A DNA stretch of 40,197 nucleotides from a virus, in IMG/VR virus record IMGVR_UViG_3300033571_012915, positions 1-40,197 of that record; one strand, given 5' to 3'. Made by a program: the position numbers and the translations under genes. Positions within the stretch are counted from its first letter, which is position 1, and each line of letters starts with the position of its first letter. The notes under the pieces are model-generated. The model had not been told where the DNA came from. It saw only the letters and a program-made list of their open reading frames with translations, and searched no databases. Of this stretch, positions 1-40,197 are shown piece by piece.

Positions 1-87
1 AGCCGCGGCATTCTTGAAGAACATCGGCTTGCCTTTTACGATCTTGATTCGTTTCCCTGCGCTCTGACTTGTCGCAGTCGGTGGCTC
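1..87. repeat. Left copy of terminal 87-bp direct repeat
   Basis: Bases 1..87 are identical to 40111..40197. A gene (RusA-like) reads straight through the junction when the ends are merged, so this is best explained as assembly overlap of a circular or circularly permuted molecule with a unit length of 40,110 bp. A genuine short terminal repeat is less likely because it would interrupt a gene. Confidence 0.93.
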
Positions 88-111
88 AATTGGAAGCACA
101 AAACTATTCAA
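1..111 (-). CDS. RusA-like resolvase, 5' part (continues at 39739..40197)
   Basis: This is the N-terminal coding part of the resolvase whose remainder lies at the right end of the window. Reading the minus strand on the joined circle, the frame is open from a stop at 127..129. The best start is TTG at 109..111, preceded by an AGGGAGG ribosome-binding site. The resulting N-terminus (MNSFVLPIEPPTATSQSAGK) has the short beta-strand and Pro-rich opening typical of RusA proteins. The start overlaps the end of the 56-codon gene at 104..274. An ATG at 40134 would start the protein too late and lose this strand. Confidence 0.75.
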   Translation of the reverse strand, partial: MNSFVLPIEPPTATSQSAGKRIKIVKGKPMFFKNAAA

Positions 112-274
112 TCGGGGTGCCTCCCTTCAGATAGGCTTCCTTTGCCCTGGCGTCAGTGACTCCCATGTCGAACGATGGCTTGACCTTCTTGCGCTTGGCG
201 AGGGTCGAATCCATAACGACCGGAGACACGTTGTGAATGTGCTTTGGCTGCTCGTTTTTGTTGGTGTTGGACAT
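104..274 (-). CDS. Small early protein of unknown function (56 aa)
   Basis: A 56-residue hydrophilic, lysine-rich protein that I do not recognise. The ATG at 274 follows a good AAGGAG ribosome-binding site. The frame is open further upstream, but that part is Arg-rich and reads as the shadow of the neighbouring gene, so I take the internal ATG. It lies 2 nt after the membrane protein at 277..477 and overlaps the TTG start of the RusA-like gene, so it is part of the leftward early operon. No membrane segment, signal peptide or metal-binding motif is visible. Confidence 0.6.
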   Translation of the reverse strand: MSNTNKNEQPKHIHNVSPVVMDSTLAKRKKVKPSFDMGVTDARAKEAYLKGGTPIE

Positions 275-276
275 AC

Positions 277-477
277 TTATTCGCGCTCCTTGCGTGGTCG
301 TGGGAGTTCTTCTCCCTGGTAGCGAATGAATACTGGGACCTCGATGTCGTCCGCCTTGAAGCCGAGACCAACGTCGAAGGCTGACCGTGTTTCTGGGTCC
401 TTGGTGCCCTGGAGGAGCGATGCCACGAAGAACCCGAGGCATGCTCCAAAGAAGAGACCGAGTGCGAAGGCGATCAA
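277..477 (-). CDS. Small single-span membrane protein (66 aa, TTG start)
   Basis: The N-terminus (IAFALGLFFGACLGFFVASL) is one strongly hydrophobic segment, followed by a charged cytoplasmic-type tail. The start is inferred: TTG at 477 has a perfect AGGAGG 7 nt upstream, and the TTGA overlap places it on the stop codon of the DnaQ-like gene, as in the other couplings of this operon. Longer ATG-initiated readings add an Arg-rich shadow peptide. The function is unknown. Its place in a recombination cluster suggests an early host-interaction role, such as superinfection exclusion, but that is a guess. Confidence 0.55.
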   Translation of the reverse strand: MIAFALGLFFGACLGFFVASLLQGTKDPETRSAFDVGLGFKADDIEVPVFIRYQGEELPRPRKERE

Positions 478-1067
478 AACAGTGCCTCCTGAGAATTCAG
501 AGCACAGTAGAGTCGTCCGCACAGGATCGCGTCGGCTTCGGCTCCGTGGATGTCGCCTTGAGCGCCTAACCCGAAGTGCTTGCACAACGTGTCCAGCTTT
601 AGGTTCTCAACATCGTAGGGAGCCAGGAACCGAGACTGAGCGATTCGCTTTGTGTCGAGCCAAGGCCCGATCAGCATTTCGCGCTTCGTCGCAAACGCCT
701 TGTAGTCCCTGTCGTACTCGGACAGACCGAAGAGGAAGTTCGACCAGACTTCGGAATCAAACGGAGCGTTGTGGCTTACGATCGGGTCCGACCATGTTCC
801 ATCGAGGAACGCGAGAACCTCGGTGTAGATCCGCGCCCACGTCTGACCGTGCTCTTCCAGCCAAGCCAACGACTTGCCGTGGATTTCGGCGGCGCATTCT
901 GAGTAGTCGTGCTTTCGCTTGCCGTTCCAGTCGCGGAGAGGCTTAAACGCCCACTCCGCCGACCGGATGACCTGACCATTCTCAAAGACTGCCAAACCGA
1001 GAGTGACAGGAACCTTTTGTTGGGGGGTTAGCCCCCCCGTTTCAAAGTCGAGTGCGAGGAACTTCAT
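474..1067 (-). CDS. DnaQ-like DEDDh 3'-5' exonuclease
   Basis: A 197-residue protein with all three exonuclease motifs of the DEDD superfamily: Exo I (ALDFETGG, Asp7/Glu9), Exo II (SHNAPFDSEVW, Asp104) and Exo III with the DEDDh histidine (HGAEADA, His174/Asp179). Proteins of this family remove nucleotides from DNA 3' ends using two metal ions. Here it follows RecT and the YqaJ-type exonuclease and precedes a RusA-like resolvase, so a role in recombination or end processing is likely. The ATG at 1067 overlaps the recT stop as ATGA and has a GGAG site. An upstream ATG at 1100 would add 11 residues that precede the first motif without adding anything recognisable. Confidence 0.88.
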   Translation of the reverse strand: MKFLALDFETGGLTPQQKVPVTLGLAVFENGQVIRSAEWAFKPLRDWNGKRKHDYSECAAEIHGKSLAWLEEHGQTWARIYTEVLAFLDGTWSDPIVSHNAPFDSEVWSNFLFGLSEYDRDYKAFATKREMLIGPWLDTKRIAQSRFLAPYDVENLKLDTLCKHFGLGAQGDIHGAEADAILCGRLYCALNSQEALF

Positions 1068-1897
1068 AGCAATGGCTCCTGCCCTTCCAGAGCGTTCCAA
1101 AGTGCGTCCTTGTCGCCAGGAGTGACGGTCGCGGCTACGACTTCCAAGTCACACCCTTCTTCCTTAGCTTTCGCTTCAAAGTCATACCGCTCTTGCTCTG
1201 TGAACTCGAAGGCGTCCAACACATAGGCACCGGAACCAGAAACGTCTACAAACTCGGCTTCAATGCTTGCCTCGGCTGGTTTTTCAGTCCCGGCGGCCCT
1301 TGCCATCATTTCCTCTCGGAGCACGTCACTCTTTCGGATTGGGGCGGCCGTTGGCTCGTCAAGCTCGCCCTGGACGTAGGTTGGCATTCCGTTGAGCACG
1401 TCAGGGCAGAACTTCTTAACGCCTTTGGAGACCGCACGCGCCAGGAGCATCGTGTCTGGGAACTTTTCCATGTTCTGGGTTCCTTGTCGCTTTGCTTGCT
1501 CTGCACTGAATGACTCCCGCCCGATCACGGCATCGTGCCGGATGAATTCGACAATCGCCGACGTGTCGGTGGATTCGATGATCTTGTAGTCGTAGTCGGG
1601 ATGCTCGCGAACCTTGGCAAGAATCAGCGAGTAGTGGAGCATTGGCTTGCCCTTGACGATGTGGATGGCTCCAAGCGACTGAGCAGGTGACAGTCCGTAC
1701 TGTGCGCCGATCACGATTGCGCCGGCTGCTTTCTGTGCGGTGTTGTAGTCCGGGTAAAGCCCTGAAGCGCCCATGACTTTGGCGATCTCCACCGTTTCAG
1801 CGAGGCTCTTTGGAACCCCGACGATGGATGTTTCGCGGACGATTTGACGAGATTCCTCTTTAGCGGCGAGGGCAAGCTGGTTTTCGGTTTCGGACAT
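1064..1897 (-). CDS. recT: RecT-family single-strand annealing protein
   Basis: A 277-residue protein with the RecT layout: an N-terminal helical region (LAETVEIAKVMGASGLYPDY), the core GAIVIGAQYGLSP and GKPMLHYSLILAKVREHPDYD, and the conserved arginine-rich helix LLARAVSKGVKKFCPDVLNG, followed by an acidic, variable C-terminus. RecT proteins coat 3' single strands and anneal them to complementary DNA. It directly follows the YqaJ exonuclease (TAATG overlap), the usual Red-type exonuclease/annealase pair. The pair probably provides recombination-dependent replication, circularisation or repair after infection. Confidence 0.92.
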   Translation of the reverse strand: MSETENQLALAAKEESRQIVRETSIVGVPKSLAETVEIAKVMGASGLYPDYNTAQKAAGAIVIGAQYGLSPAQSLGAIHIVKGKPMLHYSLILAKVREHPDYDYKIIESTDTSAIVEFIRHDAVIGRESFSAEQAKRQGTQNMEKFPDTMLLARAVSKGVKKFCPDVLNGMPTYVQGELDEPTAAPIRKSDVLREEMMARAAGTEKPAEASIEAEFVDVSGSGAYVLDAFEFTEQERYDFEAKAKEEGCDLEVVAATVTPGDKDALWNALEGQEPLL

Positions 1898-2877
1898 TAC
1901 TTAGACTCCTTTGGGCACTCAAACTTTCGTGGGCCTGGTGCGGTCGTCGAGAACTCGGTGATGAGGGTTTCTCGGGTTTGGGTTGGAACATCTTTGAGCA
2001 ACTGAGCACACAAGGCTTTCCAGTCGGTTTTCTGCGTGGGTCTTGACGACTTCCACATGAACTTTCCAGCCATGGTGTGAATCCCGCTGGCATCTCCGAT
2101 CGCGGATTGCAACGTAGCCTTCAGCGCGTTCTCTTTAGTCGCAAGCTCTGCCTTAGCCTTTCGGACTTCAAACAGCTCGGTAGCAACGGTGTCCTCAAAG
2201 CTCGATGACGTCGCCATGACATCAGCGTCTCGCGGGTAGATTCGCCGTAGCGCATCTTCGTCAGCATCATGCCCAGTAGCGTTTGGTGGGGTCTTGGTCA
2301 GAATGTGCTCGTTCCAGAAAGCGACGGCGATCTTGACCAGGGCGCCGAAATACTCAGGATCGGCTTCGACTCGGTAGTACCGATTGTCGAGCGTCCCGCG
2401 GTCACAAGCGACGACGAAGCAATAATCTCGCCCCGTGATCCCAAGTTGCCAAATGCACTGCACATGGTAGGCGTCAGGGATTTGATCTGTATTCTCTTCG
2501 CCCCACTCGCCAGCGGTGCGGAATCCATGAGTCTTAATCTCGACAAGCGCATCGTCACCCAGCTCGGCGTCAGGATTGACTGCGAGGAACGGATATTCAG
2601 GATGGAAGTAGGTCTTGGATGGCTTGAGAACCCAAGCGCAGTCTCGCTCGGCTGATGCCTTTACGATCGGCTCCAAGGCAAGTCCAGCCATAGCGGCCTT
2701 CATGTCTTCGTCTGACCTCTCAACGTGTCCAAGCACCTTATCGGAATAGACCGACATTGGCGAGGCGTACTTGTTGCGAGAGACGAGGGCGGCAACGTCG
2801 GTGCCTCCAAGGTAGCCACGACGAGCCTCAAGCCACGCCTGGCGGTCATCGACGAGTAGTGCTGGAACTGCGCTCAT
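1897..2877 (-). CDS. YqaJ/lambda-type alkaline exonuclease
   Basis: A 326-residue nuclease with the restriction-endonuclease fold signature of YqaJ viral recombinases: RRGYLGGTDVAALVSRNKY near residue 20, Glu69 in LALEP, Asp103 in VNPDAEL, the ExK pair Glu113/Lys115 in LVEIKTHG, and a glutamine helix YHVQCIWQLGITG. It should degrade one strand of duplex DNA 5'-3' and load RecT onto the exposed strand. The C-terminal 90 residues (helical, rich in charged residues) lie beyond the core. The start at 2877 has AAGGTG upstream and overlaps the 27-codon gene as ATGA. Confidence 0.93.
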   Translation of the reverse strand: MSAVPALLVDDRQAWLEARRGYLGGTDVAALVSRNKYASPMSVYSDKVLGHVERSDEDMKAAMAGLALEPIVKASAERDCAWVLKPSKTYFHPEYPFLAVNPDAELGDDALVEIKTHGFRTAGEWGEENTDQIPDAYHVQCIWQLGITGRDYCFVVACDRGTLDNRYYRVEADPEYFGALVKIAVAFWNEHILTKTPPNATGHDADEDALRRIYPRDADVMATSSSFEDTVATELFEVRKAKAELATKENALKATLQSAIGDASGIHTMAGKFMWKSSRPTQKTDWKALCAQLLKDVPTQTRETLITEFSTTAPGPRKFECPKESK

Positions 2878-2957
2878 GCAGTCACCTTCTTGTTAGTTGT
2901 TTTCATTTGCTTCAGTTGGTCAGTGAAGCGTGCTAAAATGTCTTTATCTAGGGACAT
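2874..2957 (-). CDS. 27-aa micro-protein coupled to the exonuclease
   Basis: A 27-codon frame (begins MSLDKDILARFTDQLKQMK, ends KKVTA) that fills exactly the gap between the HTH gene and the exonuclease. Its ATG overlaps the upstream stop as TGATG and its stop overlaps the exonuclease start as ATGA. Such two-sided overlaps by chance are unlikely. The peptide is a charged, amphipathic helix. It may be a functional small protein, or it may only carry ribosomes to the exonuclease start. Confidence 0.6.
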   Translation of the reverse strand: MSLDKDILARFTDQLKQMKTTNKKVTA

Positions 2958-3196
2958 CAAGCCGCTTCGGTGGTTGTAGATGTTTGGGGAGGATGCTGTG
3001 GTGGCTCCTCCCTTTTTCGTTTGTGAGACTTCCCTTTACGGGTGGTGTGGTAAATCCAAGTCTCGTACTTCAATCCGACCTGCTGACAGGCGAAGATTGC
3101 GGTGATTCCAAGGTTGACCATCGCCCGAACCTGAGAAATCAGGTCGTCTCTTTCCTCCGCAGTCATACGGGGTTTTGGGGTTGATGTCGTCTCCAC
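2957..3196 (-). CDS. Small HTH-like protein, first gene of leftward unit (Cro-like position)
   Basis: A 79-residue basic protein divergent from the repressor. Residues 12..45 (AEERDDLISQVRAMVNLGIT, then AIFACQQVGLKYETW) resemble a resolvase-like helix-turn-helix, and the C-terminus is Lys/Arg/Pro rich. The position equals that of lambda cro, so it may repress the lysogeny promoter or activate early transcription. The start is a GTG at 3196 without a Shine-Dalgarno sequence, 6 nt after a TAGAAT box, suggesting a leaderless message. The internal ATG at codon 11 is a possible alternative. The family is not certain. Confidence 0.68.
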   Translation of the reverse strand: METTSTPKPRMTAEERDDLISQVRAMVNLGITAIFACQQVGLKYETWIYHTTRKGKSHKRKREEPPQHPPQTSTTTEAA

Positions 3197-3202
3197 GCAT
3201 CT

Positions 3203-3222
3203 ATTCTACAATTCTTTTTGTA
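3203..3222 (-). promoter_or_regulatory. Leftward early promoter -10 (TAGAAT) overlapped by operator O1
   Basis: On the minus strand TAGAAT occupies 3208..3203 and is followed by 6 nt and the GTG of the HTH gene. No convincing -35 is present. An inverted repeat TACAA-TTCTTT-TTGTA (3207..3222) overlaps the -10. The same arms with the same 6-bp spacing recur at 3938..3953, so these are probably the two operators of the S24 repressor coded between them. Confidence 0.65.
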
Positions 3223-3233
3223 AAAATACTACC

Positions 3234-3929
3234 GTGTTTTCGCAAAAACTGATTTTTATGGCTACCACCACAGCCGCCGATCTGGTTGCGCTCAAAGAAG
3301 AGCTGCGATTGAAGACACGCGAGCTTGCTATTGAGTTCAATGCGCTGGCAAAAGACAAGCCCGTCCCCGAGACTCGTTTGCAGAATTGGATCTACAGCAA
3401 GTCAGAAATTCCCGATTGGGTTGATGAGGCAGTTCTAGCGATCCGATCCAAGTACACATCGAAGGGAGAACCGACCCGCAAAGTAAACGGCATGGACATG
3501 GTTCCGCTTCCTGTTATCGTTGAGGCCGCCGCTGGCATGGGCGAGCATTCGGTTGACTTTGTGGACGATGAACTGTGGGTTCCGCAGTTCATGACCTACC
3601 CGAACTGTATTGGCGTCTACGTCCGGCACGACTCAATGATGCCGAGACTCTACGAGGGAGACGCTGCTATCTTCAAGCCGTCGCCCAAGCTGATCGGCGG
3701 AATGACCTACTTACTCAAGACGGTGGACGGGTACAGGGTCAAGAAAGTGCGCTGGCGAGGTGGCATCTGGTACGCCCACTCGATTAACCCGGCTTACATC
3801 GATGAGCCACTCCTGGACACTCAGATCATTGGGCAACTGACCGGAGTCTTTGGGCAAAGAAATGGGGCGTGGTATTGCTTGTCGAACCAGGAAGGGCTTG
3901 ATTTGCCTGAGCTAGAAGACAATTTCTGA
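3234..3929 (+). CDS. LexA/CI-like repressor with S24 autopeptidase domain
   Basis: The C-terminal half is an S24 peptidase: a candidate Ala100-Gly101 cleavage site (VEAAAGMGE), Ser134 in VRHDSMMPRL, and Lys171 in YRVKKVRW. The Ser-Lys distance of 37 and the cleavage-site-to-Ser distance of 34 match LexA closely. The N-terminal 75 residues are predicted helical and should bind DNA, but show no textbook HTH. By analogy the protein keeps the prophage silent and self-cleaves with RecA after DNA damage. Two identical operator designs flank the gene. The start is uncertain: GTG 3234 or ATG 3258, neither with a Shine-Dalgarno sequence. Confidence 0.9.
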   Translation: MFSQKLIFMATTTAADLVALKEELRLKTRELAIEFNALAKDKPVPETRLQNWIYSKSEIPDWVDEAVLAIRSKYTSKGEPTRKVNGMDMVPLPVIVEAAAGMGEHSVDFVDDELWVPQFMTYPNCIGVYVRHDSMMPRLYEGDAAIFKPSPKLIGGMTYLLKTVDGYRVKKVRWRGGIWYAHSINPAYIDEPLLDTQIIGQLTGVFGQRNGAWYCLSNQEGLDLPELEDNF

Positions 3930-3937
3930 AATTATTT

Positions 3938-3977
3938 TACAAAAACAGTTGTAAACGGACGATCAATATCGTAATAT
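3938..3977 (+). promoter_or_regulatory. Rightward early promoter with operator O2
   Basis: TTGTAA (3949..3954), exactly 17 bp, then TAATAT (3972..3977) form a strong sigma70-type promoter for the operon beginning at 4017. The inverted repeat TACAA-AAACAG-TTGTA (3938..3953) covers the -35 and matches the operator at 3207..3222. Binding of the repressor here should block the methyltransferase/integrase operon. Confidence 0.82.
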
Positions 3978-4016
3978 ATTCCTACGGCTCACCACCACGA
4001 GCTGAAGGAATAGAAA

Positions 4017-4328
4017 ATGGCAACCCTAGAAGCCAAGAAGAACTTAATCGAAAAGATCGAAGCCCAGAGCTTCAAGTCCGCTGAGGATCACCGAATCCTA
4101 AGCGCCCACTACAGCAAGATTGCTACCCGACTTCGCTTGAAGTCTATCAAGCCAGAGGATTTCTCCAGCGACGATTGGGATGCTTTTGCTGAAGACGAAG
4201 TGACCGACCCAGTGATGTACGCAGAGTACATCCGATGCGCCGAGCTGGCTCACAGCCACCGACAAACCTATCTCAACAAGGCATCTGAAGTCCGGGCTGA
4301 GCGACGATCCTACGGGGTGGCGTTCTAA
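4017..4328 (+). CDS. Early protein of unknown function (103 aa)
   Basis: First gene of the rightward operon, about 33 nt below the predicted transcription start, with AAGGAA before the ATG. The 103-residue product is helical and rich in Lys, Glu and Ala (first 40 residues amphipathic), with an acidic centre (EDFSSDDWDAFAEDE) and an Arg-rich end. I do not recognise a family. Its stop overlaps the next start as TAATG. Confidence 0.75.
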   Translation: MATLEAKKNLIEKIEAQSFKSAEDHRILSAHYSKIATRLRLKSIKPEDFSSDDWDAFAEDEVTDPVMYAEYIRCAELAHSHRQTYLNKASEVRAERRSYGVAF

Positions 4329-4621
4329 TGGGCGCCATCAACCAAGTCCTGGAGCAAGCGGTGAATGCCGCAGTGCAGGTCACCAAGCACGACGCTCTAA
4401 CATTGCCTGAGGGCCTCGTCGACAGAGTGAAGCTTCTTGCTTTGGTCGATGCACTGAACGCGCTCTCCTACGCTCTCAGTCACTCGGAGGAAGCCAAGAT
4501 GCTTACCGGAGAAGAAGATAAGAGCTACCTACGGGATGTTTGCCACGAATACGCAAAGGCGCAGGTCGATGTTCAGATGCTCCTGAATGCAATCTCGGCT
4601 GACGTGAAGGAGGCTGCTTAA
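4328..4621 (+). CDS. Early protein of unknown function (97 aa)
   Basis: A 97-residue acidic, all-helical protein without membrane segments or recognisable motifs. It overlaps the upstream stop as TAATG and is separated by 1 nt from the next gene, so it is co-translated in the rightward early operon. Helix content and small size would fit a regulator or an inhibitor of a host protein, but nothing in the sequence shows which. Confidence 0.73.
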   Translation: MGAINQVLEQAVNAAVQVTKHDALTLPEGLVDRVKLLALVDALNALSYALSHSEEAKMLTGEEDKSYLRDVCHEYAKAQVDVQMLLNAISADVKEAA

Positions 4622-4622
4622 C

Positions 4623-4979
4623 ATGGGCGAGTACGCAGACGCAATGCTCGAGCAAATGGAGGAGGGGGCGTTCGGAATCGACCCTCTCCGAGACATTGAA
4701 ATCCTTGAGTGCTACGCCGTCGACCCCACCATAGAGCACAAACCTTTGAAGGTTGGAGACTGGTATCTCGTTGCACATCCGCGAACCGGACAACTCAGAC
4801 CCGCCAAGTGCCTGATGACCAAAAAGAAGTTCTTCGGAGAACACTCCCTGTACTTTGAATTTGCTGGTGGTCGAATCGTCTACCTTGGTCAGCTTGCGCC
4901 GACGGAAACGATTACTGGTGGATTTGACTCTCTCCAAGCGGCTTTGAACTATCGCAAGACGGGAGCGGTGTCTAAGTGA
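4623..4979 (+). CDS. Early protein of unknown function (118 aa)
   Basis: A 118-residue soluble protein. The first 30 residues are acidic; the middle (KPLKVGDWYLVAHPRTGQLR) and the following strands (YFEFAGGRIVYLGQLAP) suggest a small beta-rich fold. No catalytic motif is seen. It has AAGGAGG in the upstream gene's tail as ribosome-binding site, and its stop overlaps the next GTG start as GTGA. Confidence 0.73.
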   Translation: MGEYADAMLEQMEEGAFGIDPLRDIEILECYAVDPTIEHKPLKVGDWYLVAHPRTGQLRPAKCLMTKKKFFGEHSLYFEFAGGRIVYLGQLAPTETITGGFDSLQAALNYRKTGAVSK

Positions 4980-5194
4980 GCCCCTCCGAAATCTCACGCT
5001 ACGAAGCGATCGGCAAGCTCGTTCGGTCCGGTGCGATCAGCACGACCCCGAAGGAAGAGGAGCCGCGCTGGAGCCGGGTTATCCTGCCAATAGCGTTCCT
5101 TGCCTTCGTCCTGGTCTCGGTTTTCCTGAATGCCGCACAGGTCGAGGTATCCGAGGACGTGCCAGCCCCTGTCTATTTGGACGGTGCCAAGTGA
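4976..5194 (+). CDS. Small single-span membrane protein (72 aa)
   Basis: Starts at GTG 4976, overlapping the previous stop (GTGA). It has a hydrophilic N-terminal 35 residues, one transmembrane helix (VILPIAFLAFVLVSVFLNAA) and a short acidic tail, implying N-in/C-out topology. The function is not recognisable. It could act at the envelope during early infection. Its end overlaps the next gene, again as GTGA. Confidence 0.65.
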   Translation: MSPSEISRYEAIGKLVRSGAISTTPKEEEPRWSRVILPIAFLAFVLVSVFLNAAQVEVSEDVPAPVYLDGAK

Positions 5195-5424
5195 GGGAAT
5201 CTCTGCGAGTCCAATACTTCCAGAACACGAACCCAGAGAGCCGACACAAAGGCAAGTGGGGATTCAAGATCAAGGAATTCAAAGGCGGTGGGTGGTTCAA
5301 CACCCACAAAACCCGCTACGACTTTGCGACGCGCCTTGAGGCAGTTGAGGCCGCCAAGGTCTACGTCAAGGCGAATCACCCCGGGCAGTGGAAAGAGCTT
5401 CCGAAGCGGAGGGTTAAGCGATGA
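5191..5424 (+). CDS. Small basic protein (77 aa), unknown function
   Basis: A 77-residue basic protein with many aromatic and Lys/Arg residues (GKWGFKIKEFKGGGWFN) and a helical middle (FATRLEAVEAAKVYVKANHP). The pattern of a three-stranded sheet plus helix resembles small AP2/integrase-arm-like DNA-binding modules, but this is only suggestive. The start is GTG 5191 (GTGA overlap with the membrane protein). Confidence 0.65.
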   Translation: MRESLRVQYFQNTNPESRHKGKWGFKIKEFKGGGWFNTHKTRYDFATRLEAVEAAKVYVKANHPGQWKELPKRRVKR

Positions 5425-5474
5425 GCTCAGTCTGCATCGCCCTTGCCTTCCTAGATGGTGGGGTGAGATGGTGA
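5421..5474 (+). CDS. Possible 17-codon leader peptide before methyltransferase 1
   Basis: ATG 5421 has GGAGG in good position and overlaps the previous stop as ATGA. The 17-codon frame (MSSVCIALAFLDGGVRW) ends 6 nt inside the methyltransferase start at 5468. It is probably a translational relay that delivers ribosomes to the methyltransferase, not a functional protein. Confidence 0.35.
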   Translation: MSSVCIALAFLDGGVRW

Positions 5475-6238
5475 CCCATCTGTCACTATTTTCTGGAATC
5501 GGAGGCATCGACCTCGCAGCTCATTGGGCTGGATTCCGTTCGGTAGGAATGGTTGAGCGAGAACCATTCTGCAAGCAAGTCCTCGCGAAGAACTTCCCAG
5601 GAGTACCAATATTTGATGACGTTAAAGAATTCGATGGATCGCAGTTCAGAGGGGTCACGCTTGTCAGCGCAGGCTTCCCTTGCCCTCCCCACTCAGTTGC
5701 AGGAAAACGCCTTGCGTCTCGCGATGAGCGTGACCTGTGGGGTGACGTGGTCAGGATACTGGGGGAAGCGAAACCTAGATGGTTCGTGGGAGAGAATGTG
5801 TCAGGAATCCTTACCTCTGAACATGGACGATTCTTCGGACGAGTGGTGGATGACTTGGTGTCGATGGGGTTTCGTGTCGGATGGTGTATGTTTGGAGCTT
5901 GCGACGTTGAAGCTCCCCACGAAAGAGACCGAGTCTTTATACTTGCCCACTCCGACAACGAGTCAGGACTACAAGCCGATCCGTCAGCTCACTCCGTCCG
6001 AGAGTATGGGGAGTCATGGGAAGTCTCTTGTCGGAGCGATTGGGGACATATTCGGAATCAAAACTGGGACAGGGTATCGGTTAAACCCACAATTCACAGA
6101 GATGATGATGGGTTTTCCAAAGGACTGGACGAAAGTAGATTGAAAGCACTTGGCAATGCTGTTGTGCCGCAGCAAATTCTTCCAATTATGAACGCGATAT
6201 CACATATTGAATCGCGACCACAAGGAGAAACGAAATGA
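5468..6238 (+). CDS. Cytosine-C5 DNA methyltransferase 1
   Basis: A 256-residue Dcm-type enzyme. Motif I (LSLFSGIGGIDLAAHWAGF) binds AdoMet. Motif IV (SAGFPCPPHSVAGKR) carries catalytic Cys72, with Pro-His where Gln-Pro-Phe is usual. Motif VI is GENVSG, motif VIII ERDRVFILA and motif X ALGNAVVPQQ. The target-recognition region between VIII and X is only about 70 residues, much shorter than in typical enzymes, and that DNA also encodes another frame. No restriction endonuclease is adjacent, so it is an orphan enzyme, probably protecting phage DNA from host restriction. The ATG at 5468 is chosen because motif I begins at once and the upstream frame is the shadow of the previous gene. Confidence 0.88.
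   Translation: MVTHLSLFSGIGGIDLAAHWAGFRSVGMVEREPFCKQVLAKNFPGVPIFDDVKEFDGSQFRGVTLVSAGFPCPPHSVAGKRLASRDERDLWGDVVRILGEAKPRWFVGENVSGILTSEHGRFFGRVVDDLVSMGFRVGWCMFGACDVEAPHERDRVFILAHSDNESGLQADPSAHSVREYGESWEVSCRSDWGHIRNQNWDRVSVKPTIHRDDDGFSKGLDESRLKALGNAVVPQQILPIMNAISHIESRPQGETK
5553..6143 (+). CDS. Nested +1-frame ORF inside methyltransferase 1
   Basis: An open frame of up to 196 codons wholly inside the methyltransferase gene, in the +1 register. The C-terminal 75 residues do not look like noise: LPTPTTSQDYKPIRQL, then GSHGKSLVGAIGDIFGIKTG and RLNPQFTEMMMGFPKDW. From memory, phage and methyltransferase-linked proteins often carry W/LPTPT...LNP.F..W.MGFP..W segments. The first 100 residues are less convincing, so the functional product may start later, or the segment may be reached by frameshifting from the methyltransferase. 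The TTG start at 5553 is only the first possible one. The function is unknown; it might supply the recognition part missing from the short host frame. Confidence 0.45.
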   Translation: MSENHSASKSSRRTSQEYQYLMTLKNSMDRSSEGSRLSAQASLALPTQLQENALRLAMSVTCGVTWSGYWGKRNLDGSWERMCQESLPLNMDDSSDEWWMTWCRWGFVSDGVCLELATLKLPTKETESLYLPTPTTSQDYKPIRQLTPSESMGSHGKSLVGAIGDIFGIKTGTGYRLNPQFTEMMMGFPKDWTKVD

Positions 6239-6495
6239 AGATCACCGTTGAATACATCGAAATCGAAGGGGAGCAAGTTCGCGTGAACACCTATCCAAGT
6301 GGGCAGAAATCCTACGGGTGGAAAGACGAGAGCGGCGACATGGTTTGGTCTGACTTCAAGCCACTGACAAGCGAAGAACGTGCCGAACGAGACGAGAAAT
6401 TGAGCCGACTTCACAGGAAAGCAAATACCGCATTGTTGGGGCTAGCTTGCGCCACCGGAGCGTTAATGGTCGAGCCAATCAGGAGAGAGAAATGA
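6235..6495 (+). CDS. Early protein of unknown function (86 aa)
   Basis: An 86-residue protein with an N-terminal beta-rich region (MKITVEYIEIEGEQVRVNTY), a charged helix, and a weakly hydrophobic helix near the end (TALLGLACATGALMV). It overlaps the methyltransferase stop as ATGA, with AAGGAG upstream. No family is recognised. Confidence 0.68.
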   Translation: MKITVEYIEIEGEQVRVNTYPSGQKSYGWKDESGDMVWSDFKPLTSEERAERDEKLSRLHRKANTALLGLACATGALMVEPIRREK

Positions 6496-6530
6496 ACACG
6501 AAGGGAAGACCCCAGAAGGAGGAAGCATGA
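6492..6530 (+). CDS. 12-codon coupling ORF
   Basis: A 12-codon frame (MNTKGRPQKEEA) whose ATG overlaps the previous stop (ATGA) and whose stop overlaps the next ATG (ATGA). It contains the GAAGGAGGAAG ribosome-binding site of the next gene. It is probably a translational bridge and has little chance of being a functional protein. Confidence 0.25.
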   Translation: MNTKGRPQKEEA

Positions 6531-6892
6531 AGAGCCTGAACGAGAAGCTGGCGGTTGAGGTGATGGGATGGACTTCGGACGGTGGTTACAACTACTTCTC
6601 TGAAACGAAGGTTGCCCCAGACTGGTCATTCCATGAAGAGAAAGGCGACAGGGGGTTATTTGTCTACCCAGCAATATGGTGGAACCCAACCCAAGACCTG
6701 AACCAGCTGCGGGAGTGTTATCTGGCGGCGGAGAAGGATAACCCGATTGTTTTCTGGGCTATGTACTGGTCGGAGTTGAAGAAACTATTCTCATCGTCGC
6801 TGATTGAAGAAGACGCGCATTGTGCAACCGCATGGGTCAAACATCCGGAACTCGTAGCCCAAGCCATTCTCAAGGCTAAGGGGGTGGAGTGA
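6527..6892 (+). CDS. Phage ABA-sandwich-like protein
   Basis: A 121-residue protein whose pattern (NEKLAVEVMGW, a Trp-rich middle with WNPTQDLNQLRECYLAAEK, and a C-terminal helix) resembles the small phage proteins with an alpha-beta-alpha sandwich fold found in early operons of many temperate phages. Their biochemical role is unknown. A strong AGGAGG site precedes the ATG. The assignment is by pattern only. Confidence 0.6.
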   Translation: MKSLNEKLAVEVMGWTSDGGYNYFSETKVAPDWSFHEEKGDRGLFVYPAIWWNPTQDLNQLRECYLAAEKDNPIVFWAMYWSELKKLFSSSLIEEDAHCATAWVKHPELVAQAILKAKGVE

Positions 6893-7332
6893 TGGATGCT
6901 GAAGTTAGACGGATTGTGTGGGACAAGGTTCTGAGCAACCAACGACACCCGCTGACTTGCGGAAATGACCGAGGCGATCAAGTGCACCGTGAGTATCAGG
7001 CGATTCACGGAGGCTACTTGGGAGAACTTGTCAAGACCGAGAACGGGATGGAATGCCCTGTCTGCGGATGGAAACAACCGCCTAGCGTCTTTGACCAAAT
7101 CGCCCAACTAACCGCCGAGAACGAGCGGCTGCAGCGGGTGGTGGAGCATCTAACCAGAGGCGCATCTGAGCTATCCGAGATTGTGGAAGGCTACTTGTCT
7201 GGGAATGGGCATGACCCCAAAGAAGAGGCTGGAATCAAAGAGCATTATCCAGTCGCCTACGAGCTTCTGGTTGGCAATGGATACCCGCCAATAATCGAAG
7301 CCCACCTAAAGCGGGAGGACGGGAATGGGTGA
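6889..7332 (+). CDS. Putative zinc-binding early protein with coiled coil
   Basis: A 147-residue protein. The first 60 residues hold one clear CxxC pair (MECPVCGWKQ) and an upstream His/Cys segment (RHPLTCGNDRGDQVH), together a plausible four-ligand zinc site. A short heptad region follows (QIAQLTAENERLQRVVEHL). The combination suggests a small metal-stabilised binding module with a dimerising helix. Start is GTG 6889 or ATG 6892. It overlaps both neighbours by a few bases. Confidence 0.65.
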   Translation: MMDAEVRRIVWDKVLSNQRHPLTCGNDRGDQVHREYQAIHGGYLGELVKTENGMECPVCGWKQPPSVFDQIAQLTAENERLQRVVEHLTRGASELSEIVEGYLSGNGHDPKEEAGIKEHYPVAYELLVGNGYPPIIEAHLKREDGNG

Positions 7333-7636
7333 GTTAACTCAGAACCAGATTGACGACATCCGGCACACGCTCGGGTGGAGCCACACGCCAAAGGTCAACA
7401 AGCTAGGTTGGCGCAACTACTACTGGACAAAGGAGCAACTGCCAGAGCTTGACGATCTCGTAGCCAAGGGTTTTATGGTTCGGCATCCAATCAACCCAAT
7501 CTATCAGGTGACCAAGGCGGGAGCAAAAGCAATCGGCATGAGCGACAAGCGGATTAAGAAACTTGGAGACGTGTTGCAAGACCCACGCCCAACCCCCGAA
7601 GGCATGAAGCAGGTGTGGCCGGAGGTGGAGGGTTGA
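7325..7636 (+). CDS. Early protein of unknown function, possible winged-helix (103 aa)
   Basis: A 103-residue basic protein. The arrangement of helices and a strand pair (YYWTKEQLPELDDLVAKGFM then HPINPIYQVTKAGAKAIGM) resembles a winged-helix module of the kind that ends with a V-T-x-x-G-x-x-A pattern. Its stop codon abuts the ATG of the nested frame at 7637, and its tail contains GGAGGTGGAGGG, a strong ribosome-binding site for the next gene. Confidence 0.65.
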   Translation: MGELTQNQIDDIRHTLGWSHTPKVNKLGWRNYYWTKEQLPELDDLVAKGFMVRHPINPIYQVTKAGAKAIGMSDKRIKKLGDVLQDPRPTPEGMKQVWPEVEG

Positions 7637-8577
7637 ATGGCTTGGTACAACGAGTTCGACCCCAGAGCGGCGGTGTGGCTCCAATCCCTAGCGGACGGGT
7701 TGACACAAGATCAATTACAGAGCTTCGACCCGAGGACATTCCAGATTCCGGTCAGTGCCACTTCTTTGCCGGAATTGGAGGCTGGGGCCTTGCTTTTAGA
7801 CTTGCAGGGATCTCAGACGATGCCCACGCCTGGTCAGCAAGTCTGCCATGCCAGCCGTTCAGCATTGCAGGACAAAGAAGGGGACGTGAGGACGACAGAC
7901 ACCTGTTTCCAGTCTTCTATGAGCTTGTGCGAGTCAAGCGACCTCCAATCATTTTTGGAGAACAGGTTGCGTCAGCGGATGGACTTGAATGGCTCGCCGG
8001 AGTACACACTGCAATGGAAAACGCGGGTTACCTCTTCGCATCTGCCGATCTGTCAGCTGCGAGCGTCGGGGCGCCGCACGTCAGGCAAAGACTCTACTGG
8101 GGCGCATGGTTACCCGGCAGTGACCTGCAACACCGCAACGTGGACATCGGACGGGTTTGGGGACAATTTGCACGAAGCGGCAACCAAGCTGATGGGTTAT
8201 CCAACGGTGCGAGCGACGGGCGCATCCAGCACAACTCGGGAGGATTTCACGGACTCTCTGCCGGAGATTGCGACCAAACTCTTAGGCTACTCAACCCTAT
8301 CGGCATCGGATGCTCAGGGGAGCCACGGTGGAGGGCAGGGGTCGTCGGCCAGAACGGATGCCCAGATAGTGACGCATGGGGCGACCACTTCCAAGCCTGG
8401 GCAGACGGCACCACGCGGCGCACTGAACCCGGACTTCTGCCGCTGGCTCATGGGTTTCCCGAGAGAGTGGGTCTTATACGGGGCTTTGGCAATGCAATCG
8501 TCCCGCAAGTCGCCAAGGTCTTCATTGAAGAGTTCTGGGACGCCTGTATTGACTATCAACAAAGAGGCAGACAATGA
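7615..8577 (+). CDS. Cytosine-C5 DNA methyltransferase 2 (N-terminus probably frameshifted)
   Basis: Motif I (CHFFAGIGGWGLAFRLAG), motif IV (ASLPCQPFSIAGQRRGRE, catalytic Cys79), a variant motif VI (FGEQVAS), motif VIII region (GAPHVRQRLYWGAW) and motif X (GFGNAIVPQVAKV) identify a phage-type C5 enzyme distinct from the one at 5468. Homologues I recall begin with a YNE.DP.AA.WL helix. Here that helix is coded in the next frame (7637..7696), and a one-base slip at GGG 7697..7699 would join it to VDTRSI in this frame. Without the slip, translation must use GTG 7615 or GTG 7675. The catalytic core is complete either way. No endonuclease is nearby. Confidence 0.85.
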   Translation: MAGGGGLNGLVQRVRPQSGGVAPIPSGRVDTRSITELRPEDIPDSGQCHFFAGIGGWGLAFRLAGISDDAHAWSASLPCQPFSIAGQRRGREDDRHLFPVFYELVRVKRPPIIFGEQVASADGLEWLAGVHTAMENAGYLFASADLSAASVGAPHVRQRLYWGAWLPGSDLQHRNVDIGRVWGQFARSGNQADGLSNGASDGRIQHNSGGFHGLSAGDCDQTLRLLNPIGIGCSGEPRWRAGVVGQNGCPDSDAWGDHFQAWADGTTRRTEPGLLPLAHGFPERVGLIRGFGNAIVPQVAKVFIEEFWDACIDYQQRGRQ

Positions 8578-8587
8578 CCCCGATTGA
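7637..8587 (+). CDS. Nested +1-frame ORF over methyltransferase 2
   Basis: A 316-codon frame overlapping almost the whole methyltransferase in the +1 register. It has the best translation signal here: ATG directly after the previous stop, with GGAGG. Residues 1..20 (MAWYNEFDPRAAVWLQSLAD) look like the displaced methyltransferase N-terminus. The later part holds NGSPEYTLQWK, SHLPICQLRASGRRTSGKD, repeated motifs KLMGYPT and KLLGYST, and LNPDFCRWLMGFPREWV near the end. I recall similar proteins as hypothetical partners overlapping phage C5 methyltransferases. The function is unknown. The product could be a separate protein or a frameshift fusion. Confidence 0.5.
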   Translation: MAWYNEFDPRAAVWLQSLADGLTQDQLQSFDPRTFQIPVSATSLPELEAGALLLDLQGSQTMPTPGQQVCHASRSALQDKEGDVRTTDTCFQSSMSLCESSDLQSFLENRLRQRMDLNGSPEYTLQWKTRVTSSHLPICQLRASGRRTSGKDSTGAHGYPAVTCNTATWTSDGFGDNLHEAATKLMGYPTVRATGASSTTREDFTDSLPEIATKLLGYSTLSASDAQGSHGGGQGSSARTDAQIVTHGATTSKPGQTAPRGALNPDFCRWLMGFPREWVLYGALAMQSSRKSPRSSLKSSGTPVLTINKEADNDPD

Positions 8588-8930
8588 GCCGCCTGTCTAT
8601 CTCACCCCTCGTCAGTACGCCAAGCTGACCGGGGTGAGCTACCCCCAAGTTCTGGCAGCGATCAAGCAGTCGGACAAGCTGGCAAATTTACGAGTTGGAT
8701 GGAAATACCCGCAAGATGAGATCACCGAAGCACTACGATGTAGACCTAATGGAAATACACGTCGTCCCGTGGAAGGGGAAGTACAAGGCGTACCGCAACA
8801 TCCAGGGCAAGCGGATCGAGGCATCAGCCAAGACCGAGAAGGAAGCTATCGCCAAATGCAGAGCCAAGTTGTCCTCATTCCTCGCGCCAATGTCGGAAGC
8901 CTCGGAGGGCTACTGCGTAACAGTCATTGA
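8574..8930 (+). CDS. Excisionase-like HTH protein
   Basis: Residues 8..55 (YLTPRQYAKLTGVSYPQVLA, then a basic segment and VGWKYPQDEITEAL) form a MerR/excisionase-type winged HTH, as in the small directionality factors next to integrases. The gene overlaps the methyltransferase stop as ATGA. Beyond residue 57 the sequence becomes Arg/Gly/Gln rich and overlaps the integrase by up to 236 nt, so the C-terminus may be non-conserved. It is expected to bend DNA at the att site and favour excision. Confidence 0.72.
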   Translation: MTPIEPPVYLTPRQYAKLTGVSYPQVLAAIKQSDKLANLRVGWKYPQDEITEALRCRPNGNTRRPVEGEVQGVPQHPGQADRGISQDREGSYRQMQSQVVLIPRANVGSLGGLLRNSH

Positions 8931-9810
8931 TATTGCCGAGACGCTCTGGATTCCAACCCTTATTTCAAAGAAGTCCCGAACCCAGCACGGATACCAAACC
9001 GACTTCACCCGCTATGTTACGCCCACCATCGGGCAGATGCGCTACGCCGATGTTCGCCCTGTCGATGTGCAGAACTGGTACAACGGTCTACTCAAGAGAG
9101 TCTCGCCGGCCACGGCAAATAAGGCACTTGTCGTCCTTCGTGGCGTCTTCCGTGTTGCTCGTCGAAACCGGCTCATCGAATACAACCCATGCGAGGAGAT
9201 TGAAACGGTCGACGGCAAGAACAAGCGCGACTATTACATGAGCGGAGACCAGATCGGACTCATGCTCAACCGACTTGAAATGGGTGGTTACCCCGAGCTG
9301 GCTTTGGTTGCCTTTTTGGGCATGCAGTTTGGAATGCGACGCGGCGAAATCTGGGAACTGAAGCTCTCGGACATTGACACTGAAACCTGGGTCATGGGGA
9401 TCACAAGAGCAAGAGGGCGCGACAACGTGATTGGAGATCCGAAAGGGGGGAAGCGGTGGGTCATGTTCCCCTCTTCTCGCTACGACTATGTGTACAGGCT
9501 GATGGAGAAGACCGGAGCACTCGACAACAGCGAAGGCTACATCTGCACCAACGATGGTCTTGCTTGGTCCGCAACTTCACTGCAACGGCGAATCGACTGC
9601 GCCAAGAAGGACGGAGCCTGGACACAAGACCTTGTTCTCCACCACTCCCGGCACGTCTTCAACAACCTCGCTCTCAACAGCTCGAGGGCGTCATCAATGA
9701 AGGCGCTTGGTCACAAATCTGAGCAAGTGAACAATCAGTACACGTCCGTGAACGCCGCTTTGACGGCCTCAGCAATCGACGAGGTTGCGGAAAGGATCGG
9801 ACTGCTATGA
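8716..9810 (+). CDS. int: Tyrosine-family site-specific integrase
   Basis: A 364-residue recombinase with an N-terminal arm-binding AP2-like domain (VVPWKGKYKAYRNIQGKR), a helical core-binding domain (residues 70..160) and the catalytic domain. Catalytic residues seen: Arg in FGMRRGEIWELKLSD (about 208), a Lys strand (GGKRWVMF), His-x-x-Arg in LHHSRHVF (309/312), His in KALGHKSEQ (333) and nucleophile Tyr in NNQYTSV (342). It would integrate and, with the excisionase, excise the phage. Start is uncertain: TTG 8695, ATG 8716 or ATG 8749, all inside the excisionase gene. The repeat-rich region downstream is the natural attP candidate. Confidence 0.93.
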   Translation: MRSPKHYDVDLMEIHVVPWKGKYKAYRNIQGKRIEASAKTEKEAIAKCRAKLSSFLAPMSEASEGYCVTVIDIAETLWIPTLISKKSRTQHGYQTDFTRYVTPTIGQMRYADVRPVDVQNWYNGLLKRVSPATANKALVVLRGVFRVARRNRLIEYNPCEEIETVDGKNKRDYYMSGDQIGLMLNRLEMGGYPELALVAFLGMQFGMRRGEIWELKLSDIDTETWVMGITRARGRDNVIGDPKGGKRWVMFPSSRYDYVYRLMEKTGALDNSEGYICTNDGLAWSATSLQRRIDCAKKDGAWTQDLVLHHSRHVFNNLALNSSRASSMKALGHKSEQVNNQYTSVNAALTASAIDEVAERIGLL

Positions 9811-9828
9811 GTAGACAGAAAGGGACTT

Positions 9829-9995
9829 GTCCCACACTTTTGCGAAACAAGTCCCACACTCTCAGGTTGAATGGAGCCCCAGACAGGATTTGGCACCTTG
9901 AACCTAGCTCCAACATGTTGAACCTGAAAACCGTTCAGCATCGTTTTGGGACTTGTAGAAGCGTTTCTACCGTCCCACACTTTGTCCTACACTGT
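9829..9995 (+). repeat. Four 12-bp direct repeats (GTCCCACACTTT)
   Basis: Copies at 9829..9840, 9851..9862 (ends CT), 9972..9983 and 9984..9995 (GTCCTACACTGT). The last two are in direct tandem. Likely protein-binding sites, perhaps integrase arm-type sites. Confidence 0.75.
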
Positions 9996-10001
9996 TAACT
10001 T

Positions 10002-10050
10002 GGTCTCAGCTTGGTATCAGTTTGGTCTCAATCCGTCTCAGTCGGTCTCA
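10002..10050 (+). repeat. Five phased GGTCTCA repeats
   Basis: GGTCTCA at 10002, GGTATCA at 10013, GGTCTCA at 10024, CGTCTCA at 10034 and GGTCTCA at 10044. Spacing is 11, 11, 10 and 10 bp, so all five lie on one face of the helix. They are candidate sites for a cooperatively bound protein such as the excisionase or integrase. Confidence 0.8.
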
Positions 10051-10118
10051 AAAAATGTCGCAAAAGTTCGCTGAGCGAATTTCAGGCACAAAAAAAGAGG
10101 CGGGACCAGCAGACCTAG

Positions 10119-10157
10119 TAAAATAGAGAAGCCCCAGCGATGTTGAAGCATCCTGGG
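10119..10157 (+). promoter_or_regulatory. Possible promoter box and 5' hairpin of the HNH gene
   Basis: TAAAAT (10119..10124) could be a -10, though no good -35 is seen. It is followed by a hairpin: CCCAG/GATG (10133..10142, one bulged C) pairs with CATC/CTGGG (10149..10157) around TTGAAG. The stem lies in the expected 5' leader of the HNH gene and might control its translation or stability. Confidence 0.4.
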
Positions 10158-10183
10158 AGTGCCACCAAACAGAGAGCGTTTGA

Positions 10184-10723
10184 ATGAAAAGAAAATATAC
10201 CACTCGTCCCGCAATAGAGAGATTTAACAGGTCGTTTGTTGTCGAACCCAATAGTAACTGTCACCTATGGATTAAGCACACCAGCGATCGAGGCTATGGA
10301 ATATTCAAAGCTCAGGGCGTCACACATCGCGCCCATCGTTGGATTTGGTCTCATATTAACGGAGATATACCCAGCGGCATATACGTTTGTCACAAATGTG
10401 ACAACCCGCGCTGCGTGAATCCTGATCACTTATTCCTCGGAACACCTCTTGACAATGTGGTAGACATGGATCAAAAGGGACGAAGGAAACTAAGTGATGA
10501 AGATCGAAAATTGAAGAATCAACTTGTATCTCTGAAAATCCCGATTCCAAAACACAAAACGCCCAAAATCCCAAAAGGCTTCAAGTTAACAGCAACTTTA
10601 GCTAGAGAAATCCGGCAACGGATTCACCGCGGTGAACACTACGCCGTAGTTGCTAAGGATTACGGGATACATCCTGGGCACGCCCACGGAATAGCCTCTG
10701 GCCGACATTGGAAGTCCGCATAA
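10184..10723 (+). CDS. Free-standing HNH endonuclease
   Basis: A 179-residue protein with the HNH/zinc-finger pattern [20 protein letters not shown] followed by [18 protein letters not shown], that is the H...C.K CxN..CxNP.HL core of homing-type HNH nucleases. A second helix-turn-helix-like segment ([20 protein letters not shown], then [20 protein letters not shown]) near the C-terminus should read the DNA target. It is more AT-rich than its neighbours, has its own leader, and sits at the end of the rightward unit in a non-essential spot, all typical of a mobile homing endonuclease. It probably cuts related phage DNA that lacks the gene. Confidence 0.9.
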
Positions 10724-10724
10724 C

Positions 10725-10753
10725 AAAAAAAGAGCCCTCCGGTGAAGGAGGGC
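10725..10753 (-). terminator. Intrinsic terminator of the leftward late operon
   Basis: On the minus strand GCCCTCC (10753..10747) pairs with GGAGGGC (10740..10734) around a 6-nt loop, followed by TC and seven T (10731..10725). It lies 20 nt after the last tail gene, so it ends the leftward transcript. The plus strand has no T tract after the stem, so it is one-directional. Confidence 0.9.
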
Positions 10754-10773
10754 ATTGGGGATTGGGCGAGTGG

Positions 10774-12288
10774 TTAGGGGTTCAGGCAGCCAAAGGCTCG
10801 GAATCCAGTCGTCTGAGTTTTGGATGGCAACAGTGCTGAGATGGTTGCTCCACCGTTGACACAGTTTTTGTGCGCCGGGTGCGTTCCATCGTTGGTCGCC
10901 GATGCTGTCGTTCCAGTAGGAGCAAGCCATCCGCCTACTCCGTCCGAGACCTTGTTCCAAACAGATTCGCCGCGAGTGTTCTTGGTTTGCCAGAGGCGAG
11001 TGCAGTCAATCCACCATGCGCCGAGTTCGGCACAGACACGATTGAGCATTGCTCGTTCTGCATCAAGGATAGCGTCGGCCCCACCTGCAATCAATGTGTT
11101 GTAGGTTGGCGTCTGTGCGTCCCTGAACGCCGATTCTGAAAGGGTCAAGTCCCAAGCAGTACCGCCACCAGTCCAAGTGGTTTGTAGCGGATCCAGTCGG
11201 AGCCAAGTTCGACGACCGTAAAGCCGATCTTCTGCGATGACTTGACGGACACATTGCTCAAGAGCGCTGATGTAGTCCACTAAGACGAAGCCAGAAGAAG
11301 CTGCCGCTCGTTCGTTGATGCCCAGCCCGTAAGAACGGTTGGACGCCTGGATTGACTTGCGAATCCCTGCGCGAAGCTGGAACCGCTGCGGGTCGTAGTA
11401 GTTCGTTCCACCGCCGCCGAGGTTGTTCAGCACCGTCTGGCGATATTGATGGAAGATTGTCGCTCCAGACTCTGCCATTCCAAACCAAGGAATAGCGTTG
11501 GCTGAGTCGCCAGGACGTGTGAGCGCCCACTGCATGGTCGAGCACGCGCCGTCGTAGTCGCGAGAGAGCCTAGTGGCGTCTTGTACTGCAGTAACCCACC
11601 AGCCGGTTCCGCCATAGTCCAGCGAGTTACCTTCGATGATCCAAGCGTTGGTCTCCGATGTGGTTTCAAGGAAGACAAAGCCAGGGTACGAACCGTTGGC
11701 CCCAGCGACGATCGAGGTCCCCGTAAGGAACGTAGTCATGTCGCCAACAACTGCCACAACGTCCGAGGAACAGTTAGCAAATTGGTTCCCAAGACGGCAC
11801 GGATTACATTCCCCGTTCTTGGTTGAGCCAGACGCCCGGATCAGTCCAGTGAGAATCTTGATCGTGTCGCCCGAAGAGCCAGAATATGCCTTACGAGTGT
11901 AGAACTGAAGCCCCGAATCAAGAGGCTGGTCGGTTCCGCCGCGCAGGTTGGTAAAAGCCCCTTGGTTCGACGCGCCGACGACGAGGTAAGACGTGACGTT
12001 GGGGATTTCAAGAGGGGATGCGTAGTCTACGTTGTTTGGGTTGACTTCACCAGCGTTGACCTTCAGCCCCGTGATGCTGTGGGCAAGTACAACCGCAGAG
12101 TACGCCGCTGTAGCTGTTGCTTGAAGGCTATGCTTTGCGCCGTAGTTGGACGCCGCCGTGTGGTTAAGGACCGAACCTTCCACAAGGGTTTGGTTGAATG
12201 CAGGGATCAGCCGCTTTGTTCCGGATGTGATCGACGGGACTGAGACTGATACGGTTTGCCCTACTCCGTTTGTTGGAATTGCTGGCAT
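10774..12288 (-). CDS. Tail-tip SGNH/GDSL-type hydrolase, putative receptor-binding protein
   Basis: A 504-residue protein at the end of the tail gene run. The C-terminal 290 residues carry SGNH landmarks: block I WIIEGNSLDYGGTGWW (Ser222), an Asn in a block-III-like YGLGINE (Asn325), and block V NDGTHPAHKNC (Asp467/His470). Enzymes of this fold remove acyl groups from sugars or lipids, so the protein probably deacetylates a surface polysaccharide during adsorption. The N-terminal 200 residues have a Cys-rich patch (ECNPCRLGNQFANC) and are likely the attachment domain. The active-site order is right, but the spacing is long, so alternatives remain. Confidence 0.72.
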   Translation of the reverse strand: MPAIPTNGVGQTVSVSVPSITSGTKRLIPAFNQTLVEGSVLNHTAASNYGAKHSLQATATAAYSAVVLAHSITGLKVNAGEVNPNNVDYASPLEIPNVTSYLVVGASNQGAFTNLRGGTDQPLDSGLQFYTRKAYSGSSGDTIKILTGLIRASGSTKNGECNPCRLGNQFANCSSDVVAVVGDMTTFLTGTSIVAGANGSYPGFVFLETTSETNAWIIEGNSLDYGGTGWWVTAVQDATRLSRDYDGACSTMQWALTRPGDSANAIPWFGMAESGATIFHQYRQTVLNNLGGGGTNYYDPQRFQLRAGIRKSIQASNRSYGLGINERAAASSGFVLVDYISALEQCVRQVIAEDRLYGRRTWLRLDPLQTTWTGGGTAWDLTLSESAFRDAQTPTYNTLIAGGADAILDAERAMLNRVCAELGAWWIDCTRLWQTKNTRGESVWNKVSDGVGGWLAPTGTTASATNDGTHPAHKNCVNGGATISALLPSKTQTTGFRAFGCLNP

Positions 12289-12677
12289 CAGATCACCGCT
12301 ACCGCGCCGAATCGCAAGGAGTCAGCTGCGCCCAAGTTTGGATAGTTGGCGTAGTTGGCTTTAAAGTCCGCCGCAATCGCAGTGTCGTCGGTTGCATCGT
12401 ACAGAGACCATTTGACAGCACTCGAAAGGTTGCCAATGAATCCAACCGCATCGGCTGGAATAGTTGCCCCGATCGTAACGGGATCGTTGCTTCCGTTTCC
12501 GACTGGGATGGTTCGGGAAATTGCGATACCCGTCTGCCGTCCGGACCTTGTCACAAAGAATCCGGTCAGAGTCGCTGCGCCTCCGTTCCCAAGAAGCTTG
12601 TAGTGATTGATGTCCGGGCAGTCTGCTGAGATGTGTCCGATAACTGGTTGTGGGTCCGAAATGGTTTGTCCTGGCAT
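12288..12677 (-). CDS. Small tail-tip protein (129 aa), unknown
   Basis: A 129-residue beta-rich protein (Gly/Thr/Ala-rich strands such as ATLTGFFVTRSGRQTGIAIS) between fibre genes and overlapping the hydrolase start by a base. Probably a minor tail or fibre accessory protein. No specific family is recognised. Confidence 0.65.
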   Translation of the reverse strand: MPGQTISDPQPVIGHISADCPDINHYKLLGNGGAATLTGFFVTRSGRQTGIAISRTIPVGNGSNDPVTIGATIPADAVGFIGNLSSAVKWSLYDATDDTAIAADFKANYANYPNLGAADSLRFGAVAVI

Positions 12678-12698
12678 GATGGTTCTTTCCTAGTTGGG

Positions 12699-13601
12699 TT
12701 AGGCGTCGGCCGTGACTCTGTAGACACTGGTCGAATCGCAAGCGACGATAGCCGTCTTCCCGGCGGCAACGGTGACAGACAGTGTTCCGTCTGAAATGAT
12801 GAGAGACCCTGCGGTCGGGTTCCTGACGATCCATTCCCGCAGTTCTTTGGAGACAGTCAGGGTGTAGCCTCCAGCTCCGCTTGCTGTGATTGTCCTGACC
12901 ATGGTTTGAGCCGAGGTCAGAGTTGCGGTCGCTGATGCCGTGTACACACCAGCTGGCTCCTGGCGCGTGTACCGAGTCCCATCCCAGAGGAAGGTTCCCG
13001 CTGGGCAACTGGTGAGGAACATGGTTCCAGCCGACGGAGTGTCCGAAGGCATCGATGCGTCCGCGGTGTAGCGAATTGGCAAGCCTCCCTTGCTCAGATA
13101 GACGACTCCGCTTGTGTCTGGTCCTGTTGCGGATCCACCAGATGTGACAAAGCGTGCAAGCAGAACGCATTGCCCCGCCGAACCTGTCGTCGATGGTGGA
13201 GTTGTGCTCGTGGTGTATGTAAGCGAGATTGTCCCTGTTCCGCTTACATAGTCGGATTTGAGCCAAACGAACACGTTCGCGGTGTTGTCTGGAATGGAGA
13301 TCGTTCCGCCGGCATAATCTGCGACCCCGTAGATGTTTGCCTGTCCTGCAGCTACGGTGACTAGAAGACCCGCAGCCGAGCACGTCAGCCCGTAGATGAC
13401 CCCAAAGCCAGGAGCGAACACGCTTCCGATGTCGGCAGCGGTCAGAACCCGGTTCATCCACGAACTAAGGGTGGTCGAAACCCCTGTGAACTTCTTTGAC
13501 TGAGGAGACGTCCCGGTCGGCGAATATGCGGAGACAAGAGAGTAGGTGGCGACGGGCCCAGTTGGGATCGGCACCTGCGATGCGTTCAGAGTTACTGCCA
13601 T
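12699..13601 (-). CDS. Tail fibre-like protein (300 aa)
   Basis: A 300-residue Thr/Ser/Ala/Gly-rich protein made almost entirely of predicted short beta strands, with repeated fragments such as VTVAAGQANIYG and VTVAAGKTAIVACD. The composition is typical of phage tail fibres or structural surface proteins. It follows the 1088-residue tail protein by 7 nt. The VTVAAG pair suggests an internal duplication. Receptor binding is an inference from place and composition. Confidence 0.68.
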   Translation of the reverse strand: MAVTLNASQVPIPTGPVATYSLVSAYSPTGTSPQSKKFTGVSTTLSSWMNRVLTAADIGSVFAPGFGVIYGLTCSAAGLLVTVAAGQANIYGVADYAGGTISIPDNTANVFVWLKSDYVSGTGTISLTYTTSTTPPSTTGSAGQCVLLARFVTSGGSATGPDTSGVVYLSKGGLPIRYTADASMPSDTPSAGTMFLTSCPAGTFLWDGTRYTRQEPAGVYTASATATLTSAQTMVRTITASGAGGYTLTVSKELREWIVRNPTAGSLIISDGTLSVTVAAGKTAIVACDSTSVYRVTADA

Positions 13602-13607
13602 GAGTGT

Positions 13608-16600
13608 TTAGGGTTGGCGCGTCCAAGTGCGCCCTTCGTCGGTCGAGAACCAAGCCGATGGAGAAGACTCCCCGTCGATCATGGGACACCAGGTCCATTC
13701 GTTCAAGTTGCTGAATGCTGATGCGACGTTGCACATCCCGCCTTCAGCGACCGAGATCGGTGAGCCTCCGGATTCAAATGTAAATTCGCTCGACCATGAG
13801 GATTCACCAGCCCGTCGGTACTGCCCTTTGGCGGTTCCTGGTCCTGACGTCCCTGAGTCGAATTCGAACCAGCATCTGAAGCGGTCGTCGTTGTTGTGGT
13901 TTGTTGCGGTGAAGAAATCAACCATATCTGTTCCGATCGACACCGGAGCTTCCCAGGTCGATCCGTCGTCCGTCGTGTAGGTGTAGAAGACTTCGTTTGT
14001 GGTGGTCTGGTAGTAGAGCTCAAACCGCATGAACACGGCATCGTAATCAAACGCCGCCTTCAGAACGTCGCCAGATGTTGAGACCTGCACGTCGATGAGG
14101 AAGCCTCCGGCTGACCGAGTATCTTCCGACCGCTTGTACCAAACATCGTTGTCCTTGATGTAGGCGATGTGGAGCCGTCCGAAGTAGTCCTGGACGATGT
14201 ACGATCGACCGAACGCGGCATCTGCAAACTTGAAGACGTTCGCAGTTCCACGCCAAGGCCTCATCGAGAACCACTCGGTTCCGTTCCACTTCAAAACCCA
14301 GTCCTGGCTTTCGTTGTTATCCACCGGACCAGAGAACTCCCGAGCCGTCCATCCTTCTGGCGATGCGATGACTCCCAGATGATCAGCACTTGCGTGCCAA
14401 AGCTGTGGAGCGATGTTCCCAGGGACGATGTGAGGTTGTTGATTGCAGATGTCCGAGAAGGCAACCTGCGAATAAGCGCCGTCGGCGATCCATCCGTCTG
14501 CGGTTTCCCGAAGAGGCTCAGGCATGTGCGCCAGAGGCGGAAGCGACCGATAAGAGTTTAAGTACCAGAAGCGCGGACCAACGTCGGAGCGAACGACCCC
14601 GGACAAGGAATCAACAGTTACGTTGTCATCCTCGTCCTTGTATCGCCAAAGGTGTTTAGTGACACCTGCGGGATATTCCTCATCCTCGACGTACTCCGCA
14701 GCCATCCGAGTCGCAAGCCCATCAAGCGCATCCTTGCCACGCAAGAAGTTGTTCTCCCAGCACCACAAGTCGCCGATCGTGGTCTTAGTGAACACTTCCG
14801 CCGTCGGAGTTGGCACGTTGATCGGAGCGTCGGCAAGCCAGTCGTAATAGTTCAGAACGCCATAGCGAACCATGGGGCCGTTCTTAAACAGGATCGTTGA
14901 GAAGTGTCCGTTCTCGTGATAGACCTCGGCGTCAGCGAATGGAGCTTGGTGGAACGTCGGATGCTCAATAGTCACCGGAGAGCCTGAGCTAATCCGAGTG
15001 ATCAGAATTCGAATCTTGACCGGCGAGAATCCAGGAAGCAACCCAAACGAGCTAATCCGCTCATTGTCGGCAAGCGTGGCTGATGTCGTATCGTCTGCAC
15101 TGACTCCCGCATCCGGTGTGTAGTCGTCCGTCAGGTAACCAGCACCAAATTCAGATCCGGCGGACGTCACCCATTTTTCAGCATTGCCAAACGGAATTCG
15201 GTAGATTTGCCCACTGGTGATCCCGGCTGGCTCTCCGATCTGGACTTCTGTTCCGTCGGCGCCTACGGCATAAAGCCGGATGAAGTCGATGTTTGTATCA
15301 GTCCAGTTGAGCTCAATCCGGTCCGAGAGCGTCGTCACCATGTAAGGGAACACGGTGAACGATGACATGTCGAACTCAATTGCATCCCCGGTGGTCAGAG
15401 TGATCGTTGATGTGACCGAACCAACTCCTGGCGATGCCCCGTCCTTGAACGTGAAGCGAGTTGCCGAAGTCGAGTCAGTTGTGAACTCAGTCGGGAACAC
15501 TTCGTCTTCAATGTCAAATCGGCAGATTCCCCACCATTGAGGCAAGCCAAGAAGCGTCTCGGCAAGAACTTGAATCCGGTTCTGAGTGATCGGCTCCGTT
15601 GTGACATTAACCCGCCGCCGAGTGTTCTCTCCACTTGGAAGACTTGGATGGGTCGCATGCTGTTGGCGAACTTGATACCAGTAGTCGATGTCCGCATCGG
15701 AACCAAGCAAGTCCCACCGAACGCTAGATGAGGACGAATCTGGAGGAAACCAAAGGGCAAACGACCAATGCGGGTTTGCCCAAGTGTTCCAAAGCCGAAC
15801 AAGGTTCTCCGGATGCCCCGCGAGACCGTTACACATCTGGGAGTTGTCCAGCATGGTGTCGATGGTTGACGGGAAATACTGGATTTTCTTGTTGGTGTAG
15901 GTAGGTGATCCGGACGTTGTGCGCCCCGTAGCGTTGGAGTAGTACGGCGCATAGGTCGCATATCCAAAAGGCTCCTCGATAGTCGTCCCTGCGGTGTTTT
16001 GAACGTCCTGGAGGTACTGAGTCAGACGAGGGTACAGTTCGTCGGTCTGGTTGACCACGACACTGTACGGAGGGTCAGGAACAACCGCCGGCGCCGCGCA
16101 GCTCTCTTCCGCGTACCGTTCGCACTTCGGGAATCCAAACCTGGTTACCAAGGCTTCGTAGGAAGAAGGGAACCTCGTCAGAGACTTGGAGAGGTCAGGC
16201 CATGCACCAACCCACGACCAGGATTGAGCAGGGAAAGCCCCTTTTGCCACCATGCTCCAAGTGTTGTCGCCACTCGGAACAACGTCCGGGGCCGAGGCAG
16301 GGCAGGAGAGACCCAACGAGCCGACCGTGTCCAGAGTGACCGGGAATGTCCGGTATGCAGTTCGGTGAAGGTAGCGAAAGCCTCCGGTGTTTGTTCCCGT
16401 GAACCCGTAGACTGATGGGTCAACTCCGACGATAGGAGCGATGCCAAAGAGCGGGATTGAGGAAGGCACCGAGACCATTCCGCCGTTGACTGCGCCACTA
16501 CCAAGAGTCGTTACCGTTGAGCCGTTGACATTGACGTCGATCGACGACCAAAGAACCCTAAATGCTCCGTCGACTTCGAAGATCTGAAAGTCATTGACGA

Positions 16601-16874
16601 CCGCGATGAGCTCGCAGTCCAGTGTCCCGCTGATGGTGTTTGTCCAGGAGACAGGTCCGCAGTTAACGCTCAGATAGGTTTCGTCGATCGAGAGCGTGTC
16701 CGCCCGTCGAAGAGTGACCCCGACCCCGCAACCAGCGGACATTGTCACATAGTCAGCCGTGTAGTAGAAGCTGGTGTAGGCAGGGAAGTAGGCGTCGGCC
16801 GGGCTGGTGTACGTCGCCGAAGCCGAGCTTTTGATTTCCAGCTTGGGAGCCGAGAAGATGAGACCTGACAGCAT
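13608..16874 (-). CDS. Large tail protein with C-terminal Asp-box (BNR-like) repeats
   Basis: A 1088-residue protein, largest of the window. The middle contains several beta-rich domains. At about 968 and 1077 it has Asp-boxes (TDDGSTW and STDEGRTW), the S-x-D-x-G-x-T-W turns that mark beta-propeller blades in sialidases and other carbohydrate-binding proteins. It lies directly below the hub gene and above the fibres, so it is probably a tail-tip or side-fibre protein that binds host glycans. The catalytic residues of a sialidase are not visible. TAATG overlap with the preceding small gene. Confidence 0.72.
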   Translation of the reverse strand: MLSGLIFSAPKLEIKSSASATYTSPADAYFPAYTSFYYTADYVTMSAGCGVGVTLRRADTLSIDETYLSVNCGPVSWTNTISGTLDCELIAVVNDFQIFEVDGAFRVLWSSIDVNVNGSTVTTLGSGAVNGGMVSVPSSIPLFGIAPIVGVDPSVYGFTGTNTGGFRYLHRTAYRTFPVTLDTVGSLGLSCPASAPDVVPSGDNTWSMVAKGAFPAQSWSWVGAWPDLSKSLTRFPSSYEALVTRFGFPKCERYAEESCAAPAVVPDPPYSVVVNQTDELYPRLTQYLQDVQNTAGTTIEEPFGYATYAPYYSNATGRTTSGSPTYTNKKIQYFPSTIDTMLDNSQMCNGLAGHPENLVRLWNTWANPHWSFALWFPPDSSSSSVRWDLLGSDADIDYWYQVRQQHATHPSLPSGENTRRRVNVTTEPITQNRIQVLAETLLGLPQWWGICRFDIEDEVFPTEFTTDSTSATRFTFKDGASPGVGSVTSTITLTTGDAIEFDMSSFTVFPYMVTTLSDRIELNWTDTNIDFIRLYAVGADGTEVQIGEPAGITSGQIYRIPFGNAEKWVTSAGSEFGAGYLTDDYTPDAGVSADDTTSATLADNERISSFGLLPGFSPVKIRILITRISSGSPVTIEHPTFHQAPFADAEVYHENGHFSTILFKNGPMVRYGVLNYYDWLADAPINVPTPTAEVFTKTTIGDLWCWENNFLRGKDALDGLATRMAAEYVEDEEYPAGVTKHLWRYKDEDDNVTVDSLSGVVRSDVGPRFWYLNSYRSLPPLAHMPEPLRETADGWIADGAYSQVAFSDICNQQPHIVPGNIAPQLWHASADHLGVIASPEGWTAREFSGPVDNNESQDWVLKWNGTEWFSMRPWRGTANVFKFADAAFGRSYIVQDYFGRLHIAYIKDNDVWYKRSEDTRSAGGFLIDVQVSTSGDVLKAAFDYDAVFMRFELYYQTTTNEVFYTYTTDDGSTWEAPVSIGTDMVDFFTATNHNNDDRFRCWFEFDSGTSGPGTAKGQYRRAGESSWSSEFTFESGGSPISVAEGGMCNVASAFSNLNEWTWCPMIDGESSPSAWFSTDEGRTWTRQP

Positions 16875-17122
16875 TAGAGAATCACGTCGTCCCCGTCGAC
16901 CGAGGAGTAATCAACAATGAACAGGAGCTTCCCGTAATCCGGAGAACTAGGGTCGGTGACTTGCACTTCTTCTGACTCTCCGTGGGGGAGCTTGATGAGT
17001 TCGGCGTGGTACTGGTTCGCGCTGACTTGCCCAACGCGACCAAGCGGAGTTCGCCTGCTTTCGCTACGAATCTTTAGGACGTTGTCTTGCAACGCCTCCC
17101 TGAACCGTTTTGTGTCTTCCAT
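16874..17122 (-). CDS. Small tail-module protein (82 aa)
   Basis: An 82-residue acidic/basic mixed protein with no recognisable family (central HAELIKLPHGESEEVQVTD). It lies between the hub and the large tail protein, overlapping both by TAATG-type junctions, so it is likely a minor tail-tip component or a structural connector. Confidence 0.62.
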   Translation of the reverse strand: MEDTKRFREALQDNVLKIRSESRRTPLGRVGQVSANQYHAELIKLPHGESEEVQVTDPSSPDYGKLLFIVDYSSVDGDDVIL

Positions 17123-19884
17123 TAGAAGTTAGGTCTCTCCGCTTGAATCATCGCCATCTGGACAGAGTCCTTCTGGTAGCGAATGTTGTGGTTCCTGATG
17201 AGGTACTGAACCCCGTCAATGGTCACCGGGTCGTAGTGCCGAAGGATTCGCTTCTTGCCAACCTCGCTCTCGTTGTCCAGAGCCAGCAATGGCGCTTCGA
17301 AGTCCATCATGTCAATGGCATGGCATGACACATCGTAGATGCGCCGCCAGAGCCGCTTGATTGCTCCTCGGTTCGTGTCTTTACCACCAAGGATTTGAAG
17401 GCTTGGCACGATGTAGTACAGAGGCACGATGCGCCCAAGATAGTCCCGGTTGTTCGGGTCTGCCGTTGGGTTTTCTGGGTCGAAGTTGTAGCTGTTCGGG
17501 TTCCAGCCGGTGACCGTCACATACTCGTCCGTTCCCGCGCTTCCGCCGCCACTGACAGTCGAGACATAAAGCCAGTTGCCTTCAGGCGGAAGGATGCGCT
17601 TCCTGATCGATCCCTTGTTGATGAACACCGTCGGAGCTGTGTCAGTGTAGGTGAATCCATCGCCTAGAGTGTTTGCCAGAGGGTACGAGTTGATGTTGTG
17701 GACAACTCTGTTCTCCGTGTCGGTCTGTGGTGGGCCTGTCGTGATGAACGCCGCCACATTGGTGTAGTTCGGTCCCCTGACCTGCTTGACCGCTTTCCAC
17801 TTGCCAAAGTCTCCGAGGTTGCGATCCCAGACAAGGAACCACCCGAGGTAGTCCATCAAAAGGGATTGGCAGACATCGATGACTGAAGCCAGAGGCTCCG
17901 TTCCGAAGAACGAGTCAGAACCTTTTCCGTACAGCTTGATAGGATCGTCGTCAACTTCGACTTGTGAAGAGTCGAACCCAGCCCAAGCAAGGAACGCTTT
18001 GACCATGTCGGTGACTTTGTACGAGCCGTTCGCGCCGTCTTGCCATAGCTCTTGAAGAACAGGGAAGTGCAGCTCCTGCAGCCGTTTCCATTTGCCTGCC
18101 GATTGAAGCTCAAACAGGTAAGCATCTTTGTTTGGCAGTTGCTTGAGATTGTCCATCCCGGTATCACCACCGCCAGGAATTGGGATGGTGTCGGTCGGAG
18201 TCACATAGCCGTCGAACAGATAGAGCCTCTTGGATGGGTCGGCTTCGTCGTACTCTGTCGAGACCGTGATCGGAATTCCCGAGCGAATCTTGAGAGGGTC
18301 AAAAGTCCCAAGCAAGTCCGCGCCACGAATGACCGCAGTTTCGTGAGTAATGTCTCTCTCGGCTCCGGTGGTCTCAATGCCCGTGATGACCCGGGTGAGC
18401 AACGTGTCGCCAGCTTCGGAGTCGGTGACGAAGTCCACACCAGTCTGCCCGGTCTCTTGAATCCAGGCGTCCCGTTGGACCTTCCAGGAGATCAGAGTTG
18501 GCGAGAGATTGCCAGACGATGCGGCCGTAAAGTCTGCGACCACATAGAATGTCTTTGTCAGCCCTCCGGAGTACGCCGGAATCGGATACGACTTTCGGTG
18601 AGTCCCAAGAACCGTAGGGCTTGGTAGTTCCGCTCCGGTGTGAGCCGAATACAGCTTGACATCAATTGCCGCGCCGTCTCCGCCTTCTCCGCTTGTCGGG
18701 ATGTCACAGAACCAGTCAAGGATCAAGGGCGGACCGCTTGCTCCGATCATGTCGCCCGAGAGGTTGAACTTGTCACAGATCAGTTGCCCAGTTGGGAAGA
18801 ACTTGCCTACTCCAATCGCAACTTCGGCTGCACGAATGTCTCTGCGGATGTCCACGCGAAGTTGGCACTGGTTCGACGAAGGGGTCGTTCCAGACGCCAC
18901 CGGGACCTTGTAGACCACGGACTGCTGGTTGTTGAACTTCCCATTGACCTCGATGATGTAGGCGAGAGCGTCAACCGCAGTCTTGCGAGGAGAGTTCCAA
19001 GCAAAGTGACCCATCGTGAACGTAATCGTTCCGCCGGCCCCACCGCCCATGACCTGAGTTCGGGTGCACGAAATCTTGATCGTATGGTGATGACCAAAGA
19101 CCGCGCCAGGCGTAGCCCACTGAAGGCGGAACCGCTCTTTCCAAGTGTAAGGAGTTCCAGTAGTCAGCCTCTCGTACAGGACGGCAGTTCCATCGCCTTG
19201 CAGGTCAAGTGCATACTCGCCTCTTCCGGTGGAGTAGCTTCCTGCGGTGTCGCCTCTGGTTTCTGAAGCTGGACCAGGGAAGTATAGCGTTGTGATTCCG
19301 TCAGTTGATGACCAGCGAACACCCGCAAGGTCGATCCGGAACACGAAGTCTCGCTCGAGACCGTACTGCTGGACGCTTTCAAAGTGGCGATCCATTTTGT
19401 ACGTTCGCCCAGTCGCGTTTGGCTGGTTGAACGATGATGTCGAAAGGCTAAGCGTCGAAACGTCGTCACCGTTCGCCCACATCCGCCTGTAGTAAGGGGC
19501 CGCAGTGGTTGCAAGGTCACTCGATGCCCCGGTGTCAATTCCCGGGACTTCGGATCCAGTTATGCTTCGGTGCCTCTTCGACTCTTCGACGCCAGGAGCG
19601 ACAGCAAGAGTCCCTGCGCTCACTTGCAAGAAACCAGCCTGTCCGCTCGTTCGCTCTCCGGCATACCAATCGACGTCGAAGTAGCTCTTGATGCGCCAAC
19701 CAATTCCTTCCTTGAGAATGACGTTGGTGCGCTGAGATGAAGCTCCGCGTGCCATCTGCTCAAAGACGCGCTCAAAGGAGACTGCCTGTTGAACCGTAAC
19801 TGGTTCGTTCAGGTCAAACTCAACGTGAGTGCGCCGAAACGGAGTGACCGCATTCTCCGACTGGTCGATTGAACCAAATGGCAT
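17122..19884 (-). CDS. Tail hub / tail-associated minor tail protein (920 aa)
   Basis: A 920-residue protein following the tape measure. The last 400 residues have the look of phage tail hub (gp27/Dit-Tal-like) proteins: RLYLFDGYVTPTD, KVTDMVKAFLAWAGFD, VIDVCQSLLMDYLGWFLVWD, and the ending PVTIDGVQYLIRNHNIRYQK with VQMAMIQAERPN, a typical hub closing strand. The N-terminal half is beta-rich with no enzymatic motif seen. ATG 19884 is taken because it overlaps the tape measure stop as TAATG; the open frame extends 22 codons further without a suitable site. Confidence 0.75.
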   Translation of the reverse strand: MPFGSIDQSENAVTPFRRTHVEFDLNEPVTVQQAVSFERVFEQMARGASSQRTNVILKEGIGWRIKSYFDVDWYAGERTSGQAGFLQVSAGTLAVAPGVEESKRHRSITGSEVPGIDTGASSDLATTAAPYYRRMWANGDDVSTLSLSTSSFNQPNATGRTYKMDRHFESVQQYGLERDFVFRIDLAGVRWSSTDGITTLYFPGPASETRGDTAGSYSTGRGEYALDLQGDGTAVLYERLTTGTPYTWKERFRLQWATPGAVFGHHHTIKISCTRTQVMGGGAGGTITFTMGHFAWNSPRKTAVDALAYIIEVNGKFNNQQSVVYKVPVASGTTPSSNQCQLRVDIRRDIRAAEVAIGVGKFFPTGQLICDKFNLSGDMIGASGPPLILDWFCDIPTSGEGGDGAAIDVKLYSAHTGAELPSPTVLGTHRKSYPIPAYSGGLTKTFYVVADFTAASSGNLSPTLISWKVQRDAWIQETGQTGVDFVTDSEAGDTLLTRVITGIETTGAERDITHETAVIRGADLLGTFDPLKIRSGIPITVSTEYDEADPSKRLYLFDGYVTPTDTIPIPGGGDTGMDNLKQLPNKDAYLFELQSAGKWKRLQELHFPVLQELWQDGANGSYKVTDMVKAFLAWAGFDSSQVEVDDDPIKLYGKGSDSFFGTEPLASVIDVCQSLLMDYLGWFLVWDRNLGDFGKWKAVKQVRGPNYTNVAAFITTGPPQTDTENRVVHNINSYPLANTLGDGFTYTDTAPTVFINKGSIRKRILPPEGNWLYVSTVSGGGSAGTDEYVTVTGWNPNSYNFDPENPTADPNNRDYLGRIVPLYYIVPSLQILGGKDTNRGAIKRLWRRIYDVSCHAIDMMDFEAPLLALDNESEVGKKRILRHYDPVTIDGVQYLIRNHNIRYQKDSVQMAMIQAERPNF

Positions 19885-20975
19885 TAAACCATGCTCCCCA
19901 AGCCTCTGATGTGCTTGTTGATGGCGTCTTTGTCGTTGTACCAACCCCACGCCGCAGGGATTGCGCCTCTTGCTCTTGTTCCGCCTCCATAGGTGGCATC
20001 GTGAATCTTATTGGCCGCTTCAATCTGTTTGTCCGCAGCCTGGTTCATGCGCTCGGCTGCATCCTTTTGTCCGCCGGTGATCTTGTCCCACATGTCTGTG
20101 GCAAATCCGACCGGGTTGGTAGCCAACTCAACCAAGGCGCTTAGGTCTTCGACGAATGCCTCAATGACCTTTGCTCCGACAATGAAGGTGGGAAGAAGCG
20201 ACTTCTCAATAGAGTGCCAAAGCCGGGTGCTTGCAATGCTGAGTCCTGTCATCGCTTGGTCGACAGCCTTGATCTCTCCGGCGTCAAACCCCTTCAGCTC
20301 TTGCGCCTCCTTGTACTGGCGGTCACTCATGTTGCGAACACTTCGGAAGCCTTCGATGTCTCTGTTCTGGGCGTACCTTGCGGCTTGCTCGTCGTCCTTC
20401 ATGTTTCGAAGAGCGTCGATCTCGGCTTTAAGCTGACGAGCTCCTCCTGGCTTGCTTGCCGCGATTCCGGCGGCTTCGTCCAAACTGACTCCTGCCGCGC
20501 TTGAGATTCCTGCAAGCTCTCTTGCCGCGTTGGCTCCTCCTCTTGCGTTGAAGGCAAAGTCTGCGTATGCACGAACGGCCTGGGCGGCGGCATCGGCAGC
20601 CTTGGCAAGCCCAGCGACCGCAGTGGCGGCAACAGCGGCTTCCGGGGCAACCAGTGCCAGCCCTTTGATTGCAGAATCGACGAGTTGACCGTTGTTCTGT
20701 GGAAGGTTCATTCCCTGAAGGTTGATCTTCTTACTTCCAGAGCCGGAGGCCCCAGAGACTTGTGGAGGGGTAACAACCGGAGGTGTAGCGATTGGAGGGA
20801 TTGACGGCGAACTTGAGCTTGCTCCTGGCGCGAACGAGCTCGCCGCATCCGCAACTCCGTTCAGCTGGGATTCGGTCTTATCGAGCTTTGCCCCAAGCTT
20901 GTCTAGCTCCTGCGAAAGTTCACGGAACGCCGATTTGATGGCATCCGAGCCACCGAGAGTAAGTTCGATTCGCAT
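19884..20975 (-). CDS. Tape measure protein (short, 363 aa)
   Basis: Contains an N-terminal coiled coil (FRELSQELDKLGAKLDKTES), a Pro/Ser linker, an Ala-rich hydrophobic stretch (residues about 110..145) and a second hydrophobic helix (LLPTFIVGAKVIEAFVEDL), typical of tape measure proteins. No longer candidate exists in the genome. Using the usual rule of about 0.15 nm per residue, the tail would be near 55 nm, short for a siphovirus. It lies just above the hub gene as expected, but not next to the chaperones. Confidence 0.72.
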   Translation of the reverse strand: MRIELTLGGSDAIKSAFRELSQELDKLGAKLDKTESQLNGVADAASSFAPGASSSSPSIPPIATPPVVTPPQVSGASGSGSKKINLQGMNLPQNNGQLVDSAIKGLALVAPEAAVAATAVAGLAKAADAAAQAVRAYADFAFNARGGANAARELAGISSAAGVSLDEAAGIAASKPGGARQLKAEIDALRNMKDDEQAARYAQNRDIEGFRSVRNMSDRQYKEAQELKGFDAGEIKAVDQAMTGLSIASTRLWHSIEKSLLPTFIVGAKVIEAFVEDLSALVELATNPVGFATDMWDKITGGQKDAAERMNQAADKQIEAANKIHDATYGGGTRARGAIPAAWGWYNDKDAINKHIRGLGSMV

Positions 20976-22534
20976 TAGAAGCCTCTTACGAGAACGTAGC
21001 CAGCAACGACCGTATTACCAGCCGTCGAGACTCTTGCACGGATGAGCTGGCAGTTGATGCCGTTGACGACTGCCTTGACGGTTGATGACGCTACGGCCGT
21101 CAGCGGGTTGCCGATGTCAAACCATGTTCCGCCGTTGTCGTCGGAGCCTTGGAGTTGCAACGCTGGGGGAGTTGTCGCTGCCCCAATGTTGATTGTGAGG
21201 CTTGCGTTTCGGCAGTTCGCCACCGATAGTCCAGTGGTTGCCGCGTTCAGAGTCGTCAGTGATACGGTTCGGTCAAACGCTTGGCGTATTGGTTCATCAA
21301 TAGCGAGGTTGGATTGAAGCCTGTTGATTGCGCGGGTAAAGCTTGGGGATGTTCCGGTCAGTGTTTGGACGTACCGAATTCGGTTGCCCCGAGTTGGGAG
21401 CATCGGAGATCGGTAGTTACCTGTTCCAGTGATCCTTGGGAACTCGTAGACGGTGTACCAGTTGGTTCCGGTGTCGTCTGATTCCTCGATTCTCACATCA
21501 AGCGTTGGGCTAGTCCCTGAAACCGCCGTAACGGGAATGTTGACCTGATAGGAGACGCCAGCCGAAGGCGTAAGTGCGGCGGTGTTTGCCGAGCCAGTGA
21601 TCGCCGCCGAAGCAACGTCCGCGACGGTTGCCGGGACACCAAGTGTTGCCGCCGCGACTGTAGCCGTGACGGTTCCCGAGACAGGCTGGGTTCCTGAGAC
21701 TTGAGCCGCTGGGATTGGCTCGGTGGCGTAGGTGCCTTGAACAAACCGCCAGGACTGAGTACCCGAAGTTCTCGCCGTACACCGAACCCGAACCCGCTTG
21801 AGAGCGTTGACCGACATTTCCCACGCATAAGCCGGAGCCGCCGAAAGGTTGCCTGTTGCGGTTTCAATGGTGTTTGCGTTCGACCTGACAGCCTGAATAC
21901 CAAACCAGTTCGTATCACCCGTTGCCTCAATGCTTCCCTCAAAAGTGACGTTGATCGTTGAGAACGTCCCCGTACAGAACGCCATGACGTTGGAGGCCCG
22001 TGAGACATCGCCCGAGACGGTTCCACCCGCTACCGGGGTTCCGATGGTTGCCTGTACCGCTGTAATGTCTCCCGTGATGTCGGCATAGCTGGCAGGCTTG
22101 GACGACACTTTGAGCCGCCCTTCCTCATCAATCTTGAGCAGGGTGTAATCGCCGTCGTCGCTCGTTGTTACGGCGTCGGTTGAAGACCGCATCCCGAGCA
22201 AAGGAAGTCCGAGATCACCAGACGCCGCCGCCGAGTCCTCCGCCTTGTACGCCGCTAGGATAGCCGCCAAGGTCGTTTGAGTCGCCGCGCCCGTTGGAAG
22301 GGGCAGAGAAGCCGCTGAGATGGGAATAGCGTTGCCAGCATCGTTCGTGATCTCCACCGAGCCAGCGATGTCGACGTTACCGATAACCTCAATGGCTTGC
22401 TGGTCAAAGGCGATAGCGACAGGCACGGATGCCGCCATTGCCTTCTGTCCCTTCGTCGGAACCTTTGCATCGATGGCTTGCAGAGTTGTCTCTGTAGCTA
22501 TATCGGCTGGAATAATTTCAAGAGCGTCTGGCAT
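20975..22534 (-). CDS. Tail/neck appendage-type structural protein (519 aa)
   Basis: A 519-residue protein rich in Thr, Ala and Val. The N-terminus has ATETTLQAIDAKVPTKGQKA and TQTTLAAILAAYKAE, the repeated TTLAAI trimerising style common in phage fibre attachment regions. The middle (VTFEGSIEATGDTNWFGIQA, then RVRVRCTARTSGTQSWRF) and later Ig-like strands repeat a similar pattern (LDVRIEESDDTGTNWYTVYE). It is likely a fibre or appendage with beta-sandwich repeats. ATG 22534 is used since it follows the upstream stop closely; an earlier start adds a Cys-rich shadow. Confidence 0.68.
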   Translation of the reverse strand: MPDALEIIPADIATETTLQAIDAKVPTKGQKAMAASVPVAIAFDQQAIEVIGNVDIAGSVEITNDAGNAIPISAASLPLPTGAATQTTLAAILAAYKAEDSAAASGDLGLPLLGMRSSTDAVTTSDDGDYTLLKIDEEGRLKVSSKPASYADITGDITAVQATIGTPVAGGTVSGDVSRASNVMAFCTGTFSTINVTFEGSIEATGDTNWFGIQAVRSNANTIETATGNLSAAPAYAWEMSVNALKRVRVRCTARTSGTQSWRFVQGTYATEPIPAAQVSGTQPVSGTVTATVAAATLGVPATVADVASAAITGSANTAALTPSAGVSYQVNIPVTAVSGTSPTLDVRIEESDDTGTNWYTVYEFPRITGTGNYRSPMLPTRGNRIRYVQTLTGTSPSFTRAINRLQSNLAIDEPIRQAFDRTVSLTTLNAATTGLSVANCRNASLTINIGAATTPPALQLQGSDDNGGTWFDIGNPLTAVASSTVKAVVNGINCQLIRARVSTAGNTVVAGYVLVRGF

Positions 22535-22536
22535 GG

Positions 22537-22794
22537 TTAATATCCCGTAATGAGGACAATTTGTCCGGTCGGTGCAACCCAAAGGCAGTTTCTGGTTGGC
22601 TGAGTAGCGTCGTTGCGAACAGGAAGGTCACCAGCGGTGAATCCGACCCCGTCGGCTCCATCAGCGCCGTCAGCACCTGCGGGTCCTTGTGGGCCGGTGG
22701 GACCAATCGCATACTCGCCGTTAATGGTTACCGAGCCAGGAACAGCAAGCGTAATAGAATAGGGAGCGGGGACGGTTACAAGAACCTCACTCAT
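22537..22794 (-). CDS. Short protein with collagen-like repeat (85 aa)
   Basis: An 85-residue protein with seven Gly-X-Y triplets in the middle (GPTGPQGPAGADGADGADG), flanked by an N-terminal beta strand region and a C-terminal module (VGFTAGDLPVRNDA...). Collagen-like triplets trimerise phage fibres, so it probably forms a thin trimeric spacer or tail decoration. Overlaps the preceding gene by 8 nt. Confidence 0.72.
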   Translation of the reverse strand: MSEVLVTVPAPYSITLAVPGSVTINGEYAIGPTGPQGPAGADGADGADGVGFTAGDLPVRNDATQPTRNCLWVAPTGQIVLITGY

Positions 22795-23125
22795 CCTCGT
22801 TCACCACCGTCCTGACTTTCAATTCTCCTTCAAGGATGAGGGTCTGAGTTGCTCCAGAAGATTCCCAAAGCTCTACAGTGAACGGAATCAATTTGGAGGT
22901 AAACGCTCTAGTCTCGGCAACCGTGAACTCAAGCAAAGCAATTCCGGAGGCGGCGTTGGTGATTGTGAACCCTGAGTTGCTTACGCCAGTCTTCTTGATC
23001 AACCGAGGAGTTGTACCTGCGACGAACACCAGCTGCTTTCCCGTTAGGTTAACTGCTGAACCACTTTGGGAAACAGTCATCGTTACCGGAAGCGTTGTGC
23101 CTTTGATTACTTCAATCTGTGTCAT
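22787..23125 (-). CDS. BppU-like/Ig-like tail protein (112 aa)
   Basis: A 112-residue protein beginning IEVIKGTTLPVTMTVSQSGS, then VNLTGKQLVFVAG and a closing strand TQTLILEGELKVRTVV. This is the beta-sandwich pattern of the N-terminal domain of baseplate upper proteins (I-x-x-G-x-T-x-P-l-T). It heads the fibre group that sits between the chaperones and the tape measure, and may attach those fibres to the tail. Confidence 0.6.
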   Translation of the reverse strand: MTQIEVIKGTTLPVTMTVSQSGSAVNLTGKQLVFVAGTTPRLIKKTGVSNSGFTITNAASGIALLEFTVAETRAFTSKLIPFTVELWESSGATQTLILEGELKVRTVVNEDE

Positions 23126-23131
23126 TTCGGT

Positions 23132-23137
23132 TAGAAT
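23132..23137 (+). promoter_or_regulatory. Putative -10 box (TAGAAT) of the plus-strand gene at 23144
   Basis: TAGAAT ends 6 nt before the ATG, exactly the arrangement at the leftward regulator gene. There is no clear -35. A GAGG within the 6-nt spacer could also serve as a ribosome-binding site. It gives the lone plus-strand gene its own transcription inside the late operon. Confidence 0.5.
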
Positions 23138-23143
23138 GAGGCG

Positions 23144-23512
23144 ATGAAACCTCTTGTTATTGGGCTTGGAATTGTTGCGCTTGCACTAGGTGCTGTGTTC
23201 GTCAAGCAAGCCATGACGCCAGCGATGACATTTGAGTGGACCGTCAACGAAAACAACGTGAGCGTAGGAACGATCACCAACACAACATCACAGACTTTTG
23301 AACGTGTCTCGCTCTGGGTCCCGGTATCAGTCACCAAAGGAAACTTCTCTGTTCAAACAACTCAGGACGGCAAATGCTTTGGGATGAGAGACCTTGACCT
23401 CAAACCTGGTCAATCGTTCCCGGCTCAATTCTTTGCACAAGGATTAACCGCAAATACCGTCCCTGAAATTCAATCCCCTTCGGGAAGCGTGCGTGTCGTG
23501 CTTGCTCGTTGA
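23144..23512 (+). CDS. Moron-like membrane-anchored or secreted protein
   Basis: The only credible plus-strand gene in the structural region. The 122-residue product starts MKPLVIGLGIVALALGAVFV, a signal anchor or signal peptide, followed by a beta-rich extracytoplasmic domain (TFEWTVNENNVSVGTITNTT and FERVSLWVPVSVTKGNFSV) similar in style to small Ig-like envelope domains. It carries its own promoter-like box. Such isolated, oppositely oriented genes are commonly lysogenic-conversion genes expressed from the prophage. Its last 43 bp overlap the end of the antisense GT chaperone frame. Confidence 0.75.
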   Translation: MKPLVIGLGIVALALGAVFVKQAMTPAMTFEWTVNENNVSVGTITNTTSQTFERVSLWVPVSVTKGNFSVQTTQDGKCFGMRDLDLKPGQSFPAQFFAQGLTANTVPEIQSPSGSVRVVLAR

Positions 23513-24071
23513 GCCGATCTCATTTGCTCGAGAATCTCTCTTGATGTCATGTCGATGATGTCAGCGGCCCACCTGTGATCAGGCTTCGGAATCTCTTCCC
23601 CGCCTAGCTTCTCGTAGATGCCGTGAAGCAGTTCAAGAACCTGAGCGTCGTAGCTTAGGCTTCTTCTGGTGAGTCTGAAGACTGCTTCGGCTGCACAGCT
23701 TTTGGGTCGGCTGAAACCGCCTTGTTGAGCTCGTTGGCGGCGACGACAAGCAGGTTGTACTCGTCTTCCCTCACAACCGATGCCCGAAGTAGCTCCTCAA
23801 AGCTGTACGGCTCATCCTGCCTCTGCATGATGCAAAGACCAGCCAGAGAGTAGGCGTAGGTTTCGGTGACTAAGATGTACCGCTCATCAACCATGAACGG
23901 GAATTCGCCGGCGGGTCCCCACTGCTGAAACTTCTCTTTTCCGAGAGCTTCGTAACGCATCGTGGATGCCGTGTCCATCTTCTCAAGGATGACCTTCCCG
24001 AATGTGGGAAGGTCGAGTTTCTTGCGAGGGAGAACCGGCGCCGGGATGTCGAAGAAGTTTGCCCGTGACAT
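23470..24071 (-). CDS. Tail assembly chaperone GT fusion made by -1 frameshift
   Basis: Reading the G gene up to the slippery heptamer (23700..23706) and slipping back one base gives 76 more codons without a stop, ending at TGA 23470..23472, for a 200-residue product. The extension is protein-like: SYDAQVLELLHGIYEKLGGE then DHRWAADIIDMTSREILEQM, unlike random shadow. This fills an otherwise empty gap after the G stop. In lambda and most long-tailed phages such G/GT pairs bind the tape measure during tail assembly. Confidence 0.85.
23655..24071 (-). CDS. Tail assembly chaperone, G-type
   Basis: A 138-residue protein just after the major tail protein, the standard place of the lambda G-like chaperone. 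It is helical and acidic (KVILEKMDTASTMRYEALGK, FEELLRASVVREDEYNLLVV) with a flexible Ser/Gln/Pro end. The zero-frame product is the abundant form. A slippery sequence 15 codons before its stop gives the GT form. The start overlaps the tail tube stop by one base. Confidence 0.85.
   Translation of the reverse strand: MSRANFFDIPAPVLPRKKLDLPTFGKVILEKMDTASTMRYEALGKEKFQQWGPAGEFPFMVDERYILVTETYAYSLAGLCIMQRQDEPYSFEELLRASVVREDEYNLLVVAANELNKAVSADPKAVQPKQSSDSPEEA
23700..23706 (-). promoter_or_regulatory. Programmed -1 frameshift site C CCA AAA
   Basis: On the minus strand the heptamer is read GAC|CCA|AAA in the G frame, so it has the X XXY YYZ form, and both tRNAs can re-pair with CCC AAA after slipping. 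Downstream the -1 frame is open for 76 codons. No strong pseudoknot is obvious by eye. Confidence 0.85.
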
Positions 24072-24598
24072 TAGCTGAACGCCGGGTTAGCGACGTATGC
24101 TCCTGCGTTCATAAACGCGAAGGTCTCAAGGTTCATCTTCCAAGTCGACTTGCCCTTGACGTATGTCTCGGTGTGGCCGTTGTACTGCGCGTAGATGGTC
24201 TCGGTCTGAACCGTGGTTCCCGCGTTGTCTTTGATGGTGACGACCAGCTGGTAGTAGTAGCCAGCCAAAGCCAGGGCAGGGATCACATTGCGGTGGATTC
24301 CGGTGTTTGTGTCGGTGGTTCCAGCAGAGGTTGATGCCAAAGCCTGAGCAATCTCGGTGATCGTGAAGTTTGTACCCTGCTCAACGATGACCCGGTTCCG
24401 GTAGGGTGAGTCGCTTGGCGAGATCGAAACCTTGTCAACTTCGTTCGAAGCCGAAAGCGGATCCACGTCAAGGATTCCGAAGAACGTGAATCCAGATGCT
24501 GCAACGGTCATTACTCCGGTTGCTCCTGCGATCGTTACCACCTTTGCGCTGATAGCGACATTCTTTCCAAGTAGCCACTGTGGGACTGCGTTTGCCAT
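24071..24598 (-). CDS. Major tail tube protein
   Basis: A 175-residue beta-rich protein between the neck genes and the chaperones. The pattern (KVVTIAGATGVMTVAASGF, VIVEQGTNFTITEIAQAL, YYQLVVTIKDNAGTTVQTET) is that of tail tube subunits, which stack as hexamers. Start directly follows the stop of the 34-codon gene (TAAATG). Place in the gene order is the main evidence. Confidence 0.82.
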   Translation of the reverse strand: MANAVPQWLLGKNVAISAKVVTIAGATGVMTVAASGFTFFGILDVDPLSASNEVDKVSISPSDSPYRNRVIVEQGTNFTITEIAQALASTSAGTTDTNTGIHRNVIPALALAGYYYQLVVTIKDNAGTTVQTETIYAQYNGHTETYVKGKSTWKMNLETFAFMNAGAYVANPAFS

Positions 24599-24703
24599 TT
24601 ATTTGTTACCTTCTTTTGGGTCGTTGACAACTACGGGGGAGTCGTCAGGAACTTCGATTTCTTGCGTCACTCCGCCGAGTCCTTTGATTGTTTTCGTGCT
24701 CAT
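24599..24703 (-). CDS. 34-aa gene before the tail tube gene
   Basis: A 34-codon frame that exactly fills the gap between the gp10-like gene and the tail tube gene: its ATG overlaps the upstream TGA (ATGA) and its TAA touches the next ATG. The peptide starts MSTKTIKGLGGVTQEIEV and ends DDSPVVVNDPKEGNK, hydrophilic and unordered at the end. It contains an AAGAAGGT ribosome-binding site for the tail tube. It may be a small structural or coupling protein. Confidence 0.68.
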   Translation of the reverse strand: MSTKTIKGLGGVTQEIEVPDDSPVVVNDPKEGNK

Positions 24704-25212
24704 AGCTTGTCAATTTCCTGAAGAGCTGTCTGCAAGTTGATGTCTCGCCAAGGTGCCACCACATGGGCGACCCGCTGAACGATTGGGCGGCTGATCTGCA
24801 ACGTGTTCGGAGTGTTCTCAATGAATTCCGCGTGCTCCGTCTCGTTGATCAAAGCGTTGACCATTTCGCCGTTCTGGAAGTGTCCGATCTGTTCGCGCCA
24901 GCCAGAAGCGAACTCGCCAGTCTGAATGTTGATGACGCCAGGATCACCCTCGTTCGGGATTGGTCCTCTCGGCCCTAACGCTCCGTTTGCCCCTTGCCCG
25001 TAAGGGTGACCAAGACCTCCGGCGGCGACCGCTGTGCCGAGCATCTTCTCGGTTGCCGTCCCACTGCTGTATTCATGAGCGACGTCCCCCATAATCCGGA
25101 GCGTCTGGTGCTCAGCAACCTCGACGTGGTGAAGAATCATAATCGCCGCATCATCGAACGCAGTCCTGGGCGTGAACCCAGTCTGGTTCCCTAGGGTAAT
25201 CGTGATTGGCAT
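24700..25212 (-). CDS. Head-tail (neck) protein, HK97-gp10-like
   Basis: A 170-residue protein between the head-closure genes and the tail tube. An N-terminal helical region precedes a loop-rich, glycine/proline segment (HPYGQGANGALGPRGP) and a C-terminal part with NALINETEHAEFIENTPNTL. The YA/HAEFIE-type strand and position fit gp10-family neck proteins. ATG 25212 overlaps the previous stop (TGATG). The assignment is by place and weak pattern. Confidence 0.6.
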   Translation of the reverse strand: MPITITLGNQTGFTPRTAFDDAAIMILHHVEVAEHQTLRIMGDVAHEYSSGTATEKMLGTAVAAGGLGHPYGQGANGALGPRGPIPNEGDPGVINIQTGEFASGWREQIGHFQNGEMVNALINETEHAEFIENTPNTLQISRPIVQRVAHVVAPWRDINLQTALQEIDKL

Positions 25213-25697
25213 CAGAGTGCTGCTACATAGAGCTTGGGGAACGTGATCAAACCACCGCAAACCGTCACACCTGACTGAGTGCGAAGCGTTTGCATCACAG
25301 GGTTGAGATCAGAGCTATCGATCACAGCGTCAGCCATCATGCAGAACGTCTCGTTCGACCGTGTCCTCACGGCTTCGTCGAGGGCTTGTAGTTTTGCGTT
25401 GATCGTGGTCTGTGTCGCTTCGTTTGCTTCCGAGTCGATGTAGAAGACCGTGACCGGACCGTTCTTGTCGTTCCTGTCCGACGTGAGGTTGATCGGCGTG
25501 AAGTTTCCAAACGCCAGGAAGCAATATGGAAGCCCAGGATTGTCGTCCGTCATTCGGACCGTGATGTTGGTCTTGAGCGACTGGATCGCAGTGAAGAAGT
25601 TGGAGACTGAGCCAGAACCCGGCATGATAATCTCAGGCCACACAGTGGAAATGATGTCCTGCCACTCGGCTTGAAAGGCTGGTAGGTAGTCTGCCAT
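25212..25697 (-). CDS. Putative tail terminator / tail completion protein
   Basis: A 161-residue alpha/beta protein. NITVRMTDDNPGLPYCFLAF, then KNGPVTVFYIDSEANEATQT and a C-terminal strand pattern (SGVTVCGGLITFPKLYV) suggest the small mixed fold of tail terminators. It is coded upstream of the gp10-like gene, next to the neck genes. The role is inferred from order. Confidence 0.58.
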   Translation of the reverse strand: MADYLPAFQAEWQDIISTVWPEIIMPGSGSVSNFFTAIQSLKTNITVRMTDDNPGLPYCFLAFGNFTPINLTSDRNDKNGPVTVFYIDSEANEATQTTINAKLQALDEAVRTRSNETFCMMADAVIDSSDLNPVMQTLRTQSGVTVCGGLITFPKLYVAAL

Positions 25698-25999
25698 TAG
25701 ATGTCTCGCTTTTTGGGAAGTGGTTCGCTTTCCGGGTTCATGTAGTCAATCCAATTCGACTTACTGCCGTTGAAATCAACAATCCGCCTTGATCGCCAAA
25801 GCTTGAAAGCTATCATTCGATCCGCTACAAACTTGACCAACTCTTGCTCGTCTGTGAAAATTTGCTCGGTGTAATGGGTCTCAATAAGGCCGTCTTCATC
25901 CTTTAACCCACCTTCGGGATAAACGAGAATCCATCCGCCGTTGGCTTCCCTAATGAAAAAGTCGCAGTCCACTCCGACTGGGGTTATAACCGCGCTCAT
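25697..25999 (-). CDS. Neck-region protein of unknown function (100 aa)
   Basis: A 100-residue protein with alternating strands (CDFFIREANGGWILVYPEGG) and a basic helix (LVKFVADRMIAFKLWRSRRI). No family recognised. It lies between head-closure and tail-terminator candidates, overlapping each by a base, so it is probably a connector accessory protein. Confidence 0.62.
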   Translation of the reverse strand: MSAVITPVGVDCDFFIREANGGWILVYPEGGLKDEDGLIETHYTEQIFTDEQELVKFVADRMIAFKLWRSRRIVDFNGSKSNWIDYMNPESEPLPKKRDI

Positions 26000-26397
26000 T
26001 AACTCACCTTGGGTTCCGGTGTCGGAGTCGTGTAGAAGGTCTGGTAACCAGAGAGAGGTCTCTTGTCGGGGTCACCCATCACCATTTGCCACAGGACTCT
26101 GCCGTCCCTGGTCGTGATCTTCACAACGTCTTCGGCGCGAATGTCGAGACTGATGTCGCAGTCGATGACGTCGGACGTCATGATGTTCTGCTTCTTGAGG
26201 ATCGCCGGGAGAGCTCTTCCGAATCGCTCGTCAAAGTTGTGGGTGCCGTGGTGGTTGACCGCATACCCCGAGTGGATCAGCTTAAATCCGTTGACGAAAT
26301 CACCCGCGGAGTTTCGGTCCGTGGAGAGGTTTCCCAGTCGATAAACGTCGCAAGTGTCCAGATCGAGAATAGCGACGGGTCTGGTGATGCTTGGCAT
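25999..26397 (-). CDS. Putative head-closure (stopper) protein
   Basis: A 132-residue beta-rich protein following the connector gene. Strand pattern IRAEDVVKITTRDGRVLWQM followed by a basic GDPDKRPLSGYQ loop resembles head-closure proteins (SPP1 gp16 / HK97 gp7-type), which bind below the adaptor ring. ATG 26397 overlaps the upstream stop. Evidence is order and size. Confidence 0.58.
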   Translation of the reverse strand: MPSITRPVAILDLDTCDVYRLGNLSTDRNSAGDFVNGFKLIHSGYAVNHHGTHNFDERFGRALPAILKKQNIMTSDVIDCDISLDIRAEDVVKITTRDGRVLWQMVMGDPDKRPLSGYQTFYTTPTPEPKVS

Positions 26398-27074
26398 TAG
26401 ACAAGCACCGGCCTTGTTCGTTGAAGGAACGTGCGAAGCGGTCGCCGATAAAGTGCTTTGGCTGCATCGAACTCCGATTTCCACCCGGCAAGCGTTCCGA
26501 TTTGCTCAGATGACCAGGTGAAGTCTTGGTCGAGGTCTTTAAGACCCGTGAGCATTCCGTTTCCAGACATTCTCGCCGCGTCTGCAAGGTTTGCCGCCGC
26601 CTTGGACGCCACTGCCGACCAGATCGCCGCAGGGACTTCTTCAAAGCCAAACTGGGCGGTTACCTTGATGTTCGACCGACCTTGTGGGAACTTGGTCCAC
26701 CAGCCGACACTCATGTTCGAAGGTCCGCGAAGGATTTGGACGTGCGTCTTTGGGAATGGTGGGTGCTCGACCTCTGCCCAGTTCGTAATCGTGATGGTCG
26801 AAACGCCTGGGAGCTGAAGGAATTCGATGGACTCAATGGAGACGTATTCGTCAATGACGATCTCTCCGGTCCCGGAGCCGTTGTAGTAGCGAATCTCTCC
26901 GGTCGCGCCAGGAGCGAACTTTCGCCCGGTTGCATGCTCAAGTTCAGCAATAGCAGCATCGATCTTGAGTTGCTTAATGTCGGCAGTCACACCAGCACCA
27001 AGAGTGATGTTTGCGGACGCCAGGAGATCGGTCACGTCGGAAACGGTTGGATATGCGGTGTAGTCGATTGCCAT
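26397..27074 (-). CDS. Head-tail connector (gp6/gp15-like adaptor)
   Basis: A 225-residue protein. The N-terminal half (VSDVTDLLASANITLGAGVT, IDAAIAELEHATGRKFAP) shows the helical hallmark of adaptor proteins, followed by a strand region ending in a typical WWTKFPQGRSNIKVTAQFGF and helices with AAIWSAVASKAAANLADAAR. It follows the capsid and coat accessory genes, as adaptors do. ATG 27074 is preferred over 27098, since the upstream eight residues come from a hairpin region. Confidence 0.8.
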   Translation of the reverse strand: MAIDYTAYPTVSDVTDLLASANITLGAGVTADIKQLKIDAAIAELEHATGRKFAPGATGEIRYYNGSGTGEIVIDEYVSIESIEFLQLPGVSTITITNWAEVEHPPFPKTHVQILRGPSNMSVGWWTKFPQGRSNIKVTAQFGFEEVPAAIWSAVASKAAANLADAARMSGNGMLTGLKDLDQDFTWSSEQIGTLAGWKSEFDAAKALYRRPLRTFLQRTRPVLV

Positions 27075-27084
27075 GAAATCTGTT

Positions 27085-27111
27085 CCCCGGCATTGCACCG
27101 GGGGAGTTTTT
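27085..27111 (+). terminator. Hairpin with T tract on the plus strand, 3' of the capsid genes
   Basis: CCCCGG (27085..27090) and CCGGGG (27098..27103) form a strong stem around a 7-nt loop. TTTTT follows at 27107 on the plus strand, so it is an intrinsic terminator in that direction, where it could stop antisense transcripts. On the minus strand it lacks a T tract and may protect the 3' end of the capsid message or reduce read-through. Confidence 0.55.
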
Positions 27112-27122
27112 GTTGTGCGTCC

Positions 27123-27524
27123 TTACGGAGCGGCGGCTGTGATGTCCGCGAAGTAGGTGATCGTTGGCGACGTGCCAGCGCCTGCAATGGTCACCGAAAG
27201 GCGAACCTGTGCGTTTGCTGGGGTCGCGAGCACCTTTGCGCCGACTGGGAACTCGATCGGAAGATAGGCTTCCGCGGCCTGTGCGGTGGCGCTGAGCGTG
27301 ATCGTTGAAGCAACGAATCCGGTGGTCCAAGTTGAACCACCATCGACGGTGTACTCCAGCGAGAAGATCGCCGTGTTCGATCCCGAAGCGTTTGCCGCAG
27401 CCGAGTAGATAACTCGGGCGAACATTTCTCGGTTCGATCCGTAGGGGAGTGATTTGCCGGTACCGTTGAAGGTAGCGGTCTTGGTGACTGATGCCTGTAG
27501 GGCAAGTAGTGCGTCTGCTGCCAT
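27123..27524 (-). CDS. Capsid-associated beta-sandwich protein, putative decoration/head protein
   Basis: A 133-residue protein 12 nt below the major capsid gene. It is beta-rich and contains an Asp-box-like turn (TVDGGSTWTTGF) within a strand pattern like small Ig-like domains, then VGAKVLATPANAQVRLSVTI. The position suggests a head decoration protein or cement. An AAGGAAA site precedes the ATG. Confidence 0.55.
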   Translation of the reverse strand: MAADALLALQASVTKTATFNGTGKSLPYGSNREMFARVIYSAAANASGSNTAIFSLEYTVDGGSTWTTGFVASTITLSATAQAAEAYLPIEFPVGAKVLATPANAQVRLSVTIAGAGTSPTITYFADITAAAP

Positions 27525-27536
27525 TGTCTTGTTTCC

Positions 27537-28547
27537 TTACGACACCTTGATATCGTAGAGTCGGGAGATCGCACGGGTGTGCGTCTGGTAGAGACCGATC
27601 GGCCACTCCAAGAAGGTGCGGAAGATCGTTGGCTCATCAGGGCGCATCCCAAGCTGTTGAACAGCCAGAGGCGACATCTGCCAGCCATTGAACGTGTCCT
27701 CTCCGTAGCGGACGCCGTAGATCGAGCTGTAGTTGCTCGAGCCGTTGGCACCTGCGGCGGTTTCGGTGTTCGTGATGATCTCGGTGCTTTGGTCTGCCTT
27801 AACACCAACCGAGCGGATGACCGCGTTTCGGAAGGTGGTGACCTTTCGACCAAATGCGTCCTGGGTCATGTCGAAACCACCACCAGCCCCAAGGAGCCGG
27901 ATTGCCGAGTTGATTCGGCGTCGGACGTTTCGGTTCATGTACAGAACAACACCGTCACCCTCTGGGGCGCCCATTTCGTCAAGCATCTGCTCAAGGAAGC
28001 GGATCAGAGTGTTTGCAGTTCCGGAAGTGATACCGGAGTTGGACAAGTCCACACCACCAGCATCGATCTTACAAGCCGAGTTGGTTCCCCAAACGGATGG
28101 ATTGTCAAGTCGGTCGCGAAGTCCAACGAACGAGTCAGCGTTTCCGGTGACGTGGTTGTTGTTGATGAACTTGTCGTTGATGTCGTACGACCAGGCGGTG
28201 AGAACCATCTTGACCTGCTGGTCAGCTGGGTTCCCAACGGCGTTCTGATCCATCATCAGAACTCGGTCAACATCAATGGCGTTTGAGCCGATGTAAACCT
28301 GTTCCGAGAATGGAGCAGCGGTTCCGCTTGCGACGGTGGTCGAGCCGTTGATCTTGCGCCATCCCATGTTGGGAAGGCCGCCGATCACGCGGGAGCCGTT
28401 GACTTTCATCGTCGGTTTGGTGACAAATGCGATGTCGTTGAGAACAGAGTCCACCTGAAGCAAGGAATAAGCAATTCCCTGAATCAAAGGCTCGTTCGAC
28501 TGCATCGCCCACTGTTGGAGTGTTAGCGAGTTTGAATCTACTGCCAT
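27537..28547 (-). CDS. Major capsid protein
   Basis: A 336-residue protein directly after the scaffold. Segments such as NDIAFVTKPTMKVNGSRVIG, KINGSTTVASGTAAPFSEQV, YDINDKFINNNHVTGNADSF and FLEQMLDEMGAPEGDGVVLY, followed by MNRNVRRRINSAIRLLG, and an ending FRTFLEWPIGLYQTHTRAIS fit an HK97-fold coat of the type found in temperate phages with separate scaffolds. No cleavage motif is evident near the N-terminus. Order (portal, Mu-F-like, scaffold, capsid) supports the call strongly. Confidence 0.88.
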   Translation of the reverse strand: MAVDSNSLTLQQWAMQSNEPLIQGIAYSLLQVDSVLNDIAFVTKPTMKVNGSRVIGGLPNMGWRKINGSTTVASGTAAPFSEQVYIGSNAIDVDRVLMMDQNAVGNPADQQVKMVLTAWSYDINDKFINNNHVTGNADSFVGLRDRLDNPSVWGTNSACKIDAGGVDLSNSGITSGTANTLIRFLEQMLDEMGAPEGDGVVLYMNRNVRRRINSAIRLLGAGGGFDMTQDAFGRKVTTFRNAVIRSVGVKADQSTEIITNTETAAGANGSSNYSSIYGVRYGEDTFNGWQMSPLAVQQLGMRPDEPTIFRTFLEWPIGLYQTHTRAISRLYDIKVS

Positions 28548-28642
28548 GAGCTTTCTTTTCGTATAGGGTCATCACTGACTTATGGCGTCAGGCACCAACG
28601 ACGAGTACACGTTCTTGAGCGCGAACGGCGCGGCTGGTCATG

Positions 28643-28659
28643 GGGAGCGTTATGCTCCC
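28643..28659 (-). other. RNA hairpin between scaffold and capsid genes
   Basis: GGGAGC (28643..28648) and GCTCCC (28654..28659) form a 6-bp stem around 5 nt, overlapping the scaffold stop codon. There is no T tract, so it is not a terminator. It lies about 95 nt upstream of the capsid start and might be a processing or stability element. The 102-bp gap holds no credible gene. Confidence 0.4.
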
Positions 28660-29264
28660 GGAGTGAGAGGTGATCGGACAGCGGCAAGCCGTTGAGGGTC
28701 ATTAGCGACCTTCACTGCTTCTGCACCGATGCTGATTCGTCCCCAGTCCTTTGGCTCAAGAGCTTGAGGAGGGGCGGTCTGCACAGGAACACTGCCTGGT
28801 AAACCTGGGTTGGTTGGAGATCCGCCGACAATCGAAACGGGTGCCACTTGTGGAACGAGAACCGTTCGAAGCTCGATGAGAGCGTCGTACTTCTCCGAGT
28901 TGGTCGAGTAAGCCCGGGTAAGGTTGCGTGCCTTCTCCTGCATCTCAGGAGCCAGTGTTGCAACTTCTCGCTCAAAGAGATCAGCGAACTTCTGCTCGGA
29001 TTGGGTCGCCTGAAGCTTGTACTGCTCGGCAGCCGAAAGATTCTTCTTGGCGTCCTCAAGTTCGACCTTGAGTCGGTCGTTCTCGGCAAGCTTTGCGCGC
29101 TCCGCTTCGGTCAGAAGGGCTTCGGCGGCTTCGGCTTTCTTGCGAAGCTCCTCGCGCTCTGCCTCAACGGCTCGTTTCTCGTCGAGGATGCGCTTGTTCT
29201 GCTCTCTGAGCTGTCGCACGCCTTCTGGCTCGACTGGTTCTGGGATTGGAGGTACTGCGCTCAT
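28650..29264 (-). CDS. Scaffolding protein
   Basis: A 204-residue protein, nearly all charged coiled coil from residues 15 to 110 (RQLREQNKRILDEKRAVEAE, REELRKKAEAAEALLTEAER), with a Pro/Gly-rich C-terminus. This is the classic composition of capsid scaffolds and it lies just before the capsid gene. ATG 29264 is chosen because it overlaps the upstream stop as ATGA. Upstream extension is a shadow. Confidence 0.9.
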   Translation of the reverse strand: MSAVPPIPEPVEPEGVRQLREQNKRILDEKRAVEAEREELRKKAEAAEALLTEAERAKLAENDRLKVELEDAKKNLSAAEQYKLQATQSEQKFADLFEREVATLAPEMQEKARNLTRAYSTNSEKYDALIELRTVLVPQVAPVSIVGGSPTNPGLPGSVPVQTAPPQALEPKDWGRISIGAEAVKVANDPQRLAAVRSPLTPGA

Positions 29265-29638
29265 TGAGCGACCCTCTGGTAGACATTGCAACCGGTCGAG
29301 GCGTCCCACGCGATCCACTTGACGTTCACGCCAGCGATCTGACTGGACATCTTGCTTTGATCAAGGAAGGGCTTGCAGGCATCCATTTCGCCAGTGATCG
29401 GGTTCTCGATCTGAGTTGACCAAGGTGGTCCTTCGAACGGATGACCAAGCCAGACAAATGCGTCGTCTGGTCCTTCCCAATAGCCTTCCTCCACGACTCG
29501 TTGATAGCCTTCCTTGTCTGGTTCGGACATGACGGGCGGAATGAAGTGAGCGACGTAGCCTTGCGCCTGGTCGGTCTTCCAGTCTCTGGTTGACGCCACC
29601 AGCGGTTCTGGTACGGGTTTGGTTTTAGCTGTTGCCAT
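29261..29638 (-). CDS. Head-module protein of unknown function (125 aa)
   Basis: A 125-residue protein with a proline-rich N-terminus and several aromatic clusters (GYWEGPDDAFVWLGHPFEGP). It overlaps the scaffold start as ATGA. The family is not recognised. Its place suggests an accessory role in head assembly. Upstream, 80 bp contain nothing convincing. Confidence 0.65.
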   Translation of the reverse strand: MATAKTKPVPEPLVASTRDWKTDQAQGYVAHFIPPVMSEPDKEGYQRVVEEGYWEGPDDAFVWLGHPFEGPPWSTQIENPITGEMDACKPFLDQSKMSSQIAGVNVKWIAWDASTGCNVYQRVAQ

Positions 29639-29718
29639 GGTGTTCCACGCTTATTAGGCCAAGCGGCGGCCCCTGAGCGCATAGCGCCCAAATCGTTGTG
29701 TTTGGTGTGGCGGTTAGC

Positions 29719-30438
29719 CTAGAACTGGATCACAGTTCCGTCGAGCAGTTGGAGCTCACAGCGGCAGAAGACACCGCATTCTGTTTGACCCGCGCCAGGA
29801 ACGGTCGGCAGTGAGTCTTTTCGATATTCCTTCTGAGCAAGTTTCGGACAATCACGGCATTCGCTTTCGTCCTTGATGTCCACCCACTTGATCTCTTCCC
29901 AAGGAGCAAGCATGTCGACCGCCCCCCAGTTCGCAGTGCCACGAACGCGCTCGTTGTAGAACCGCATCCGGTGCTGAATGGCTTTCTCGTCGTAGTAGTC
30001 GTTCGGAGAGTCAGGAAGATGCGCTGGGGGCATCACTCCGCCTTCTCTGATCCTTGCGAGGATGTCCTTCTCGTCTCCGAGATCGGGGTAAAGTTCCTCA
30101 AGAGACTTGACGTAGCGCCTATCCTTGTCCTCTAGCTGGTCGATGAACCCCTGAAGGAATTCCTCTTGCTCTTTTGCGACGATGTCGATGTAAGGAACCG
30201 TGTCGGCCGGCTGAACATCGCCTCCGGTGCTCTGCGCCCCGTAGACGTAAGCCATCGTGTGGGCATGCTTCAAGGTTGCCATCGATGCCGCGCCAAACTG
30301 GTTGGTGCTGAGCGATCCATTCACAAGCCCTAAGACGTGCGAGACCAGGCTTTCAGTGGTTGCCGCAGTCAGGATGCCAAAGGCGAGATACCAGTAATCC
30401 CGGTTCTCCTTTTTTGGCTTTCTGTACTTGCGAAGCAT
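29719..30438 (-). CDS. Head morphogenesis protein, SPP1 gp7 / Mu F-like
   Basis: A 239-residue protein whose C-terminus has the cysteine pattern of this family: ESECRDCPKLAQKEYRKDSL then TVPGAGQTECGVFCRCELQL. These Cys residues are thought to bind metal. The N-terminal helices interact with portal and capsid in related phages. It lies immediately after the portal gene as is usual. Confidence 0.85.
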   Translation of the reverse strand: MLRKYRKPKKENRDYWYLAFGILTAATTESLVSHVLGLVNGSLSTNQFGAASMATLKHAHTMAYVYGAQSTGGDVQPADTVPYIDIVAKEQEEFLQGFIDQLEDKDRRYVKSLEELYPDLGDEKDILARIREGGVMPPAHLPDSPNDYYDEKAIQHRMRFYNERVRGTANWGAVDMLAPWEEIKWVDIKDESECRDCPKLAQKEYRKDSLPTVPGAGQTECGVFCRCELQLLDGTVIQF

Positions 30439-30449
30439 GACACCCTAGT

Positions 30450-32033
30450 TTACTTTTGTTCCTGCGAATCCTTCTTGGACTTCACCGAACCTGGTAAGTC
30501 ACCCGAGAGGCTTCTTCGTTGACGCGCCATTGCCGAAGCCATGACGTCCTCCTTCTCGGAGGCTTTTGCGTCTCGTTCCTCTTGCTCGACCTTGATTTGC
30601 TCAAGAAGCTCGTCAACGTCGTGAACGTCGTCAGAAGTAGCGATCTTTCGAACCGCCAGCTCCTTGGTCGTCAGCCCACCTTCCACAAGCTTGAGCTGTC
30701 TGTCGGCAAGCTGACCCTTCTCGTCTTCGGTCTGCTCAAAGAATGGAGGCCACTGAATCTGAACGTCTGCGCCGATTCCTGCCGCCCATGCTGTGGAGCC
30801 AAGGTTTGCCATGCCGATGCAAAGGCGCTCCATGAACACACAGAAGCCGTCCTCCCCGTAGAGTTGCCTCTTCTCGTTGGTTCGCTCAATGATTGGGGCG
30901 TAAATCTGGGTCATTACCGCAGCGGTAAGGTTGCCCTTGTTGGTGATGTCTTCCGCGTCCACTTCGACCGAGCCGACCGCTTGCATAAGCTCTTGCTTGA
31001 GCTCCTTGGCAAACGCATCAAGGTGAGGACGGAGAGCGGCATTGGTCTGAAGGAGATCAACGCGCCCCTGCTTGGGGTTCATCGCGTCAACCTTTGACTC
31101 AAGGATCAGAACGGACTGGTCGCCGGTCGAGACTGGGTCGTCTCCATCAGCGGCAGTGAGGTCAATGAACGCCTTGGTGGGATCGATGCTCTTTTGGTTG
31201 TCAATGTGAGCAAGGTTCTTGGTGAAGTTGACTTGGTCGATGATCTCGTACATCGTCCACAGATCGCCTTCACCGTACTGTGTTCCGGTTTCCCGGTTGC
31301 GGATGTACCAAAGAGGAATGATGCCGAAAGCGTTTGGATTCTCGGACGCGATCTCCCAAGTGCCGTAAGCCTCGACCTGGTCGATCATGGCGTATGGGTC
31401 GCTGGTGACGTTTCCTCCGATCATGGAGTTACTGACACGCTTGTAGACCCGGTGAATCTTGTCGGTGTACTCCTCGCGGTGCCAGTAGTTGCAACCGTCG
31501 GTGGGATCATAGACCGGATACTGGATCCGCGCCATCACAAGCCGTTCGTGGTTGTCGTTGTCCCAATAGAGCTGCACTTGCTCGGCTGGGTCCAGAAGGT
31601 CGATCTGCACCCCTTCTGCCTCAGTGTAGGAGAACTTTGCGACGACTCCACCGGAAAGTGCGCCCACAACAGCTGCAACACGGGCCCGGCGGGTCATGTC
31701 GTTGTTCTTCCAGACGCTGTTGATGAGCTTCGTCAGCTCTTCGTAGGCTTCGATGCGTGGATCAGACTCTTCTAGCTCCTCATCGCATGCAACCTTGAAG
31801 GTGACAGGCTTCCCAAAGAGCCAGGTCGCACCCTTGTTCACGATGTTCTGAACGAACGGACGGCAACGTGGGAACGGCCCTCGCTCCTCGGTCTTCCACT
31901 CCCTGGTCATTGCAGAGTAGGAAGGGTACGGCTTGAGTGCGTGGTATGCCCGAGCTGTTCGAGACAATAGGCGCACTTGCTTGTAGTTTGCCGGAAGGAA
32001 CTTGGTTCCCAGTAGCGTTTTTGGATCGATCAT
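30450..32033 (-). CDS. Portal protein (SPP1 gp6-like)
   Basis: A 527-residue protein. Motifs of the SPP1-type portals are visible: FVQNIVNKGATWLFGKPVTF, LINSVWKNNDMTRRARVAAV, PLWYIRNRETGTQYGEGDLW, followed by MYEIIDQVNFTKNL, and TAAVMTQIYAPIIERTNEKR. A charged helical C-terminus (LLEQIKVEQEERDAKASEKE) completes it. It would form the dodecameric DNA channel at one capsid vertex. Starts at ATG 32033, overlapping terL stop as ATGA. Confidence 0.93.
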   Translation of the reverse strand: MIDPKTLLGTKFLPANYKQVRLLSRTARAYHALKPYPSYSAMTREWKTEERGPFPRCRPFVQNIVNKGATWLFGKPVTFKVACDEELEESDPRIEAYEELTKLINSVWKNNDMTRRARVAAVVGALSGGVVAKFSYTEAEGVQIDLLDPAEQVQLYWDNDNHERLVMARIQYPVYDPTDGCNYWHREEYTDKIHRVYKRVSNSMIGGNVTSDPYAMIDQVEAYGTWEIASENPNAFGIIPLWYIRNRETGTQYGEGDLWTMYEIIDQVNFTKNLAHIDNQKSIDPTKAFIDLTAADGDDPVSTGDQSVLILESKVDAMNPKQGRVDLLQTNAALRPHLDAFAKELKQELMQAVGSVEVDAEDITNKGNLTAAVMTQIYAPIIERTNEKRQLYGEDGFCVFMERLCIGMANLGSTAWAAGIGADVQIQWPPFFEQTEDEKGQLADRQLKLVEGGLTTKELAVRKIATSDDVHDVDELLEQIKVEQEERDAKASEKEDVMASAMARQRRSLSGDLPGSVKSKKDSQEQK

Positions 32034-33559
32034 GCGTATTGCCTTGGCTTGCTCTTCAAGCTGTTTTGTTGAGGTGTCGTGCGAACCTTGTTGACGGCGT
32101 TAGCGATGCTGTCGACTTGGTCGTCGTTGAGATGGGATTGGTCTTCCCTGAAGTCTTTGTGTTCCTGTTTGCAGTCCTGAACCCATGGACCCGCGAGGAA
32201 CCAAGCGTTCCCGGCGTTGACCATGCTTTGCCAGTTCTTTGCGACGATGTGCTTAGCTTTAGTGACCGAGTACACCGACGCTTCAAGCCCTGCCCTCCGG
32301 AGCTTGATTGCAAACGGCTCAGCCCAAAGCTTTCCGGCGGCTCCTGGGTCCCTTGGGATCAGAACAGTTACCAGAACATCGGGATAGGTCTCTTGAATGT
32401 CCTTGACGAACTTCTCGATGCCTGACTCGACTTTGTCGGTCCCCCATTGCTCACGGACCATGGCAACGACGCCGATCGTTCCGTTGTAGCAATCAGCGAC
32501 AGCCGCGCCGGCCGTGTAGTCTCCTCCGCCTTCGGTCGCCGCTACGTCAAAGCAAACGATAATGCGCTTGATCTTTGGAGCATCTTCGACCGTGTCGTAA
32601 ACTTCGATCTCGCGGACATTGAAGAAGACGCCGTCAGCGTTCTCAACTTCGTGCTGAGACTCGCGAAGGAATGAGGCTGGACCCCAATCCCGCATCTGTG
32701 CTTGGCAAACTTCTAAGCTTTGACCTGCCCAAGTCGCTTCCCCTGAAGTGATGTATGGAACATTCAAGCCGTTCGGCTCTCTTCTAAGCTCGTACTTGAG
32801 ACCCCTTACCGCTGGCTCGACGGTCGAGACTTCCCGGTCCATGAGGAACTGAGCCTGACCATTGACCAACCGGGCAACAATCCCGTCCTCAATGATGAGG
32901 TTTTGAATGAACAGGACACAGCAGTCGGTGGAGCCTGACGGCAAAATGGAGTTCGTAATTGCGCGGATCTTCTTCTCGGTGGACTTCCGGTTGTCCTCCC
33001 GGTTGTCAATGTCGTCGAAGATGATCAGGTCAGGTCGAAACTCGTCAAGCTTGATACCTCGAGCGGCAGTGTCAAGACCAAGAGCTTCGACGTTAAAGCC
33101 GTTCGCTGTTCGGAGCTGGTTGCGCCTCCATCCCTTTGATGCCCCGTACTTGTTGAGCGACCGTTCTAGTCCAGCTTGCTCGAGAAGCGTAGAGATCGCG
33201 GCAACGTGCTTGTCCGCCTGGTCCTGAGTCTCCGAAACGTAGAGAACATACCTGCGGGTTAGCCTGCAGCCGATTCTGGCAACACCGAGCTCAGCGGTCG
33301 AGGACTTGCCACCACCGCGAGGCCACACTTCCACACGGGGAGGAATGCGAACACCGAGGTCGATTGAATCAACCCATCGCCAGAACTTGTGATGACGGTC
33401 CGCAAGAGGCTTTGATGCAACGTGAGGGAAGCACTCTTTTAGCCATTCCTCGTAGCCTGATTCAAGGTTAAGCGTCGCCCTGGTCGTCTTGATCTGCGGT
33501 TGGCCGAAGAAGTTCGACAAATCGATCGGCTCTTTCGAGAACAGTCCTGCCCAGCTCAT
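32030..33559 (-). CDS. Terminase large subunit
   Basis: A 509-residue packaging motor. Walker A is WPRGGGKSS (80..87), Walker B LIIFDDID (178..185). The nuclease domain has CFDVAATEGGGDYTAG (Asp338, Asp347), the IPRDPGAAGK strand and HLNDDQVDSIANA near residue 485. It translocates DNA into the head and cuts it. The gene overlaps the small subunit by 92 nt, more than other neighbours, which could coordinate the amounts of the two subunits. Confidence 0.94.
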   Translation of the reverse strand: MSWAGLFSKEPIDLSNFFGQPQIKTTRATLNLESGYEEWLKECFPHVASKPLADRHHKFWRWVDSIDLGVRIPPRVEVWPRGGGKSSTAELGVARIGCRLTRRYVLYVSETQDQADKHVAAISTLLEQAGLERSLNKYGASKGWRRNQLRTANGFNVEALGLDTAARGIKLDEFRPDLIIFDDIDNREDNRKSTEKKIRAITNSILPSGSTDCCVLFIQNLIIEDGIVARLVNGQAQFLMDREVSTVEPAVRGLKYELRREPNGLNVPYITSGEATWAGQSLEVCQAQMRDWGPASFLRESQHEVENADGVFFNVREIEVYDTVEDAPKIKRIIVCFDVAATEGGGDYTAGAAVADCYNGTIGVVAMVREQWGTDKVESGIEKFVKDIQETYPDVLVTVLIPRDPGAAGKLWAEPFAIKLRRAGLEASVYSVTKAKHIVAKNWQSMVNAGNAWFLAGPWVQDCKQEHKDFREDQSHLNDDQVDSIANAVNKVRTTPQQNSLKSKPRQYA

Positions 33560-33830
33560 TGACTCCCTCTGGGTTCTTCTGAATGAATTCTGGTTTTGAG
33601 CATTCGTTAGCCCATGCGCTGAGCATGGTCACCGTCGCGTGAAGAAAGTTATTGAGTGCGGAGTTGAAGCGGTTCTCTGTCTGAATCTCTGTACCGTTTC
33701 GTACGATTCCCGCTCTCCAAGTTCCGATCGTCGAAGAGGGTAAGCCGTGCTTTTCCGCGGCGTCTCTGACTGACATTCCTGCAATGAGATCAGCAAGAAC
33801 GGCAGCCTTTTGTTCTGGGGTGTATGCCAA
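33468..33830 (-). CDS. Terminase small subunit
   Basis: A 120-residue protein with an N-terminal HTH (KAAVLADLIAGMSVRDAAEK then HGLPSSTIGTWRAG) like helix-turn-helix small terminases, then an oligomerisation region (LNNFLHATVTMLSAWANECS) and an acidic end. It should recognise the pac/cos site. The start is a TTG at 33830 with AGGAGGG upstream, not an ATG. It overlaps terL by 92 nt. Confidence 0.85.
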   Translation of the reverse strand: MAYTPEQKAAVLADLIAGMSVRDAAEKHGLPSSTIGTWRAGIVRNGTEIQTENRFNSALNNFLHATVTMLSAWANECSKPEFIQKNPEGVNELGRTVLERADRFVELLRPTADQDDQGDA

Positions 33831-33842
33831 TGGCTCTCCCTC

Positions 33843-33977
33843 CTACGATCTGAAGTATTTCCGCGCTCTGGTCGATGAGGCCTTAACCCAGGTCTTGTGA
33901 ATCTTCACATAGCCCTTGGCGGTCATGGACTCGATTTGCTTGGCGAGCTTCGTCTTTCGTGATTCCGAACGGGTCAT
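33843..33977 (-). CDS. 44-aa basic protein between small genes and terminase
   Basis: A 44-codon frame starting ATG 33977 (ATGA overlap with the preceding stop) and ending 12 nt before the TTG of the small terminase gene. The peptide is strongly basic (MTRSESRKTKLAKQIESM, ...KASSTRARKYFRS) and helical, so nucleic-acid binding is possible. Its stop region holds the AGGAGGG site of terS. The function is unknown. Confidence 0.62.
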   Translation of the reverse strand: MTRSESRKTKLAKQIESMTAKGYVKIHKTWVKASSTRARKYFRS

Positions 33978-34150
33978 AGTTCCTCGGCGGTGATGTACGT
34001 TCCTTTATCCTTTGCACAGGCAAGAAGCCAAACTGTTTCCTTCATTCGGGCATCGTCAGCATCGAGCGCCTTGACGGTTTGAGCCTTTACGCAGACTGAC
34101 CAAACGCCAGGAATAATCGTCCGCATCAGGCGGATCCGGTAGTCCTTCAT
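33974..34150 (-). CDS. Small protein (58 aa), unknown function
   Basis: Starts at ATG 34150 with an ATGA overlap to the membrane protein gene and ends with an ATGA overlap to the 44-codon gene. The 58 residues (MKDYRIRLMRTIIPGVWSVC... KDKGTYITAEEL) are mixed strands and helix with no membrane segment. An upstream extension of 40 codons is Cys/Arg-rich shadow. No family recognised. Confidence 0.62.
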   Translation of the reverse strand: MKDYRIRLMRTIIPGVWSVCVKAQTVKALDADDARMKETVWLLACAKDKGTYITAEEL

Positions 34151-34335
34151 TTGGCTCCGGTGAACTTCTGCTTGATGTAGTAGGCACCGATGTCGTAGAG
34201 CGAAGCAGCGATCGCGCTGACGAGCGTTGTCACTTCGGAAGGAATCTTGTACTTGGAGGAGGCAAGCCAACCGGCAAACGCTCCGAGGAGCATCGTGCGA
34301 AGGTTGATGGCGCCGTCGAACTTAGGGTTATTCAT
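34147..34335 (-). CDS. Small membrane protein, holin-like (62 aa)
   Basis: A 62-residue protein with two hydrophobic stretches (LRTMLLGAFAGWLA and EVTTLVSAIAASLYDIGAYY) separated by a short turn, and a basic tail. The two-helix hairpin and size fit class II holins. It is not directly next to the endolysin but within the same lysis-to-packaging stretch. A holin role is inferred. Confidence 0.55.
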   Translation of the reverse strand: MNNPKFDGAINLRTMLLGAFAGWLASSKYKIPSEVTTLVSAIAASLYDIGAYYIKQKFTGAK

Positions 34336-34362
34336 GGTGTTGTCCTTTGTGGGATTGTTTGG

Positions 34363-35409
34363 TTAAGCTGCTGCTTTTGCTCTGAGCAACTGGAGGTACT
34401 CGACCCCCTTGTCAAAGTCAGCAAAGACGTTGATGAATGCGTCCGACCCTTGCTCTTGCGAAGGATCGATCACCGCGATGTACGCTGGACTGTTGTCGTT
34501 CTCAGGGAAGCCATTGATGACGGCGTACTCGTCGAACCGCTTGTAGGAGCCGACGGTCACCGCGTGAATGCGCTTCCCGGCGATTCGCTGAGTCTGATGC
34601 CCGTCGTCGTGGATGTGACCGCAAACAAAGAGATCATCGCGAACGCCGAAGATGGCCTCCTTGTTCGGTCCAAACGACGGACTGAACTGGCTCTTGCCTT
34701 TGAAGGTGTGCCGTGTGTTGAGAATGCAACTGTTGCCGTTGGGAAACTTGAGTTGGAACCTTCCGCCATGCTCCGAGTAGTGAGTCTCCGTGAGTCTGGT
34801 CATGTACCGAAAGATTTCGTTTCCGTTGTTCCAAGCATCGTGGTTTCCACCGATTGCGACGAGCCACTTAACTGAGCTGAAGAACCACTCGCAAAGAATG
34901 TGAGCGTGGCGCCTGGTCGCGATCTGCTTTCCGTAGAGCTTTTCGAGACGCCCGACCCAGTTGTTGGTGTAGTCGCCTACGCAAAGACCGAGAAGCCCTT
35001 CTGTTTGGGCAATCATGTCAACGTGCGATTTGATCCGCATGATGTCGCAGTTGTCGTCATCAAGGTGCGGGTCGCCGATGAGCGCGATACCGATAGGCCC
35101 GTCGATGTGAATGTCGATCGGGAGGAGGTCGAGAACTGCCTTGCGGTCCTTGTTGAGCTGGAACTGCTTGACCTTTAAGTTGTAGAGGTCATCAAAACTA
35201 AGATCACCAGCCGGTGCGGAAGTGACTGTGAACTCTGGGGCAGTGATCGACTTACCTTCGTTGAATTTGATGCCTTCGTTGCCAGCTTTATTGCAGACAC
35301 TTCCGAGCGTTCGCCCGAGCGCAGTCGCGACATCGGCAGCGGTCTTTCCCTGAGTGATCATCGAGCGCATCAGCTCGACTTCTTCAGCCCTCCATGGTAT
35401 TCCTGCCAT
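34363..35409 (-). CDS. Calcineurin-like metallophosphoesterase with N-terminal HTH
   Basis: A 348-residue protein. Residues 1..45 (WRAEEVELMRSMITQGKTAA then DVATALGRTLGSVCNKAG) look like a SANT/Myb-style HTH. The phosphoesterase core has all metal ligands: GDPHLD (Asp113/His115), VGDYTNN (Asp146), GGNHDAWN (Asn189/His190), NTRHTF (His234) and CGHIHDDGH (His265/267). It should bind two metal ions and cleave phosphodiesters or nucleotides. Its position among lysis and packaging genes is odd. The HTH points to DNA as partner; possibly a nuclease for processing DNA or for host defence countering. Confidence 0.87.
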   Translation of the reverse strand: MAGIPWRAEEVELMRSMITQGKTAADVATALGRTLGSVCNKAGNEGIKFNEGKSITAPEFTVTSAPAGDLSFDDLYNLKVKQFQLNKDRKAVLDLLPIDIHIDGPIGIALIGDPHLDDDNCDIMRIKSHVDMIAQTEGLLGLCVGDYTNNWVGRLEKLYGKQIATRRHAHILCEWFFSSVKWLVAIGGNHDAWNNGNEIFRYMTRLTETHYSEHGGRFQLKFPNGNSCILNTRHTFKGKSQFSPSFGPNKEAIFGVRDDLFVCGHIHDDGHQTQRIAGKRIHAVTVGSYKRFDEYAVINGFPENDNSPAYIAVIDPSQEQGSDAFINVFADFDKGVEYLQLLRAKAAA

Positions 35410-35411
35410 AG

Positions 35412-35633
35412 CTATCCTTTTCGAAGAATCTCAAGAATGTGCTCTTGGTGCGTTTCGATCTTCGCAAGACGCTCCGGAACATCATCAAACTTCTTCAGCT
35501 GTTCTTCGTGGCGATTGATTCGTGCCTGTGCTGTTGCGGCATGGGTCGCTCCGGTACATAGTGCGACGATCCAAAACCATTGCGTCTGAAGCCATTCGAC
35601 AAAACCTGTCTGTTCATGTGGTGAAGTTGCCAT
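35412..35633 (-). CDS. Membrane-anchored coiled-coil protein, holin/XhlA-like (73 aa)
   Basis: A 73-residue protein with one N-terminal hydrophobic helix (QWFWIVALCTGATHAATAQA) followed by a charged coiled coil (LKKFDDVPERLAKIETHQEH). It is directly below the endolysin gene (1 nt apart), so probably part of the lysis set as a holin or holin partner. The reverse order of helix and coil compared with XhlA keeps the family uncertain. Confidence 0.58.
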   Translation of the reverse strand: MATSPHEQTGFVEWLQTQWFWIVALCTGATHAATAQARINRHEEQLKKFDDVPERLAKIETHQEHILEILRKG

Positions 35634-35634
35634 C

Positions 35635-36099
35635 CTAACCCCTCCACCCCTGCTTGTCGCGCCAGGCTCTTGCCTTTGCTCTTGTGATTAAATCGAACTT
35701 ACTCCACTCGCAGTGAGGATTGTCACGGAACGGGTCAAGCTTTCCGTCCGAGTTCCAGTCACCGCCCCAGGTGATCTTGTTTAGGCGGCAAAGGTGTCCG
35801 TAGTAAAGCCAGAACGCTTCGGAGGCTTCCCAGTTGGGCTTGCCATCAACGAAAGGAACGAGGTCGACCGCAAGGCAATCAGTGTGCCGGCTGTTTCTGG
35901 TCTTCGTTACAATGAACCCAGGTTTCGTCCGGCCCTGAGCGTAAAGCTCATCTTGTCTCGACTGAGGGCGATACCCTTCGATGACTTTGACTTCCCATTT
36001 CGGGGCGTGAACTTTACACCACGCTTGCAAACCTGCAAGGACGGCATCAACCCGCGCTCTGAACGGCGGATACAGGTGATCGAGATTGCGGTCTGCCAT
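35635..36099 (-). CDS. Endolysin, M15-family L-Ala-D-Glu peptidase
   Basis: A 154-residue protein with the VanY/M15 signature: EGYRPQSRQDELYAQGRT, the zinc ligands SRHTDCLAVDLVPF (His72, Asp79), then WGGDW and the third ligand in NPHCEW (His129). This class cleaves the peptide cross-bridge of peptidoglycan during lysis. ATG 36099 is used; the open frame runs further up but only over the intergenic region. Confidence 0.9.
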   Translation of the reverse strand: MADRNLDHLYPPFRARVDAVLAGLQAWCKVHAPKWEVKVIEGYRPQSRQDELYAQGRTKPGFIVTKTRNSRHTDCLAVDLVPFVDGKPNWEASEAFWLYYGHLCRLNKITWGGDWNSDGKLDPFRDNPHCEWSKFDLITRAKARAWRDKQGWRG

Positions 36100-36387
36100 G
36101 AGAATTCCTAAAACCTTGATGAAAAAACGCCCCGCTCTTGATGTGGGGAAAGAACGAGGCAATGGTTGGCGCTTGAGAAGCGTTTCGCTTCGGCTGGATC
36201 CGAAGTCGCAAAAGCGATGTTGATTTGCCGCCCTGGACATCCTTTCGGAAGCCTCCCGAGGGAGATGGCGGCTTGGAGTTCAACGTATGGGATCGGAAGC
36301 AAGGAGGCATGACGCCTCCCGTGATAAGACTACGCTTTTTAACCTACAAACCCGGTATTCGTCTAAATTCACAGTTGGAATTCCAAC
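36100..36387. promoter_or_regulatory. Intergenic control region before the lysis/late genes
   Basis: 288 bp with no gene I would call. It is the longest gap in the leftward run and separates replication from lysis genes. On the minus strand a GGGAGGC/GCCTCC stem (about 36302..36321) is seen, then a CCCC...GGGG stem with six T (about 36127..36155) that could attenuate transcription before the endolysin. TTGTAG-N17-TATCAC is a weak promoter candidate near 36350..36325. A 64-codon frame at 36108..36302 (TTG start, no ribosome-binding site) was not accepted. Confidence 0.45.
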
Positions 36388-36400
36388 TTACGAGTTGGAA
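36373..36400. promoter_or_regulatory. Palindrome with third half-site, putative late operator
   Basis: AGTTGGAATTCCAACT (36373..36388) is a perfect 16-bp palindrome. A third half-site AGTTGGAA follows at 36393..36400. It overlaps the end of the 226-residue gene and stands upstream, in the transcription direction, of the lysis and structural genes. It is a candidate site for a late activator or repressor. Confidence 0.65.
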
Positions 36401-37068
36401 AATGACAATTCCTGCTGAGGGCGATGAGCGCGGGGAATGATCGCGGCGTGTTCTTCTAGGGCTTTTACCCCGAGCCTTATCGAACCGTTCACAAGGACGC
36501 CACTTGCAAGCCGAAGCGTCATCGTTTCCGAATCCGAAAGCGCACTCGGCTTCATGTCCCTCAGTGAGTGAACCTGATCATCGCCAGCAATCTCCCCGCG
36601 CTTCTTCGGGTCGCCTGAGACGTATTTGTTGGGGTTTGCTTCGTCCCAGTACGAGCCTTGGTACTTGCCGCAAACAGGAAGCAGTTCTAGGATTGTCTTT
36701 CGGTCCGACTTCGATAGGTGCTCGTCGAGGACGTGCTCAACTGCCCAGCCGGTCATGTTGATTCCGCTCAGGAGCTTCTCGGTCACTTCCTTGGTCGAAG
36801 GAACAAATACTCCATTGGAGAGCCAGTCTTCGCCAGGAGACGACGTTGCGACCCTTATCTCGTTGGTCCTCCGGTTTCGATAGACGAAAGCGGAGAACTC
36901 GGCCGTCCCCCAGATCGCATCGAACGTCGGAATCGAGTCCGCTTGCTTTGCTTTTCGCCAACCAGCCCAAACACAGAGGGTGTACAGGTGGTTCAGCTTT
37001 TCGCGCCAGTAGTAGTACGTCGATCTCGGCAGCTCTTCCAGATTAAGCAGCGGGTTTTCGTGTCTCAT
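36388..37068 (-). CDS. Unknown protein (226 aa) before the late region
   Basis: A 226-residue soluble protein. The N-terminus (ELPRSTYYYWREKLNHLYTL) resembles a helical DNA-binding segment, followed by a beta region. A family is not recognised. Being last of the replication genes and directly before the palindrome-bearing gap, it could be a late gene regulator, a position that often holds lambda Q-like or other antiterminator proteins. No zinc motif is present. AAAGGAG precedes the ATG. Confidence 0.65.
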   Translation of the reverse strand: MRHENPLLNLEELPRSTYYYWREKLNHLYTLCVWAGWRKAKQADSIPTFDAIWGTAEFSAFVYRNRRTNEIRVATSSPGEDWLSNGVFVPSTKEVTEKLLSGINMTGWAVEHVLDEHLSKSDRKTILELLPVCGKYQGSYWDEANPNKYVSGDPKKRGEIAGDDQVHSLRDMKPSALSDSETMTLRLASGVLVNGSIRLGVKALEEHAAIIPRAHRPQQELSFSNS

Positions 37069-37232
37069 GGGTTCTCCTTTCGGCGGTTGATTTCGCTTTC
37101 GATTGCGGTCAGGTGGGCTTTTGCTTCACCCAGGACGTCAATGTTTGCAGTGAGCTTCAATCCTTCGATTTCACGGCGTGTGGTGTCGGCTAACTTGTGG
37201 AGCTCGCCGATAGAGAGGGCGGAGAGACTCAT
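37065..37232 (-). CDS. 55-aa helical protein after the helicase
   Basis: A 55-codon frame filling the whole interval between helicase and the 226-residue gene, with ATGA overlaps at both ends. The peptide (MSLSALSIGELHKLADTTRR, ...ESEINRRKENP) is predicted to be two amphipathic helices. It carries the GAAAGGAG site for the next gene. A helicase accessory role is possible but not shown. Confidence 0.68.
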   Translation of the reverse strand: MSLSALSIGELHKLADTTRREIEGLKLTANIDVLGEAKAHLTAIESEINRRKENP

Positions 37233-38653
37233 TCCAGCACCCCCTGCTTGAACTCGGCATGCTTCGGAGCGTTGCCAAAGTCGAAGAACAATGCGAGGGC
37301 TGGCTCAAAGAGCGCCTTCGATACTCCGGACTTGCCATAGCGGACCTTGCAACAAACCAAGAGAACTTCGCTCTGTGGATATTCGTCGCGCCCCTCGGCC
37401 CTGGACTCGTAGTATTCGGGCCTGTGGAGAATCAAGATCGTCGCAGCGTAATCCTCGACAGCTTTCGAGTCGGCGATGTCGGTGATTGACGGAAGCTTGA
37501 CCTTGCCATCCTTGTCCGGCTTTGCGGCTTCTCGGCTGAGCTGAGCAAGAGCCAGGACACAGATTTGCTCGTCTTGACACCAGTCCTTCAGTTCACTCAA
37601 GAACGCATCAAGCTGGTAGCTCTTGCCCTTCTCTCCGCCCCTGACAAGTGCCTGGAGGTAGTCGAGAATGATGACCGGATAAACGCCCGTGTTGCGCTTG
37701 ATCTCTTCCGCCTTCTGCTTGATCTTGACGAGACCCTTCTCGCCTTTGCACAAGTAGTAGATCGGCAGGTTATAGAACTCCTCGGCGACGTCGCTGAGCC
37801 TTGCGTACTCGGTTTCCGTCGCTGGTCTTTCGCCTTCGACGACTTCCTTTGACACTCCGGCGTAGGTCGCGAGGAACTGCTCGACCAGTTGCTCATCCGA
37901 GACTTCCTTGGAGACATACAGCACCGGCTGATTGATCTCTTTGCCTTCTGGCGTGATGACCTTCTGCTTGGAGATACTCAGAGCCTCACCGCGACCAAAG
38001 ACCGTCTTTCCCATGCTGGTCCGTCCAGCAATGACCGAGATTTCTCCCTTGGGCCAACCCTTGATTCGGTGGGTGAGCGATCTGAGGTGAGTCGGAATTC
38101 TCCGAGCGGCGACCGGCTGATTGTCCATCGCCATGTCGATGTTGCGCCAAACGGTCTTGATGACGTCGCGCATCACCGAGAGACCATTGGTGGCAAGAAC
38201 ACTGGCAACTCCAGAGATCACCGCACTGGCTGACTCAAGCTTCTTCTCGACCGACTCGATCTCGGGATCAAAGACGATCTTGTTCACTTTCTCGCTGGCG
38301 TCCCGAAGGTCCCGAAGCGTCTTCATGTCCCGCACGATCGCGGCGTAGAACCGGGCGTTCGAAATCGCTGGAGCCTGGTTCTCAAGGTCGAACAGGTAGC
38401 TCTGTCCGCCAACCTCGACAAGCTGGTTACGGCGGGAAAGTTCAGACTTCACGGTCAGGTGATCGACCTCGTCTCGTCGCTCATGGATGGCACCAATCGC
38501 GGCAAAGATCAGGGCGTGAGCTGGTTTGAAGAACGAAGCCGAGCTGAGGATTTCGACAACCTCGTCGACGGCTCTCGGCGATTGAAGCATGCACCCCAGC
38601 GTCGCCATTTCCGCGCTGTTGTCGCACAGCTTCTCGTCAACCCAATCGCTCAT
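37229..38653 (-). CDS. DnaB-like replicative helicase
   Basis: A 474-residue protein with an N-terminal DnaB domain (NSAEMATLGCMLQSPRAVDE, ARFYAAIVRDM), a linker, and a RecA-like domain: Walker A AGRTSMGKT (209..217), Walker B VIILDYLQAL (about 328), motif LALAQLSREA and the DIADSKAVEDYAATILILHR region. It unwinds DNA at the phage fork. It follows the initiator by an ATGA overlap, the usual initiator/helicase pair. Confidence 0.93.
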   Translation of the reverse strand: MSDWVDEKLCDNSAEMATLGCMLQSPRAVDEVVEILSSASFFKPAHALIFAAIGAIHERRDEVDHLTVKSELSRRNQLVEVGGQSYLFDLENQAPAISNARFYAAIVRDMKTLRDLRDASEKVNKIVFDPEIESVEKKLESASAVISGVASVLATNGLSVMRDVIKTVWRNIDMAMDNQPVAARRIPTHLRSLTHRIKGWPKGEISVIAGRTSMGKTVFGRGEALSISKQKVITPEGKEINQPVLYVSKEVSDEQLVEQFLATYAGVSKEVVEGERPATETEYARLSDVAEEFYNLPIYYLCKGEKGLVKIKQKAEEIKRNTGVYPVIILDYLQALVRGGEKGKSYQLDAFLSELKDWCQDEQICVLALAQLSREAAKPDKDGKVKLPSITDIADSKAVEDYAATILILHRPEYYESRAEGRDEYPQSEVLLVCCKVRYGKSGVSKALFEPALALFFDFGNAPKHAEFKQGVLE

Positions 38654-39537
38654 CTTGCACCTGCCAAGATCGGGACTTCTTCGCCCGTCACAGGGTCAAT
38701 CCGGTAGTCACGACCAAGCTTTCGCTCCGGAGGCTTTTGGTCCTCGTTCGGAGGGGTTTCAGCCTGAATCCGGCTTCGCTCAGCCTTGATGTCGGGAATG
38801 AACCGCTCAAGGACCGCCGCTGCCGTCTGCGAGTTCGTGCAGTTCTCGCCGTGGTAGACAGGCTTCGACGAAGCACGGGTCGAAACCCATCCAGCCCAGT
38901 GAGGCCAGTCCAGATTTTCAAGCCCAGGTTTCCCGTTGTAGCGATCGATCACGGACTCCAGGAGCTTGATCTGCCCTGTTTCATCCTGGTTTTTGCAGTT
39001 CTGCACGCAAGTCAGCACCCGAAGTTGCCTGAATGACTTGAGCGCAATAGACTCAACCCCTTCTTGTTCTGTAATTACTTGCTTGCTTTTCTCTGATACT
39101 GGCTCTGCCCCTGGTACTGCCCCTGCCCCTGGCTCTGGCTCTGGTAGTCCCGACACTGTAGCGACACTGTCGGGACACTGTGGGACAGATTGCGACTCTG
39201 TAACGACAACGAAGTCCTGTTTGGCTCTTTTGAGTGCTAATCGGGTTGCATCGTCGGCATGTTTGTGCCAATCGTGAACGATCAGACCATTAACAGGGCA
39301 GTCGTCAATCCACTTGGCTTTGACCATAGCGGCGATGAGCGCCCCTTCCTCTCCGTCCCATTCAAGCCATGCCTCGATGTCTTCGACCGAGTATTTGCCG
39401 ATGTTGCCGTTCGGGGTGTAACGTCCGCAGAAGTGCCAGAGGCCCTCAAGGTAGCCCAGAGTGCACGACTTGTTAAGCTTTAAGATGTTCTTGAGTCTTG
39501 CGAACTTTGGGTGGTCGATTACTGCTCTGAGTGCCAT
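38650..39537 (-). CDS. Replication initiator-like protein with internal iterons
   Basis: A 295-residue protein. Residues 5..95 (FARLKNILKLNKSCTLGYLE and GLWHFCGRYTPNGNIGKYSV, followed by EDIEAWLEW) resemble the winged-helix N-terminal domain of phage initiators and replisome organisers. A low-complexity linker (about 120..150, Gly/Pro/Glu/Ala) is followed by a helical C-terminal domain that could load the helicase coded just after it. Five GACACTGT repeats lie inside the linker coding region, as the lambda origin lies inside gene O. TAATG overlap with the preceding gene. Confidence 0.78.
   Translation of the reverse strand: MALRAVIDHPKFARLKNILKLNKSCTLGYLEGLWHFCGRYTPNGNIGKYSVEDIEAWLEWDGEEGALIAAMVKAKWIDDCPVNGLIVHDWHKHADDATRLALKRAKQDFVVVTESQSVPQCPDSVATVSGLPEPEPGAGAVPGAEPVSEKSKQVITEQEGVESIALKSFRQLRVLTCVQNCKNQDETGQIKLLESVIDRYNGKPGLENLDWPHWAGWVSTRASSKPVYHGENCTNSQTAAAVLERFIPDIKAERSRIQAETPPNEDQKPPERKLGRDYRIDPVTGEEVPILAGAR
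39055..39105. other. AT-rich segment beside the iterons, possible unwinding element
   Basis: The segment around 39058..39102 (contains TTGTTCTGTAATTACTTGCT) is clearly richer in A/T than its surroundings and lies about 50 bp from the repeats. It still codes for the initiator linker. A duplex-unwinding role is inferred from place only. Confidence 0.35.
39152..39201 (+). repeat. Iterons inside the initiator gene, putative replication origin
   Basis: GACACTGT occurs at 39152..39159, 39163..39170 and 39174..39181. A partial copy GACAG is at 39184 and a one-mismatch copy GACTCTGT at 39194..39201. Spacings are 11, 11, 10 and 10 bp, so all lie on the same helix face. The site is in the initiator linker, next to an AT-rich stretch, which fits an O-type origin. 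Confidence 0.72.
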
Positions 39538-39755
39538 TATTTCTTTCTCCAGTTGAGCTGCCAGTTCTGCCCAGTCCAGGCGGTGGTTCCGACGACTCGG
39601 CTTGACTTGTCACCGGCTTCCGTGATCTCCAGGCAATGCCCAAGGAACCCGAAGCCGATGACTTTGCCGACACAGCTACCTTCAATGGACTCCATCAGGG
39701 TCCCGTTGGCGAAGGTGCGCCGTCCGGTTGTCTTCTTGTCAAACTGGCCGCGCAC
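39537..39755 (-). CDS. Small early protein (72 aa), unknown function
   Basis: A 72-residue basic protein with a beta-rich centre (EGSCVGKVIGFGFLGHCLEI) and Trp-rich end. The start is GTG 39755 with a perfect AGGAGG 5 nt upstream, inside the end of the RusA-like gene. Its stop overlaps the initiator ATG (TAATG). The family is not recognised; perhaps an SH3-like small barrel. Confidence 0.65.
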   Translation of the reverse strand: MRGQFDKKTTGRRTFANGTLMESIEGSCVGKVIGFGFLGHCLEITEAGDKSSRVVGTTAWTGQNWQLNWRKK

Positions 39756-40197
39756 AAGAGCCTCCTAAATTTGCTTGGTTTTCTGCGTCAGCCAAAAAAA
39801 GAGAGGGGAGTTCTCGCCAGGAGACTTCGACCTGTGGCGTCTCTCCGAAGCACTTGCTGACGTTCTCTGTGCAGACTTGCCCGTCGTCCTCCCAGAAGCG
39901 TGTCGCTGTCATGGAGTCCTTCAGGAGCTTCAGCATGTTGTCGGTGTCAGGCTTGGTCGTCTTCCAGATGAACCCCTTAATGCGGTTCTTCTTTGGTTCG
40001 TCCTTCTTGTAGGGGAACACGAAGCGCACAACGAGCTCCACGGGGCCTGTGGCTGGCTTGACGGGGCGGAAGAAGGCGAGAAGCGTCTCGTAGGTCTTCG
40101 ACGCATCGGTAGCCGCGGCATTCTTGAAGAACATCGGCTTGCCTTTTACGATCTTGATTCGTTTCCCTGCGCTCTGACTTGTCGCAGTCGGTGGCTC
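39739..40197 (-). CDS. RusA-like Holliday-junction resolvase (main part)
   Basis: With its first codons at 1..111 the full protein is 160 residues. It has the RusA motif TKPDTDNMLKLLKDSM with paired acidic residues, followed by RFWEDDGQV, whose acidic residues complete the metal site; a basic stretch (KKDEPKKNRIKGF) precedes it. RusA dimers cut four-way junctions. In this phage it could resolve branches made by the RecT/exonuclease system and debranch DNA before packaging. The gene continues through the circle junction at 40197/88. It overlaps the 72-residue gene. Confidence 0.9.
   Translation of the reverse strand, partial: EPPTATSQSAGKRIKIVKGKPMFFKNAAATDASKTYETLLAFFRPVKPATGPVELVVRFVFPYKKDEPKKNRIKGFIWKTTKPDTDNMLKLLKDSMTATRFWEDDGQVCTENVSKCFGETPQVEVSWRELPSLFLADAENQANLGGSCARPV
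40111..40197. repeat. Right copy of terminal 87-bp direct repeat
   Basis: Identical to 1..87. It lies within the RusA-like gene. Removing one copy closes the genome to a 40,110-bp circle. Confidence 0.93.

Follow-up and report, generated by a model that had tools for sequence, protein, structure and literature searches.

A phage methyltransferase gene without motif IX holds a nested +1 frame

Why does a phage DNA methyltransferase gene with a very short recognition region contain a long second reading frame? This question is raised by a locus in a viral contig of 40,197 nucleotides (IMG/VR record IMGVR_UViG_3300033571_012915, positions 1 to 40,197), which is called the window here. The gene at positions 5468 to 6238 (plus strand, like the other alpha and beta features of the window) encodes alpha1, a protein of 256 amino acids that we assign as the large subunit of a C5-cytosine DNA methyltransferase and that matches Pfam DNA_methylase (1e-40) and PHROG 363 (1.4e-69). 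The Pfam match spans only positions 3 to 165 of the 324 of the model. Motifs I, IV (PC), VI (ENV), VIII (RxR), and X (GNxV) are all present in the translation. The Pro-Cys pair of motif IV, with the catalytic Cys72, lies at 5678 to 5683 in columns that are invariant in two alignments; motif VIII (HERDR) was read from the translation and alignment at 5918 to 5932, and motif X (GNAV) from the translation at 6152 to 6163, the C-terminal helices being confident in the structure model. By its catalytic motifs alpha1 is thus a C5-cytosine DNA methyltransferase, as judged from Pfam, a profile comparison with M.HhaI, the fold, and the translation. Its chain lacks motif IX and a complete recognition domain, and its stretch between motifs VIII and X measures 72 residues.

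The original prediction placed an open reading frame of 196 codons at 5553 to 6143, in the +1 frame of this gene. We confirmed this frame, beta1, which runs from a TTG at 5553, together with the end sequences given for it. Beta1 matches PHROG 1008 (7.7e-18), as does the nested frame of a second methyltransferase, beta2 (5.1e-21); the label of this family says only "DNA methyltransferase" and does not tell that its members overlap PHROG 363 genes in +1. The products of beta1 and beta2 had no significant match in Pfam or NCBIfam. An alignment of 73 relatives revealed an LPTPTAxDxK block that is conserved across the nested family and that corresponds to LPTPTTSQDYKPIRQL in beta1 (5943 to 5990). 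Further downstream, a putative motif IX, RLNPQFTEMMMGFPKDWT (6078 to 6131), was assigned from the same alignment, from hhalign, and from own-frame copies in the relatives L012, L372, and L373.

A second alpha/beta pair in the same phage

A second C5 methyltransferase of the same family, alpha2 (7615 to 8577, start uncertain), matches Pfam (1.6e-15) and PHROG 363 (7.2e-50). Its nested frame, beta2 (7637 to 8587), has the same +1 offset, as had been predicted, is supported by the null test described below, and carries a putative motif IX, LNPDFCRWLMGFPREW, at 8423 to 8470 according to the alignments. The two methyltransferases had been described as unrelated or only distantly related; since both match PHROG 363, they are distant homologues (∼27% identity), and the first of these options can be dropped. 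The two divergent pairs are ∼1.5 kb apart (5468 to 8587) with small genes between them; the only intervening gene that was scanned (6889 to 7332) gave no PHROG match. An integrase gene (8695 to 9810) lies nearby and, with the portal, terminase, and DnaB genes, fits a temperate phage.

The peptide read from the first ∼20 codons of beta2 is, in relatives, the N terminus of alpha, and residues 1 to 21 of beta2 weakly match positions 10 to 30 of PHROG 363 (E = 0.08). This peptide, YNEFDPRAAVWL, is N-terminal in the relatives of alpha2 and is found here in the beta2 frame, starting from the ATG at 7637 behind a strong Shine-Dalgarno site (region 7615 to 7760), while the residues that follow it, IPSGRVDTRSI, are in the frame of alpha2. 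Compared with L001, the alpha2 region seems to lack ∼25 bases, for which a true deletion, recoding, and an assembly error are candidates. Two other loci, L090 (1429 to 2171) and L183 (3545 to 4293), likewise have a broken alpha with its N-terminal half in the beta frame.

The nested frame is under selection together with its host frame

Because conservation of alpha by itself casts a shadow in the +1 frame, we used a null in which the alpha protein was held fixed and synonymous codons were permuted (2,000 trials). The nested region remained free of stop codons in 0.15% of the trials for alpha1 and in 0.05% for alpha2 (P = 0.0015 and 0.0005, respectively). When scored with a profile of the nested family built without the window sequences, beta1 reached 160.7 bits versus 62.5 ± 9.8 for its shuffles, and beta2 reached 137.0 versus 53.4 ± 7.6, which corresponds to z values of 10 and 11. 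Even shuffled alphas obtain ∼60 bits on this profile, as expected if the nested frame were a shadow of alpha conservation and base composition without any gene, but this effect explains under half of the score, and all 183 non-redundant loci outscored every one of their own shuffles.

We then considered how the frame is distributed. Among 231 loci from phage records, plasmid records, IMG/VR contigs, and prokaryote genomes, mostly picked by similarity to beta, 229 had a beta that lies +1 within an alpha, and in the remaining two the alpha was broken between frames; at none of the 231 was beta seen apart from an overlapping alpha. Since this sample had been picked mostly by beta, 80 loci were fetched by alpha sequence alone, and the nested frame was in +1 in all 80. 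Of these alphas, whose selection ignored beta, 71 were non-redundant, and their longest open stretch in +1 was unusual (P ≤ 0.05) in 70, compared with a single case for the +2 frame; the median +1 run was 228 codons versus a mean of 103 in shuffles. The host genomes belong to Bacillota, Cyanobacteriota, Pseudomonadota, Actinomycetota, Verrucomicrobiota, and candidate phyla. Several alpha/beta loci occur per genome in Nostoc (L191 to L193, L196 to L198, L200, and L201), and several contigs of the L191 genome match PHROG 1008.

Selection was measured on 49 independent pairs of related alphas. The ratio of substitutions at codon position 3 to those at position 1 of alpha was 2.45 outside the overlap (95%, 2.10 to 2.87) and 0.93 within it (0.83 to 1.02). 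The third position of an alpha codon is the second of a beta codon, and the low ratio is therefore as predicted by purifying selection on both frames. The stretch at the first methyltransferase therefore codes for two proteins, as our computation shows, and the idea of a common and selected arrangement holds in view of the 80 alpha-fetched relatives and the codon-position constraint of dual coding. An open reading frame due to chance or shadow was rejected by the alpha-fixed null, the inverted codon-position rates in the overlap, and the comparison of +1 and +2 open runs; we give it a vanishingly small probability.

In 15 annotated records, alpha was annotated in 13, beta in 2 (L001 and L003), and both in none. 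In the two phage records L001 (1589 to 2518) and L003 (1480 to 2205), it is the nested frame that was annotated as a gene, under the names Mte8-like protein and hypothetical protein, with no annotation for the methyltransferase frame.

Motif IX is found in the nested frame

The C terminus of beta1 (LNPxFxEWMMGFPxGWT) aligns to motif IX of C5 methyltransferases. In the 73 relatives, M186, G187, and P189 are invariant, and W192 is present in at least 90%. When beta was compared by hhalign with ordinary C5 methyltransferases, the sole reported match was that of its C-terminal end to motif IX, with P values of 2e-4 (C-terminal template) and 3e-3 (full template) and probabilities of 10 to 48% over only 22 to 26 aligned columns. 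Conversely, a regular expression for the canonical motif IX found it in the own frame of alpha in 0 of 80 and 0 of 225 relatives, with the exception of L012, where the motif was seen with the beta-type pattern. Computation thus shows a motif IX, as recognizable from sequence, that is absent from alpha and present in beta.

We extended the detection with a looser regular expression, hhalign, and a motif profile. With the profile, motif IX was assigned to the +1 frame at 325 loci, to the alpha frame at 11, to the third frame at 4, and to both at none, with no match at 18. Nearly all of the latter are ordinary methyltransferases, and the 11 own-frame loci include duplicate views of one place, two frame-broken alphas, and the ordinary methyltransferase L329. 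At L282, L302, L085, and L087, the motif IX profile matched best in the third frame, counted from the frame of the best alpha hit; these alphas are probably broken by indels.

In L012 (mycobacteriophage Phasih) and in the actinobacterial loci L371, L372, and L373, the beta-type motif IX is in the own frame of alpha, between motifs VIII and X and immediately ahead of GNGVVPQQ or GNGVVPRQ. These own-frame copies give the strongest link between beta and motif IX. In L370, motifs IX and X are both in the +1 frame, and the alpha frame ends after motif VIII. A tree with ordinary methyltransferases as the outgroup placed the single-frame lineage within the split family (fork at 100/96), which suggests a re-fusion of the split family, the deepest fork that decides this being weak (92/70).

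In the actinobacterial loci L370 to L375 and L382, the +1 frame still encodes the N-terminal part of beta despite motif IX in the alpha frame (in L370, motifs IX and X are in +1); therefore, the N terminus of beta may have a role of its own. The case that was originally named as contrary, a relative with the recognition part in its own frame and no +1 frame, is found in its first half in these actinobacteria, which have an own-frame motif IX, but not in its second, as the N-terminal part is kept.

Structure models place the gap of alpha1 between motifs VIII and X

The model of alpha1 had a mean pLDDT of 80, and residues 166 to 171 and 173 to 207 were under 50 and are predicted to be disordered. 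It superimposed on M.HhaI with a Z score of 26 over 209 aligned residues, spanning residues 1 to 253 and including motif X, with the region of the small domain of M.HhaI missing or disordered in alpha1. The alpha1-family profile matched M.HhaI over motifs I to VIII (3e-38). The claim that the recognition region is short and that the missing part is in the nested frame was thus supported: the gap of 72 residues is mostly modelled as disordered, the nested C terminus aligns to motif IX, and some relatives have motif IX between VIII and X in the own frame of alpha. Motif IX is the best-shown contribution of the nested protein, which may also set sequence specificity, as originally suggested.

Beta1 modelled alone had a mean pLDDT of 61.5 and only its C-terminal third was confident. 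No match to this model was found in the PDB with Foldseek or VIA, and the beta profile found nothing among PDB sequences. As beta may fold only with alpha, the weak model was not counted against the hypothesis.

Beta is probably translated from its own start codon

Candidate starts for beta1 that are likelier than the TTG at 5553 are a TTG at 5613 (176 amino acids) and an ATG at 5616 (175 amino acids), located 9 and 12 bases, respectively, after AGGAG (5599 to 5603), a candidate Shine-Dalgarno site from the sequence and a scan of start codons. Close to where the conserved beta begins, 222 of 241 loci had an in-frame ATG (control frame, 92), and 166 of 241 had a start codon preceded by a Shine-Dalgarno-like site (control frame, 48). 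This enrichment makes independent initiation likelier than frameshifting, so that of the two options in the original prediction, a separate protein or a frameshift product, the former is favored.

Programmed frameshifting off alpha would yield a chimera of the alpha N terminus and beta. Such a scheme could account for the N-terminal peptide of alpha2 relatives being in the beta2 frame behind a strong Shine-Dalgarno site and for the N-terminal half of alpha being in the beta frame in L090 and L183. Yet the beta frame usually has a stop codon ∼19 codons (median) upstream of its conserved part, in addition to the frequent in-frame ATG, often with a Shine-Dalgarno site. The conserved part of beta also starts ∼21 codons before motif IV of alpha, which implies a long stretch translated in both frames, and a frameshift after motif VIII would leave the selection on the N-terminal part of beta unexplained. 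Frame-joined alphas make up ∼1% and may be indels. Altogether, we consider frameshifting improbable.

A proposed two-subunit methyltransferase

We propose, with good confidence, that the locus encodes a two-subunit C5-cytosine DNA methyltransferase whose small subunit comes from an independently started, nested +1 gene. Alpha1 would supply the SAM-binding and catalytic domain (motifs I to VIII) and motif X. Beta1, presumably initiated inside alpha1 from its own start codon, would bring motif IX and probably also a portion of the small domain for DNA recognition. Both chains would then assemble into an active enzyme, which may protect the phage DNA from restriction.

Beta could instead be a functional protein that arose by overprinting and has nothing to do with methylation, such as a regulator or an anti-defence protein. 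Its N-terminal part is conserved without a named domain in Pfam or NCBIfam, and this part persists in +1 in the actinobacterial relatives with motif IX in the alpha frame, both of which would suit such a protein. However, the distribution of motif IX is complementary between the frames, single-frame relatives exist, and none of the 231 loci had a beta lacking an overlapping alpha. An unrelated job is therefore very improbable, and we retain the two-subunit enzyme as our working model. If it is right, alpha cloned alone would give a dead enzyme.

At a more general level, we see about even chances that these genes form a large family of phage C5 methyltransferases over many bacterial phyla, with an essential subunit routinely nested in +1 and an essential motif IX that moved between frames, the split being ancestral and re-fused in an actinobacterial lineage. 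If so, the overlapping genes would here have arisen by relocation of an existing domain and not by de novo overprinting. Hundreds of phages and prophages share the arrangement. The family offers a large natural collection of cases in which two interacting proteins evolve in one stretch of DNA, and its single-frame relatives allow the origin of the overlap to be tested. Because annotation pipelines keep just one of the two frames, the entries for hundreds of phage methyltransferases probably describe half an enzyme. Within the part of the literature on phage methyltransferases with nested frames that we covered, the arrangement is nowhere described as a general trait of phages, and neither its wide distribution among them nor the relocation of motif IX from one frame to the other appears to have been described.

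Comparison with known split and single-chain methyltransferases

In 1995, Lee, Kam and Shaw reportedly showed that the gene for the small subunit of M.EcoHK31I, an enzyme of which M.EaeI is an isoschizomer, lies within that for the large subunit in another reading frame. A nesting of this kind was found in the window and at 229 of the 231 loci, with the signature of dual coding. M.EcoHK31I is a two-polypeptide C5 methyltransferase with motifs I to VIII and X on its large chain and motif IX alone on the small one, and M.AquI is a natural split C5 methyltransferase with motif IX on its second polypeptide (PMC3404938). Like the large subunit of M.EcoHK31I, alpha1 has motifs I to VIII and X but not IX, and beta would correspond to the small polypeptide by its motif IX, a short motif identified by sequence only.

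M.AquI (CYCGRG) has both IX and X on its second chain, whereas alpha1 keeps X and thus departs from this type of split; L370, with IX and X together in +1, would fit it. M.HhaI and M.HaeIII share with alpha1 the fold of the catalytic domain and motifs I to VIII and X but, unlike alpha1, are single chains that also carry the small recognition domain and motif IX. M.EcoHK31I (YGGCCR) is an enzyme of bacterial restriction-modification, and its recognition domain is reported to lie in the large subunit, whereas alpha1/beta1 is phage borne and alpha1 has no more than 72 residues from motif VIII to motif X. With these differences, the alpha1/beta1 locus would by analogy work like M.EcoHK31I, the likeness being one of architecture.

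Follow-up and report, generated by a model that had tools for sequence, protein, structure and literature searches.

The locus considered here raises the question of whether the DNA of a phage cytosine C5 methyltransferase (MTase), MTase 2, also encodes a second protein in the +1 frame and, if so, what that protein contributes. The window, by which we mean the whole stretch of DNA analysed, is a virus record of 40,197 bases, recognizable as a temperate phage by its integrase, CI-like repressor, terminase, and portal genes; on its minus strand, large open reading frames of 1088 aa (13608-16874) and 504 aa (10774-12288) have no PHROG match. In DNA phages, dual coding over long distances on one strand is regarded as rare. 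An initial annotation, made from the sequence alone, described a 316-codon frame nested in MTase 2, with an ATG right after an upstream TGA and a GGAGG upstream of it, and the frame is present exactly as described. The same annotation read it as a second gene, regarded such dual coding as rare, and suggested that the product could be a recognition subunit, an inhibitor, or a partner of the enzyme. The features on which our analysis rests are collected in Table 1.

Table 1. Positions of the two MTase genes of the window, their nested +1-frame genes, and the motifs carried by each frame
Feature	Position	Strand	Basis
MTase 1 (alpha polypeptide), motifs I-VIII and X	5468-6238	+	PF00145 2e-40; alignment
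AGGAG upstream of internal ATG 5616	5599-5603	+	sequence
Nested +1-frame gene of MTase 1, 175 aa, normal internal start ATG 5616	5616-6143	+	phrog_1008 8e-18 (ORF from 5553)
Motif IX LNPQFTEMMMGFPKDW, nested frame of MTase 1 (C-terminal end)	6081-6128	+	sequence; alignment
MTase 2 (alpha polypeptide) frame	7615-8577	+	PF00145 1.6e-15, phrog_363 7e-50
Nested +1-frame ORF (beta-like protein), 316 codons, fused to MTase N-terminus	7637-8587	+	phrog_1008 5e-21
Displaced MTase 2 N-terminus MAWYNEFDPRAAVWLQSLADG with its GGAGG/ATG start	7637-7699	+	phrog_363 positions 10-30; relatives' consensus
Junction, 22 nt missing versus relatives (8 nt for invariant 30)	7690-7700	+	spacer count in relatives
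Motif I QCHFFAGIGGWGLA, MTase frame	7753-7794	+	sequence; invariant alignment columns
Catalytic PCQ of motif IV, MTase frame	7846-7854	+	sequence; alignment
N-module of nested protein (SDLQSFLENRL...YTLQWKTRVTSSHLPICQLRASGRRT), helix + beta hairpin	7925-8071	+	AF2 block; conserved W, K, LRAS
Motif VIII VGAPHVRQRLYW, MTase frame	8065-8100	+	sequence; alignment
Nested-frame repeat 1 LMGYPTVRATG, equivalent to LxGWPTPTAxD repeats in relatives	8189-8221	+	alignments
Nested-frame repeat 2 LLGYSTLSASD	8279-8311	+	alignments
Motif IX LNPDFCRWLMGFPREW, nested frame	8423-8470	+	hhalign to canonical C5 motif IX, bridged by in-frame relatives
Motif X FGNAIVPQVAKVFIEEF, MTase frame; GN codon 38 nt after nested MG codon	8485-8535	+	hhalign; codon spacing

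The +1 frame of the window's MTase 2 has 0 stops and stays open for up to 296 codons (p about 0.01). Synonymous shuffles in which the main-frame amino acids and codon usage are retained average 4.25 stops, with a longest run of 133 codons; by the same measure the +2 frame is ordinary. In relatives of the enzyme the longest +1 run is 290-300 codons versus about 150-160 under synonymous shuffling, and openness is individually significant in 84-86% of their genes for the +1 frame and in 0-4% for the +2 frame. Against a profile of relatives from which the window was left out, the nested frame of MTase 2 scores 204.3 bits, compared with 69.9 +/- 10.4 bits (maximum 102) for 500 synonymous shuffles, and that of MTase 1 reaches 89.8 bits, above all 500 of its shuffles (39.9 +/- 6.8). 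The phrog_1008 profile matches the MTase 2 nested frame (5.1e-21) from position 42 to 279 of 329, so that most of the family is covered.

As the two MTases of the window have no close relatives (one, for MTase 1, stands at 40%), selection was measured in relatives only. For 33 independent pairs, nested dN/dS was computed given a main-frame nonsynonymous change; it amounts to 1.28 ahead of the nested start, 0.50 in motifs IV-VIII, 0.62 [0.49-0.78] in the recognition region (an approximate value, the alignment being gappy there), 0.20 [0.10-0.33] at motif IX, and 1.01 after motif X. Constraint on the main frame extends over all these regions, in each of which the +2 control lies above 1. Conservation of the alternative frame in excess of the shuffles is close to zero in the MTase N-terminus and concentrated between motifs IV and IX. 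It climbs to 4 BLOSUM units per column at QLNPAHSRWLMG, a segment in which conservation of the nested frame exceeds that of the main frame. Judged by these comparisons of sequence, the DNA of MTase 2 is double-coding and the nested gene is real: synonymous shuffles, two-frame dN/dS, and the internal starts described below show purifying selection on both predicted products and none in the +2 control. The second protein proposed by the initial annotation is thus upheld by its phrog_1008 match, the shuffles, and dN/dS, and both of the checks which that annotation put forward, frame conservation among homologues and dN/dS in each frame, came out positive in the relatives.

The nested gene appears to be tied to its MTase wherever it occurs. 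Three scans, two with the nested alignment (of viral contigs and of GTDB genomes) and one of viral contigs with the MTase alignment, yielded 240 loci. Matches to the nested profile overlap a C5-MTase in the +1 register in 249 of 250 cases, the remaining one being a fragment in the window's own MTase 1, and no stand-alone nested protein was found among the 250; the nested ORF is likewise present in all 49 further MTases that were recovered only by way of the MTase. When 2.9 million viral contigs were searched with the DNA pattern for LNPxFVEWLMGFPxGW alone, 50 of the 53 loci lay over an MTase at +1; of the other three, one (L274) falls at a contig end, one (L307) has its ORF interrupted by a stop, and one (L282) is a copy in frame. 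By tblastn, the +1 protein matched 192 phage records, all below 60% identity; among the annotated matches listed nearly all are labelled methyltransferase genes, and an MTase was present in another frame at each locus examined. A family consensus peptide, composed for the search, matched 546 phage records, of which 407 are mycobacteriophages. The family occurs in phages of Paenibacillus, Microcystis, Porphyromonas, and Synechococcus, on a Leptospira plasmid, and in mycobacteriophages. These counts bear out the earlier statement that related frames overlap phage cytosine MTases elsewhere. The accompanying view that the arrangement is rare does not hold within this enzyme group, for which M.EcoHK31I also provides a two-polypeptide precedent.

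The initial annotation took the ATG at 7637 for the nested gene's own start and the best start signal of the region; comparison with relatives shows it to be the start of the MTase. Residues 1-21 of the nested ORF (MAWYNEFDPRAAVWLQSLADG) align to the MTase-family N-terminus (phrog_363 positions 10-30), the consensus of which in relatives is MxYYNEIDPxAAAWLRxLI, and the conserved nested protein proper lies downstream of about 7700. In relatives the nested gene has its own internal start some 30 codons inside the MTase gene: a +1-frame ATG shortly before motif I is found in 156 of 180 relatives versus 34 expected from synonymous shuffles, and one with an SD sequence in 113 of 180 versus 8 expected, while the same test in the +2 control frame gives 7 observed and 7 expected. 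This internal SD/ATG is absent from the window's MTase 2. The spacing from L..L to VDxRS is exactly 10 residues (30 nt) in 171 of 172 relatives and 8 nt in the window; with 22 nt lost, the frame is shifted, and the MTase's own SD/ATG at 7637 therefore reads into the nested frame. The MTase 2 frame itself retains GTG 7615 or TTG 7633 as candidate starts. A single-base sequencing slip as the origin of the fusion is ruled out, since the difference amounts to 22 nt.

MTase 1 of the same phage has the same layout, so that the phage carries two double-coded MTases, one with the normal internal start and one fused. Motif IV of MTase 1 (window 5660-5700) reads GFPCPPHS, compared with GFPCQPHS in relatives such as L262, i.e. 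PCP for PCQ.

The conserved motifs of C5-MTases are divided between the two frames. Alignment of relatives places motifs I, IV, VIII, and X all in the MTase 2 frame, the N-terminal half of which is the part matched by PF00145. According to hhalign, the nested C-terminus aligns only to motif IX of canonical C5-MTases (E 6e-4, and 3.5e-4 for the wider family). These direct matches cover just 18-19 columns at 29-37% probability and depend on a bridging family. Over the same DNA, the main frame matches motif X and nothing else (E 9e-4), its C-terminus giving no match to the motif IX that a single-chain C5-MTase would have, and the +2 frame gave no alignment to canonical C5-MTases. The bridging set comprises 46 loci identified by PxFVEWMMGLPxGWVT, in 43 of which the element is in frame with motif X; its profile aligns with canonical motifs IX and X jointly (65 columns, 93.6%, E 2e-7) and with the nested motif IX (E 3e-11 and 1e-15). 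In nested-class genes the MG codon stands 38 nt before the GN of motif X in 162 of 167 cases (36 of 48 in the wider set), as against 66 or 69 nt in in-frame genes, and a frame-changing indel must therefore separate the two states.

Several arrangements of this kind coexist. In the window, the main frame has motifs I-VIII and X and the nested frame the repeats and motif IX. Relatives of actinobacteriophage type show three other layouts: motifs I-VIII, IX, and X in the main frame and the repeats nested (L375 and L399); motifs I-VIII in the main frame and the repeats, IX, and X nested (L390, L392, L395, L413, and Ovechkin); or the repeats, IX, and X in the MTase chain and a shorter nested N-module (L377 and Phasih). 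The N-module remained nested in all loci inspected, including those with motif IX in the MTase frame, which suggests that the role of the nested protein goes beyond carrying motif IX. Searches of Pfam, NCBIfam, and PDB with the nested protein or its alignment returned nothing meaningful. AF2 models of the nested proteins are poor (pLDDT 60 and 57.5) and, at this low confidence, gave no match in Foldseek; the helix and hairpin of the N-module are best predicted (pLDDT mostly 81-91), and a helix is placed at motif IX of the MTase 1 nested protein. Poor models with a confident N-module would suit a protein that folds on its partner.

Taken together, these observations suggest that the nested protein is probably the second subunit (beta) of a two-polypeptide C5-MTase of the M.EcoHK31I type, fused in this phage to the start of the first. 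Alpha would be the large C5-cytosine MTase polypeptide with motifs I-VIII and X, and beta, from the +1 frame, would combine the conserved N-terminal module with motif IX and, across the recognition region, the PTP-type repeats. Most likely the two chains come together as a single active enzyme, in which beta would supply motif IX in trans and probably also part of the DNA-recognition lobe, as in M.EcoHK31I; both the complex and the need for both chains are inferred. Of the roles offered by the initial annotation, recognition subunit or partner would fit best, given that the nested frame has the motif IX that the MTase frame lacks; an inhibitor fits less well. In relatives, translation of beta would start at an SD/ATG of its own, some 30 codons into alpha. 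Here, the 22-nt loss in the alpha N-terminus would have ended that arrangement, the alpha start codon now leading into the beta frame, and alpha of MTase 2 would have to begin at GTG 7615 or TTG 7633, without the conserved N-terminus. A wider reading, to which we give about an even chance, is that a large and old group of phage C5-MTases has its coding spread over two overlapping frames, between which the recognition repeats and motifs IX and X migrate by frame-changing indels. One stretch of DNA would then set both the catalytic chain and its recognition partner, and the 22-nt deletion would have left this phage with a beta bearing the N-terminal tail of alpha.

Other explanations can be offered at three levels, i.e. 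the existence of the second protein, its function, and the integrity of the fusion. The +1 frame might be open and conserved merely through the MTase frame and its GC-rich codons, with no second protein being made. The main frame does constrain the nested one in part, as shuffled sequences still score 70 bits, but the comparison with those shuffles and the conserved internal SD/ATG, with the +2 frame as a negative control, together with a nested dN/dS of 0.16-0.62 that is confined to the overlap, make this highly improbable. If the protein is made, it could be an independent product (an inhibitor, a regulator, or a counter-defence factor) overprinted on the MTase gene, with a resemblance to motif IX that is coincidence or relic. 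The persistence of the nested N-module where motif IX is in the MTase frame, and the lack of a structural link to MTases in the PDB search and in AF2 with Foldseek, would agree with such a product. However, it was never found apart from a C5-MTase in the profile and DNA-motif scans, the nested frame has motif IX at the very place where the MTase frame is devoid of it, and in relatives IX and X switch between frames, so that we regard an independent role as rather improbable.

For its part, the fusion at the MTase start could be an assembly or sequencing error in a metagenomic contig, the true gene having the normal spacer and an internal nested start. The near-invariant spacer of relatives speaks for an error, as does the harm expected from a frame-breaking deletion in the MTase N-terminus. 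On the other hand, the difference is larger than a one-base slip, and the SD/ATG of relatives has also gone from the window, as expected after prolonged use of the upstream ATG by the nested frame. We consider an error unlikely, albeit the least unlikely of these alternatives.

The subunit interpretation has a precedent among known systems. Lee, Kam and Shaw reportedly described in 1995 that the gene for the smaller M.EcoHK31I polypeptide (about 176 aa) lies within that for the larger, in a different frame. M.EcoHK31I is a C5-MTase with the specificity YGGCCR, in which the larger polypeptide holds motifs I-VIII, X, and the TRD and the smaller only motif IX (PMC3404938). The likeness to the window is one of motif content, with a large chain that has motifs I-VIII and X without IX and a second chain that has IX, and it extends, given the reported arrangement of M.EcoHK31I, to a second gene in another frame inside the first, the nested ORF of MTase 1 measuring 175 aa. 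M.EcoHK31I differs in being a host restriction-modification enzyme, whereas the MTases of the window are phage-borne and the nested ORF of MTase 2 is fused to the MTase start. M.AquI is likewise a C5-MTase split into two chains; the relatives L390, L392, L395, L413, and Ovechkin resemble it, with motifs I-VIII in alpha and the variable region, IX, and X in beta, though in overlapping frames. The window departs from M.AquI in that motif X lies in the alpha frame rather than in the small subunit, and the chains overlap almost completely. With single-chain C5-MTases of the M.HhaI type, the alpha frame shares motifs I, IV, VIII, and X, but motif IX of the window is in the nested frame, on a separate chain. 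Beyond the M.EcoHK31I precedent, we found no description of nested genes in phage C5-MTases in the open-access literature, which is weak evidence of absence.

Conservation of dual coding in this group spans mycobacteriophages, cyanophages, and prophages of many phyla. Should the enzyme be unable to do without the nested product as a subunit, many phage C5-MTases would look inactive when expressed alone or be assigned the wrong specificity, and the frame changes of motifs IX and X among relatives provide a natural series for the origin and resolution of overlapping genes. Annotation tends to keep one frame and drop the other, or to name both "methyltransferase". The loci of phrog_1008, of the "Mte8-like protein" of K1ind phages, and of N15 gp58 have the same nested family over the same MTase family, but are annotated as "DNA methyltransferase" or hypothetical, with the nested layout and motif IX unstated. 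In K1ind phages both frames are annotated (methylase and "Mte8-like"); in N15 the nested ORF at the gp58 locus is entirely unannotated. In Xanthomonas phage FoX4 (L005, 1480-2205) the nested frame is kept as a hypothetical protein and the MTase frame dropped. The "hypothetical protein" gp70 of mycobacteriophage Ovechkin (L421) corresponds just to the distal portion of a longer +1 ORF (1177-2448), which holds the N-module, the repeats, and motifs IX and X, and its overlap with the methylase gp69 was missed in annotation.

Follow-up and report, generated by a model that had tools for sequence, protein, structure and literature searches.

A probable 22-bp deletion brings the start codon of a phage C5-methyltransferase into the frame of an overlapping gene

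The window considered here, which is the whole of a 40,197-base IMG/VR virus record, contains a C5-cytosine methyltransferase gene in which the family-typical N-terminal element lies in the frame of an overlapping second gene. The reading that we favor, at a probability of roughly 58%, is that 22 bp were really deleted in this lineage, probably recently, and that the deletion gave the start of the gene to the overlapping protein and left the enzyme probably impaired. The features concerned are as follows.

7615..8577, + strand: C5-cytosine methyltransferase frame (phrog_363), from which the apparent motif II is absent
7621..7632, + strand: twin Shine-Dalgarno-like stretch GGAGGTGGAGGG, read from the sequence, ahead of TTG 7633 and ATG 7637
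7633..7635, + strand: TTG, in frame with the methyltransferase and the best-placed candidate for starting a helix-less enzyme
7637..7639, + strand: ATG that would start the methyltransferase in relatives and opens the nested frame here
7637..8587, + strand: nested +1 frame (phrog_1008, 'Mte8-like'), with the helix fused at its N-terminus
7643..7681, + strand: WYNEFDPRAAVWL, the family-conserved N-terminal element (strand-helix), apparently C5-methyltransferase motif II, in the nested frame
7683..7684, + strand: junction, the bases between which 22 nt of the relatives are missing (DNA alignment, protein column log-odds)
7684..7716, + strand: IPSGRVDTRSI, the family loop and a motif III-like segment, in the methyltransferase frame
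7697..7699, + strand: GGG, proposed earlier as a slip site, which is not where the frame changes
7765, 7846, 7960, 8083 and 8488, + strand: intact core motifs I, IV (PCQ), VI (EQV), VIII (RQR) and X (GNA), respectively
8423-8470, + strand: LNPDFCRWLMGFPREW in the nested frame

The displaced element and its relatives

The open reading frame at 7615..8577 encodes a C5-methyltransferase of 320 amino acids that matches phrog_363 (E=7e-50) from residue 24 onward and Pfam PF00145 from profile position 66 only. It shares with the phrog_363 enzymes the motif series I, IV, VI, VIII and X, with FAGIGG, PCQ, EQV, RQR and GNA all in one frame, and is 41-46% identical to its nearest relatives; it differs from them in being 22 nt shorter and in that their N-terminal element, YYNExDP..WLR, is here out of the enzyme frame. 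Members of phrog_363 are annotated in Escherichia phages K1G and N15, Salmonella phage epsilon15, Burkholderia phage BcepC6B and Edwardsiella phage eiAU. The second open reading frame, 7637..8587 (316 amino acids), reads the same DNA in the +1 frame; its first 21 residues resemble phrog_363 positions 10-30, weakly (PHROGs, E=0.08), and what follows them belongs to phrog_1008 (E=5e-21). The helix YNEFDPRAAVWL, at 7643-7681, is thus in the nested frame of ATG 7637, and everything from VDTRSI onward is in the frame of 7615, one frame back. This is what a first, sequence-only reading had claimed, and both the frames themselves and a profile of the element built from relatives, which finds the nested-frame helix of the window at E=5e-8, bear it out.

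Relatives were gathered from phage records, IMG/VR contigs and bacterial genomes. The element could be placed in 308 non-redundant loci: it lies in the enzyme frame in 306 of them and in the nested frame in the other two, the window and L060. With the frame so conserved and the profile match so strong, the displacement of the helix is beyond chance. The loci were ranked by their match to the core, a procedure biased against core frameshifts, and hence we make no claim that the segment is a hotspot. L060 (IMGVR_UViG_3300032020_000540, 1436-1560) has an independent single-base gap in the same segment, which again puts the helix in the nested frame. It is the only other case of this kind, and it is unlike the window in the size of the gap, in retaining an internal nested ATG (at -21) and in being otherwise a different phage. 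Methyltransferase copies with core frameshifts or breaks were also seen in bacterial genomes (L207, L219, L233, L241).

Position and nature of the frame change

The earlier proposal joined the helix and the core by a one-base -1 slip at GGG 7697..7699 and called the product, LADG-VDTRSI, seamless. It does not survive comparison with relatives. When the DNA is aligned with MAFFT, the only gap in this neighborhood is one of 22 nt, which falls between 7683 and 7684, about 15 nt before the GGG is reached; the enzyme frame ahead of VDTRSI reads PIPSGR, which is the family loop (cf. GHIPSGDIDERSI in L081). The helix of the relatives is followed by a loop of 13 residues, such as WLRELIAAGEIPAGDVDTRSI; in the window, WL ends at 7681 and IPSG starts at 7684. 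A slip at the GGG would leave only 6 residues between WL and VD, where most of the family has 13, and would not restore the loop. Scored against 179 family loops, a junction at 7683/7684 reaches column log-odds of 8.9 bits, as against 5.5 for one at the GGG with a free gap and -1.9 ungapped, a preference that is clear but not overwhelming because both readings use the same bases. Since the switch lies some 15 nt upstream of the G tract, counting reads with three versus four Gs, the check once suggested, would probe the wrong site.

The frame change is best read as a one-off deletion or an assembly slip, not as a programmed frameshift. A -1 ribosomal frameshift between 7637 and about 7700, yielding enzyme and nested protein from one start, would take advantage of two frames that are both open from 7637 on, and would join helix and core; but the zero frame has no XXXYYYZ heptamer (CCCC at 7660 only), no downstream structure is clearly better than shuffles (z -0.87 and 0.11, pseudoknot-free folding), and the 306 in-frame loci show that the arrangement is not common to relatives, so that recoding is very unlikely. 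Phase variation by slippage in a short tract, of which the frame difference would be the enzyme's off-state, is scarcely credible in a segment with three Gs and no tandem repeat of any period. From the list of causes in the sequence-only reading there remain mutation and, as the less likely of the two, assembly error.

The chief rival, though a minority view, is an assembly or consensus error: the true phage gene would be of family length and in frame, and the metagenome contig would have dropped 22 nt of it. Exact DNA searches over the junction matched no second contig; the helix and the core both still fit the family, and the one-base gap of L060 in the same segment is what errors would give. 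Against this, an internal loss of 22 nt where there are no flanking or tandem repeats would be unusual as a short-read error. In addition, an independent 18,202-base contig from another sample (L254, 3300032291_002828) is 100% identical to window positions 21996-40197, so the same phage was assembled identically elsewhere, though this contig ends exactly at the window end and the junction site is outside its span. Searches with exact peptides, with degenerate DNA for FAGIGGWGLAF, and by megablast of window positions 1-25000 against phages found no close relative.

The state of the two separated parts bears on the age of the event. Of the 56 conserved columns of the enzyme core, the window departs from the family in only 4 (97th percentile), mostly by conservative changes, and its helix is still typical of the family; a recent event or an artefact accounts for this better than an arrangement of long standing. 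The nested gene itself may be the source of part of the constraint on the core, and the continuing signs of selection on both parts might also mean that in reality the two have never been separated.

The displaced element as an apparent motif II

The AlphaFold2 model of an intact relative, L014, has pLDDT values of 95-98 over its first 50 residues and begins with a strand at 2-5 (YYNE), a helix at 9-20 and a strand at 28-30, followed by motif I. VIA-align pairs residue 1 of the model with residue 35 of M.HhaI (Z 15.3, rmsd 3.5 over 191 residues). If the register holds, Glu6 would fall on Glu40 of M.HhaI, the motif II residue that binds the ribose of AdoMet. HMMER aligns the family with M.HhaI over residues 3-33, weakly, and over 71-177; residues 34-70, which hold motifs II-III, are skipped. 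Sequence searches of PDB and Pfam with the N-terminal element alone found no methyltransferase, so the assignment is drawn from the structure alignment and the gap pattern, which together suggest that the displaced element is motif II of the C5-methyltransferases. An enzyme without it would, if the assignment is right, be without part of its cofactor site.

In this phage family motifs II-III seem to stand ahead of motif I, giving the order II-III-I-IV and so on (window 7637-7765, L002-L014). The order of motifs in C5-methyltransferases can vary, natural permutations placing motifs IX-X first (PMC5944983). The window enzyme shares the Rossmann fold and the catalytic motifs with M.HhaI and with circularly permuted enzymes such as M.BssHII, but differs from the known permuted ones in that II-III, rather than IX-X, apparently come first (PMC5944983).

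The overlapping gene

In this family the nested +1 frame is a genuine gene, and it is under clear selection. In 157 loci it has 150 stops where 580 are expected from synonymous codon shuffling of the enzyme, and some of those 150 are natural ends of the nested frame, which closes before the enzyme does; in the +2 frame there is no such depletion (1721 observed, 1623 expected by the same shuffling). The score of the nested-protein profile exceeds that of all 40 shuffles in every one of the 157 held-out loci, which do not include the relatives of the window from which the profile was built, a result that holds after clustering by identity (142/142 at 80%, 97/97 at 65%, 23/23 at 55%). The window's own nested frame has no stops (P 0.0015, synonymous shuffles) and fits the family profile well above its synonymous shuffles, at 178 bits versus 64.5 +/- 11.3. 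The gene is not universal, however: between about a fifth and a quarter of the loci have an internal stop in the nested frame.

Some phage records annotate the overlap, as in K1G, where ORF30, a 'putative Mte8-like protein', lies within ORF31; the literature that we found on it amounts to a one-word mention of Mte8-like and no study of it. The window frame is like phrog_1008 (K1G ORF30) in lying in the +1 frame within a methylase gene, in its LNP..WLMG.P.W motif and in its similar length. Its structure model is mostly of low confidence (pLDDT 58.6), only a helix-hairpin at 99-145 being confident. Compared with PDB the model gave no match at E<=0.001; compared with a viral library at the same threshold it does find matches, members of its own sequence family among them. 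The phage has another methyltransferase, its first (5288-6238), which has the ordinary motif order and likewise holds a nested +1 frame, at 5553-6143 (phrog_1008, E 8e-18; no stops, P 0.0025 by synonymous shuffles).

Translation starts

Relatives in phrog_1008 mostly start at an internal ATG, many of them with an internal Shine-Dalgarno sequence, and here the window differs. An ATG lies 1-27 codons before FAG, chiefly at -15, -21 and -11, in 149 of the 167 loci whose nested frame is open. Where it is at -15, a Shine-Dalgarno-like sequence precedes it in 66 of 83 cases, typically an AGGAG made by the Arg-Ser codons of VDxRSI. Among 184 loci that have the ATG, 85 use AGG for the arginine there, where the codon usage of each gene predicts 17.4, versus 2 of 108 without it (Fisher 1e-18; with one locus per cluster, 2e-8 at 65% and 4e-4 at 55%). 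The AGG codon is strongly enriched in VDxRS exactly where AGGAG forms for the overlapping gene, L007 (ATG at -15) being an example.

At the corresponding position the window reads AGA TCA, with neither AGGAG nor internal ATG, and it is one of the 18 of 167 open-frame loci that have no ATG in -27..-1; because those others lack it too, the loss is only mildly informative. The sole upstream ATG in the nested frame of the window is 7637, with GGAGG five bases ahead, which makes the one good start of the nested frame a methylase-type start and would give the protein, unlike its relatives, a helix-fused N-terminus. The earlier reading was right that this start codon now leads into the nested protein.

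The methyltransferase frame has a candidate start of its own just upstream. GGAGGTG, a 7-nt match to AAGGAGGTGA, stands at a spacing of 5 from TTG 7633 and of 9 from ATG 7637. With this match ahead of the TTG, the separate GGAGG of the ATG, and all the other catalytic motifs intact, one might suppose that the start has simply been relocated and that an enzyme begun at TTG 7633, four bases before the nested ATG, works without the helix. We think this improbable, since the piece that it would lack is kept by 306 loci and corresponds to the apparent cofactor-binding motif II, and the residues that replace it, LNGLVQRVRPQSGGVAP, are unlike the family N-terminus. A helix-less enzyme from TTG 7633, the best candidate, is probably weak or dead because the displaced element appears to be motif II. 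In the laboratory, the fragments of split C5-methyltransferases can be made to reassemble (PMC5944983), which makes it conceivable, if far-fetched, that the nested protein supplies motif II in trans to a core begun at TTG 7633, the twin Shine-Dalgarno stretch and the TTGAATG serving as a dual start.

Consequences for the two genes

Under the preferred reading, a deletion of 22 bp between 7683 and 7684 would have cost the C5-methyltransferase gene about seven codons and a further base near its beginning, with the result that the Shine-Dalgarno sequence, the ATG and the apparent motif II element are now in frame with the +1 gene and out of the frame of the enzyme. Initiation at ATG 7637 would produce the nested protein with the helix fused to it, and that protein would no longer need the internal ribosome-binding site and ATG of its relatives, which are absent here. 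The enzyme could presumably be started only at weak in-frame codons, TTG 7633 being the best of them and GTG 7615, TTG 7642 and GTG 7675 the others; lacking motif II, it would probably have low activity or none, with the nested gene still expressed.

The analysis thus corrects a tempting call of recoding, in that the frame change is an indel located elsewhere. It also draws attention to a widespread and hardly discussed overlapping gene in phage C5-methyltransferases, one that is under strong selection and often has its ribosome-binding site hidden in codons of the enzyme. If the deletion is real, the window would be a natural case in which one indel hands an overlapping gene the start of its partner, and it would allow one to ask which of the two products is indispensable.
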